From contig JAVXUO010000587.1 in the NCBI GenBank assembly GCA_033065855.1, positions 434,001 through 498,000 on the forward strand: a stretch of 64,000 bases of DNA, written 5' to 3'. Of this stretch, positions 1-64,000 are shown piece after piece (position 1 is the stretch's first letter; every line of letters starts with the position of its first letter). A program made the translations under genes and the position numbers. Origin of the DNA: Escallonia rubra (Eukaryota; Streptophyta; Magnoliopsida; Escalloniales; Escalloniaceae). The notes under the pieces were generated by a model. That model was not told the origin of the DNA. It worked only from the letters and a program-made list of their open reading frames with translations, and ran no database searches.

Positions 1-111
1 TCCTTAGTTACAATATACTGTTCCTGAAATAGCAGCATTTCGCCTTTTGTTGTATGCTGCGTTGGAAAAAGAGTTTTTCAAAACAAGTCTGAGTTGGTGC
101 AGATAACTAGT

Positions 112-3073
112 TCCTTAGCTATTCCGTTCACAATGTTAACACGCTTAGCCCAGTCCAGTTCCTCACACTTTCTTGGTTCTGCTTTTGTGCCAGAAAGAAA
201 GCATAATTAGAAAATTTTCATTTCCTATAATTTGAGAGAGAGAGGGTTTTACAAAATACGAACCGAAAAGGAAGGCATCAAGACTGGTGTTGGGCATGTA
301 CTCATAGATAAGCAGCTTTTCATCCCCTTCAATGCAGCAACCTAAAAGCCTAACCAGATTTTTGTGTTGAAGTTTTATAATCAACCTTACTTCAGTCTTA
401 AACTCTTTAAGGCCTTGTCCAGAGTTCTTAGAAAGCCTCTTAACTGCAACTTCTTTTCCATCATTAAGCTCTCCCTACATGCAATTCACGCTAACTTATC
501 AAGCGAAAAAGAAAAGGATAGTAATGTTTTACTATCATGTGAACTCATGGATGTCTGTCCTTACCTTGTAAACGGGGCCAAAACCACCTTCTCCAAGCTT
601 ATTTTCAACTGAAAAATTATTTGTTGCAGCCTGTATGGTACTGAAATTGAAGTAATGGATCTCTCCAGTATCGCCGTCATCCCCTTGAATCTTACTTGCC
701 TCAAAAGAAAGCGTGCTAGTTGGAGCTTCCAATTTGGACAAGGAAACTTCGTTGGCTGTAACACGAAATGAGCACCGATTTTCAGAAAAGAAGGCACATC
801 TTCTTAAACAAAATTACTGCTATTAACCTTTAGGTTTTCTTTTTCTTCCACGCGATCTTCTAACACAGAGAACCAAGACGGCTATAACTGCTGCTATTAA
901 GGTTGACGCAGTGATGAGTACTATCTTTTTCGTGTTGTTTCTCCCTCCCCCGGCTATACTCATCGTTTTGTTCCCTGCAGCTCCTGCAAGCATTGCACAA
1001 TTAAATGTGACCATACCATACAAATCCTAATGACATAAAGATGGATGCTACTGTTCAGAAAATTGTGCCTCAAGTCCTATCTGTAATAACGCAGCAAAGG
1101 CAATCCCCATCAGAAAGAGAATAGTTATAAGAGTACATGGTATGGAGATTACAGCTCCTTGGTATGCCGAAGCTCAAGTAAAGAAAGTGACAGTTATGTT
1201 GAAACACAATGTTGATGATATCCTAAGCCTTTAGCTCTTGGATCCAACAGTGCACATTAGACCTTCATGGTCACGCCATTCATCCGCGTGAGAAGGATGG
1301 ATCACGTAAAATCTCTTACCAATTAGTCCATATATCTCCATCCCGCATCATCAACTATATCTCCAATTTAACCTTCCAATAGTCATCAAATTTCCTCTTG
1401 CAAAAATCTTCACCTCCGAAAAGTCCCTGGCTGGTCTGGCAACAATAGATGGAAGGCTCTTGCATCACTAAAGATATTCTCAGGTGCAATAGCTTATCAA
1501 GAACCATCAACAGGGTTAGAGGCAGAATAATGCCTGCGCACCAACTGCTTTGAGAGTCTGCTTAGGTCATAAGAAATTGGTGATGACCATCCTAAGGATT
1601 CCTACGAAATCACAAGATGATATATGCCTACTTTCGTAGGGACAGGGTTTTTGATTCTTTGAGGGAAGAATTACTTGGTGCAACAACTTTTTAAGGTGAT
1701 GTCCTCACAATTTAATTTGCAGGTGCTAATACAGTATATCTCATCCATTACTCATCAACTTCAGTTGAGTCATATCTTGGAAACCCTGATATGATGACAA
1801 AACACTCGTTTCTGAGATATATAAGCGCTTCTTGTAGGTACTTATTTTGATCAATTTGACGGTGTCCAAGACTACTGTACTTCACCTGCTATCAGTGACT
1901 CGTAGCCCATTGTAAGCTTAACGAAATTGACCATGATGAGAATCAGTCCCGAAGGAGAAATTGTTTGAGCCTTAAAGGATGGTTACCAAAGCAAAAAACA
2001 ATAAAAAAATATAATTATGACAAGCATCATAAATCCTTCATTGCCAAGCTGTTAATTAAAGCCACTCAGTGAACAGAGAAAGTGATTCTGGATCCTGATG
2101 CTCTGCATTCTAAGGAAAATAGAGGGCTGGAGTGTGTATTTATAGCCAAATGCCAGAAAATTTGATAAAGTTTGTAACCTTTTAGCGACAATTACTTTTA
2201 GTTCTGATGACAAAAGAATATTGAACCTAAAATTGACATTAGTGAGAGGCCATATGTTATTGTATTGTTCCTTAGGTAGTCTCTGCAGGGATGGAAATGA
2301 ATCGTACCTGGGGGTGGAAGCGCCTGTGGTGCAGCAGCCGGTGGTGCAGCAGCCGGAGAGACATTATAAAATTGTGTAAAGGCATAACCAATGTTACAGC
2401 TGGGGTTTTGATATCTCGCTCCTGTGTAGCCATCACAACACCAGCTAGTCCCTTTCAAGCAGTTGTCACATTGTCGCGCAGTTAAATCAGGGGTGCACTG
2501 AACAAGTGCATATATTGTCATATTGTTGGGGGCACTCACGTTCCCTGAGGCAAACTTAAGAGCAGAACCACCTTGGGCAGCTTCATATCTTAAGCTGCCC
2601 AACAATGTTCCCAATGCCTTATTAAAAGTGCCCACGTCCGGGACAGTAATCATGCTTGCATAGTAAGAATCAGGAGACGTTTCCAAGCTTTGATATATAG
2701 AGCGATCCGAGTACCTTACCATGCAGTCATCGTACCAACCAATTGCCTCCTTCTGGTCTGTACATAGTTGTCTTAGCCTGCGTGTGGAATCATCAACACA
2801 TCTTCGACATACATCCTGATTAATGTCTCCTCTACAAAGCGCGATACCATTGACTGAGTCGGGGTCTGAGCCAGCTGAGACACTGGAGAAACTTGTGGTG
2901 TTAGTGGAGAGGGAGTAAATGACATCGTCGAGGTTTGAGTTGTACGCGCTGTCACGTGTGTAGTTTCCGGTATCTGCGCATGTGTAGCCTAGCAAGTCTG
3001 GTTGGGCAATAATTAGACAAACAAGGTGTAGGAGATTGTGATAAAGGATTAAAACCCATCTTTGAGTGGCCAT
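112..3073 (-). CDS. CRK0: cysteine-rich receptor-like kinase, 5' part (kinase incomplete)
   Basis: Predicted plasma-membrane receptor kinase with two DUF26 domains. Exons read on the minus strand: 3073-2308, 983-828, 755-565, 474-264, then 178 to about 112; the introns have GT/AG ends. Exon 1 gives a signal peptide ([10 protein letters not shown]...), then DUF26 domains with C-x8-C-x2-C motifs [13 protein letters not shown] and [13 protein letters not shown]. Exon 2 holds the membrane helix ([19 protein letters not shown]), followed by basic residues. Exon 3 carries the GEGGFG loop and exon 4 the AVK lysine. Exon 5 starts normally ([18 protein letters not shown]) but loses CRK homology near 112, before the expected HRD and DFG motifs. 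The cause, insertion or rearrangement, cannot be seen, and the rest may lie left of the window. Met at 3109 is also in frame, but the Met at 3073 gives a better signal peptide. Confidence 0.75.
1024..2307 (-). other. CRK0 intron 1, with a segment absent from the duplicate
   Basis: Intron between the DUF26 exon and the membrane exon of CRK0. About 1024-1414 matches 40,300-40,690 in the right array. About 1415-2245 has no counterpart there; in the right copy the sequence passes directly from the equivalent of 1414 to that of 2246. I see no terminal repeats on this 830-bp piece and recognise no gene in it. Confidence 0.5.
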
Positions 3074-3109
3074 CAAAAGATAATGGAGGGCTGCAAGTAT
3101 GGGTGGCAA

Positions 3110-3945
3110 ATACCAAAAACTCTGAGGATTCAGAAATCAGGACAATGTGGATGAGTTTGAAGATGAGAAGATTTGGAAGACGGGGTGCTGGGGTGGAAGA
3201 CACAGAGAGAAGATGTTTTCTATGCAATTGAGTTATTTTCACTTCTGATTTTGGCATTATGGGGGTTGAAGGGGACTGGATAGTATACAATGGAAAGGGA
3301 GTTTTCTTAATGTAGTAAAGAAAGGAAATGAGAAGACTCTTCCAAGAAGCTACTTTTAGACCTTAGTGACTGGATTTAATATTATCGGCCGGCCGGCGTA
3401 CAATTTCTTCCACCATTACGCAGTCAATACTCTATGTGGCCTGCATAAGCCGTATTTACTCTATGTGGATGCTCTCTTACTTTTGAAAACATTCCTGAGT
3501 AAATAGGTAGTGCATTGTTTCAAGGGTCCTTTCATTAGAAGCCTACCTGGGTGTCGATACCTTCTGTTCTCTGCTCTCATAGCCCTTTTACAGTTGTTAA
3601 CATACAATAGGGGATGCGCAAAAGGGGATATCTAGAGTTCTTGTGAAATGCTCACACGATATGAGAGTTTTGTGAAAAATGAGGCAAACGAGAAAGGTAA
3701 CTAGTGAGAGTGCCCCCCTCAACCCTCCCTCCTCCCCCTGGTGCCAATTAACTTAGAAACTAACGAGGTGGATCAAAGAGAGACTAGAATTGGCGGTTTG
3801 ATTTGATTTATATTTCGTTTCTAAGTACGAGTAGAGTGGAAGCTTGATAAAAGTTCTGAATTCCGGAAAAAATATTACTGGCTCATTCTAATGATACCAA
3901 AACTCAAGGGATTCAAGTACAGTTTAGCCTATTTAGAGACACGGT
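3110..3945. other. CRK0 upstream region, no gene seen
   Basis: Presumed promoter and 5' flank of CRK0. It is closely similar to 41,547-42,440 upstream of CRK0'. It contains a short GC palindrome near 3386. I see no coding potential. Confidence 0.5.
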
Positions 3946-3949
3946 ACAA

Positions 3950-5350
3950 ATGACTGCAGATTCCTTATCAGTAAGCAGGGGAGACGGGAAAAAGTTACTC
4001 CCAACCTGACTGCGTGTCTGTTGAAGAATGAGCCAACAAAATCATAACATTCGCACTCAAAAAGTGAGTCTCCTACATAGATGCTAGAAGCATATTCTTG
4101 AATCTTGATCTTGTGGAAAGACCCTGTTCTCACTTGTGTTGAAGATTGATCAAATATGAAAAGTCTACTGACAGAGAATGGAGGGTCTGAAGGTTGGAGT
4201 AGGCTTCTCAGTTGGTCTCCAAGCATGAAAACTAAGAAAGAATGCCATACGGCGGATGTACAGGATTCACCTGAACACACAGTAGCAGTATACTAATCCA
4301 TCTCAAAGAACTTAATAACTTCTGAATAGATTTCGATTTAACAAATGCTGTCCTTCGCCTTGTTTCCATAGACACGATGCCTGTTCAGTATCGTACATAT
4401 CAATCCAAATTTTGTACCCGCTAGACATACTTGTTGTTGAAGATTTATCTGATGGAAGTAACCCCTTCCCCACTACTTGTAGATTGATCAAACATAGATA
4501 GTCTACCAACAGAGAAAGGAGGTTCAGATGGTTATTGGCCTCCAAGCATGAAGACCACCGATGACATAGAGGGGCGACCTTTAGGGTCTTCCTGAGAAAA
4601 CATTTACACAATGTCGATCAATCTGAAAACCTCACTTGCAGATCAACTTTCAGTCGGGTTTTGAAACACTGGCATACATGGCTTGACAACTCAATTACGT
4701 TACCCGGATTACGGTTCTCCGTTCTCTTTAGAGATACCTGGTTAACTCTTCACGATGGCCTCACCATTTCATGAACAATACTACGGGGCATTACTCACAA
4801 TCTTAAGAGACGGATGTACCTGAAGGCGGTGAGAGTGGTGGAGCGCGTCAGTGGGAGTCTCGTTATAAAATGGAGAGATTCCACATCCACAGTTACAGCT
4901 CGGGTTTTGGTATCTTGCCCCTAATCTGCCATTGCAGTATCCACCAGTCCCATTCCTGCATTCGTAGCATCGTTGCCCTGATATATCAGGGCTGCACTGG
5001 ACAAGTGCATATATCGTTGCATTGTCAGAACCAGGTGCATTCCCCGTAGCAAACTTACGGACAGAACCACCTTTGGGCTGCTTCGCCATGCAACTAGCTG
5101 CCTGATAAGATTCTTAATTCCTTATCAAACTGATCAACGTCCGGGACAGTGTCAAGGCTTTCTAAGTATGAGTGAGGAGAGATTTCAAGGTTCGGATTAT
5201 TGAGCTGAGTATCGTACCATACAATCATTGTACCATCGGATTGCCTCCTTGTCATTAGTTCATAGTTGTATTAACCTACGTGTCATCAACACACCTTCGA
5301 CATACATCTGGATTATTGTCTCCTCTAGAAAGAACGATGCCACAACCACA
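3950..5350 (-). pseudogene. CRK relics (two last-exon pieces and a DUF26 piece)
   Basis: Degenerate CRK remains read on the minus strand. At 4290-4080 a last-exon fragment reads FMLGDQLRSLLQPSDPPFSV. At about 4610-4430 a second, different last-exon fragment reads [19 protein letters not shown]. At 5345-4781 lies the distal part of a DUF26 exon, with CSPDISGQRCYEC and YQNPSCNCG. No kinase core or membrane exon lies between them. A near copy sits at 42,440-43,690. The order (two kinase tails, then an ectodomain) suggests at least two collapsed genes. Confidence 0.8.
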
Positions 5351-6074
5351 GTCTGCTAAAGTTTTGAGTAAAAAAATTTCACAAAGAAGGTTGATACATG
5401 ATGCAGAGTAACAAAATTTCTACACCTCGTTCAGCTGGTAAATGATGAACTGTCACAGGAGTGGAGCAGAGGTGGCTTTAGGGAGGAGATTGGTGTAGAA
5501 AAAGAGACAAGGAGAGAGAACAAAATTTCTTTCTCTGTAAATTAATATTTTTTGCACCAAAAAAAGATTTACACTTTAAAATGTCCTTGGCAGGTAATGT
5601 TTCATGGAGAAAACAAAACGAAATGCATTAGATTTAGTAAGAACCTTAGCTAACTCAAGTTTGGGGAACACCTATTAGCAGAAAGAGACTTGAGAGTGAG
5701 GGGGGTAGAGGGTTGACACAGCTCAAGTGGAATATCAACAGGGGGATTTCTCAGGATTAGGCAGTGGACAAAAAAGCAAAATGCTAGGAAGAAACCAAGG
5801 CCTGATTCTGCATTTGTATTCTTGTTTGACTCTTGTTTTCATTGCTGAGGTACTCTAGGAGAGGAAGAGAGAGAAGCAATGAGAGAATACGTTTGTAACA
5901 TGTATTTAGAAGTAGAAAGAAAATGTCATTTACAGTGGAATAGTAAGGCTAGGTGTAGCTTAATCTATCAATAATTACAGTACAAGAAATCGTAAAACCC
6001 TCCTCATTGAGCAAGGGAGCAGGATCAAAATTCGCTCGTGAATAGGCAAAATATCAGGAAAAAATAGTACACCG
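5351..6074. other. Intergenic, CRK1 3' flank
   Basis: AT-rich sequence downstream of CRK1, similar to 43,690-44,381. I see no gene. The last 150 bp match the CRK3 3' flank better than the CRK2 3' flank, which helps place the CRK3 recombination point. Confidence 0.5.
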
Positions 6075-9000
6075 TCAGGTAGATGCACATACAGGTCTCC
6101 TTTCAATGTCTTCGAAGAGAGAAGCACTGGTTGAATCATGATCTGAAGGGGAAAACCCTGTCCCTTCGCCGGTTACTGAAGATTGTTCAGGTGTGTCAAG
6201 TCTGCCAACAGAGAATGGAGGTTCAGATGGTTGTGGCAGGCTTGTCAGTTGGCCTCCAAGCATGAAAACAACAGATGACATAGTAGGCCTATCTGTAGGG
6301 TTTTCCTGAACACACAACAATGCGATGTTGATCCATCTCAAAGCCTCGGTCAGAGGACAACTTTCCACTAAATTTTGATCTATCAACAGCTGCCCTTCGC
6401 CTTCTTTCCATACTCGCCATGCCTGTTCAGTGTCATGTACATGATGATTAAAAAGTATGAACTCTAATTTCGTTTATCCTACATATGTTGATGAAGAGTG
6501 GATAACCTACATAAGATACGAGGTTTTCATCATGTTCTGCGCGACAGAATCCCCTGTTTCGTTGCCCACTAATTATTTCAAGCATCATAACACCAAAGCT
6601 GTAAACGTCAGACTTGGTTGAAAATAGTCCCTCCATTGCATACTCTGGTGCCATGTATCCACTATCATGAGGGGAAAACACAGAAAAGAGATGATAAGAG
6701 TTAAAATATATGCATACACACAGCAGAATACACTTATTAATAGAGTCACACAAAGTTTCAAGTCTGCAACACACTGAAAACACATGACTTTGCGATGGTA
6801 GGACAAGAGAAACTATTTCAAAAATCTTTCAACAAGTGTAGTATATTGTAGTGTAAGAACAAGTATGTAGCAATGAACCAAGCAAAAAATGGTCATAAGA
6901 CGATCTAAACATTATCCTATGACAAGGTCATGTGCAGAGAATGCAACTTACAGAATTTTCATAACTATCTTGCTAGTACAACCTAAAACCTTCATTACCC
7001 AATCTGGAATCGCAAATGTAACCCCGAATGCATATATACTGCCAACCTGAACAGTAGGTCAAGTTCCCAAAATCCAAGCACCTTACTTTGCCGAAACCAA
7101 GGTGCTGTATTGACGTGCCAAAGAAAGAAACACAAAAATCTTGACCTTGATTATCATCAGCAACCTTGCCAATTATTACGTTCCCTAGTTGTTTCTTGGT
7201 GCAACCAAATAATTTGAACTGGCACCTTACTTACTATAGTATAGCACTAGAGTGACTAACAATTTACAATAATGTCAATTGATATATAGAAAGAGAAGGA
7301 AAGGAAATTACTATGTCCCAACAACTCTGTTTGTGTTGGCCTCAACTTGACTGCTTCCAAAAATTCTAGCGGTGCCAAAATCCGATATTTTCGCGTTCAT
7401 TTCGTCGTCCAACAGAACATTGCTGACTTTCATGTCCCTGTGAATGGTTTTAAGGCGGGAGTCCTCATGCAGGTATCGGAGTCCCTTTGCTATACCATCA
7501 ACTATGTTAGCACGCTTAGGCCAGTCAAGTTCCCCACATTTTATCGGATCTGCTTTACAGGAATAGAAGTTACATGAAACAAAATAAGATTAGTGTACTT
7601 TCTATTGGATGGCTATATGAGAGAGAGAGAGAGATTACAAACCAAAAAGGAATGCGTCAAGACTAGTGTTGGCCATGTACTCATAGACAAGGAGCTTTTC
7701 ATCCCCTTCTATGCAGCAACCTAGAAGCCTCACCAAATTTTTGTGTTGAAGTTTCACTATTAACCTTACTTCAGTCTTGAACTCGGCTAGACCTTGCCCA
7801 GAGTTTTTAGAAAGCCTTTTAACTGCAATTTCTTTTCCATCATCCAGCTTCCCCTAAAAGCATACTGAAAAGGTAAAGAAAGAAACAAAATTTGAAGTCA
7901 TGTCAATACAACTAAAAAATGTCCTTACCCTGTAAACTGGGCCAAAACCACCTTCTCCCAGCTTATTTTCAAGAGAGAAACCGTTTGTGGCAACCTGTAT
8001 AGTGGTTAGCATGAAGTATTGCATTTCTCCACTGTCGTCCTGATCCACTTGAAGCTCATATCCCTCAAGGGAATCCATGCTACATAAAGCTGCAAATTTG
8101 CGTCATGAAAATATTTCAAACCTCTGAATCGAGTAACACATCAAAATTAATGTAACAACACTGTTGATAGACATGCGGAACTATTTTAACCTTTTTGTTT
8201 TTGATTCCTGCTACGCCGGCGGTAAAAAAAAAGCACTAGGATTGCTACCACTGCTGTTGTTAACGTCGATACAGTAACAGGCACTATCCAAGTAGCATTC
8301 TTCCTTCCTACTTCTGCCAACAATAAACAAATTAAGCATCCGAAAAAGCTCAACCACCACCAAAAGAGTCCTTGAGTCGAGGACCTTGAGCCTAGAGATG
8401 ACAAAAAGACTACATTACTCGTGCCAAAGAGAACTTCCTATCATGCAAGAACCTTCAGCACTGGTGTACATCTATATTCTCCACTTTGGATGCCTAGCCA
8501 ATCATAAATTTCAGAATTATTTGGTATGGTACATAACATGGATGGGTCTGAGTACAATAAAACCATTGCCATACGACAGAGATGCCTTATGTTACGAGTA
8601 GAGCAGTTTGTGTCTCCTACAAATAGCAATCTCGTCATATAGTGAAAGGGATAAAGCTACCTGCCCACCTCACATTGCCTATTTCAAGCTGACAAGAACG
8701 GCCGGTGCGTGAGGCTCTGTGTTTCAAACTTGTGACCTACTGAATCCTCCTTACAACGGAGCAACCTTAGGCCAACCGTCACACGTAACATTTTAATGCT
8801 CCAAGACATCGTAAAGCAAGAACTGAAGATTACTAAATTACCGGGTCAAAGTAAATGCTTCAGCTGAACTCTTACTTAAAAGCAACGAAGCAATTCAGAG
8901 CATTTAACCAATATCCTTTCCCCCAATACCAGCATAGTGCAAAATGAAAGGAACAGACCTAGACATACCCGTATACAGTGCTGATGGTGCGGCAAGTGGC

Positions 9001-11961
9001 GGCACATCAACCAGAAGTCACAGCTGGGGCTAAGACCCCTACCTCCTATTTTCCCGTCACAGCAAGATGGAAGAAATCCGAATGCCGTGCCTAAGCAACT
9101 AGTGCATTCAGGCCCAGAAATATCAGGAGTGCACGGCAGAAGCCCATAGATGGTCAAGTTGTCCGGCCCGCCTGTTTTACCTGTAGCAAACATGAGTGTA
9201 GAACCACCAATTGTTGCAGCCTCACCTTGAAGCTTTTCCAACAAGCTTATAAGTGCCTGGTTGAACTGCACCACATGCGGTGCGCTAGCAACATTTACTA
9301 GGTAGCCACTAGGTGTGTTCTCCATGATGCCAAATATAGAATGATTCGAGTACCTAACCATACAATCGTTGATTCGTTGTAATATACAATTGCCTCCTTC
9401 TGGTTTGGACAGAGCTGTCTTCACCTGCGAGTAGGGTCATCAACACATCTACGACACGTATCAGGGTCAACATCTCCCCTGCAAAGCGCGATAGCATTAG
9501 CTACATCGGGTGTTTGGCCAGACGAAAATTTGGAGAAACTAGTGGTCTTAGTGGAGAGTGAAGAGGAGATCGTCGAGGTTTTTATTGTACGCACTATCTT
9601 GTGTATAATTTCCAGTATCTAGGCAGAGGTAGCCTGGGAAATCAGGCTGTGCAATGGTGAGACCAACAGTAAAAACGTGTATGAAAATGTGAAAAAGGAC
9701 TAAAACCCATCTTCCAGAGCCAATTGCCTGATAACTTGTCAAGCTAACAAAGAATATTAGGCCTCCAATTTCGTCAGACTTCAGCTGGGAATGATGAACC
9801 CAATTTGGGGTTGGACAAAGGAGATGTGAGAATACAGTTTATTTGAAAATAATTCATTTGGTAAATGGTGCATATACACTATAGTTGGTACGTCAACAGA
9901 GGAGCTTTTGAAGTTGATTATAACAAATATGAATTTAATAAGGACCTATTACAACTTCCTCCAATTTATTTTGGCCTTTCTAGTTTCCCCTTGTCTTCTC
10001 CTTACTTCATCTTCCTCCAAAATTCTAACATAATTCTCGCCTTGCTCGCACCCTCAATTCTCGCTCCCCCATTCACTCTACACCCTGACGCTCTTGCTAG
10101 AATTGAAATATTCAGTTTGTCCGTGGCAAACCCGTTATAGCGTTAACCATGTTTGTTCAAGCTGGAAGTTAAGGCCCTGCTTGTTTCATCAACCCTTGGA
10201 TAAACTAATTCTGAAGAATATTTTTACCAAAACAGGTTCCCAAGAATCTCTTTTCCTAAAACATCATTTTCAGTTAACGTTGTTTGGCTAAACATTAGAA
10301 AGTTCGAATTGGTTAGTTGAGGAATGGTTTGACCAAAACCGACTACACCAGGGGAGGAAGCGAGGAGGTGTGCATGTGGTGGGGCAAGGGGAAATAGAGG
10401 AAGACCTCGGCTCTCTGAAAGATGACGTATCGACTATTGAGTGGTTTTTCGGCATTTTGTTCTTCAAGAAGTGTTACCGGAACTATTTTTGGTTACACAA
10501 ATCTTAAGAATGCACAAACATCGAAAAGCGGGAAATGCCTTTTTTGAAAAATGATTTCAATGAAACAAACATGACCTAAATCTTGAGCAAAAATTCCAAT
10601 ACCACAATCAACGAACTTCAACTCCAACTTTAAACTTATAACCTAACTAAAACTACAAACTCAAGAAAACGAGAAAATAATACTATTTTCTTGTTCTCAC
10701 ATAAGTCTCGATCTCTCACTCCCGCTTTCAATCCTAGCTTTCTTGCACTCGCTTTCACTCTGGTGACTCTACCCTCTCATGCTCTTGCTATTAATTAGTT
10801 ATTCAATTTGTCGGCTTTGACCCAACAAAACAGAGGTACCTTAACCATGTCCACTAAAGCAAGCAATTCAATCCAGTGCCAGGAAATGAAGTGTTACAAC
10901 TAAAGTAGTTGTTTAAGAAAACCAACTTCATCTTCACATAGCATTAGGATCTGATATCATTTGTCACCTATAATGACGGACTTAACTTTACAAGGACAGT
11001 CGCCTAACTCTAGGAATCTGGCCTAGGATGTCCCAGAAGGCTAGAACGAACTCCAGAGGGCATGTGCCACAACTTTTTTAGGGTTATGACTATCATAATA
11101 TTTAATTGTAATCACAATTGTCGAATAGTTTAAACAAGAAAGAGAAATATGGTGCATACCAGGGGTATTTGTTGATACCGGAGGAGGAGACTGCGGCATT
11201 GGTGGAGGGCCTGGAGGCGGTGCATCAGCCGCATAGAACTGGTACGACTCGAATCTAAGAACACAGCTATTCCTAATAGAAGTACAACCCTTACTCCTAC
11301 TAGCATATCCGAGCATGAAGTTAGTAGCCACATTCAAACACTTCCCACAGTCCAATTTTGAAATATCCGGCGTGCACTGTTCCATCGCATAAATAGCCCA
11401 ATGGCCCCTGTACGAGATATCTCCCTTCGCATACTTCCGTACACCGCCCGCGGCCGCTCGGTCACGTAAATCGAGCAGTAGATCTCCCAGCATGTCATCG
11501 AACTGGGCCGGATTCGTCGCGTTTCCCACATTCCAAGCGACGTAAACAAAACTATCGTCCATGGAGCCAAGTATGTTACGGTTGGAAAACCTTAACATGC
11601 AGTTATCGTACCCGCGACTTGCTTCTTTCTGATTAGGACATTCTTGGGTGATGGCTTGAACAGAGACATTGAGGCAGCTGCGGCAGCTGGCGACCGCCAG
11701 ATAGCCTGCGCAGAGTCCGATAGCATAAACTTGGTTTGGGTTTTGGCCGACGGAAGAGTTAAAGAAGCCGTCGGAGTTGAGGTCGGAGCTGGCGGGGATG
11801 GAGGAAAGGAGGGCATTCAGGTTCCTTGCGTAGGTGCTGTTGGTGGTGTAGTTGCCACTAGTTGAACAGCGGTTGAATCTGAGTTCTGACTGGGAAGTGG
11901 CGAGGCTCACTAGGAAATTGAGAATGAACAGAAAACAGATAGATAGTCTTGGAAAGTCCAT
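6075..11961 (-). CDS. CRK1: cysteine-rich receptor-like kinase, type II ectodomain, 677 aa model
   Basis: Predicted DUF26 receptor Ser/Thr kinase. Minus-strand exons: 11961-11160 (802 bp), 8313-8191, 8089-7929, 7853-7643, 7549-7312, 6661-6511, 6422-6075. They total 2034 bp, in frame throughout, with GT/AG introns. Exon 1 encodes a signal peptide ([12 protein letters not shown]...), two DUF26 domains ([13 protein letters not shown] and [13 protein letters not shown]) and a proline-rich stalk. Exon 2 has the membrane helix, exon 3 the GEGGFG loop, exon 4 the AVK lysine, exon 5 HRDMKVSN and DFG, exon 6 APE and exon 7 the tail ending RRPVCAST. Intron 1 is 2.85 kb and contains a dead type I DUF26 exon. 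Exons 2-7 are secure. Joining them to the type II exon is inference from matching phase-1 donors and the loss of the nearer exon. The alternative is a separate secreted DUF26 protein plus an orphan kinase. Confidence 0.75.
7618..7634. repeat. (GA)n microsatellite in intron 4 of CRK1
   Basis: Short GA run a few bases intronic of the exon 4 donor at 7643. Longer versions occupy the same place in CRK2, CRK3 and CRK4. Confidence 0.8.
8969..9742 (-). pseudogene. Dead type I DUF26 first exon inside CRK1 intron 1
   Basis: Homologous to the intact CRK4 first exon (58,671-57,870). The start [12 protein letters not shown] and signal peptide are present, but relative to CRK4 a 2-bp loss near 9560 makes the frame stop after LLFTLH. 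Further changes include an altered stretch around 9370-9390, a disturbed first cysteine motif and a roughly 34-bp loss near 9000. The phase-1 donor at 8969/8968 survives. It is a fossil of the sensor this kinase probably used before the type II exon took over. Confidence 0.85.
9979..10880. repeat. R block, copy 1 (module repeat in CRK1 intron 1)
   Basis: Intergenic-type sequence shared by the CRK modules at 17,953-18,860, 47,715-48,620 and 59,248-59,915. In CRK4 it lies upstream of the type I exon and so was probably part of an old promoter region. In CRK1-3 it is now inside intron 1. It contains a Tourist-like MITE. Confidence 0.75.
10173..10576. mobile_element. Tourist/PIF-Harbinger-like MITE, copy 1
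   Basis: About 404 bp. The left end GGCCCTGCTTGTTTCA pairs with the right end TGAAACAAACATGACC as an imperfect 16-bp inverted repeat. It is flanked by TAA on both sides (10,170-10,172 and 10,577-10,579), as expected for PIF/Harbinger insertions. No coding capacity. Equivalent copies in the other modules arose by gene duplication, not by separate insertion. Confidence 0.6.
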
Positions 11962-13505
11962 CCTCTTGTTCTCTCTGTGTACTCACACGTTGAGGGTTTT
12001 AAGGATGTAGCAATTAGCATTGAGGGTTTCAGATCTATTGGAAATGTCATGATGGAAACTTCCTTATCATTTTCCTTTTTCTCTCTTGTACGTGGGAGAC
12101 CATAGAATTCAAAAGTCTGGCATCACATTATTGATATATAATTAACGACATAAAAGATTTTATCATTTCATATTTAACGAAATATTCATCACGATACTAC
12201 AAGGTGAATGACTATACGAAAAATCAAATACATAAGAACGCGTCAACCAATTCAGTTTAAATAATACTGAGATCTAGACGCAGACTTGTTTGCACCGAAA
12301 GCACGAAATTGAGACCAGTTTTTTCGACCTTAGGAACCATCTGATGGATGTTTGAGAAAAGTAAGCGTGGAAAATGTGTGTCGGAGGAAAGTAACCTGCA
12401 GAAGAGTGAAAATGGTTCTGCAGAAGAGTGGAAAATGGTGACTGATCATTACCCTGCTTTCAAGGGAATGGTGACTGATTGAGACTCGAGTGGTTAAGGA
12501 CAAGCCAGGTTGAGTCCCACCGTTGACCGTTGACCTAGACTTTTCTTGTACATTAAAAAATTTTGGTCCTACTTTCAATGTTTCCTATGGTTTATTACAT
12601 TTTTGTGTTTGGTTATGAATATCTTTTTTCTTGAACTTTTTCTTTCAAACATATCATCAGCTGGATTCTTTTTTTTTTCTTCTTCTTCAATTTCTAGATC
12701 TCCATGAATCAATGTTTTACTGACATCGATGGACGTTGTCAGAAATCCATCTTTTGATTATCTTCCTCCTTACCTCTACCTTTATCTCTTTTTTTTTTAT
12801 TTCAGCTTCACCATATTATTTAAACTGCCAACTCGATGAATGAACTTACTGGAATTTAAAGCAAGAGAAATCTGAAAAGGAACTAAAATTACTAGATAAT
12901 GTGCCTGTGTAAATGCAAGGGACGTGATGCAATTTTGTTTACTGCCAACAGGTACTTTAATATAGCTTATTCAATTCAAACTTCCAAAAGACAAATAAAG
13001 ATAATTAATTTCTAAGGCAAATGAGCTATTTCATATATACATCTTAAATGTAATAGTTGACACTACTCAGGTATGTAGGTTTCTCCAATAAATTAGTCAA
13101 TTGCCTAATATATAAGAATCATAGCAAAACAGGGAGAAGTTTAATTTTAAGCCTAAACTTTGATTAAAGATCATTTTAGGGAAAAAGATCTATGACAACT
13201 TTACCAAAATTCTGTTTTTGAGTCCTTTTATCCTCATTAACTGTATTGTGAACCAGAATTTAGTAAGGAATATTTAACGATAGGTCTAATTGTCTGTTTT
13301 AGTGGCAAAATGGTGCGAGCTTAGCCGAAAAAGGGTGTTGATTTACTTATATTTTTTCTCTATCTTTCGTGTAAAATATTGGAAAATCCACATGTATTTA
13401 GTGGCGCCTGATATATTCTTTCAAGAGATGTATATTCAAGAGATTTGCTTTTTAGATCAAAAGTTCATACCAGTAAGAAATTGTTCAAACATATATGCCC
13501 CCGCT
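11962..13505. other. CRK1 upstream region, no gene seen
   Basis: About 11,962-12,560 matches the upstream regions of CRK2 (19,946-20,490) and CRK3 (49,721-50,350) and is the presumed promoter. About 12,560-13,505 is AT-rich, and I recognise neither a gene nor a repeat boundary in it. Confidence 0.5.
12523..12535. promoter_or_regulatory. Double W-box upstream of CRK1
   Basis: Two TTGACC hexamers 7 bp apart (12,523-12,528 and 12,530-12,535), about 560 bp upstream of the CRK1 start codon. TTGAC[C/T] is the known WRKY factor binding core. A single TTGACC stands at the equivalent place upstream of CRK2 and CRK3. Function is inferred. Confidence 0.4.
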
Positions 13506-14480
13506 GTGCATTTTATTACCCACCCGAGCGTTTTACCAAGTGGAAGCAGCTCAAAGCAAGTTATACAAAATGCTTTGTGTCCATAAGTATTCAAGTAACT
13601 CAATGCAGTAATGAGATGACAAGTACCTGGAGCTGGTGGCGGCCGTAGTAATGGTGATGGAGGAGGTGCATAAGACAGAGTCTCGCTGTAGAAAGGCGTG
13701 ATCTCACACCAAAATAGACATCTGGTGCTAAGACCTCTCCTCTTATTTTCCCATCACAACATTAGGGAAGAATTCCGGCAGTCCCCTCTAAGCAGTCATT
13801 GCACAACTGGCTAGATCAATCAGGGGTGCACTGCATAAGCGCATATATCGTCACATTCCCAGTGATGGTTGTATTACCAGTAGCGAATTGAACTTGTGGA
13901 TTGAATCACCTCTTGCAGCTTCACCACGCAGGTTGTCCAAGAAGGTCGTTAATGCCTTGTTGAACTGACTCGTGTACGAGGCATTCTTAGGATTAGTTAT
14001 GTAGCAGCTAGACAGAGTTTCCATGGGGTGGAATATTGTCCGTTCGAGTACCTTACCAAACAATTTCGGTACCATCAGATTGCCTCCTTAGTGTAATCAC
14101 ATATTTTTCTAAGCCTATGAGTAGAGTCATCAACACATCTCGTGATAAGATTGAAAACATCGATCAGGGTCTTTGCGGGCAGAGATGTTGGAGAAACTAG
14201 AGGGCGTAGTTGATACAGAGTAGATTGCATTATCAAGATTTCCCCTGTAAGTGCTTTCTTGTGTAAAATTTCCAGTATCTTTACATGCATTTTCTGGGAA
14301 GTCAGGCTGGGCAATTGTGCGACCAACCACAAGAAGTGGAATATCGACGGGGATTTTCAGGATTAGGCAATGGACAGAAAAGCAGTCTGCGGGCCTGCGT
14401 CCGAGTCAAATGGGTGATGCATTAGGAGAGGGAGCGAGAGAAGCAATGAGGGAATCAATTATGTAACATGAATTCAGAAG
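13505..14480 (-). pseudogene. DUF26 relic P1
   Basis: A decayed CRK first exon with several frame breaks. Recognisable pieces include [20 protein letters not shown] near the N-terminus, RCVDDSTHRLRKICDYTKEA and a C-terminal proline-rich stalk near 13,640-13,680. The first C-x8-C-x2-C motif is not intact. It is not followed by membrane or kinase exons. Related relics lie at 39,840-40,235 (P2) and 53,690-54,600 (P3). Confidence 0.8.
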
Positions 14481-14676
14481 TACAAGGAAAATGTCATTTA
14501 CAGTGGAATAGTAGGCCAGGTGTAGCCCAATCTATCAACAATTACAGTAAAAGATATCGTAAAACCCTTGTCAATGAGCAAGGGAGAAGGATCAAAATTC
14601 GCTAATGAATAGGCAAAATATCAGGGAAAAAAATTACACTGTCAGTAGATGCACATACAGGTCTCCTTTCAATCTC

Positions 14677-16317
14677 CTAGTAGAGAGAAGCACTGGTCGA
14701 GTCTTGATCTGAAGGGAAAAGTGCTGTCCCTTCGCCGTTTATTGAAGATTGTTCAAATAAGTCAAGTCTGCCAACAGAGAATGGAGGTTCGGATGGTTGT
14801 GGCAGGCTTGTCAGTTGGCCTCCAAGCATGAAAACAACAGTTGACATAGCAGGCCTATCGGTAGGATTTTCCTGAACACACAACAATGCAATGTTGATCC
14901 ATCTCAAAGCCTCGGTCAGAGGACAACTTTCCACTAGATTTTGATCTATCAACAGCTGCCCTTTGCCTTCTTTCCATACTCGCCAAGCCTGTTCATTTCA
15001 TATACATGATGTTTAAAAAGTACGAAGTCTAATTTCGTTTATCCTATATAGGTTGGTGAAGAGTGGATAACCTACATAAGACACGAGGTTCTCAACATGC
15101 TCTGCCCCATAGAAGACCCTGTTGCGTTTCCCAGTGATGATTTCAAGCATCATAACACCGAAGCTGTACACGTCAGATTTGGTTGAAAATAGTCCCTCCA
15201 TTGCATACTCTGGTGCCATGTATCCGCTATCAGAAGGAGAAAACATAAAAAAGAGATGATAAGAGCTTAGTTGAAGGATTCTCCAGTTCTGGGGACGCTC
15301 CCGCCCCGGAACCTCGCTCCCGACTCTCGCACCCGTTCCCACTCCCACCCAAAAACCCACTATACTACTCGCGCTCCCGCTTCGGAACCTCGCACCCGCT
15401 CCCGCTCCCACCCAAGCTTTGTGCAACTAAGGATAAGAGTTATAGATAATCTTACGTTGTTCAAGCACATCAGGATACAGTAATTAGAATTACACTTAGT
15501 TTTACGTCTGCAACATACTGAAAGTGCAAACCTTTGCGATTGTATGACAAGAGACTGTTTCAAGAATCTTGGAGCAAGTATACTACGGTCATAAGAGGAT
15601 CTATACATTATACTGTGACAAGGTCATGTGCAGAGAATGCAACTTACAGAACTTTCATAACTATCTTGCTAGTACTCCTTAAAACCTTCATTCTCCAATC
15701 TGGAATCGAAAATCTAACCCCGAATGCATATATACTGCCAACCTGAACAGCAGTAGTTCAAGTTTTCAAAAATCTAAACACCTTACTTTGCTCAAAGCAA
15801 GGTGCTGTATTGAAGTGCCAAAATAAGAAACACAGAGATCTCGGCCTTGATTATCATCACTAACCTTGCCAATCATTACCTTCCCTAGTTGTTTCTTTCG
15901 GCAACCAAATAATTTGAACTGGCACCTTAATTACTATAGTATAGCACTAGAGTGACTTACAATTTACAATACAGTCATTTGATATATGGAAAGAGAAGGA
16001 AAGGAAATTACTATGTCCCAACAACTCTGTTTGTGTTGGCCTCAACTTGACTGCCTCCAAAAATCCTAGCGGTGCCAAAATCCGATATTTTCGCATTCAT
16101 TTCATCGTCCAACAGAACATTGCTGGCTTTCATGTCCCTGTGAATGGTTTTAAGGCGAGAGTCCTCGTGCAGGTATCGGAGTCCCTTTGCTATACCATCA
16201 ACTATGTTAGCACGCTTAGGCCAGTCGAGTTCCCTACATTTTATCGGATCTGCTTTGCAGGAAGAAAAGTTACATGAAACAGACTAAGATTACAGTACTT
16301 TCTATTGGATGGCTAAA

Positions 16318-16350
<33 letters not shown>

Positions 16351-19300
16351 TTACAAACCAAAAAGGAATGCGTCAAGACTAGTGTTGGCCATATATTCAT
16401 AAACAAGGAGCTTTTCATCCCCTTCTACGCAGCAACCTAAAAGCCTCACCAAATTCTTGTGTTGGAGTTTCACAATTAACCTTACTTCAGTCTTGAACTC
16501 GTCTAGACCTTGCCCAGAGTTTTTAGAAAGCCTTTTAACTGCAATTTCTTTTCCATCATCCAGCTTCCCCTAAAAGCATACTGAAAAGATAAAGAAAGAA
16601 ACAAAATTTGAAGTCATGTCGATACAACTCAAAAATGTCCTTACCCTGTAAACTGGGCCAAAACCACCTTCTCCCAGCTTATTTTCAGTAGAGAAACCGT
16701 TTGTGGCAGCCTGTATAGTGGTTAGCATGAAGTAATGCATTTCTCCACTGTCGTCCTGATCCATTTGAAGCTTATATTCCTCAAGGGAATCCATGCTACA
16801 TAAAGCTGTCAATTTGCGTAATGAAAATATTTCAAACCTCTGAATCGAGTAACACATCAGAATCATTGTAACAACAACACCGTTGATAGACATGCTGAAC
16901 TATTTTAACCTTTTTGCTTTTGGTTCCTGCGACGCCGGCGGTAAACAAAGAGCACCAGAATTGCTACCACTGCTGCTGTTAACGTCGATACAGTAACAGG
17001 CACTATCCAAGTAGCATTCTTCCTTCCTACTTGTGCCAACAATAAACAAATTAAGGTAACCACAATAAGCATCCAAAAAAAAAAATCTACTTTTCCATAG
17101 AGCATCTCTTGAATCCCTTTCCGCTAATGTGGAGAGACAATGCCTCAATTACCACCAAAAGCGTCCTTGAGTCTAGGACCTTGAGCCTAGAGATGACAAA
17201 AAGACTGCATTATTCGTGACAAAGAGAACTTCCTATCATGCAAGAACCTTCTGCATGGAGTACATCTATATTCTTCACTTTGGATGCCTAGCCAATCATA
17301 AATTTCAGAATAATTTGGTACAATAAGCTAGGTACTTGTCCATGGTACATGACATGGATGGGTCCGAGTACATTAAAACCATTGCCATAGGACAGAGATG
17401 TCTTATGTTACGAGTAGAGCTGTTTGTGTTTCCTACAAGTAGCAATTTCATCGTCTAGTGAAAGGGATAGAGCTACCTGCCCACCTCACATTGCCTATTT
17501 CAAGCTGACAAGAACGGCCAGTGCGTGAGGCTCCGTGTTTCAAACTTGCGACCTACTGACTCCTCCTTACAAAGGAGCAACCTTAGGTCAACCGTCACAA
17601 GTAACATTTTAATGCTCCAGGACATTGTTAAGAAAGAATATGCTTCAGCTGAACTCTTACTTAAAAAGCAATGAAGCAATTCAGAGCATTTAACCAATAT
17701 CCTTGCCCCAAATACCAGCATAGTGCAAAATGAAAGGAACAGACCTAGACATACCTGCATGCAATGCTGGTAGTGCGGCAAGTGGCGGCACATCAACCAG
17801 AGTCCCATTATAAAAGGCTCTAATCTCATACCAGAAGTCAGCTGGGGCTAAGACCCCTACCTCCTATTTTCCCGTCACAGCAAGATGGAAGAAATCCGAA
17901 TGCAGTGCCTAAGCAACTAGAGCATTCAGGCCCAGAAATATCAGGAGTGCACTTTAATTTCCCCTTGTTTTCTCCTTACTTCATCTTCCTCCTAAGTTCT
18001 AACATAATTCTCGCCTCGCTCCCACCCTCAATTCTCGCTTCCCCATTCACTCTACGCCCTGACTCTCTTGCTAGAATTGAAGTATTCAGTTTGTCCGTGA
18101 CATACCCGTTATAACGTTAACCATGTTTGTTCAAGCTGGAAGTTAAGGCCCTGCTTGTTTCAAGCAAAACAACCCATGGATAAACTAATTCAGAAGAATA
18201 TCCTTCCCAAAACAAGTTCCCAAGAATCTCTTTTCCTAAAAACATCATTTTCAGTTGTTTGGCTAAACATTAGAAAGTTCGAATTGGTTAGTTGAATAAT
18301 GGTTTGACCTTAACCGACTACACCAGGGAGGAAGTGAGGGTGCGGTGGGGAAAGGGGAAATAGAGGAAGAGCTCGGCTGTCTGAAAAATGTGTACAGACA
18401 ATTGGGTGGTTTTTCGGCATTTTTTTCTTCAAAAGTGTGACCGGAACCATTTTTCGTTACACAATTCTTAAGAACGCATTAACATCGAAAAGTGGGAAAA
18501 GCTTTTTCTGGAAATGATTTCAATGAAACAAACAGGATCAAAATCTTGAGCAAAAATTCCAATACCACAATCAAAGAACTTCAACCCCAACTTTAAACTT
18601 ATAAACTAGCTAAAACAACAAACTCAAGAGAACAAGAAAATGATACTATTTTCTTGTTCTCACATAAGCCTCGATCTCTCACTCCTGCCTTCAATCCTTT
18701 CTTTCTTGCTCTCGCTTTCACTCTGGTGACTCTACGCTCTCTTGCTCTTGCTATTAATTAGTTATTCAAACCCTCTTGCGTTCGCTCTCCATCCAACAAA
18801 ACAGTGGTACCTTAACCATGTCCACTAAAGCAAGCAATTCAATCCAGTGCCAGGAAATGAAGTGCTACAACTAAAGTACTTGTTTAATAAAACCAACTTC
18901 ATCTTCACATAGCATTAGGATCTGACATCATTTGTCACCCATAACGACGGATTTAACTTTACAAGGACAGTTGTCTAACTCTAGGAATCTGGCCTAGGAT
19001 GTCCCAGAAGGCTAGAACGAACTCCGGAGGGCATGTGCCATAACATTTTTAGGCGTTAATTATGACTACCATAACATTTTTAATTGTAATCACATTTGTC
19101 GAATAGTTTAAACAAGAAAGAGAAACATCGTGCATACCAGGGATAATTGGTGATACCGGAGGAGGAGACTGCAGCAATATTGGCGGCGGCGGTGCCACGA
19201 GTGGCGGTGGTGGCGATGCATCAGCCGTATAGAACGGGTACGACTCGAATCTGATAACACAGCTATACCTAACAGAAAAACAACCATACCTCCCACTACA

Positions 19301-19945
19301 ATATCGCAACAAGTCTTCAGTAGCAGAATCCAAACACTTCCCACAATCCAGTTCCGATATATCCGGCGTGCACTGTTCCATCGCATAAATAGTCCAATCG
19401 CTCTTGTAGCTGCCATCCGCATACTTCCGTACACCATCCGCGGGGGCTTTGCGACGTAAATCGGACAGTAGGATTTGCAGCACGTCATTGAACTGGGTCG
19501 TCGCGTTTTGCACGTTATAACGGAGGGTAACAAAACCATCGTCCATGGAGCCAAGTATGTTACGGTTGGAAAACCTTAAGATGCAGTTATCGTACCAGCG
19601 GATGGCTTCTTTCTGATTAGAACATTCTTGGGTGATGGCTTGAACAGCGTCATTGAGGCAGCTGTGGCAGCTGGCGACCTCCAGATAGCCTGCACAGAGT
19701 GCGATAGCGTAAACTTGGTCCGGGATTTGGCCAATGGAGGAGTTAAAGAAGCCGGCGGAGTTGAGGTGGGAGCTAGTGGGGATGGAGGAAAGGAGCTTTT
19801 CCAGGTTGGCTGCGTAGGTGCTGTTGGTGGTGTAGTTGCCAGTGTCTGAACAGTTGTTAAATATGAGTACTGAGCTGGGAGTGGTGAGGCTCACTAGGAA
19901 ATTGAGAATGAACAGAAACCAGAAGGATAGTCTTGGATTATCCAT
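14677..19945 (-). CDS. CRK2: cysteine-rich receptor-like kinase, type II ectodomain, 666 aa model
   Basis: Predicted DUF26 receptor kinase. Minus-strand exons: 19945-19138 (808 bp), 17029-16910, 16805-16645, 16569-16359, 16249-16012, 15226-15076, 14988-14677. They total 2001 bp, in frame. Exon 1 has a signal peptide ([12 protein letters not shown]...), motifs [13 protein letters not shown] and [13 protein letters not shown], and a proline-rich stalk. Kinase motifs [20 protein letters not shown] and APE are all present. The exon 2 acceptor used in CRK1 and CRK4 has changed from CAG to CAC; the AAG three bases further on keeps the frame and drops one residue. The tail ends SASLY, 12 residues shorter than CRK1. 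Intron 1 (2.1 kb) carries a truncated type I exon. The upstream Met at 19,978 is in frame, but 19,945 aligns with CRK1 and CRK3. Confidence 0.75.
15266..15431. mobile_element. hAT-type MITE in CRK2 intron 5
   Basis: A 166-bp GC-rich element with 8-bp terminal inverted repeats CTTAGTTG/CAACTAAG and a perfect 8-bp target duplication GATAAGAG at 15,258-15,265 and 15,432-15,439. CRK1 has a single GATAAGAG at the same place in its intron, and CRK4 a near-identical single site (GATAAGAT), so the empty site is visible. Eight-base duplications are typical of hAT transposons. No coding capacity. CRK3 carries the same insertion. Confidence 0.85.
16317..16351. repeat. (GT)n(GA)n microsatellite in CRK2 intron 4
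   Basis: Compound dinucleotide repeat ending about 8 bp from the exon 4 donor at 16,359. On the coding strand it is a pyrimidine-rich TC run followed by AC. Confidence 0.9.
17755..17953 (-). pseudogene. Truncated type I DUF26 exon in CRK2 intron 1
   Basis: Matches the last roughly 200 bp of the CRK4 first exon (57,870-58,070), including the second cysteine motif region and the donor. It ends abruptly where R-block sequence begins (17,953/17,954). The promoter, signal peptide and first DUF26 domain are gone. The CRK3 counterpart breaks at the same base. Confidence 0.85.
17954..18860. repeat. R block, copy 2
   Basis: Shared module sequence now inside CRK2 intron 1. Here it abuts the truncated type I exon directly, whereas in CRK1 and CRK4 a few hundred bases lie between them. 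Confidence 0.75.
18147..18539. mobile_element. Tourist-like MITE, copy 2
   Basis: Homologue of the 10,173-10,576 element. Left end GGCCCTGCTTGTTTCA, right end TGAAACAAACAGGATC. The left TAA flank is kept; the right flank has drifted. Inherited by module duplication. Confidence 0.6.
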
Positions 19946-20889
19946 GCTCTCCTTCTCGATCTCTGTGAGCTCTAGCAATTAGCATTGAGGGAGACAATAT
20001 GATCGGAAAGTTCCATATCATTTCCCGTTTTCAACGGTAAGTTGGGAGACAATACGATTGAAAAGTCTATATTACTTCATCGTTGTATAAAATTACGATA
20101 TAAAAAGTTTTACTGCATATTATTTTACATTTAATAAAATATTCATCACGATATTACAAGTTAATAGATCATACAAATTATCAAACATATAATAAAAACG
20201 CGTTTGAATAATATTGAGACTTAGACATAAATTTATTTGTACTGAAAGTGTGAAATTAGGACCAGTTTTCTTGACCTTAGAAACCACCTTGATGGGTGTT
20301 GAAGAAAAGTAAGAGTCGAAAGTGGTTGTCTCTTTGATTATTTCTGAGAATAGCCCAGGTGTTACTTGCCTTTGCGACTTCTAGACGGCGAATGAAGACT
20401 GATTAAGAGGTGGGTGGGTAAGGCCAATGCGGGAATGAAGACTGATTAAGAGGTGAGTGAGTGGTGAGTCCCACCGTTGACCGTGACCTTTCTATTTGGT
20501 ATGTCTTCATTTCTGAATGATCTTTCGTTGTCAAATGGCGCTTTTAATTACTACTCGCACAGTTTCATAAAAATTGTTCTATTTAACTTTTTATGCATAC
20601 CAGTAAGAATTACGTGTATTGTTATATAATGATTTGAAATAAAAATATTATAAATCTTGGTAAAAAATACAATTAAAATTAATTAATACAACTATTATAA
20701 TGAACTATAATAATAAGTCAGTTATTGACTGCTAATCAAACACGAAGTATGAAAAGTTTATTTTACAAAACATGGTCTTTCTTTTAAACATGAATATTTC
20801 ATGCCAATTATATATCACCGATGTTTTTCGCTATTTTTTATAATTATTTCTTTCGTCACATCAAGTTGCCGCTAAAGAGATTCCTAACT
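19946..20889. other. CRK2 upstream region
   Basis: Presumed promoter of CRK2, similar to 11,962-12,560 and 49,721-50,743. It contains two copies of a roughly 23-bp word 43 bp apart (20,390 and 20,433). No coding potential seen. Confidence 0.5.
20477..20482. promoter_or_regulatory. W-box upstream of CRK2
   Basis: TTGACC about 530 bp upstream of the CRK2 start codon, followed by GTGACC. It occupies the same position as the W-box elements upstream of CRK1 and CRK3. Confidence 0.35.
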
Positions 20890-20894
20890 GTTCC

Positions 20895-23885
20895 TGTAGA
20901 CACCAACATTTTGTACCAGTCAATAATGTAATATTTTGTTGACTGGTCAAATATTCAATGTCGCCGAAAAGTAAGGACCGGATGCCCACGTGGAGTCAAA
21001 CAAACCAACGGGCTCGAAGTCAAAGACAAGTCCAATAATAATACATGATCCAGCCCATGATCTTGCTACATAAAAGTCAAATTTCACTAAAATCATTCCT
21101 AAATTAAGTGGAGACAGATATCTATTTAATTGAAGAGATCAAATAATTAAGGGGACAAAAATCTCCTTAATTACAAAGTTAAAACTCAAATCACGGGTTT
21201 TCCAAATTTAAGCCTACCATTTTCCCTATAAATAGAGGGCTTGGGATGGAGGACAGGACAGACACAAGGTCTTTGCGATCAAAGCCTAAGCTCCGCTGAA
21301 ACGCTGTCGTCTTTCAGGTTGTGCTTCATTTAAAGAACAATACACACTAATGCAGTGCCGTTTTTCAATCGAGCACTTCCAAGTTATGAAGATTGGTTTC
21401 TTTTTTGCCTCAAATCGAAAAGGAATTCACCTTCAGCATCAGTTATTCTAGGAGTCAAGGATCAACATACTTGTTCGGGATAAAGCTTCGAAGCCCTCGA
21501 GCAAGCGCCGCTTCGACGATCTTTCGACCGTGAAGATTGAAGAAGCCAAATCCACTGTAACGCCCCGAAAATCCGGAACTCCATTACTCCGGACTTCTAA
21601 GGCGTTAACCTATAACGTCACATAGATCAGAGCACCTGTCATAGTTTCAAATTCCTCAAACTGCATAACGCTACGTTCTTCCAACAACATAAAGTTCCAC
21701 ACAAGGAATTTTAAATTTAAGTGGTTACAAACTTGTACATAAGTCTCTAACGGCACACTAACTGTACATGCCCACGTAGGGGTCCTATTTACACAAACTA
21801 GGATAGCTACCTTAGAAGTCTTACTCGACGCTAGCTCATTCCCACGGGAACTACAGCTGAGGGCCACCTGCAGAATGGAACAATTAAGGGTGAGTTTTTG
21901 AGAGCTCAGTAAGGTCCCTCAAACGAAGGAAACTACGAAATAATTCACGGATGCAAATAAATGATATTTTCTTTCAAGAGTTTCGAAAGAATCATAACTA
22001 GTTCGATCACATATCAAGGAAACATTTTAGATACGATGCCGACAATCATAGATGCACCGACTAGTCCGTCAAGGTACTAGCCCATATCAATGCAAAATCT
22101 CACGTCAATTAACAGAACGACAACAACGATAATACATTGATTAATTTGAAACACCACCGAAAATAAATATTGTGCAGCGAACATAATTTCGGATAAGGGT
22201 TCCTTACCTGGTTCATATCTACGATACCCTAACCGAAAATCCTTTGCTTTAACCTAAACAAAACAGTTCAAAGATTATAATGTAGTTTACATCACTTTAT
22301 TATAACTCATTATTAACTCACGCACATTCCCAGAATGATCCCCTCACCAGATGTATAAAATTACCAAAATACCCCCTCCAGGGTAGCAAATTACCAAGAT
22401 ACCCCCTCCAGGGTAGCAAATTACAAAAAAAAAAAATATCTTATGACACTGCTTCAGGCATCCTAAAGTCATTTTCTTTAGTTAGAAAGTATTTTAGAAA
22501 GTTTTTGCACGAAAGTCCCAAACCGGTGTCTGGATCGGGCGCTAAAAGTCTATGCGGCCGAAAATAGCGAACGACTTCGAAATGGCCCAAAATCTTGGGA
22601 AAAGAAACTTCTTAACATCATAGGGTTCCCATAAAAATTTCGCACAAAATCGCGCTAGTTTGGTATTTTAAATTATACTGTGAAGTTTCACGGTTTCCCG
22701 TATCGGTTAACCCCTTTCCAGTCTTCCGAAAAATCTGAAAAGTTTCCCTGATGTAGATCTCCTAAAAATACCTAGGGTCTCTCTTTTGCACTTTGGCTAA
22801 ATCTGGCTCTGGCTATTTTTAAAAATTAGTGGAAACCTGCCTAAATTAATCTCCCGTTTTTAGCGACAATAACCAAAACTGTTTGGATGCAGCACCTACC
22901 AATTCACCTTCATCACACCCACATCTCCTTCAACCTCAGCCGAGGTACACACACTGCATACCCTTCAACCACCTCGAAAGTACTTCTGCAAGCGTGTGTT
23001 TACACCTAAATACGCACTTAAAGACACACAGTTTTACATGAATCACGCATAACTACTCGTAATGCGCACACAATTAAGAACACACACACACCTAACGCAC
23101 ACACAGGCACGCTGAACACACACGCAAACTCACATTCGGGCACACCCAAAATCCTCCCAATCTCATCCAATTCAATTATATATGACACTAATCCTTCTAG
23201 AAACCAAATTACACCACAACTATTCCCAATCCGTCTCCTGCGCACGAAGAACGCACACACTGTGCAGTAAACTCACACACTGTGCAGTAAACTCACACAT
23301 ACAACTAAATTTTACACCCGAAATTGAGACATATCCAAATTATACAAACTAGGTGAAGATTCACCTTAGGAGAATCTAGCTCAAATTCTTCCCGCTTGCG
23401 CTCTCTCTCTCTGCTCTGTTTTTTTCTTCTTCTTCTTCTCTGTTCTTGGTTTGTTTGTTTTTTTTTTTTTTCCCTCCTTCTCCCGAGAATCATTATCTTT
23501 CTCAACTTAAGCTAGTAGGTGGTGGCATGTTCCTAATTCATTTCACCAAAAATTAACATCTTTCAAACCTAGTCTAGGCTATATTTCCCAAAATTGCACA
23601 ACTAGCCCACATTTTACCTATTCACAAAAGAACCCCCAACTTTATTATTTTTTTTTCGCGCTCAAAAGATTCGCACTAGGAATAATGAGGATATTACATC
23701 CACGTTCCAAGATCAAGCTATTTCAGACCTTGGATCGTGAACAAATAGGAGATCGAATCAAAAGACCCATATTTATTTTCAGTATAAATCATAGAGTGGT
23801 GTAACCTATAGTTTAATTTTGATAAATTGAATTTTTGTGCATTGTTTCTCGTCTCGCAGTTTTAGACACAAAATTTGTGTGTACA
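20895..23885. mobile_element. Old solo LTR (Gypsy-like), left copy, carrying a nested solo LTR
   Basis: Starts TGTAGACACC and ends GTGTGTACA. Flanked by GTTCC (20,890-20,894) and GTTCT (23,886-23,890), a 5-bp target duplication with one mismatch. Without the nested insertion it is about 843 bp. A TATA-like CCTATAAATAGAGGG sits at about 21,226, so transcription would have run on the plus strand. No internal region is present. The same LTR stands at 50,749-51,585, so it predates the array duplication. Confidence 0.75.
21556..23698. mobile_element. Solo LTR, 2143 bp, nested in the older LTR
   Basis: Begins TGTAACGCCCCGAAAA and ends GGATATTACA. It is flanked by a perfect 5-bp duplication TCCAC (21,551-21,555 and 23,699-23,703). 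The right array has the uninterrupted site near 51,407. Length and TGTAA...TTACA ends resemble chromovirus/Tekay-type Gypsy LTRs; the lineage is a guess. Orientation was not settled. No internal domain, so a fossil left by LTR-LTR recombination. Confidence 0.8.
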
Positions 23886-23890
23886 GTTCT

Positions 23891-24530
23891 ATATTATATA
23901 TTGTTTTCCAATGTACACTGATATTATAAGTAGTCTCAAACATTTTCCACAAAATATCTAACTCTCAAGAAACCAAGTTTGACTGTACAGTAATAAAAGT
24001 CTTGTAATATGTTTTGATGGCATATATATAAGTCTTGGAAGTGTGATTGAGGTGAAGCTTGAATTATAATTAAGTGAAATTAACGAAAGTTCAAAAATTA
24101 ATCCGAAAAGGATTGTCGAAAGTAAAGTATATAACAAGAATAAGTTATGATTAATAAACACATAACAAAGTTTATAAGACGAAATGATTTAGAAGCTTAA
24201 ATGTTGTATCTTTAAAACAAGAAATCAAGCGAACCCAAGAGATCTACCGGAACACATATATAAATTGAATTGCTTAGGCAACAAATTTAGTAGCCCTAAC
24301 TTTCAATGATCTTTCCAAAGTTTTTCTATTGTTCAATTTTAGAATTTAAGCACTTTTTCCTACAAGCATCACTATTAAAGTTCAAATTATCATAACTTAT
24401 GGTTTTCAGTATAATTCATTATCCATCTTGTTTCTTTATGTATAGTGATGGCCATTTCTTGTAGCGATGATTATTTGGGGGCCAAAATATCCCCGGCAGT
24501 TTATTTGCTTTTGGTAATGATGTAGTCTAT
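23891..24530. other. Non-coding, shared by both arrays
   Basis: AT-rich sequence matching 51,591-52,228. I see no gene. A small ORF at 23,958-24,161 is also present in the duplicate, but it resembles no known protein and is probably chance. Confidence 0.45.
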
Positions 24531-24532
24531 TA

Positions 24533-24851
24533 CTCTCTCTGTCCTTAAAAAAATCGATCATATCTTTTTTTTGGTCTGTCAAAAAAATATATATATATTT
24601 GACCAGTTTTCAAATTAAAAAAGATTCTCTACATGTTCTTACATCTTTACCTTTTGTACACTATTTCTTATTCTACTTCCTCTCCACAATTAATCATCCA
24701 CCAACCTATTTCTCTCTATTGAACCACTTTCTTCCTCCCCTCCCCCTCCTCCTCCTCTCTCTCGGGATAGAATAAGAAACTCATAAAATAGTATTCATAT
24801 CCTAAATAAGCGTGAACTTAAATATGATCAAATATATTGGGACGAACGGGT
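24533..24851. mobile_element. Stowaway-like MITE, left copy
   Basis: About 319 bp. The ends CTCTCTCTGTCC and GGACGAACGGGT are imperfect inverted repeats resembling the Stowaway consensus CTCCCTCCGTCC. TA lies on each side (24,531-24,532 and 24,852-24,853). No coding capacity. The right copy at 52,231-52,596 has a better conserved end and an expanded AT tract. Confidence 0.75.
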
Positions 24852-24853
24852 TA

Positions 24854-25274
24854 TAACTTTGATGCATCTCTTATTTTAATATTAAAGTACAAAGCAAGTT
24901 TTTTTCAATTTTTTCTATCTTAAGTTCTAACGTTCGAGTATAATTTGTCTAAAACCACGCTTAATCTTAATTATACTTTTTTTTCTACTTTTCAATTAAA
25001 AATATATAGTGTACTCTAAATTTTTCTTGACAGTATACTCTAAAGCTCACTTTGATTTTTTTTCTAGTATGACCTTTTTCATTTTAGTAGTACAATTAAG
25101 GCTATTGATTTAGTCGTGCATGTAATTTAGCATATATTTTCCATAAGATTTTTATTTTTAACAGAGACTTATATGATAATATCACACCTACTCATCTAAA
25201 AAGTCTATATACACGTGTGTTTGTGTGTGTCCTTTTGAAATCTATACTACAGAATGAATGTGTGAAGTTGATAT
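24854..25274. other. Non-coding, shared by both arrays
   Basis: AT-rich sequence matching 52,599-53,020. No gene seen. Confidence 0.45.
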
Positions 25275-25514
25275 CAGATTGTTCCCAACCTATCCTGGTC
25301 GCACCCAAAGGCCCACTGTGGTCCCATTTTGCATGACACGTCTGCACAAGTAACAGACATTTTCAACCGGTCAAAGCATGCACGCTCAAGTCACGTGCAC
25401 TTCTCACTTTCGTGACGTGACTTCGTCACTAAGAAACTTATCCTCGTGCAACGCTACATCACGCTTCGACCGTAGCACTTCGCCCGTCGGCGCGCCATGG
25501 CACTTGCCCAAGGA

Positions 25515-25625
25515 GGTTGGCCTTGGCCTCCCCCTTGGGGTCGGCCTCGGCCTCCCCTTGGGGTCGGCCTCGGCCTCCCCTTGGGGTCGGCCTCGGCCTC
25601 CCCTTGGGGTCGGCCTCGGCCTTCC
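25515..25625. repeat. 24-bp tandem repeat within the solo LTR
   Basis: About four copies of a unit containing GGGGTCGGCCTCGGCCTCCC. It produces long proline/glycine-rich open frames on both strands that are not genes. Confidence 0.85.
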
Positions 25626-25954
25626 CCCATGGGTTGGCCTTTGGCCTCCATCCTTAGCACCTTCATTACTCTTCAAGAGGCCTTACATCGTCCGTCGCCC
25701 GGACACAACTCCGCGACCCCCGTCGCCGGTGTCAGGACGTCGCACTCCAACACTCTGCCGCGCCGTTGATACAGCCGTGCCCCAGGCTCTCTGTCACAAA
25801 GATGAGCCCCCGGCACCTTACTCACTTCATCGCGCCCATGCGCCATAATCATGTTACATGGCCCCGGGCACCACACTCATTCACCACACCATGCGCATCT
25901 TGCCTTGGTTGTGGAACATGCTTCGACCAACTCTCCGGAGTGTGCAACATCCTG

Positions 25955-26715
25955 CGGGGATAGACGACTTCTCCGGGACACTATCGCCGCCAAGAAGCTC
26001 TTCAACTCCCCTTCCGCCAGGTAGACGGCTCCTCCGGGATGCTACCTCAGCCAGTCGGGTAGACGGCTCCTCCGGGATGCTACCTTGACATGCTCCGAGT
26101 GCTCCAGCACAAGGACTCACCCGCGGGGATAGGCGACTCTTCCGGGACACTATCTCCGCCAGGGAGCTCTTCAACTCCCCTTCCGCCGGTAGACGGCTCT
26201 TCCGGGATGCTACCTCGGCCAGTCGGGTGGACGGCTCCTCTGGGATGCTACCTTAACATGCCCCGAGTGCTCCGGCACAAAGACTCACCCGCGGGGATAG
26301 GCGATTCCTCCGGGACACTATCTCCGCCAGGGAGCTCTTCAACTCCCCTTCCGCCAGGTAGACGGCTCCTCCGGGATGCTACCTTGACGCGCTCCGAGTG
26401 CTCCGGCACAAGGACTCACCCGTGGGGATAGGCGACTCCTCCGGGACACTATCTCCGCCAGGGAGCTCTTCAACTCCCCTTCCGCCAGGTAGATGGCTCC
26501 TCCGGGATGCTACCTTGACGCGCTCCGAGTGCTCCGGCACAAGGACTCACCCGCGGGGATAGGCGACTCCTCCGGGACACTATCTCTGCCAAGGAGCTCT
26601 AAGTGCTCCGGCATGAAGACTCCCCTTTCACCAGGTAGACGGCTCCTCCGGGATGCTACCTCGGCCCGCGGATTAGGCGACTCCTCCGGGACACTATCTC
26701 CGTCAGGGTGCCTGC
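25955..26715. repeat. About 130-170-bp tandem array within the solo LTR
   Basis: Around six degenerate units. Each starts near GGGGATAGGCGACTCCTCC (about 25,958, 26,122, 26,294, 26,423, 26,553, 26,672) and contains CTCCGGGATGCTACC. Units vary in length and some lack an internal segment. Confidence 0.8.
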
Positions 26716-27468
26716 GTGACTAACCTACGTGCTTCGGCACTGGGGGCTTGCGTCGGCACCCCTAGGGACTATGACCCCCGGGTCATTTCGAGACGAGAGC
26801 AGGTCTTCGAAGGGCATCGCGCCTAGTTCACCTGGCAGTTGGGCATCGGGTTTTCCCCACCGTTGCCAGGCCTGTGAGACTCTGCAAAGGCTTGGATTGG
26901 AGGCTAGATCAAGGAGATTCTCTGGCCACACTAACATTGTGGGAGCCAGTCTTTCCAGACAGACAGAGCGACGCTGTGCGGGGCAGACCGGTTGAATATG
27001 CGATCCGACAGTCCGTGGAGCACCGGCACCCGTGGACCCCCCAGTGACGTGTCACTCTCGGGGGCACCACGTGTCGGTTAATGACATCATCATCTCATTC
27101 TCTATAAATAGAGGTCTTGAGAATTCATTTGGGACGGAACATTACAGTTGGACATTTTTAGAACATTTTCACTTTCTCACTCTAGCTTCCTAGAGAGAGA
27201 AACATACAGGACCTTGACTCTGGACCTAAGCATCGGACTGTGATTGTCGTCGTGTATTCATCCTGCGCTATCGCCCTCGCAACACTGCCACCCTCAAGCT
27301 CTGTCTGGGAAGCCCTTGGTCTCTGCCCTTGTTCCACCCTTGCTGTGTCTCACATCAACATACTTGGCATCTGACTCGGACTGCAGCCTTTGTGGCACCT
27401 CCACGTAGGTACGAACCCACTTTCCTTGGCATCACAGATAAAGGTAATGAACTATGTAATTCTAATAA

Positions 27469-27497
27469 CTAGTTAATTAGCCCGTGCAATGCACGAG
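27469..27497 (-). other. Helitron 3' terminal hairpin and CTAG end
   Basis: On the minus strand a 6-bp stem with a 1-base loop (TGCACG complement pairing at 27,483-27,495), then TAATTAA and CTAG at the border. This is the characteristic Helitron 3' signal. Confidence 0.8.
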
Positions 27498-28099
27498 AGT
27501 TAAAGTGATTTTGGTGTTAAATTTTGAGGTTTATAAATGTTGGCACCACAAGGTTGATGTCATTCAAACATGTAAAGATTTAAATATTGAATAATGCTGA
27601 AAATAAGAGTTGTCCATGACATTAATCAATGAAGTAGCTAGAATAAGAACGTAATGACTTCTTCATGATCCATCACTACCCTCAAGTTTATTTTCCTTTT
27701 GCCAACAGTTCTTTGTTTTGTGTTGTTTCCTTTTCTCTTTCCATCAACTCTTTCTTACCTTCTTGTCTTGATGGATGCTATTGTATCATCACTTCCTTCG
27801 TCATCGTCGAAGTCATTGCCATCTTCATCTTCCAAGGAAGCTAAATTTGTTTGCTCAAGATTTTGTTTCCTTTTTTTGTCTTCAAGGATATTATTGTTTC
27901 ATTGTCTTCTTCATAATCATCAATGCTACCTTGTCATGAAGGTATAATGTCCTTTTAAAGGCGCCTCTTCCTTTTTTGTTGAAGTTAATTGCATGAGATG
28001 ATGGTTTCTACGTCAATGACTTGGCTGCTCGCTTTGACAACACTTGCTACCTTAGGACAGTCATCGATATGTGTTTAGCAAATTTTGTTTTCTTTGTTT
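27498..28099. other. Helitron 3' non-coding part
   Basis: Between the terminal hairpin and the RPA-like gene. A serine-rich plus-strand ORF at 27,699-27,947 is low-complexity and I do not accept it as a gene. Confidence 0.45.
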
Positions 28100-30068
28100 C
28101 ATCTCAAAAAGGTATAAGAGTTATTTGTCTTACCCCACTTTGGTTTGGGCTTTTGTCCTCGGTAACATCATCCTCGAAATAGTTGGCAACAATATAATCT
28201 TCACAGCCTTTTTCAATTCGATCATGAGCTAATTTAAGTTGGAAAACATATGTCTTCCCTACAATATTCTTGATAATGTGGGGGATATATAGATATTTTT
28301 CCTATATATTGTTTTTTGTGGCGTTACTGATATCCATTAAATAATCAAAATTATATTATTTGAAGAAATCAATTTCATTTACCTCTTCATTAGCATTAAT
28401 CATTTGCCGAACTGGAATCTGAATCATCCTTTCTGCTTCTCGATCAAATATTACGAAGGCAGTGGTACATGTGATATCACTTACTCGCATTTGGAGTCTA
28501 TACTTGTATAGAAAATTAGTATATTCGTTAAGTTTTAGAATTTTTTGAAGTGATTTGATAAATTAGAATCATTTAAAGTGTTGGTACCTTTGCATTGGAA
28601 AGTCGACAACCTTTTTACAGCGTTCACAATACATGGCGTTATTGTATGTCTTTAATTTTCTTGCACAAGAGCATGCGTTGTAGTACCACCCGTTATCTCT
28701 AATCACCTCTTGTATCGTTGCTTGACATGTACATGATAGCACCTGCATAATTGAAAATAAGATGTCATTTTTATTTACTTTAGGACTGAAAAAGTACTCT
28801 ATAGTTTCTTTCAAAAGATTATCTCAAATATTCCTTACTCGAAATTGATATTAAAAATCTGGCCGATAGTTTTCCTATTTTCCATCTTTTTCTCTTTGAG
28901 GCTTGGTGTCTTAAGCACAGGAACTACTTCTATTTCAAACTTGCTAGCTGCTTAAGTTTTGGTTGCACTTGTGATGTAATGCACTTCTTCTATGTCCAGA
29001 TTTGCATAAAACTTATGGAAGAGAGATAGATAGTATCTAAATGGAAAACAACAATTTAACAGTAACAATAAATGTTCATTTTAGTCTTATTTCTTAAAGA
29101 GTAATTTTTTTTCTATCTTTATTGACTTGTAGCATAGTTGTACATCTGAATTTCTTTACAACACACCCACAAATGATCAGTACTATTATTATTTCTTTAT
29201 GTTCTCCCAACAACCTTTCGATGTCAGTAATCTTGTCACCACACTTTTAACATTATTTGCAGTCCCCTAGACATGCACACAAGTTGTTAGGTATTCCTAA
29301 ATTTCATATGTTATAGAGTGGCATAAAGAAAAAGATTGAGAGTAGATTACTTGTGATTCGTGAGTAGAAGGTCCCTCTTTTGAAAGGTATGTAGCCCTTG
29401 CTTACACCAATCTCTTCGATATCCCATATCTTTGTCAATACCCCTACGTTATCTGGAAAGAAAAAAAAAGGTCATAGAATGTTAACATGCTTTAGCATAT
29501 AATTCTTTTTTGTTGTAGTTATACATTTGAAAACGATATTCAAGTTTGTCACCTGTGAGGAACTTATTGTTATCGACTCGTTCATCCACCTTGTCGCGTT
29601 CTATAAAATCGAACCTATGCCTTGGAATTGCTGGAATGTCATCGTCCAAAAGTTTGATTTTTGTTGCATGGAAGAAAGTGACATATAGGCATGTTGGTTG
29701 CGATAGAGGCATATATGTAGCGGTCTTTTCATATTTTTTCACTTTGAATTTAGATACTATATATATGCGTCCTTCTACTTACAAAGGGGAAAATTTGGAT
29801 CGATTGCTATTCCATATAATAGCATGTATTCGATTTTCCTGTGAAATATGATATTAGCATCAACCAAATCAAACTTTATGACATCATATGTCAAAGGAGG
29901 TATAAGACTAAGACGTACCTTGTTGTCCATAGGTATCAAATTGGTATTCAAGATTTCATTGTTAGATTTAGTATTAACTCCATTGCACATGCGAATGACT
30001 CTCACTTTTATCGTCCAATAGTCTTTGCCGGGTTCAAGTTCAGAGATTATGTTGGATTTCCCTGACAT
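28100..30068 (-). CDS. Helitron-encoded RPA70-like single-strand DNA-binding protein (probably partial)
   Basis: Plant Helitrons often carry a replication protein A large-subunit homologue. Minus-strand pieces in order: 30,068-29,775, start MSGKSNIISELEPGKDYWTI then KVRVIRM, typical of the first OB fold, with a good donor after PMDNK; 29,742-29,482, containing HATKIKLLDDDIP and FDFIERDKVDERV; 28,814-28,569, a zinc-binding region with NACSCARK and YCERCKK; about 28,540-28,380, AFVIFDREAERMIQIP; about 28,260-28,130, IVGKTYVFQLKLA. Exon borders are only partly resolved. The first cysteine pair is spaced C-x-C, tighter than I expect, which may indicate decay. Probable role: Helitron rolling-circle replication. 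Confidence 0.65.
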
Positions 30069-30513
30069 TGCTTTGCAGATCCAAAAAGGCGAGAAGAAAG
30101 TTCATAACATAATTTACTTGTACCAATTCCAAACTCTTTCTCATGGATTTGGATCACTATAATTTCTTTAAGAAACTTCAACTATTTAGCATGAACGATA
30201 GCTGTGCAAACATTTGTTTTTATTTATCAGAGCAATTTATTTGAATGGTAAACCTAGTATACACCAACTTGTACTACTTGCAAACATCATGGGAGCTGGA
30301 ATTACAAGTTCATGCCAGCTATGAGATAAAGAGTAACAAAAATAGGTTTTAATGAAATAAATAGCCATGTCATCTGAGGTACTTTAGTTATCAAAGAAGG
30401 GCTCATGGTATAAAGTAAATATGAGAAGCTAGTTTGCAACAAACCAAGTGCTATGCGTTGACATAGTATATTCCAATCCTAATGCAAAAACATCTCATTA
30501 GAGGCACTTGAAG

Positions 30514-30633
30514 TTGTTCGATGAAGCCAAGGCACCTAACCTGTGCAGATGGGCTGAGAGGTTTTGTACTGATGGTGTTGTTAAGGATGTTATGCCACGA
30601 AATGAGAAGCTCTTTGAGTTTGCTGAAAAGGTG
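30514..30633 (+). pseudogene. Probable tau-class glutathione S-transferase C-terminal fragment captured by the Helitron
   Basis: Plus-strand frame reads LFDEAKAPNLCRWAERFC followed by VVKDVMP and EKLFEFAEKV. This resembles the C-terminal helices of plant GSTU proteins (W-A-x-R-F-C, then VKDVMP). A stop lies just upstream in the same frame and no N-terminal thioredoxin-like part is seen. It runs opposite to the Helitron genes. Gene-fragment capture is known for plant Helitrons. Identification is by eye. Confidence 0.45.
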
Positions 30634-30639
30634 TACATA

Positions 30640-31538
30640 CCAATGCACTCTTCTTCCTCCCAAGTCAAATAGAACTATGATGAATTACAGTAAGAGGAGA
30701 AACACTACTAATTACTTGATCCTGGTATACTCTCTCTTGCTGCTAATTGATGCTTATGTTTATGTAAAACTGATTTGAAGTGAGCAATTGTTCAGGGAAT
30801 GTAAAAGAGGTATGTAGCTATCTTTTTATAGTGTTTCCAACCTTTCAATTGCTCTGTTTGTGCAGAATTAGGAGAGGATGTACCTAAATAAAGTTTATAA
30901 TTACTAATTATTGGTGTCATTTTCATTAATTTTCTAGAAGTAACCAATCCCGAATTTTCATCTCATAGAAATAAGGAGCAATTATAGGAGTATTTAAGAA
31001 GTAAACTGAACCTGTGTGTTGTAGTTGCTGTAAAGTAGCTGAGTTCATGAATGGAATGCCAATAGCCGTTGCCGTGGTTCGTTGTATTGGGGTACGGGAT
31101 GGATGAAACTGCAGGTGCATGCTCTTTGTATATTCATGGACAGATTAACCTCACCCCTTCTATCCTCCCAAGTGTTTCAGTAACTTAGTTTTAGAAGATC
31201 CCTATGTACTTTCTCTACTGTGCTGCCACATCAATAAAGGATATAGAATATGATTTGGAAGATTTGCTACTTTATTATGAAAAAAATGAATTGGTTGTTT
31301 GATCCAAGGTTCTCATCCTGAGTTCTAGTTTTTTATTTGGTGTTACTAACTTATGGTTTTAACCACAGTTGTAGAATTTTTTTGGGCACTTTTCTTGATC
31401 AATATTCATATTTTGCAATTATTGGCTGTTTCTAAAAATCGTTTCTCTTGATGTTCATATATATGTTGCAACTCATTCAAGTTATATAAAGGTATATATT
31501 GACATTCTTTCGTACCTTCAGCGACTAATACTAGGACA
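30640..31538. other. Helitron interior, no gene recognised
   Basis: AT-rich. A minus-strand ORF at 30,926-31,120 is short and unrecognised. It could be further captured DNA. Confidence 0.4.
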
Positions 31539-32744
31539 TTCAACTTTTTTTAACCGCTAACTATGTTTTCGCAATCATATGTTGTTTCTATTAATTAATT
31601 CTGCTGATGTTCATGTATCTGGGAGTCTGTCACATTTCAGTTTGAAATGGATGACAACATGTGTAGCAAATAGAAGATAGTATGATATATCATTTTAGCT
31701 TGAGTTATAATGTTTTAGTTGAAACATAACTGTGGCATATTTTGAACAATCTGTGTGTCTGGAACTTGTCTGAGCACTTTTGGCACTTGAAATGTAGCTG
31801 AATATATTGCCGGGACTAAGTTAAATTTCAGCCTGAAATAAAAGAACCCATGTGTAGCACCCTACATCTGTTCTTATGAAATTGACCCTGAGGTCTAGCA
31901 TACATAATCACCGGTTCATCAGACCTTCTCAAAGTTTAGTTTTCAGCAACAAATGTTTCTTTGTTTAATCATTAGCAATATTGCATTGTGACACACTGGA
32001 ACAATGTGTATGGTTTGAACTTCTTTGAACAACTTTTGGCTCTTGAATAGTAGCTGCATCAATGGGAGGTAAATTAGACAGCTTTTGCACACTGGAGCAA
32101 TCTGTGTGGTCTGAACTTCTTTCAACAACTTTTCTCTTGAATTCAACTTTTTTTAACCGCTAACTATGTTTTCGCAATCATATGTTGTTTCTATTAATTA
32201 ATTCTGCTGATGTTCATGTATCTGGGAGTCTGTCACATTTCAGTTTGAAATGGATGACAACATGTGTAGCAAATAGAAGATAGTATGATGTATCATTTTA
32301 GCTTGAGTTATAATGTTTTAGTTGAAACATAACTGTGGCATATTTTGAACAATCCGTGTGTCTGGAACTTGTCTGAGCACTTTTGGCACTTGAAATGTAG
32401 CTGAATATATTGCCGGGACTAAGTTAAATTTCAGCCTGAAATAAAAGAACCCATGTGTAGCACCCTACATCTGTTCTTATGAAATTGACCCTGAGGTCTA
32501 GCATACATAATCACCGGTTCATCAGACCTTCTCAAAGTTTAGTTTTCAGCAACAAATGTTTCTTTGTTTAATCATTAGCAATATTGCATTGTGACACACT
32601 GGAACAATGTGTATGGTTTGAACTTCTTTGAACAACTTTTGGCTCTTGAATAGTAGCTGCATCAATGGGAGGTAAATTAGACAGCTTTTGCACATTGGAG
32701 CAATCTGTGTGGTCTGAACTTCTTTCAACAACTTTTCTCTTGAA
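31539..32744. repeat. 603-bp direct tandem duplication
   Basis: Unit 1 is 31,539-32,141 and unit 2 is 32,142-32,744, joined head to tail. I count only about three differences, roughly 0.5 percent, so the duplication is young. No convincing coding content. Confidence 0.9.
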
Positions 32745-33124
32745 TTGTACCTTCATCAATGGAAGTTAAATTATGCAGGTTTTAGGTTACTTTAGCATAA
32801 GATAGATACAAAGAGAATTGCTCTCATGAAATTCACCGCCACAATTTTTTGCTGCTTTATAGTGGCAAACTCATTGAGAGTGTGTAGTTACTGCATATAA
32901 TTGACAGTTTAAGGCTGGCTGTGAACTTTTTTCAGTGGACGATAATCGAGAAACGAAGTAGTAATGGAATCAACATTACCTATAACGTATATGGCCATGA
33001 ACACATGGGAATTTTTCAAAACAGAAGGCAGCATGCTAGAACGGCTTTGCATTTACTGCATTGGTATTGAAGGATCAAAGCAATCTACCGCCTATCACAA
33101 ATCTAAACCACCTGACAATTCAAA
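32745..33124. other. Helitron interior, no gene recognised
   Basis: Sequence between the tandem duplication and the nested Ty1-copia element. Nothing recognised. Confidence 0.4.
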
Positions 33125-36100
33125 TGTGTAGTCATCTTGTGTAGTTATCTTATCTTATGTACAAATTTCAAATATAGATAGACTATGTATATATATAGAG
33201 TGCTGTGTACAACAACAATTGAAACGAATACAAAATCAATTTTCTATTCTACTTTAACATGGTATCCAGAGCCTAAGCATTTTTTTTCCTCTACCTGTCT
33301 TCTCATTCGCCCAACTAAACCTTGCTTTCTTCCTGTCTTCCAAATTCAGTCACCATGACCAGTAACTCCAACCCATCATCATCGCCTAATCTTCCCTTCC
33401 CTCTTGCTCATGTCCAACACTTAATTTCAGTGAAACTCAACACTGAAAACTATCTCTTATGGAAGAGTCAATTTCTTCCTCTTCTACGTGGTTATGATCT
33501 TTTGAGTTTTGTTGATGGTACTGCTGTTCCGCCACCAAAATATCTTACTCCCTCTGACACTACTATTCCCTCCCCACCCTCTGAACCTGCTGTGCTTCAT
33601 CCCAATTTGTCTGATGAAGCTCATCAGGAACTGAATCCTGCTTATATTTCATGGCATAAACAGGACCAACTGTTACTAAGCTGGCTCTTGTCATCTCTTA
33701 CGGAGCCTATTCTGGCACAAGTGCTTGGCCTCCACACCTCCTCTGATGTATGGATGTCCCTTGATCGAATGTTTGCGTCACAATCCAAGGCAAATATATT
33801 TAATCTTCGATCTGATCTACATCAGTTAAACAAAGGTGATATGTCTATGCATGATTACTTTCAAAAAGGGAAGCGCATTCGTGATACTTTGGCTGCCATT
33901 GGTCAGCCTATGTCAGATGATGATCTCATTAATGCTCTTTTGGTTGGCCTTGGCTCGGATTATCAGTCATTTGTCACTTCCATTACCACTCGATCCGAGT
34001 GTATCTCTCTGGACTCTCTCTATTCCATGCTACTCACTCATGAATCCCATCTGGATCGTCAACAGATTCGTGAAAATATCCTTCCGCAAGCCCATGCTGC
34101 TGTGAATCTACTGCCAAATCAATATTCATCTCCCTCACCTCAAAAACATCTTGGATCCTTCTCGCACTCTCGTGGTGGTCACTCTCTGCGCAACAGGAAC
34201 CAGTGGCGTGAAGGCCAGTGGCGTGAAGGCAGCACTTCTTCCAAACCACCTCTTCTTCCGCTACCCACTAGTCACTATCCTCCAAATCGTAAATCTGCTT
34301 CTACTATTGTGTGTCATCACTGCAATCAACCTGGTCATATTCGGCCGTATTGTCCTCATCGTGCACCCCGCAGCTCCTCCAAGTCGCCCACTGCTGCCTA
34401 TTTGGCTGCACCACCTTCTCCCTCTTCATTTGATCCTGCATGGTATCCTGACTCTGGCGCCACCCATCACATCACACATGATGTCAATAACTTGTCTCAG
34501 CGCACTGATTATCATGGTCCTGATCAAGTCTTGGTTGGTGATGGTACAGGTCTGAATATTTGTCATGTTGGCTCCTCTATATTAAATTCTTCCACTAATA
34601 AATTTAAATTGAATAACATGCTTCATGTTTCGTCCATTTCTAAAAATCTATTATCAGTTCGTCAATTTGCTACTGACAATAATGTTTTCTTTGAATTTCA
34701 CCCTCATTGTTTTTTTGTTAAGGATCGCGCTTCGGGGACAATTCTCCTTCAAGGCCGAGTTAACAATGGTCTCTATCAACTTTTTTCATCACCCCCTTCA
34801 TCTCCAATGTCATCGCCTCCTGCTGCTCTAGTTGGTGTCCGTGCGTCGCTCATGCTCTGGCACAATCGGATGGGACACCCATCTCCTAGTGTTGTCTCTC
34901 AAGTCGTGTCTAGGTTTTCTATTCCAATTGACAAAAATAAAAGTAGTTTTTTCATGTGATGCTTGTCATCTTGGCAAAAGTCATCGTTTTCCGTTTCAGT
35001 CTTCTCATGTACTGTCATCGTCTCCTTTGGAAATAATATATAGTGATTTATGGGGACCTTCTCCCGTTGTCTCTCATCAAGGTTTTCGTTACTATGTTCA
35101 TTTTATTGATGACTTCAGTCGCTATGTTTGGCTATTCCCTCTTAAACTCAAATCTGATGTCTTGCATGTTTTCATTCAATTTAAAAAGTTAGTGGAAAAT
35201 TTAACAGGTCACAAAATTCGAACTCTTCAGACTGATTGGGGTGGTGAATATCGTCCTATTCAAAATTTCTGCAAACAAAATGGCATCTTTCACCGTCTTT
35301 CATGCCCACACACGCATGAGCAAAACGGGGTAGCTGAACGCAAACACCGACATGTGGTTGAAACCGGTCTTTCTCTCCTTGCCCATGCACATCTCCCTCC
35401 AAGATTTTGGGATGATGCATTTAGCACTGCTGTGTTTCTCATCAATAGACTACCCTCCCCACTTCTTAAAAATTTATGTCCACTGGAAAAATTATTTCGT
35501 ACACCTCCAGATTTTCACCGCTTAAAAGTTTTTGGCTGCTTATGCTATCCGTGTCTTCGGCCCTATACTACTCATAAATTAAACTATAGGTCGAAAGCAT
35601 GTTTATTTCTTGGCTACAGTCCAATTCATAAAGGTTACAAGTGCATGGACACTAGTAATGGTCGTGTATATATTACACCTCATGTTGTTTTTGAAGAAAA
35701 TATTTTTCCAGCTGAACTGTCGTCACGTGGGATACAAAATTCCTCTTCCACCACTTTTTCTGCCGATTCCTTAATTCCTCCACCGCATCCTGTGGGTCCT
35801 GCCCCATTATCTTCCTCACGACACTCACCTACAGATTCCTTCTTCCCCACAAATTCTCTTCACTTAAATCTCTCACCACATGGGTCTCATCTTCATCCTT
35901 TCCCCTTATCTGATGTCCCCTCCTCCATCCCACAAAATCAGGTGGGTCCACCTTCATTTGATCATATCCCGTCTAACTCCTCCCCTATTTCACGCCCCAT
36001 ATCTTCTTCAAATGTTTCCCCAGATCCCCCACATTTTAAATCCCCATTATCTCCAAATCTGTCTTCATCTCATAACTCAATTTCAAATTCTCCTTTAACC

Positions 36101-36450
36101 ACCACATCCCAACACATCCCACCAAATTCTCCTACATCAAATTCAAATTCTCCTTTAACCACCTCATCCCAACACATCCCACAAAATTCTCCTGCTTCCC
36201 CTGCTCCCAAATCTAAATTGATACCCACCTCATCTACACATGCGTCTAAACCAACATCATGTACACTGTAAACACAATTTGGAAAATGAAAACAGAATTA
36301 ATACTGATGCCTTGCCCAATTCTAATACTGATGCGTGACATAATGGATATACCAAAGTCATCCTAAGAGTGTTAAGAAATTTTTCTAAGCCCAAGCCAAT
36401 TGTTACCTTCTCTTTTCCTATTTTGGAATGATTTGTTTTTTATTTAGCAT
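33125..36450 (+). mobile_element. Ty1-copia retrotransposon fossil, broken, nested in the Helitron
   Basis: A 5' LTR of about 135 bp ends in CA at 33,259 (its start is uncertain), followed at once by the primer-binding site TGGTATCCAGAGCC, as in many plant Ty1-copia elements. The coding part spans about 33,355-36,271. Recognisable parts in order: gag with a zinc knuckle (CHHCNQPGHIRPYC), aspartic protease (DSGATHHI) and integrase (HNRMGHPS, YSDLWGP, HEQNGVAERKHRHV). I recognise no reverse transcriptase, RNase H or 3' LTR. The element is broken, with a few breaks. The lineage looks Ale/Retrofit-like, uncertain. It is younger than the Helitron sequence it sits in. The 3' limit is approximate. 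Confidence 0.8.
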
Positions 36451-36589
36451 TTTACTTGGGTGGTCTGGTGGGTGGGAGAGAGAGAGAGAGAGAAGCATAC
36501 GTGAAGTAGATCCCGTGAGGAACGTAATGATGAAGTGTTGTGCCCCATGGCAAAGCAGTGAATGAATTTATATATAAGCCTTAATAAGA

Positions 36590-36985
36590 ACTACTATAGC
36601 TAACACATGTCATATGAGATTGTAATGAAGTGGTCTTGAAATTAGAAAAATGATGAGATCTATCCTAGGTAGCATATCTCATGTGAGGTTGTGCTCAAGT
36701 TGCCTTTCTTTTAGCTGTTCAACATACAATCTAATCGTGGCAAAGTAACCCGTGAACTCACCTAGTACATCCCTAGTAAGAAGAAGCGTATTGAACCCAC
36801 CTTTGCTTGGCAAAGCTGCATTAAGAAACACATTATAATAAGAACTATAACACATGTCATATGAGATTGTAATGAAGTGGTCTTGAATTAGAAAAATGAT
36901 GAGATCTATCCTAGGTAGCATATCTCATATGAGATTGTGCTCAAGTTGCCTTTCTTTCAGTTGTTCAACGTACAATCTAATCGTA
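36590..36985. repeat. Spaced direct repeat, offset 247 bp
   Basis: Copies at about 36,590-36,738 and 36,837-36,985 share about 145 bp with a few differences, around ACACATGTCATATGAGATTG and CAATCTAATCGT. Probably a local duplication inside the Helitron. Confidence 0.8.
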
Positions 36986-38415
36986 TAGTTCTAATGCTCT
37001 TAAATTGCAATATGTCTCATATGACGCCTCTATGTTATCTATGTTATGAACCAATTCCCTGTAAGACTTATCACACTACTCATGATCTTTGCCCTCTTTA
37101 GGACTATTTAATTGTATTCAAACTCTTTTTCTTTTTGTTCTTTAAATTGTATTCAAACTCTTTTTCTTTTTGTTCTTTTTAGTCTATTATGTCATGTTCA
37201 CCACAATGGATGGACCATATTCAAATATTCTTTCTGGTGACTTTGAAACACGTCCTGGGGCTTGGTACTGCAAAATTCTTTTTATGCTTCTTTGATGCCA
37301 CAAAGACACAATCAACAGGGTCAAATGACATACCTTCCTTGTTCTAATAGGATGTACAAATGCTTCTGGTGACTTTTTAAAATAGAGTTTTATGACTAAT
37401 GTAGCAATTAAGCATCTACCGCCATGGGATCAGTGTTGCGTATCATTTCATAATTAGCAGCAATCATAAAAAGCTTCTAAATTCTAATGCAGCTAAATGG
37501 CTGTAGACACGAGTCTCCTTTGGAAATTACATAATTGTAACCATAAAATATCCTATACATTTACCTGGTACATCTGTAAGAGGTCTATTGAGCTAACCTT
37601 TACTTGGTGAAGCTGTATTAAGAAAGACAATATATGTAATGAGATCTATATCTAAGCATGTACTGTTGCAGGATCAGGTTGTATATCATTTGATAATTAA
37701 CAGCAGGCGCAAATATTATCTCACTCTAATTCACGCTAAACAGATGTAGACACAAGTCTCCTATGGGAATTATAGAGGAGTAAACGTCAAATAACCTGTG
37801 CTATCCCAGGTAGCGTATGTGATACGATTTTGTAGCTTCATTCTTTGGTCTAATGAACAATGATCCGTCATGAGAATGCAGTTTTTAAAATTGAAATAAA
37901 AAGATGGTGTGCAATTTAAAGATAGATTACGAGCGTTGCACGAAGAGAAATATTGCACAGAAAGATGTTTAAGCTAAGAAAAAAGAAAAAGGAATACACA
38001 AGTTATGGCATTCCAGCATTAAGCTTCAAATTCCATTGAAACAGAACCTCCACATAAACAGTATGGTACAAACTTACAGCTCATTATTTGTACAGACAAA
38101 TGGCTTGCTGAACCTAAACTTATGTGATAGTCATTCTAGTATAAGGAAGCCAGAGAAAATAAGGGCATCTGGGATTGACTTCCCGGAGAGAGATGGAGAG
38201 TAAAACACAAAAATGTATCTATAATTACAAATTTGTCATCAAATGTCCTGAAGTAACTTACATCTGATTTTGAAGTGTATGCATTTTTATCATTTAGTGC
38301 CAATGTCACTGAGGGTACCTGCGAGGCGATGGACCAATGTCAGCAATAGATTATAAAACACAATCCTGCAATGTACAGCGGTAGGACATTGGTACGACTT
38401 GAAAAAGAAATCAAT
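36986..38415. other. Helitron interior, no gene recognised
   Basis: AT-rich sequence between the retrotransposon fossil and the helicase piece. Apart from the 35-bp tandem duplication I see nothing identifiable. Confidence 0.4.
37108..37176. repeat. 35-bp tandem duplication
   Basis: The word starting AATTGTATTCAAACTC occurs at about 37,109 and again 35 bp later. Simple replication slippage product. Confidence 0.75.
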
Positions 38416-38760
38416 TCAAACAAAATGTAACAGCACAGGAATATGGTAAGGGTTGTCAACAGTACCCGGTGATAGTGCATTGAAAACATCCTTGTAGGTA
38501 ACGTTCTTAGTGTACCCTTTGTGTTCAGGCTTTGCATCTTCGATCAATATTTTCAAACCTTCAGGTGAAGTCACTCTTGACACCGCGACATATAGTTGCC
38601 CATGGCTGAAAACAGGTTTTGGCAAATATAGCCCGACGCATTTAAGCGGTTGTGCTTGACTTTTGTTGATTCTCATGGCAAAGCAAAGGAAAACATGAAA
38701 AAGTACATTTTTCAAGAGTGAAACATGACAGGTAGACCATCTAAATGTGTGGTTTGCCAA
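38416..38760 (-). pseudogene. Helitron PIF1-type helicase, C-terminal fragment
   Basis: Minus-strand reading contains FAMRINKSQAQPLKCVGLYL and, after PKPVFSHGQ, LYVAVSRVTSPEGLKIL. This is the signature of the last helicase motifs of plant Helitron RepHel proteins. The Walker motifs and the N-terminal Rep nuclease domain are not found in the window, so this is a remnant. A trans-acting Helitron would be needed for movement. Confidence 0.85.
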
Positions 38761-39570
38761 TTTTCCAGAGCCTAAGATGAATATGACGTTACACCCATAA
38801 GTTTTCAGTTAGCAAGTGGCCCAGACAGCCAAACGCACTGTTAACTCTAACAACTGAAGTGCAGTGTATACGAAAATATATTGGATTACATATACAGGCG
38901 CAATACAGGTACTGATTACAAATTTAATTCGGCGATACACCTGCCCAGACAGCTAGCAAGTGGGCTAAATAGCTAAGAAGCATTGCAAGAGAGATTGTGT
39001 AGAAGCCTAGATTTTGGTGGTTGCGATATGGCAAAGAGGTCGGGTTTAACGCAATGAACTTGTATAGCGAATCTAAATAGGGCGTAGCCAAAGACACGTA
39101 CTGTTAGCACTAATCACTCACATGCACTCTACGCGAATATAAACCGGACCTTTTTTTAAAATACGGGACGGCCGCCCATAATTTCCAGGTAGCAAGTGGG
39201 GTAAATAGCTAATAGGCGTAGCAAAAAGAATAACGTAGAAGGCTAGATTTCGGTGGTTCGGACAGGACAAAGAACATGGGAATAGTGACGAATTCAGGGA
39301 GACGAAATCCTCATGAAATTGTAGCTCAGAATTTGACAACTCAGTGGCATTATTGAGGTGGAATTTGATGGTTCTGATTTATGGAAAGAAACTGCTCATC
39401 CTTCACCAAAACTGAAACTGGGTAAGTTGCTCTTGCTTTGATGTCATCAACCTATCTACTTCCTTTTTTGTAAGAAATTCACTGCTGCTAATATGCCTAA
39501 GTCACCACAGACACACACAAACCAAATTGCAGGAAGAGACCAAGGATGTATGTTCTTATTTACGCAACCA
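38761..39570. other. Probable 5' part of the Helitron, boundary not found
   Basis: No match to the right array and no gene recognised. Minus-strand TC near the 39,571 border occurs in a CT-rich run, so the exact 5' end cannot be fixed. Confidence 0.4.
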
Positions 39571-39839
39571 AAAAGTAAATAGAGAGAGAGATACACGGAC
39601 GCCTATTAGATATAAAGACAAGCATATCAAAATTGTGAATCACAAAGGAGACTGTTACCAGACCAGTAAACCTTCTTTACTAGCATATCCATGATATCCA
39701 CTATAAGCTTCCTAAGCCGATGATCGTTATCAGCGCATTAGTCACTGTGAAACATGGTTAAGTCGTCAACTTATCATACACTTTTTTCATAGCTTAACTG
39801 CTGAATGAAGCTAAAAAAGAAAAGAAACAAAGACTTAGT

Positions 39840-40235
39840 ATATGCCTCAGCTGAGCATTTTATTACCCACCCGAGGGTTTTAACAAGTGGAAGCAGCTCA
39901 AAGCAAGTTATACAAAATGCTTTGTGTCCATAAGTATCCAAGTAACTCAATGCAGTAATTAAATGACAAGTACCTGGAGCTGGTGGCAGTCGTAGTAGTG
40001 GTGGCGGAGGAGGCGCATAAGACAGAGTCTCGTTGTAGAAAGGTGTGATCTCATACCAAAATAGACAGCTGATGCTAAGACCTCTCCTCTTATTTTCCCA
40101 GCACAACATTAGGGAAGAATTCCAACAGGCCCCTCTAAGCAGTCATTGCACTACTGGCTAGATCACTCAGGGGTGCACTGCATAGGCGCATATATCGTCA
40201 CATTCCCAATGATGGTTGTATTACCAGTAGCGAAC
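39840..40235 (-). pseudogene. DUF26 relic P2, truncated
   Basis: C-terminal part of a first exon related to P1 and P3, with a proline-rich stalk and SCLFWYEITPFYNETLSYAP. At 40,234-40,236 it switches abruptly to sequence equivalent to CRK0 position 957 onward, with a 3-bp shared ACT at the junction. Confidence 0.8.
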
Positions 40236-40628
40236 TCATCGTTTTGTTCCCTGCAGCTTCTGCAAGTATTGCACAATTAAAGGTGACCATACCATACAAA
40301 TCCTAATGACATAAAGATGGATCCTACTGTTCAGAAAATTGTGCCTCAAGTCCTATCTGTAATAACGCAGCAAAGGCAATCCCCACCAGAAAGAGAATAG
40401 TTATAAGAGTACATGGGATGGAGATTACTGCTCTTTGGTATGCAGAAATTCAAGTAAAGAAAGTGACAGTTACGTTGAAACACAATTTTGATGATATCCT
40501 AAGCCTTGAGCTCTTGGATCCTATGGTGCACATTAGACCTTCATGGTCACGCCAATCATCCGTGTGAGAAGGATGGATCACGAAAAATCTTTTACCAATT
40601 AGTCCATATATATCTCCATCAGGCATCA

Positions 40629-41510
40629 TCAACTATATCTCCTATTTAACCTTCCAATAGTCATCAGATTCCCTCTTGCAAAAATCTTCATCTCCGAGAG
40701 GCCATATGTTATTGTATTGTTCCTTAGGTCGTCTCTGCAAGGATGGAAATGAATCGTACCTGGGGGTGGAAGCGCCTGTCGTGCGGCAGCCGGAAAGACA
40801 TTATAAAATTGTGTAAGGGCATAACCAATGTTACAGCTGGGATTTTGATATCTCGTTCCTGTGTACCCATCACAACACCAGCTAGTCCCTTTCAAGCAGT
40901 TGTCACATTGTTGCGCAGTTAAATCAGGGGTGCACTGAACAAGTGCATATATTGTCACATTTTTGGGGGCACTCACGTTCCCTGAGGCAAACTTAAGAGC
41001 AGAACCACCTTGGGCAGCTTCATATCGTAAGCTGCCCAACAAGGTTCCCAACGCCTTATTAAAAGTGCCCACGTCCGGGGCAGTATGATCGCTTACTACG
41101 TAAGAATAAGGAGACGTCTCCAAGCTTTGATATATAGAGCGATCCGAGTACCTTACCATACAGTCATCGTACCATCCGATTGCCTCCTTTTGGTCTGTAC
41201 ATTGTTGTCTTAGCCTGCGTGTGGAATCATCAACACATCTTCGACGTACATCCTGATTAATGTCTCCTCTACAAAGCGCGATACCATTGACTGAGTCGGG
41301 GTCTGAGCCAGCTGAGACACTGGAGAAATTTGTGGTGTTAATGGAGGGGGAGTAAATGACATCGTCGAGGTTTGAGCTGTACGTGCTGTCACGTGTGTAG
41401 TTTCCGGTATCTGCACATGTGTAGCCTAGCAACTCTGGTTGTGCAATGGTTAGACAAACAAGGTGTAGAAGAGTATGGTAAAGGATTAAAACCCATCTTT
41501 GAGTGGCCAT
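40629..41510 (-). pseudogene. CRK0': DUF26 exon without membrane or kinase exons
   Basis: Duplicate of CRK0 exon 1. From Met 41,510 the exon reaches a donor at 40,760 (751 bp, phase 1), and the unspliced frame continues to a stop at 40,629. It encodes a signal peptide and two DUF26 domains, but the middle Cys of the first motif is replaced ([13 protein letters not shown]). Downstream only intron and about 27 bp of exon 2 remain before relic P2, so no receptor can be made. If transcribed it could give a secreted DUF26 protein of roughly 290 residues. Confidence 0.8.
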
Positions 41511-41546
41511 CACTAGATAATAGAGGGCTGCAAGTATGAGTAGCAC

Positions 41547-42437
41547 ATACCAAAAGCTCTGAGGATTCAGAAATCAGGACAATGTGGATGAGTTTGAAGA
41601 TGAGAAGATTTGGAGGAGGGGGTCCTGGGGTGGAAGACCCAGAGAGAAGATGTTTTCTATGTAATTGAATTATTTGAACTTCTGATTTTGACATTATGGG
41701 GGTTGAAGGGGACTGGATAGTATATAGAATGGAAAAGGAGTTTTTTTAGTGTAGTAAAGAAAGGAAATGAGAAGACTCTTCCAAGAAGTTATATTTAGAC
41801 CTTAGTGTCTGGATTGTCTACTTTTAAGCATCTCATGGACTTGAAATTATCGGCCGGCCAGTGTAGAATGTCTTCCACCATTAACCAGTCTATCAGATAG
41901 TGTGACAAACGGGCCGCGATTAGCCGTATTTACTTTATGTGGATGCGCTCCTACTTTTGAAAACATTCCCGAGTAAATAGGTAGGTAGTGCATTGTTTGA
42001 AGAGGTCCTTTCATTAGAAGCTTACCCGGAAGTCAGATACCTTTTAGTTTTGTTCTCTGCTCTCATAGCCCTTTTATAGTTGTCAACATACAACAGAGGA
42101 TGTGCAAAAGGGGACTCCTAGAGTTCTTGTGAAATGCTCACACGATATGATACTGGTCAGCCATTATGAGAGTTTTGTGAAAAATGAGGCAAACGAGGAA
42201 TGTAATAAGTGAGAGTGCTCCTCTCAACCCTCCCTCCTCCCCCTCATGCCAAGTAACTTCGAAACTAACGAGGTAGATCAAAGAGAGACTAGAATTGGCG
42301 GTTCGATTTGATTTATATTTCATTTCTACGTACGAGTAGAGTGGAAGCTTGATAAAAGTTCTGAATTCCGGAAAAAATGTTACTGACTCATTCTAATGAT
42401 ACCAAAACTCAAGGGATTCAAGTACAGTTTAGCCTAT
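41547..42437. other. CRK0' upstream region, no gene seen
   Basis: Duplicate of 3110-3945 with small indels. No coding potential seen. Confidence 0.5.
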
Positions 42438-43690
42438 TTAGAGACACGGTACAAACGACTGCGGATTCCTTATCAGTGAGCAGGGGAGATGGGAAAAAGT
42501 TACTCCCAACCTGACTGCGTGTCTGTTGAAGAATGAGCCAACAAAATCATAACATTCGCACACAAAAAGTGAGTCTCCTACATAGATGCTAGAAGCATTT
42601 TCTTGAATCTTGATCTTGTGGAAAGACCCTGTTCTCACTTGTGTTGAAGATTGATCAAACATGAAAAGTCTACCGACAGAGAATGGAGGGTCTGATGGTT
42701 GGAGTAGGCTTCTCAGTTGGTCTCCAAGCTTGAAAACTAAGAATGCCATACGGCGGATGAACAGGATTCACCTGAACACACAGTAGCAGTATACCAACAG
42801 AGAAAGGAGGTTCAGATGGTTATTGGCCTCCAAGCATGAAGACCACCGATGACATAGAGGGGCGATCTTTAGGGTCTTCCTGAGAAAACATTTACACAAT
42901 GTCGATCAATCTGAAAGCCTCACTTGCAGAACAACTTTCAGTCGGGTTTTGAAACACTGGCATACATGGCTTGACAACTCAATTACGTTACCCGGATTAC
43001 GGTTCAACGTTCTCTTTAGAGATACCTGGTTAACTCTTCACGATGGCCTCACCATTTCATGAATAATACTACAGTGCATTACTCACAGTCTTAAGAGATT
43101 GATGTACCTGAAGGCAGTGAGAGTGGTGGGGCGCGTCAGCGGGAGTCTCGTTATAAAATGGAGAGATTCTACATCCACAGTTACAGCTCGGGTTTTGGTA
43201 TCTTACCCCTAATCTGCCATTGCAGTATCCACCAGTCCCATTCAGGCATTCGTAGCATCGTTGTCCCGATATATCAGGGCAACACTGAACAAGTGCATAT
43301 ATCATTGCAGTGTCAGAACCAGGTGCATCCCCGTAGAAAACTTACGGACAGAACCATTTTAGGCTGCTTCACCACGCATTTAGCTGCCTGATAAGGTTCT
43401 TAGTTCTTTATCAAACTGATCAACGTCCAAGAGAGTGTCAAGGCTTTCTAAGTATGAGTGAGGAGAGATTCCATGGTTCGGATTATTGAGCTATTGGAGT
43501 ATCGTACCATACAATCATCGTATCATCGGATTGCCTCCTTGCCATTAGTTCATAGTTGTATTAACCTACGTGTAGTGTCATCAACACACCTTCGACATAC
43601 ATCTGGATTATTGTCTCCTCTAGAAAGTGCGATGCCAGAACCTCATAGTCTGCTAAACTTTGAGTAAAAAAATTTCACAAAGGTGGTTGA
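42438..43690 (-). pseudogene. CRK relics, right-array copy
   Basis: Duplicate of the relic cluster at 3950-5350. A last-exon piece near 42,740-42,580 reads FKLGDQLRSLLQPSDPPFSV. A second kinase-tail piece near 42,780-42,890 is shorter than its left counterpart. A DUF26 piece at 43,305-43,069 contains CCPDISGQRCYEC. Confidence 0.8.
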
Positions 43691-44381
43691 TACATGATGC
43701 AGAGTAACAAAACTTCTACACCTCATTCAGCTGGTAAATGATGAACTGTCACACGAGTGGGGCAGAGGTGGCTCTAGGGAGGATATTGGTGTAGAAAGAG
43801 AGAGAACAAAATTTCTTTCTCTGAAAATTAATATTTTTTGCACCAAAAAGATTCAAACTTTTAAAATGTCCTTGGCAGGTAAAGCTTCATGGAGAAAACA
43901 AAACGAAATGCATTAGATTTAGTAAGAACCTTAGCTAACTCAAGTTTGGGAAACACCTATTAGCAGAAAGTGACTTGAGAGTGAGGGGATTTTTCAGGAT
44001 TAGGCAGAGGACAAGAAAGCAGTCTGCAGGCCGGCTTACGAGTCAAATGGGTGGTGCATTTGTTATGTAACAATTTAGTGTGTCAAAATGCTAGGAAGAA
44101 ACCAAGGTTTGATTCTGCGTTAATATTCTTGTTTGACTCATGTTTTCGTTGCTGAGGTACTTTAGGAGAGGGAGGGAGAGAAGCAATGAGGGAATACGTT
44201 TGTAACATGTATTTAGAAGTAGAAGGAAAATGTCATTTACAGTGGAATAGTAAGGCTAGGTGTAGCATAATCTATCAATAATTACAGTACAAGATACCGT
44301 AAAACCGTCCTCATCGAGCAAGGGAGCAGGATCAAAATTCGCTCGTGAATAGGCAAAATATCAGGAAAAAATAGTACACCG

Positions 44382-46061
44382 TCAGGTAGATGCACATACA
44401 GGTCTCCTTTCAATGTCTTCGAAGAGAGAACCACTGGTCGAGTCTTGATCTGAAGGGAAAAGTGCTGTCCCTTCGCCGTTTATTGAAGATTGTTCAAATA
44501 AGTCCAGTCTGCCAACAGAGAATGGAGGTTCAGATGGTTGTGGCAGGCTTGTCAGTTGGCCTCCAAGCATGAAAACAACAGTTGACATAGCAGGCCTATC
44601 GGTAGGATTTTCCTGAACACACAACAATGCAATGTTGATCCATCTCAAAGCCTCGGTCAGAGGACAACTTTCCACTAGATTTTGATCTATCAACAGCTGC
44701 CCTTTGCCTTCTTTCCATACTCGCCAAGCCTGTTCATTTCATTTACATGATGATTAAAAAGTACGAAGTCTAATTTCGTTTATCCTACATATGTTGGTGA
44801 AGAGTGGATAACCTACACAAGATACGAGGTTTTCAACATGCTCTGCCCCATAGAAGCCCCTGTTGTGTTTCCCAGTGATGATTTCAAGCGTCATAACACC
44901 GAAGCTGTACACGTCAGACTTGGTTGAAAATAGTCCCTCCATTGCATACTCTGGTGCCATGTATCCGCTATCAGAAGGAGAAAACATAAAAAAGAGATGA
45001 TAAGAGCTTAGTTGCAGGATTCTCCAATTCTGGTGACGCTCCCGCCCCGGAACCTCGCTCCCGACTCTCGCACCCGTTCCCACTCCCACCCAAAAACCCA
45101 CTATACTACTCGAGCTCCCGCTTCAGAACCTCGCACCTGCTCCCGCTCCCACCCAAGCTTTGTGCAACTAAGGATAAGAGATAGATATTCTTACGTTGTT
45201 CAAGCACATCAGGATACAATAATTAGAATTACACTTAGTTTTACGTCTGCAACATACTGAAAGTGCATACCTTTGCGATTGTATGACAAGAGACTGTTTC
45301 AAGAATCTTGGATCAAGTATACTACGGTCATAAGAGGATCTATACATTATACTGTGACAAGGTCATGTGCAGAGAATGCAACTTACAGAACTTTCATAAC
45401 TATCTTGCTAGTACTCCTTAAAACCTTCATTCTCCAATCTGGAATCGCAAATCTAACCCCGAATGCATATATACTGCCAACCTGAACAGCAGCAGGTCAA
45501 GTTTTCAAAAATCTAAACACCTTACTTTGCTCAAAGTAAGGTGCTGTATTGAAGTGCCAAAATAAGAAACACAGAGATCTCGGCCTTGATTATCATCACT
45601 AACCTTGCCAATCATTACCTTCCCTAGTTGTTTCTTTCGGCAACCAAATAATTTGAACTGGCACCTTAATTACTATAGTATAACACTAGAGTGACTTACA
45701 ATTTACAATTTACAATGGTCATTTGATATATGGAAAGAGAAGGAAAGGAAATTACTATGTCCCAACAACTCTGTTTGTGTTGGCCTCAACTTGACTGCCT
45801 CCAAAAATCCTAGCGGTGCCAAAATCCGATATTTTCGCATTCATTTCATCGTCCAACAGAACATTGCTGGCTTTCATGTCCCTGTGAATGGTTTTAAGGC
45901 GAGAGTCCTCGTGCAGGTATCGGAGTCCCTTTGCTATACCATCAACTATGTTAGCACGCTTAGGCCAGTCGAGTTCCCTACATTTTATCGGATCTGCTTT
46001 GCAGGAAGAAAAGTTACATGAAACAGACTAAGATTACAGCACTTTCTATTGGATGGCTAAA

Positions 46062-46111
<50 letters not shown>

Positions 46112-49100
46112 CAAACCAAAAAGGAATGCGTCAAGACTAGTGTTGGCCATATATTCATAAACAAGGAGCTTTTCATCGCCTTCTACGCAGCAACCTAAAA
46201 GCCTCACCAAATTCTTGTGTTGGAGTTTCACAATTAACCTTACTTCAGTCTTGAACTCGTCTAGACCTTGCCCAGAGTTTTTAGAAAGCCTTTTAACTGC
46301 AATTTCTTTTCCATCATCCAGCTTCCCCTAAAAGCATACTGAAAAGATAAAGAAAGAAACAAAATTTGAAGTCATGTCGATACAACTCAAAAATGTCCTT
46401 ACCCTGTAAACTGGGCCAAAACCACCTTCTCCCAGCTTATTTTCAGTAGAGAAACCGTTTGTGGCAGCCTGTATAGTGGTTAGCATGAAGTAATGCATTT
46501 CTCCACTGTCGTCCTGATCCATTTGAAGCTTATATTCCTCAAGGGATTCCATGCTGCATAAAGCTGTCAATTTGCGTAATGAAAATATTTCAAACCTCTG
46601 AATCGAGTAACACATCAGAATCATTGTAACAACAACACTGTTGATAGACATGCTGAACTATTTTAACCTTTTTGTTTTTGGTTCCTGCGACGCCGGCGGT
46701 AAACAAAGAGCACCAGGATTGCTACCACTGCTGCTGTTAACGTGGATACAGTAACAGGCACTATCCAAGTAGCATTCTTCCTTCCTACTTGTACCAACAA
46801 TAAACAAATTAAGGTAACCACAATAAGCATCCAAAAAAAAAATCTACTTTTCCATAGAGCATCTCTTGAATCCCTTTCCGCTAATGTGGAGAGACAATGC
46901 CTCAATTACCAACAAAAGAGTCCTTCTTGAGACTAGGACCATGAGCCTAGAGATGACAAAAAGAATACATTACTCATGACAAAGAGAACTTCCTATCATG
47001 CAAGAACCTTCTGCATGGAGTACATCTATATTCTTCACTTTGGATGCCTAGCCAATCATAAATTTCAGAATAATTTGGTACAATAAGCTAGGTACTTGTC
47101 CATGGTACATGACATGGATGGGTCCGAGTACATTAAAACCATTGCCATAGGACAGAGATGTCTTATGTTACGAGTAGAGCTGTTTGTGTTTCCTACAAGT
47201 AGCAATTTCATCGTCTAGTGAAAGGGATAGAGCTACCTGCCCACCTCACATTGCCTATTTCAAGCTGACAAGAACGGCCAGTGCGTGAGGCTGCGTGTTT
47301 CAAACTTGCGACCTACTGACTCCTCCTTACAAAGGAGCAACCTTAGGTCAACCGTCACAAGTAACATTTTAATGCTCCAGGACATTGTTAAGAAAGAGTA
47401 TGCTTCAGCTGAACTCTTACTTAAAAGCAATGAAGCAATTCAGAGCATTTAACCAATATCCTTGCCCCCAATACCAGCATAGTGCAAAATGAAAGGAACA
47501 GACCTAGACATACCTGCATGCAATGCTGGTGGTGCGGCAAGTGGCGGCACATCAACCAGAGTCCCATTATAAAGGGCTCTAACCTCATACCAGAAGTCAG
47601 CTGGGGCTAAGACCCCTACCTCCTATTTTCCCGTCACAGCAAGATGGAAGAAATCCGAATGCAGTGCCTAAGCAACTAGAGCATTCAGGCCCAGAAATAT
47701 CAGGAGTGCACTTTAATTTCCCCTTTTGAACCAAAAAAAAAAAAACTGTAATTTCCCCTTGTTTTCTCCTTACTTCATCTTCCTCCTAAGTTCTAACATA
47801 ATTCTCGCCTCGCTCCCACCCTCAATTCTCACTTCCCCATTCGCTCTACGCCCTGACTCTCTTGCTAGAATTGAAGTATTCAGTTTGTCCGTGACATACC
47901 CGTTATAACGTTAACCATGTTTGTTCAAGCTGGAAGTTAAGGCCCTGCTTGTTTCAAGCAAAACAACCCATGGATAAACTAATTCTGAAGAATATCCTTC
48001 CCAAAACAAGTTCCCAAGAATCTCTTTTCCTAAAAACATCATTTTCAGTTGTTTGGCTAAACATTAGAAAGTTCGAATTGGTTAGTTGAATAATGGTTTG
48101 ACCTTAACCGACTACACCAGAGAGGAAGTGAGGGTGTGGTGGGGAAAGGGGAAATAGAGGAAGAGCTCGGCTGTCTGAAAAATGTGTACAGACAATTGGG
48201 TGGTTTTTCGGCATTTTTTTCTTCAAAAGTGTGACCGGAACCATTTTTCGTTACACAATTCTTAAGAACGCATTAACATCGAAAAGTGGGAAAAGCTTTT
48301 TCTGGAAATGATTTCAATGAAACAAACAGGATCAAAATCTTGAGCAAAAATTCCAATACCACAATCAAAGAACTTGAACCCCAACTTTAAACTTATAAAC
48401 TAGCTAAAACAACAAACTCAAGAGAACAAGAAAATCTCGATCTCTCACTCCTGCCTTCAATCCTTTCTTTCTTGCTCTCGCTTTCACTCTGGTGACTCTA
48501 CGCTCTCTTGCTCTTGCTATTAATTAGTTATTCAAACCCTCTTGCGTTCGCTCTCCATCCAACAAAACAGTGGTACCTTAACCATGTCCACTAAAGCAAG
48601 CAATTCAATCCAGTGCCAGGAAATGAAGTGCTACAACTAAAGTACTTGTTTAATAAAACCAACTTCATCTTCACATAGCATTAGGATCTGACATCATTTG
48701 TCACCCATAACGACGGATTTAACTTTACAAGGACAGTTGTCTAACTCTAGGAATCTGGCCTAGGATGTCCCAGAAGGCTAGAACGAACTCCGGAGGGCAT
48801 GTGCCATAACATTTTTAGGCGTTAATTATGACTACCATAACATTTTTAATTGTAATCACATTTGTCGAATAGTTTAAACAAGAAAGAGAAACATCGTGCA
48901 TACCAGGGATAATTGGTGATACCGGAGGAGGAGACTGCAGCAATATTGGCGGCGGCGGTGCCACGAGTGGCGGTGGTGGCGGTGCATCAGCCGTAGCTTG
49001 AAAGAATGGGTACCACTCGAATCTGATAACACAGCTATACCTAACAGAAAAACAACCATACCTCCCACTACAATATTGCAACATGTCTTTAGTAGCTGAA

Positions 49101-49720
49101 TCCAAACACTTCCCACAATCCAGTTCCGATATATCCGGCGTGCACTGTTCCATCGCATAAATAGTCCAATCGCTCTTGTAGCTGCCATCCGCATACTTCC
49201 GTACACCATCCGATGGGGCTTTGCGACGTAAATCGGACAGTAGGATTTGCAGCACGTCATTGAACTGGGTCGTCGCGTTTCTCTGGTTATAACGGACGAA
49301 AACAAAACCATCGTCCATGGAGCTAAGTATGCTACGGTTGGAAAACCTTAACATGCATTCATCGTACCAGAGACCGGCTTCTTTCTGGTTAGGACACGCT
49401 TGGGTGATGGCTTGAACGGAGTTATTGAGGCAGCTGCGGCAGCTGGCGACCGCCAGATAGCCTACGCAGAGTCCGATAGCGTAAACTTGGTCCGGGTTTT
49501 GGCCGACGGAGGAGTTAAAGAAGCCGTCGGAGTCGAGGTCGGCGCTGGTGGGGATGGAGGAAAGGAGCTCATGCAGGTTCCTTGAGTAGGTGCTGTCGGT
49601 GGTGTAGTTGCCACTTGTTGAACAGCGGTTGTTGTAATTGGGTGCTGGCTGGGGAGTGGTGAGGCTCACTAGGAAATTGAGAATGAACAGAAACCAGAAG
49701 GATAGTCTTGGATTATCCAT
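44382..49720 (-). CDS. CRK3: cysteine-rich receptor-like kinase, type II ectodomain, recombinant tail, 681 aa model
   Basis: Predicted DUF26 receptor kinase. Minus-strand exons: 49720-48904 (817 bp), 46787-46668, 46563-46403, 46327-46117, 45993-45756, 44967-44817, 44729-44382. They total 2046 bp, in frame. Exon 1: signal peptide ([12 protein letters not shown]...), motifs [13 protein letters not shown] and [13 protein letters not shown], proline-rich stalk. Kinase motifs [20 protein letters not shown] and APE are present. It shares with CRK2 the shifted exon 2 acceptor, the intron 5 hAT MITE and the truncated type I exon. The last exon is CRK2-like until about 44,437 and CRK1-like from about 44,424 downstream, so it regains the long tail ending RRPVCAST. 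Linking exon 1 across the 2.1-kb intron is inference, as for CRK1. Confidence 0.75.
45007..45172. mobile_element. hAT-type MITE in CRK3 intron 5
   Basis: Duplicate of the CRK2 insertion: 166 bp, CTTAGTTG/CAACTAAG ends, 8-bp duplication GATAAGAG at 44,999-45,006 and 45,173-45,180. Inherited through the array duplication. Confidence 0.85.
46062..46109. repeat. (GT)n(GA)n microsatellite in CRK3 intron 4
   Basis: The same locus as in CRK2, longer here. It ends about 8 bp from the exon 4 donor at 46,117. Confidence 0.9.
47514..47712 (-). pseudogene. Truncated type I DUF26 exon in CRK3 intron 1
   Basis: Same remnant and same breakpoint as in CRK2. A short insertion containing an A-run (about 47,725-47,753) and a repeat of the word TAATTTCCCC follow the breakpoint. 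Confidence 0.85.
47715..48620. repeat. R block, copy 3
   Basis: Shared module sequence inside CRK3 intron 1. Lacks a small segment near 48,435 present in copy 2. Confidence 0.75.
47941..48333. mobile_element. Tourist-like MITE, copy 3
   Basis: Homologue of copies 1 and 2, with ends GGCCCTGCTTGTTTCA and TGAAACAAACAGGATC. Inherited by duplication. Confidence 0.6.
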
Positions 49721-50743
49721 GCTCTCCTTCTCGATCACTGTGAGCTCTGGCAAGTAGCATTGAGGGAGACTATGATTGGAAAGTTCCATATCATTTCCCT
49801 TTTTCAACAGTAAGTAGGGAGACAATACGATTGAAAAGTCTATATTACTTCATCGTTGTACTCCGGATAAAATAACGATATAAAAAATTTTACTCCTTAT
49901 TATTTTACATTTAATAAAATATTCATCATGATATTACAAGGTGATGGACCATACAAAAGATCAAACATATAATAAAAACGCGTTTGAATAATATTGAGAC
50001 TTAGGGTCTGTTTGACATAATTTTTTTTATTTTCAGTTTTTAAAGAGCAGTTTAATATTTTTTTTTACAAAAACAAGTGAGTGTTTGATAACCTTTTTTT
50101 TTTTAGTTTTTTTTTTTTGTGTGTGTTTGGTAACTCTTTTTATTTTGTGGTGGTTTGCAGTGGCGGTGGTGGGGCGTAGCAGTGGTCGACGGTGGTGGTG
50201 GCCGGCGGTTGTCGCGGCAGTCGCCGGCAGTGGCTGCCGGCGATGGTAAGGCCAATGCGGGAATGAAGACCGATTAAAAGGTGAGTGGGTAGGGGCAAGC
50301 CACAAGCAAGGGTGAGTCCCACCGTTGACCGTGACCTTTCTATTCGGTCTGTCTTCATTTCTTAATGATCTTTCGTTGTCAAATGACGCTTTTAATTACT
50401 ACTCGCACAGTTTCATAAAAAAATGTTTTATTTAACTTTTTATGCATACTAGTAAGAATTACGTGTATTTGCACGTTATATATTGATTTGAAATAAAAAT
50501 CTTATAAACCTTGATGAAAAATACAATTAAAATTAATTAATACAACTATTATAATGAACTATAATAATAAGTCAGTTATTGACTGCTAATCAAACATGAA
50601 GTATGAAAAGTTCATTGTACAAAATATGGTTTTTCTTTCAAACATGAATATTTCATGCCAATTATATATCACCGATATTTTTCGCTATTTTTTATAATTA
50701 TTTCTTTCGTCACATCAAGTTGCCGCTAAAGAGATTCTTAACT
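49721..50743. other. CRK3 upstream region with a replaced block
   Basis: Presumed CRK3 promoter. About 50,004-50,246 differs completely from the CRK2 counterpart (20,226-20,425). It begins GGGTCTGTTTGACATAA, contains T-runs and a GC-rich GGTGGTGGCCGGCGG-like stretch, and may be part of a TIR element. No matching far end was found. Confidence 0.45.
50325..50330. promoter_or_regulatory. W-box upstream of CRK3
   Basis: TTGACC about 605 bp upstream of the CRK3 start codon, in the same context as for CRK2. Retained although nearby sequence was replaced. Confidence 0.35.
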
Positions 50744-50748
50744 GTTCC

Positions 50749-51585
50749 TGTAGACACCAAAATTTTGTACCAATCAATAATGTAATATTTTGTTGACTGG
50801 TCAAATATTCAATGTCGCCGAAAAGTATGGACCAAATGCCCACGTGGAGTAAAACAAGCCAACGGGCTCGAAGTCAAAGACATGTCCAATAATAATACAT
50901 GGTCTAGCCCATGATCTTGCTACCAGAAAAGTCAAATTTCACTAAAATCATTCCTAAATTAAGTGGAGACAGATATCTATTTAATTGAGGAGATCAGATA
51001 ATTAAGGGGACAAAAATCTCCTTAATTACAAAGTTAAAACTCAAATCACGGGTTTTCCAAATTTAAGCCTACCATTTTCCTTATAAATAGAGGGCTTGGG
51101 ATGGAGGACAGAACAAACACAAGGTCTTCGCAATCAAAGCCTAAGCTCCGCTGAAACGCTGTCATTTTTCAGGTTGTGCTCATTTAAAGAACAATTTGCA
51201 CTAATGCAGTGCCGTTTTTGAATCGAGCACTTTCAAATTATGAAGATTGGTTTCTCTTTTGCCTCAAATAGAAGAGAAATTCACCTTCAGCATTATTGAT
51301 TCTACGAGTCAAGGATCAACATACTTGTTCGGGATAAAGCTTTGAAGCCCTCAAACAAGCACCGCTTCGACGATCTTTCGATCGTGAAGATTGAAGAAGT
51401 CAAATCCATGTTCCAAGATCAAGCTATTTCAGTCCTTGGATGGTGAATAAACAGGAGATCGAATCAGAGGACCCATGTTTATTTTCAGTATAAATCATAG
51501 AGTGGTGTAACCTACAGTTTAAATTTAATAAATCGAATTTTTTTGCATTGTTTCTTGTCTCGCAGACACGAAATTTGTGTGTACA
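50749..51585 (+). mobile_element. Old solo LTR (Gypsy-like), right copy
   Basis: An 837-bp counterpart of the left LTR, uninterrupted. Starts TGTAGACACC, ends GTGTGTACA, flanked by GTTCC (50,744-50,748) and GTTCT (51,586-51,590). TATA-like CTTATAAATAGAGGG at about 51,080. Fossil with no internal region. Confidence 0.75.
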
Positions 51586-51590
51586 GTTCT

Positions 51591-52228
51591 ATATTATATC
51601 TTGTTCTCCAATGTACACTGACATCGTAAGTAGTCTCAAACATTTTTCACAAATATCTAAGTCTCAAGAAACCAAGTTTGACTGTACAGTAATAAAAGTC
51701 TTGTAATATGTTTTGATGGCATATATATAAGTCTTGGAAGTGTGATTGAGGTGAAGCTTGAATTATAATTAAGTGAAATTAACGAAAGTTCAAAAATTAA
51801 TCCGAAAAGGATTGTCGAAAGTAGAGTATATAACATGAATAAGTTATGATTAATAAACATATAACAAAGTTTATAAGACGAAATGATTTAGAAGCTTAAA
51901 TGTTGTATCTTTAAAACAAAAAATCAAGCGAACCCAAGAGATCTACCAGGACACATATATAAATTGAATTGCTTAGGCAACAAATTTAGTAGCCCTAACT
52001 TTCAATGATCTTTCCAAAGTTTTTCTATTGTTCAATTTTAGAATTTAAGCACTTTTTCCGGCAAGCATCACCATTAAAGTTCAAATTATCATAACTTATG
52101 GTTTTCAGTATAATTCATTATCCATCTTGTTTCTTTCTGTACAGTGATGGCTATTTCTTGTAACGATGATTATTGGGGGCCAAAATATCCCTTGTAGTTT
52201 ATTTGCTTTTGGTAATGATCTAGTCTAT
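51591..52228. other. Non-coding, shared by both arrays
   Basis: Matches 23,891-24,530. No gene seen. Confidence 0.45.
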
Positions 52229-52230
52229 TA

Positions 52231-52275
52231 CTCCCTCCGTCCTTAAAAAAATCGATCATATCTTCTTTTTGGTCT

Positions 52276-52353
<78 letters not shown>

Positions 52354-52596
52354 ACCAGTTTTCAAATTAAAAAAATTCTCTACATGTTCTTACATCTTTA
52401 CCTTTTGTAAACTATTTCTTATTCTACTTCATCTCCACAATTAATCATCCACCAACCTATTTCTCTCTATTGAACCACTTTATTCCTCCCCTCCCCCTCC
52501 TCTCTTTCGGGATAGAATGAGAAACTCATAAAATAAGATTCATATCCTAAATAAGCGTGAACTTAAATATGATCAAATATATTGGGACGAACGGGT
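52231..52596. mobile_element. Stowaway-like MITE, right copy
   Basis: Ends CTCCCTCCGTCC and GGACGAACGGGT, TA on each side (52,229-52,230 and 52,597-52,598). Longer than the left copy because of an AT expansion. Confidence 0.8.
52281..52350. repeat. (AT)35 microsatellite inside the MITE
   Basis: Uninterrupted AT run of 70 bp. The left copy has only a short AT run at about 24,585-24,598. Confidence 0.95.
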
Positions 52597-52598
52597 TA

Positions 52599-53689
52599 TA
52601 ACTTTGATGCATCTCTTATTTTAATATTAAAGTACAAAGCAAGTCTTTTTTCAATTTTTTTTATCTTAAGTTCTAACGTTCGAGTATAATTTGTCTGAAA
52701 CCACGCTTAATCTTAATTATACTTTCTTTTTTCTACTTTTCAATTAAAAATATATAGTGTACTCTAAATTTTTCTTGACAGTGTACTCTAAAGTTCACTT
52801 TGAATTTTTTCTAGCATGACCTTGTTCATTATAGTAGTACAATTAAGGCTATTGATTTAGATGTGCATGTAATTTAGCATATATTTGCCATATGATTTTA
52901 TTTTTAACAGAGACTTATATGATAATATCACACCTACTCATCTAAAAAGTCTATATACATGTGTGTCTGTGTGTCCCTTTGAAATCTATACTACACAATG
53001 AATATGTGAAATTGATATCAGATAAAGGTAATGAACTAAGTAATTCTAATAATGTCTGTAAACTTATGTTTTTCACCCTATATTAATACATACGCATTAC
53101 AATTTTAATATAAATTCAAACTCAAAAAAGTTTATCAAGAATAATTTATAACCCATATCATTCATTAAATAAAGACTTGTATCATCAAAATAAAAAGGAA
53201 AAGAAATATTACCAATGCCATAAGATTTTGGGAGTTAAGAAAATCTTGATGTTGCAGCACTAACAGCTGCTATCTTCGTTGTGTTCTTTCTTCATCTCCA
53301 ATAATCTTTGTCGTGTTGTTTCCTGCAACTTCTCCTGCCGGAACCACAAATTAAGGTAACCATAGTTACAGTGCCAATGACACAACTCAAAAGCACATCT
53401 CCAGAACCCTCTCAATGATGCCGGGAGACTGCTTCAGAATAAATAACTATCTCTGGAGTTATTATATTGAGCAAAATTTCAGAAAAGTAAATAGAGAGAG
53501 AGATACACGGACACCTATTAGATATAAAGACAAGCATATCAAAATTGTGAATCACAAAGGAGACTGTTACCAGACCAGTAAACCTTCTTTACTAGCATAT
53601 CCATGATATCCACTATAAGCTTCCTAAGCCGATGATCGTTATCAGCGCATTAGTCACTGTGGAAGCAGCTCAAAGCAAGTCTTTATTTA
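52599..53689. other. Non-coding; array end, degenerate membrane-exon trace
   Basis: 52,599-53,052 matches the left array up to the Helitron insertion point. About 53,240-53,360 faintly resembles a CRK membrane exon and its acceptor on the minus strand (compare 890-1000) but is not usable. From 53,483 the sequence matches 39,571 onward. Confidence 0.4.
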
Positions 53690-54600
53690 ATGAATGATAT
53701 GGGTTTTAACAAGTGGAAGCAGCTCAAAGCAAGTTATACAAGTATATGCTTTGTGTCCATAAGTATCCAAGTAACTCAATGCAGTAATTAGATGACAAGT
53801 ACCTGGAGCTGGTGGCGGCCGTAGTAGTGGTGATGGAGGAGGCGCATAAGACAGAGTCTCGTTGTAGAAAGGCGTGATCTCATACCAAAATAGATAGCTG
53901 GTGCTAAGACCTCTCCTCTTATTTTCCCATCACAACATTAGGGAAGAATTCCGCAGGCCCCTCTGGCCTCTAAGCAGTCATTGCACTACTGGCTAGATAA
54001 ATCAGGGGTGCACTGCATAAGTGATAAATCAGTGATGGTTGTATTACCAGTAGCGAACTTGTGGACTGAATCACCTCTTGCAGCTTCACCACGCAGGTTG
54101 TATAAGAAGGTTGCTAATGCCATGTTGAACTGACTCGTGTTCGAGGCATTCTTAGGATTGGTCATGTAGCCGCTAGGCAGAGATTCCGTGGTGTGGAATA
54201 TTGTCCAATTCGAGTACCTTACCATACAATTTCGGTACCATCCGATTGCCTCCTTAGTGTAATCACATATTTGTCTAAGCCTATGAGTAGAGTCATCAAC
54301 ACATCTCGCGATAAGATTGACAACATCAGGGTCTTTGCCATCAGAGACGTTGGAGAAACTAGAGGGCGTAGCTGATACAGAGTAGATTGCATCATGAAGA
54401 TTTCCCCGGTTAGTGCTTTCTTGTGTAAAATTTCTACATGCATTTCCTTTGGAAGTCAGGCTGGGCAATTGTGAGACCAACCACAAGAAGTGGAATATCG
54501 ACAGGCAGGGGGGTTTTTCAGGATTAGGCAATGGACAAAAAAGTAGTCTGCGGGCCGGCGTTCGAGTCAAATGGGTGATGCATTTGTGATGTAACAATTT
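53690..54600 (-). pseudogene. DUF26 relic P3
   Basis: The best-preserved of three related relics. A long open stretch (54,597-53,986) contains FTQESTNRGNLHDAIYSVSA, RCVDDSTHRLRQICDYTKEA and MQCTPDLSSQ, but the first C-x8-C-x2-C motif is lost and the second is cut. The stalk part follows at 53,985-53,800 in another frame. No membrane or kinase exons follow. Confidence 0.8.
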
Positions 54601-54913
54601 AGAGTACCAAATTGCTTTTATATTCTTGTTTGACTCCTTATTTTTTCATCGCTGGAGTACTTCAGGAGGGGGGAGAAGCAATGAGGGAATCAACTTGTAA
54701 CATGTATTCAGAAGTAGAAGGAAAATGTCATTTACAGTGGAATAGTAGGCCAGGTGTAGCCTAATCTATCAATAATTACAGTACAAGATATCGTAAAACC
54801 CTCATCATTGAGCAAGGGAGAAGGATCAAAATTCGCTCATGAATAACCTAGGTACCAGGGGAAAAAAAAATTACACCGCAGGTAGATACACATACAGGTC
54901 TCCTTTCAATCTC
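54601..54913. other. CRK4 3' flank
   Basis: Sequence similar to the 3' flanks of CRK1-3. No gene seen. Confidence 0.5.
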
Positions 54914-57900
54914 CTAGCAGAGAGAAGCACTGGTTGAATCTTGATCTGAAGGGAAAAAAGCTGCCCCTTCGCCAGTTATTGAAGATTGTTCAAATATGTC
55001 AAGCCTGCCAACAGAGAATGGAGGTTCGGATGGTTGTGGCAGGCTTGTCAGTTGGCCTCCAAGCATGAAAACAACAGTTGACATAGTAGGCCTATCGGCA
55101 GGATTTTCCTGAACACACAACAATGCAATGTTGATCCATCTCAAAGCCTCGGTCAGAGGACAACTTTCCACTAGATTTTGATCAATCAACAGCTGCCCTT
55201 TGCCTTCTTTCCATACTCGCCAAGCCTGTTCATTTCATATACATGATGATTAAAAAGTACGAAGTCTAATTTCGTTTATCCTATATATGTTGGTGAAGAG
55301 TGGATAACCTACACAAGATACGAGGTTTTCAACATGCTCTGCCCCATAGAAGCCCCTGTTGCGTTTCCCAGTGATGATTTCAAGCATCATAACACCGAAG
55401 CTGTACACGTCAGACTTGGTTGAAAATAGTCCCTCCATTGCATACTCTGGTGCCATGTATCCACTATCAGAAGGGGAAAACATAAAAAGAGATGATAAGA
55501 TTTATAGATATCCGTACGTTGTTCAAGCACATCCGGATACAGTAATCAGAATTACACTAAGTTTTACGTCTGCAACATACTGAGAGTGCATAACTTTGCG
55601 ATTATATGACGAGAGACTGTTTCAAGAATCTTGGAGCAAGTATACTATGGTCATAAGAGGATCTATACATTATACTGTGACAGGGTCATGTGCAGACAAT
55701 GCAACTTACAGAACTTTCATTACTATCTTGCTAGTACTCGTTAAAACCTTCATTCCCCAATCTGGATTCGAAAATCTAACCCGGAATGAATATATACTGT
55801 CAACCTGAACAGCAGTATGTCAAGTTTCCAAAAATCTAAACACCTTACTTTGCTCAAAGCAAGGTGCTGTATTGAAGTGCCAAAATCAGAAACACAGAGA
55901 TCTCGGCCTTGATTATCATCACCAACCTTGCCAATCATTACCTTCCCTAGTTGTTTCTTTCTGCAACCAAATAATTTGAACTGGCACCTTAATTACTACA
56001 GTATAGCACTAGAGTGACTTACAATTTACAATACTGTCATTTGATATATGGAAAGAGAAGGAAGGGAAATTACTATGTCCCAACAACTCTGTTTGTGTTG
56101 GCCTCAACTTGACTGCTTCCAAAAATTCTAGCGGTGCCAAAATCCGATATTTTCGCGTTCATTTCGTCGTCCAATAGAACATTGCTGGCTTTCATGTCCC
56201 TGTGAATGGTTTTAAGGCGGGAGTCCTCATGCAGGTATCGGAGTCCCTTTGCTATACCATCAACTATGTTAGCGCGCTTAGGCCAGTCGAGTTCCCTACA
56301 TTTTATCGGATCTGCTTTGTAGGAAGAAAAGTTACATGAAACAGAATAAGATTACAGTACTTTCTATTGGATAGCTAAATGAATGTGTGTGTGTGTGTGT
56401 TTGTGTGAGTGAGAGTGAGAGTGAGAGTGAGAGAGAGAGAGAGAGAGAGATTACAAACCAAAAAGGAATGCGTCAAGACTAGTGTTGGCCATGTATTCAT
56501 AGACAAGGAGCTTTTCATCCCCTTCTATGCAGCAACCTAAAAGCCTCACCAAATTTTTGTGTTGAAGTTTCACAATTAGCCTTACTTCAGTCTTGAACTC
56601 GTCTAGACCTTGCCCAGAGTTTTTAGAAAGCCTTTTAACTGCAATTTCTTTTCCATCATCCAGCTTCCCCTAAAAGCATACTGAAAAGATAAAGAAAGAA
56701 ACAAAATTTGACAGTCATGTCAATACAGCTCGAAAATGTCCTTACCCTGTAAACTGGGCCAAAACCACCTTCTCCCAGCTTATTTGCAATAGAGAAACTG
56801 TTCGTGGCAGCCTGTATAGTGGTTAGCATGAAGTATTGCATTTCTCCACTGTCGCCCTGATCCAGTTGAAGCGTATATCCCTCAAGGGAATCCGCTTTAC
56901 ATAAAACTGCCAATTTGCGTAATGAAAATATTTCAAACCTCTGAATCGAGTAACACATCAGAATCAACGTAACAACAACACTGTTGATCGAAATGCTGAA
57001 TTATTTCAACCTTTTCGTTTTTGGTTCCTGCCATGCCAGCGGTAAACAAAGAGCACCAGGATTGCTACCACTGCTGCTGTTAACGTTGACACCGTAACGG
57101 GCACTATCCAAGTAGCATTCTTCCTTCGTACTTCTGCCAACACTAAACAAATTAAGGTAACCACAATAAGCGTCCAAAAAACGAAAGCTATAACCTTCAA
57201 TAGAGCATCTCTTGAATCCCTTTCCACTGATGTGGAGAGACAATGCCTCAATTACCAACAAAAGAGTCCTTCTTGAGACTAGGACCATGAGCCTAGAGAT
57301 GACAAAAAGAATACATTACTCATGACAAAGAGAACTTTCTATCAGGCAAGAACCTTCTGCAGTGGAGTACATCAATATTCTCCGCTTTGGATGCCTAGGC
57401 AATCATAAATTTCAGAATCATTTGGTACAATAAGGTACTTGTCCAATGCATAAAATGGATGGATCCGAGTACATTAAAAAACCATCGCCTTAGGACAGAA
57501 TATCTTATGTAACGAGTAGAGCTGTTTGTATCTCCTACAAATAGCAATCACATCGTATGGTGAAAGGGATAAAGCTACCTGCCCACCTCACATTGCCTAT
57601 TTCAAGCTGACGAGAACGGCCAGTGCGTGAGGCTCCATGTTTCAAACTTGTGACCTACTGACCTCCTTACAATGGAGCAACCTTAGGTCAACCCTCACAC
57701 ATAACATTTTAATGCTCCAAGATATTGTAAAGAAAGAACTGAAGACTCCGAAATTACAGGGTCTAAGTATATGCTTTAGCTGAACTCTTACTTAAAAGCA
57801 ATGAAGCAATTCAGAGCATTTAACCAATACCAGTATAGTGCAAAATGAAAGGAACAGACCTAGACATACCTGCATGCAATGCTGGTGGTGCAGCAGGTGG

Positions 57901-58671
57901 TGGTGCATCAGCCAGAGTCTCATTATAAAAGGCTACAATCTCATACCGAAAGTAACAGCTGGGGCTAAGAACCCTACCTCCTATTTTCCCGCCACAACAA
58001 GATGGATAAACTGCGATTGCCGTGCCTAAGCAACTAGAGCATTGAGGCCCAGAAATATCAGGAGTGCACTGCACAAGCCCATAGATGGTCAAGTTGTCCG
58101 GGCCGACTGTTTTACCTGTAGCAAACATGCGTGTAGAACCACCACCTGTTGCAGCCTCGCCTTGAAGCTTTTCCAACAAGCTTATAAGTGCCTTGTTGAA
58201 CGGCACCACATGTGGTGCGCTATAAACATTTAGTAGGTAGCCACTAGGTGCGGTCTCCATGATGCCAAATATAGAACGATTCGAGTACCTAACCATACAA
58301 TCGTCGTAGTATCCGATTACCTCCTTCTGGTATGGACATAGCTGTCTTAACTTGCGAGTAGAGTCATCGACACATCTACGACACGTATCGGGGTCAACAT
58401 CTCCCCTGCAAAGCGCTATAGCATTAGCTACGTCGGGTGTTTGGCCAGACGAAAAGTTGGAGAAACTAGTCGCCTTAGTGGAGAGAGTGAAGAGGAGATC
58501 GTCGAGGTTTTTACGGTACACGCTATCTTGTGTGTAATTTCCAGTATCTAGGCAGAGGTAGCCTGGGAAATCAGGCTGTGCAACGGTGAGACCAACAGTA
58601 AAAGCGTGTATGAAAATGTGAAAAAGGACTAACACCCATCCTCCAGAGCCCATTGCCGGATAACTTGTCAA
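54914..58671 (-). CDS. CRK4: cysteine-rich receptor-like kinase, type I ectodomain, 665 aa
   Basis: Complete predicted DUF26 receptor Ser/Thr kinase. Minus-strand exons: 58671-57870, 57133-57011, 56906-56746, 56669-56459, 56311-56074, 55463-55313, 55225-54914. They total 1998 bp, with GT/AG introns. Residues 1-31 signal peptide; DUF26 domains at about 32-135 and 145-255 with [13 protein letters not shown] and [13 protein letters not shown]; proline-rich stalk to 267; membrane helix about 276-298; GEGGFG about 353-358; catalytic-site Lys about 374; HRD about 469-471; DFG about 489; APE about 516. Arg precedes the catalytic Asp, so it is an RD-type kinase. The tail ends SASLC. It has no type II exon upstream and best represents the ancestral layout. 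It likely acts at the plasma membrane with the DUF26 pair in the apoplast; ligand unknown. Confidence 0.9.
56383..56452. repeat. Compound (GT)n/(GAGT)n/(GA)n microsatellite in CRK4 intron 4
   Basis: The longest and most complex version of the intron 4 microsatellite, ending about 7 bp from the exon 4 donor at 56,459. Confidence 0.9.
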
Positions 58672-59247
58672 GCTAACAATAAAAATTAGGCCTCCAAGTT
58701 CGTCTGACTTCAGCTGGGAATGATGAACCCAATTTGGGGTTGGACAAAGGAGATCTGAGAATACAATGTCCTTGAAAATGATTCATTTGGTAAATGATGC
58801 GTGCACACTATAGTTGGTATGTGAACAGAAGGAGCTTTCGAAGTTGATTATAAGAAAGATGAATTTAATAAGGACCTGTCACAACTCCAATTTTTAAAGG
58901 ACATCAGAAGCAAGCCGGCGGTTGTCCTTGTGGTTGGCTAATGGACAAACACCAGCAGGCCGGCATCCCCATCCATACCTGACGCCTTTGAATTGTGTAC
59001 TTAGTCTTGTTGCTATGGATAAAGTCTGAGAGACTGCAACAAAATCCCTACCAAGGTCTTGGACACAGTTCGTCTTTTTTATTGTTCTCTTGTTATTGGC
59101 TGAGATTTCTATTTAATACTCGTTGCAACATTGTTTCTGAAGGGGATAGCTTGAAGTTCTCTTAATGAGACGATACAGGCCTTGAGCAAGTGGGAAGAAC
59201 AGCAAATCAGGTGGTTCTGTTTCCTCTTCCTCCATTTATCTTCTCCT
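58672..59247. promoter_or_regulatory. CRK4 5' flank, presumed promoter
   Basis: About 575 bp between the CRK4 start and the R block. The first 190 bp resemble 9,743-9,940 next to the dead CRK1 type I exon; the remainder is unique here. I recognise no specific box with confidence. Confidence 0.4.
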
Positions 59248-59915
59248 TTCTAATTTCCCCTTGTTTTACCCTTACTTCATCTTCCTCCTAAGTTCTAACA
59301 TAATTCTCGCCTCGTTCCCACCCTCAATTCTCGCTCCCCCATTCACTCACTCTACACCCTGACGCTCTTGCTAGGATTGAAATATTCAGTTTGTCCGTGA
59401 CAAACCCTTTATAACGTTAACCATGTTTGTTCAAGCTGGAAGTTAAGGCCCTCCTTGTTTCAAGCAATAACAACCCATGGATAAACTAATTCTGAAGAAT
59501 ATTCTTCCCAAAAACGAGTTCCCAAGAATCTCTTCCTAAAACATCATTTTCAGTTGTTTGGCTAAACATTAGAAAGTTTGAATTGGATAGTTGAAGAGTG
59601 GTTTGACCAAAACCGACTACACCAGGGGAGGAAGTGAGGGTGTGTGCGTGTGGTGGGGGAAGGGGAAATAGAGGAAGAGCTCGGCTGTCTGAAAGATGAC
59701 GTATCGACTGTTGAGTGGTTTTTCGGCATTTTTATTCTTCAAGAAGTGTGACCGGAATCATTTTTCGTTAAACAAATCGTAAGGAAGCACAAACATCGAA
59801 AGCAACTGAAACAGCAAGCAAAAATTCCAATACCACAATCAACGAACTTCAGCCCAACTGAAACAACAAACTCAAGAAAGCAAGCAACTCAATCCAGTGC
59901 CAGGAAATGCATTCC
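59248..59915. repeat. R block, copy 4
   Basis: Upstream of CRK4, matching copies 1-3 until about 59,915, where homology ends before any type II exon would appear. The Tourist-like MITE within starts at 59,447, but its right end is lost near 59,810. Confidence 0.7.
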
Positions 59916-61687
59916 AAGTTCACTAGAAATTACTATCCCAAATCTGAAGCAGCAAACTGAAACAAACAGCAAGATCGCGAAAACAAGAAAAATGAAAAAC
60001 AAAAACAAAAGAATCAAAATAAACACAAAATTGTTTACTCTACAACCTTACGCGAGTAGGTCGCACTAGGTCCTGCAATCCGGTGAACGGAAATAAACCA
60101 TTTATGACGGCAATGCGGGCTACAGTCAGGTCGGCCGTCTCCACTGTTGGTTCGGCTGTAGAGTTAGGGCCACAGTCCGGCAAAACTTTGCACGTGTTAA
60201 TAAAAATGTAATTAATTAAGCTAAGTGAAACTTATCATTTTTATATAAGAAATTGTGTCTATCTTCTTACCATTCGAATAACGGTTAAAATATTATTTTT
60301 ACTTAGACCCTTGCATCCGCTCCGATCCACAGTCCAACCATTGTGGAACAGGAAAATACCAAGTTCTTAATTAACATGTATCTAACTTTATGGCAGGAAA
60401 TTATTTACTCTCCTCTCGATTAGATTTAACACTAGCGTTTACCGTTTGCGGCACAGATAATGTCCGTATACGTACAAGTTATAAGATCGCAGTAGATGAC
60501 ATTGCAAATCAAAGGACGCATCCGGAGAGAGTGAAATAGAGAAAATATCAGAGATGGTTAGATAAAATTAAGAAAAAGGAGCTATACATGTAGTTATTAT
60601 GTAATAATGTATAGAGTGGGGCTTGTAGAAAGAAAGCATTAGGAGGTAGGTTTGAAATTGAAATGACTTTATTGACCTTCATTAATTTTTTTGTAGAGAG
60701 ATATAATGATGTCAAGAAGTAGAATAAATGGTACAATTGTAAGTTCAAAAATAATTTTAGCACAAGAATATTCTCCCTAACAATAGTGTAGATAACCCAA
60801 ACCTTAAAAGTTGTGCCAAACACTTTTTACTCCAAAAAGATGAAAAGGAAACCTTGACCATGTATGGTAAACGTCTTGTTTTCTCTTTTCGTTTTAAGAA
60901 ACAAAAAATAATTATTTTATAATTATTGTTTGCCGCCACAGACCGGCACTCCATTGTCACCACTCACCAGCCTCCACCATCTGCCACGTGCCACTCCATT
61001 GTCACCACTAACCGACCTCCACCATCTGCTAGGTGCCATCCACCCATCAGCTCATCCCGCTTACGCCACCTACACCGCCCACTGCCTCATCCCATTAAAA
61101 CACTTCGTATACAGTGTATCCTTTGATTTTTCTAAAGTCATTTTGAGAACACTTACCACACGTACCACCGTTCTAGACAAACCTATGACTCTATCAAGCA
61201 GCATTACACTGGTGTCCCAATCGGAATATGACAATGTTTTTATTCAATTGGTTTTTCCTACGCTACTCGAATAAAGAGTTATTCGGGGACTTGGAAGAAT
61301 ACCGGATGGGCTAGGCAAACATGACCGATTTCGAAGAACTAGACGTGGTTTCGAGATGACTTTCCTTGATGAGTGGACTTGCATGTCCAGCTCCGAATCA
61401 ACCATTAATGTTTCAGGCAGTAGTTGTAGATGTTGTTAAAGGTGGCAAGAGGTGTGGCGTGGCACAATGCAACTGATATTTAAGCAAGTCTAAGTGTAAA
61501 AAATGTTTGGAGGTCAATAGAGTTTTGGGAGCACAATTATGACGTAAAGAGGATGGGAGATTTCAGGGTCAATTGTAGCATTTGGTATCACTATTTTCGG
61601 TTGGATAAATTGCACTAAACCCCCTGAGGTTTATACTGGTTCTCATATAAGACTCTGAATTTTTAATTTTAACAACTAACACCTTAG
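59916..61687. other. Intergenic, no gene seen
   Basis: AT-rich sequence outside the CRK array. It contains an A-rich stretch (about 59,960-60,030), a roughly 46-bp tandem pair near 60,950-61,040 that creates a proline/serine-rich open frame, and near 61,605-61,680 the word ACTAAACCCCCTGAGGTTT, often seen at repeat ends. None of it supports a gene. Confidence 0.45.
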
Positions 61688-62020
61688 TGTTGAAGATTTT
61701 GTAAAAAAGAACAGAGTATGGATAGGCACATAGAATTCAATAAGGAAATCATGCACAAAACACAGCAGAGAGATAGATTCTGGAAAAGTATTATCTCTTC
61801 TTATTCATGGAAAGCTACACACTGACTTCTTAAATAGAAAAATACATAACTGAAAATCCCTACAAGTTCTCAACTCACTAACAAACTTATCCTATAAAGA
61901 CTCCACTACCTGCTAACCAAATTGACTACGTCAAAGAACTCTGATGCACTACTGAATTGCAGAGAAAATAGGAACTAATAACTGTCAAAAGCAAAAGGTA
62001 AGATGCACTAATTTTTCACA
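61688..62020 (-). repeat. 3' LTR of the Ty1-copia element
   Basis: 333 bp, TG...CA ends, directly after the polypurine tract. The coding frame overlaps its first 13 bases. Confidence 0.85.
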
Positions 62021-64000
62021 CTCCCCCTTAGTGCATGCTTACGGTCAAGCATACCAAGTGCAGCTCTAAACCTTTCAAACTTGGATTCTGCCAATGCCTT
62101 CGTAAAGAGATCTGCGACTTGATTACTTGTACGAACACTATCCAACTTGATATCCTGACTTAGCACCTTCTCTCGCACAAAATGATGACGAACTTCAATG
62201 TGCTTTGTCCGACCATGAAATACAGGATTTGAAGCAAGTTTAATAGCACTTTCATTGTCACAGTGAATTGGTACTGCATAATCCACTTTCTTGGAAATAT
62301 CACTGATCAACCGTTTCAACCAAATGCATTCTTGCGTGGCCATAGTTGCGGCGATGTATTCCGCTTCAGTGCTGGAAAGAGCAACACTAGGTTGCTTCTT
62401 ACTACACCAGGAAATAGCTGCTGATCCCATATTAAAACAATAGCCTGTAGTAGAATGCCGATCATTTTCATCGCCTGCCCAATCGGCGTCACTAAAGCCA
62501 CTGAGCAGAAAATTTCCACCCTTTTTGTACATTAGACCATATCCAAGAGATCCTTTTACATAACGCATTATCCTCTTTGCAGCATCCAGGTGAGGAGTCC
62601 TTGGAGTCTGCATGAATTGAGAGATCACCCCAACAGGGTAAGCAATATCCGGCCTTGTGATAGTTAAATAAATCAAACTACCAACAAGTTGTCGAAACTT
62701 CCTTGCGTCCTTCAGTAGTTGTCCTTCACCTTTCTTTAACTTGAGATAAGGCTCCATAGGAGTAGCCATTTCTTTCGCCTCCCCCATGCTAAAACGCTCC
62801 AGCAAACTTTTAGCATATCCCTTCTGAGATACGAAAAACCCATCTTCCGACCTTTCAACTTCTAAGCCCAGGAAACATCCAACTTCGCCCAAATTCTTCA
62901 TTTCAAAACGAATGGACAAGTCATTCTTTAAACGCGAAATTTCATCCTCATTGTCTCCTGTGATGATCATGTCATCCACATACAAGAGAACCACCACACG
63001 CTTACCAGATTCCATCTTTACAAACATACTAGATTCGGAATCTGAAATCTTAAAACCACAGAAAGTAAGATATTGAGCAATCTTACCATACCATGCACGC
63101 GGAGCTTGCTTTAGACCGTACAAAGCCTTCTTCAACCGACAAACATGATGGGGAAACTGCTTAGAGATGAAACCTTGGGGTTGCTCCATAAAAACTTCAC
63201 GATCTAACTCGCCATAAAGAAATGCGTTCTTTACATCAAGTTGCCATAACTTCCAACCTTTGCAAGCTGCTAAAGAGATAATTGCTCTTACTGTGACCAT
63301 CTTGGCTACTGGGCTGAAAGTCTCCTCGTAATCTAACCCATAACTTTGTGAAAATCCGCGAGCAACAAGTCGAGCTTTGCACCTATCAACCGTTCCATCT
63401 GCTGTCTTTTTCAATTTGTAAACCCATTTGCAGGTTACGGGTTCACAGTCTTTAGACTTTGGCACAAGCTCCCACGTCTCGTTCTTCATTAATGCAGTAA
63501 TTTCTTCTTGCATAGCTACTTCCCATTTTGAGATACCTCTCGCTTCATCGTAGCAACAAGGTTCACTGCCATTTATTGCTCCAACAAGGAAACAAGAAGT
63601 CACACTACACTGATTTAAGCCAACTTCATAATCTTTGAAGTAATCAGGTTGCCTTCTTTCCCTTGTTGACCTTCTCAAGGTGGACATAGTATGTCCATCA
63701 TTATCAAAGTTTGAAGACACCGAAACATTATCTGGAGTGTCTTCAATCTGCCTTATAGGTGAGGAAGGAGTACTAGTTTCAGGAAGAAACTGAGCACTTT
63801 CAACACCTTTGGGAAATGATGACACCTCATCAAATACCACATCTCTAGAAGTGAGAAACTTCTTGGTTTCTGGATCCATGCATCTCCAACCTTTCCTACG
63901 TGAATCATAGCCAACAAATATGCATTTCTTTGCTTTTGGGTCTAACTTGGTTCTATTAGATTTTGGAATGTGAACATAACAGATAGAACCAAACACCCTA
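61688..64000 (-). mobile_element. Ty1-copia retrotransposon, 3' half, runs off the window
   Basis: Read on the minus strand. The visible coding part (63,996-62,008, open throughout) begins in the integrase C-terminal region, then reverse transcriptase (LDVKNAFLYGEL, YVDDMI) and RNase H (FSDADWAGD, ALSSTEAEYIAA, HCDNESAIKLA). A polypurine tract AAGGGGGAG precedes a 333-bp 3' LTR (62,020-61,688) starting TGTGAA and ending CAACA. The candidate target duplication base block is CTTAG at 61,683-61,687; its partner is outside the window. The visible part looks whole; completeness of the element and age cannot be judged. Lineage not assigned. Confidence 0.9.

Follow-up and report, generated by a model that had tools for sequence, protein, structure and literature searches.

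The formation of chimeric genes through tandem duplication and exon shuffling, as well as duplication-degeneration-complementation, are known routes of gene evolution. In the cysteine-rich receptor-like kinases (CRKs), exchange between ectodomain and kinase has been inferred from tanglegrams and conflicting trees, and for a grass group of CRKs the formation of chimeras after tandem duplication has been proposed (Vaattovaara et al. 2019, PMC6368629). According to the portions of that study consulted here, the CRK gene plan has seven exons, usually with one for the DUF26 domains and one for the membrane segment, and gene conversion takes place among tandem vCRKs (PMC6368629). The locus described here lies in a window of 64,000 nucleotides of Escallonia rubra (C962:434001-498000), and the genome searched with it comprised 566 Mb in 3,222 contigs of one assembly. 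The gene that we call CRK1 is very probably a chimeric CRK, made by replacement of its first exon in a fusion that afterwards multiplied in the array.

CRK1 occupies 11,961-6,075 on the minus strand, and its gene model is that of a cysteine-rich receptor-like kinase with seven exons (Table 1), which join into a single open frame of 677 aa with GT/AG at 6/6 junctions. The initial annotation had described an intact type II DUF26 exon in the same splice phase as the membrane exon, and this proves correct, the phase between exon 1 and the membrane exon being 1 and the boundaries GT/AG. We refer to ectodomain exons of type II as head A and to those of type I as head B, and to the genes of the array as Ga to Gl, with CRK1 as Gd. 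In the joined protein Pfam recognises DUF26 twice (PF01657, E 1.3e-33) along with a protein kinase (PF07714, 2.7e-49), and CRK1 is a CRK by its two DUF26 domains (PF01657 twice in head A) and its seven exons, with one for the ectodomain, one for the membrane, and five for the kinase. In each DUF26 of a CRK the motif C-X8-C-X2-C is expected, and both domains have it (Cys 84/93/96 and 196/205/208). Active RD kinases carry AVK, HRD, DFG, and APE motifs; with AVK, HRDMK, DFG, and APE in the CRK1 translation, the predicted RD-kinase motif set is complete.

The product had also been called a perfect 677-aa receptor. Its open frame and all of its splice sites bear this description out, but the length may be 677 or 676 aa, since use of the second of 2 adjacent membrane-exon acceptors (CAG, AAG) gives the shorter form, and residue 220 is Ala where 7/9 aligned A heads have Cys. 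This tandem acceptor, CAGAAG at window 8311-8316, keeps both AGs in Ga, Gd, and Gh and has a single AG in the other 7/10 genes. Residue 220 lies outside C-X8-C-X2-C, and of the 12 cysteine columns that the heads share beyond the N-terminal stretch, CRK1 retains 11. On the predicted pairing, Ala220 may leave residue 226 without a disulphide partner; Gh lacks both cysteines of the 220/226 pair.

Table 1. Features of CRK1, of its first intron and upstream region, and of three sister genes (window positions unless a contig is named).
Feature	Position	Strand	Remarks
Promoter region carried with head A	11990..12900	-	442-bp match to Gj at 93%
CRK1 exon 1, intact head A	11160..11961	-	two DUF26, N-terminal signal-like stretch, donor G/GTATGC, phase 1
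Start of intron 1, taken as A-derived	10962..11159	-	
Junction zone	10890..10961	-	
Former B-gene upstream region, now within intron 1	9725..10889	-	pieces match upstream of Ga's intact B head
Relic of displaced head B (DUF26)	8922..9724	-	frameshifted, without ATG
Old intron 1 of the B gene	8320..8921	-	76-98% to the same intron in nine sisters, 101-636 bp
CRK1 exon 2, membrane segment	8191..8313	-	tandem acceptor CAG/AAG
CRK1 exon 3, kinase	7929..8089	-	
CRK1 exon 4, kinase	7643..7853	-	
CRK1 exon 5, kinase	7312..7549	-	HRDMK and DFG
CRK1 exon 6, kinase	6511..6661	-	APE
CRK1 exon 7, kinase end and stop	6075..6422	-	
Gc	14677..19945	-	intact head A 19945-19138, 3' part of B relic 17963-17711, membrane and kinase 17029-14677, 666 aa
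Gb	44382..49720	-	intact head A 49720-48904, 3' part of B relic 47722-47467, membrane and kinase 46787-44382, 681 aa
Ga	54914..58653	-	658 aa; same kinase behind an intact head B (58653-57870)
Ga, broken A head, upstream, beyond the window	C962:503355-502896		

Two native A genes outside the cluster, on C965 and C1838, were assembled from their loci. The native A heads are 66-69% identical to the head of CRK1, and the kinase exons of these genes are 52-67% identical to those of CRK1 in K1-K4 and 38-40% in K5. Fused and native A heads form one group against the B heads in the head tree (100/100), and all ten kinases of the cluster, including that of CRK1, group against the two native A kinases in the kinase tree (100/100). 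The earlier proposal that the sensor was replaced and the kinase kept is supported by both trees and by the different kinase of the native A genes. In a protein tree the six fused heads are mixed with native A heads, partly without resolution, which we count against our best explanation; in a nucleotide tree they stand together when the native heads and Gh are set as outside, a rooting that was chosen. Under either tree the head and the kinase of CRK1 differ in ancestry, and the parts of the gene trace to different parent lineages, as the parts of a chimeric gene do. On C965, where A heads precede other kinases and for which the lists of heads and kinases are lower bounds, five A heads matched over most of the query each have a K3-like exon 2.0-2.6 kb downstream with no second listed head between, and one of these heads has a stop; the same contig has a sixth, broken head with no listed kinase and one kinase with no listed head.

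Intron 1 of CRK1 retains what seems to be the front end of a second gene. A broken type I DUF26 exon had been reported next to the membrane exon, and a relic of this kind is indeed present, frameshifted and with ATT at the position of the ATG of an intact sister exon. On the other side of head A, the upstream DNA of CRK1 matches that of the native A loci L003 and L008 in pieces of 53-104 bp at 81-85%, with no match to the upstream DNA of L005 (2/3 native loci matched). Within intron 1, a patch of 64-68 bp (11,028 to about 10,962, 81%) matches intron 1 of L003 and L005, and the remainder of the segment taken as A-derived has no match to these 2 native introns. From 10,888 on, intron 1 matches the DNA upstream of the B head of Ga piecewise, the longest piece being 585 bp at 89%. 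The homology limits thus bracket the A/B fusion junction at ~10,962 to 10,890, with that one 64-68-bp patch as its A side, and a later length change sits at the same place. Gj, Ge, and Ga have a longer form between the two parts, whereas the other four copies (CRK1, Gb, Gc, and Gl) are shortened at 10,889/10,890, most simply by a deletion that they share. We read the shared junction DNA as pointing to one fusion, which would have taken place before the copies multiplied in the array. In Gj, ~5 kb of what lies between the A and B parts is a dispersed repeat with many partial copies genome-wide, and Ge and Ga have the empty site of this insert. That the intervening stretch of Gj might be an original spacer still holding an A kinase was considered and rejected, because no kinase exon was found in it at E 1e-3 and ~5 kb of it is this repeat, with its empty site in two sisters.

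For the sister genes, C962:234001-434000 was added to the window to give 264 kb, and exons were mapped by tblastn (243 matches, 147 after overlapping weaker ones were dropped). A kinase was counted if it had a full K3 exon at least 95% (rounded) identical to that of CRK1. Ten kinases pass, all in this cluster, and the next best reaches at most 72% among the 150 of 1,472 candidates that were scored; orphan kinase fragments are outside the ten, as is a kinase (945-108) that is cut short where the window begins. Since the copies recombine, the ten genes do not count as independent observations. Each kinase has a single full-length open head (10/10), an A head in Gb, Gc, Gd, Ge, Gj, Gl, and Gh and a B head in Ga, Gi, and Gk, and a broken second head is present in all except Gi and Gk (8/10), with two broken B heads each in Ge and Gl. 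The seven A-headed genes encode 666-682 aa, with GT/AG at all sites, a broken second head, and A heads that are open over 264-272 codons with 0 stops. Ga and Gk are also whole, their B heads being ATG-initiated. Gi was considered as a third intact B-headed gene, a candidacy weakened by ATT for ATG, with no other in-frame ATG, and by GG for the membrane-exon donor, and it is probably dead. In Gi (C962:327863-326674), DNA of the A-type promoter runs directly into the B head that lacks its ATG, the arrangement that excision of the A exon and its intron would leave.

A single gene with a single swap, as first pictured, is therefore too small a frame. The layout recurs in five sisters of the same fusion (Gb, Gc, Ge, Gj, and Gl), which also disposes of CRK1 as a lone oddity, and a sixth sister, Gh, has a similar layout from a different break, its inner A exon being cut after residue 184 and joined to B intron DNA. 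The old head was, in addition, lost several times and retained in one sister. The donor GGTATGC is found in 6/6 A heads of the fusion lineage of CRK1. In Gl (C962:263086-254359), a Gc-type A head with its own B relic precedes a B relic, membrane exon, and kinase of Gj type, and the gene looks like a second-generation chimera with three stacked heads. In Ge, a decoy membrane exon (C962:392673-392590) follows head A and precedes the true one, with its acceptor present and cut before its donor. Splicing into this decoy would yield a head that is anchored in the membrane and lacks a kinase, and the presence of the decoy is counted against our best explanation for CRK1. Elsewhere in the window are a DUF26 head at 3073-108 (minus), 57% to B, whose kinase breaks off within the third kinase exon, two further DUF26 heads at 41510-40629 and 54645-53986 (minus), the second of them broken, with no kinase found behind either, and an LTR retroelement at 33319-36271 (plus) with Copia-type gag, integrase, and related domains (Pfam).

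Scored against the intact sister exon of Ga, the B relics fall into three sets of lesions. That of CRK1 has lost 2 bp at 167 and 34 bp at 704 and gained 8 bp at 347. The relics Ge1, Ge2, Gj, and Gl2 have all lost 1 bp at 573 and 32 bp at 652 by shared deletions, Ge2 being a mosaic that also has the 2-bp deletion of CRK1, and in Gb, Gc, and Gl1 everything before 574 is gone and a 2-bp deletion at 699 is shared. No disabling B lesion is common to all copies across the three sets, and head B was therefore probably whole at the fusion and was broken at least three times. Ga is the reverse case, with a piece of the A promoter, a deletion of the A start and the first part of the head, and then the remaining A exon and intron. 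The seven copies of the one fusion thus comprise six with A intact and B broken and one, Ga, with A broken and B intact, a 6:1 pattern that chance would pair in this way in 1 of 7 given the margins. This is suggestive of reciprocal loss of heads A and B among the copies.

The exchange of DNA between copies complicates the history of head A itself. Among the 15 pairs of the six genes, which are not independent, divergence in head A exceeds that in the intron of the same gene at nonsynonymous sites in 14/15 (p < 0.005) and at synonymous sites in 13/15 (p < 0.05), and this raised silent divergence points to block exchange and not to selection alone. Between CRK1 and Gj, its closest head, synonymous differences number 2.5/90 in the first DUF26, 18.2/79 in the second, and 0/21 in the tail (second against first, p 2.7e-5), and the flanks differ at 10/262 bases in the following intron and 9/380 in the promoter. 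Similar flanks around a middle that is divergent at silent sites as well would be left by block exchange, which points to the second DUF26 of CRK1 or Gj having been exchanged later as a block. Over the second DUF26 of CRK1 (window 11210-11560, minus), silent divergence is 23%, compared with 3% and 0% on either side. A genome-wide search for the donor of this block did not find one, the best other match being 77%, compared with 94% for the first half. Because the copies recombine in this way, a given link between head and kinase may be younger than the shared lesions suggest.

If selection has kept head A, dN/dS is not where it is seen. The ratio is 0.50-1.72 over 36 pairs including the native genes, about 1 in fused and native heads alike and 1.16 between two native genes, so purifying selection by dN/dS was set aside for a test of stop-free frames, and the constraint on head A is seen only as absent stops and kept cysteines. 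Neutral evolution was simulated along the A-head tree, without indels and without block exchange, and stops were counted. With full branches, all seven A heads were stop-free in 0/500 runs, with 2.0-4.1 stops expected per head. As part of the exon divergence would come from block exchange, these branches are too long, and scaled runs were made. At 0.4 of the branch lengths, approximately the ratio of intron to exon divergence, stop-free outcomes arose in 0/1,000 runs for the seven heads and in 9/1,000 for the six of this fusion; at 0.2 they arose in 34/1,000 and 77/1,000, respectively, and the first of these two values, from a simulation without block exchange, is counted against our best explanation.

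The kinase is constrained in 3/5 pairs tested. Its dN/dS is 0.19-0.71 across the 45 pairs among the ten genes. For Gb and Gc, whose B relics lack the same half, the kinases differ at 11/283 synonymous and 7/929 nonsynonymous sites (p 6e-4), and constraint is also significant for CRK1-Gb (p 1.2e-6) and CRK1-Gh (p 4.7e-5). Two closely related pairs, CRK1-Gj and CRK1-Ge, do not reach significance (p 0.33 and p 0.12, respectively), and we count them against our best explanation.

A route that would account for these features begins in a head-to-tail array, where a deletion or unequal exchange would place the 5' part of an A-type gene before a complete B-type CRK, joining it to the upstream DNA of the latter. 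The A part would carry its promoter, its ectodomain exon, and about 200 bp of intron 1. The B ectodomain exon is a first exon, with its own ATG and no 3' splice site. For want of such a site in head B, the A donor in a transcript from the A promoter would pair in phase 1 with the acceptor that follows, at the membrane exon, and by this predicted splice B would be skipped. Heads A and B both end in phase 1, as would be expected if they follow one gene plan. The old head B would turn into intron sequence and decay, and the fused gene would multiply, each copy retaining one open head, mostly A, with B in one sister. For CRK1 we infer that the A splice is used and that the receptor is made, and what the receptor senses likewise belongs to this predicted part of the explanation. 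If this is how the array arose, then its intermediates are still present in the DNA as native genes of the donor type, a bracketed junction, a displaced head that has decayed to different degrees in different copies, and a sister with the old head, and the route itself is simple and testable, in that a new first exon placed upstream would cause the old one to be skipped for want of an acceptor.

Other explanations were also weighed. Head A could be a separate secreted DUF26 protein of the CRRSP type that ends in the intron, with the kinase a headless pseudogene behind it. Read-through past the A donor would in fact give a protein of 306 aa with its stop in the intron, and a class of secreted DUF26 proteins exists, as described in the consulted portions of PMC6368629. 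We nevertheless regard this as quite improbable, since the phase-1 donor is kept and the kinase is open with intact splice sites in 7/7 A-headed genes, the kinase is constrained between Gb and Gc, both of which are missing half of head B, and the peptides encoded by the intron tail vary in length and frame among the six heads. That the whole locus is a decaying pseudogene array, with frames open through youth or gene conversion, would suit the many fragments and orphan heads, the loss of ATG and donor in Gi, the conversion-like blocks, and the kinase pairs CRK1-Gj and CRK1-Ge in which constraint is not significant. It is, however, likewise quite improbable when the same genes combine lesioned B relics with lesion-free A heads, when the neutral simulations are considered, and when constraint is found in the kinases of Gb-Gc, CRK1-Gb, and CRK1-Gh. 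An assembly artefact, in which unrelated pieces were collapsed into one gene, has in its favour a highly repetitive array and heads of the same score near the ends of C962 and C963, suggesting overlapping contigs; yet the order is the same in six genes with different lesions and inserts, and the site of the 5-kb dispersed repeat of Gj is empty in Ge and Ga, and we consider such a collapse hardly credible.

A further alternative extends our best explanation, in that both heads may once have been alternative first exons of one kinase, with the copies specialised by reciprocal loss. At this two-headed stage, two sensors with their own promoters would have fed one kinase. The contrast between the six copies with head A and Ga with head B argues for it, as do three lesion sets that share none and thereby leave B probably whole when the fusion first multiplied. 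On the other hand, there is a single clear reverse loss, expected by chance in 1 of 7, and absent shared lesions are no proof that B was expressed, so that we give this extension somewhat less than even weight. It is likewise conceivable, if a little short of probable, that the ectodomain exon acts throughout the array as a stackable and exchangeable module, with two-headed fusions that later lose either head. The outermost intact head would take over, because inner heads have no 3' splice site, and new sensors could be added upstream repeatedly; Ge and Gl hold three heads each. Exchange within the ectodomain exon would further swap single DUF26 domains.

First-exon replacement, our preferred reading, allows a direct comparison with what has been described. 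The swap of an ectodomain or a kinase and the seven-exon plan are features that CRK1 shares with the CRKs treated in the consulted portions of PMC6368629. The exchanges there were inferred from trees of 880 CRKs, whereas the array here retains the displaced exon, a bracketed junction, and the traces of a putative reciprocal loss, three features of which those portions of PMC6368629 describe no example. Among the matches listed in a literature search, by their titles and the starts of their abstracts, no paper concerned a CRK with a displaced head left in its intron. The kind of event, exchange between CRK ectodomain and kinase, is already known, and the fossil intermediates are the new part. 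In structure, head A of CRK1 matches the tandem DUF26 chains of PDB 6gre and 6grf (residues 32-238 and 29-247; E 3.4e-13 and 4e-12). These chains are cysteine-rich repeat secretory proteins without a kinase, unlike CRK1, and in this comparison CRK1, unlike 7/9 A heads, lacks one cysteine of the second domain. As in chimeric genes and in duplication-degeneration-complementation, a new 5' exon sits on an old 3' part and the losses among copies appear complementary. Unlike in known cases of duplication-degeneration-complementation, the units lost here would be alternative sensor heads of one receptor kinase.
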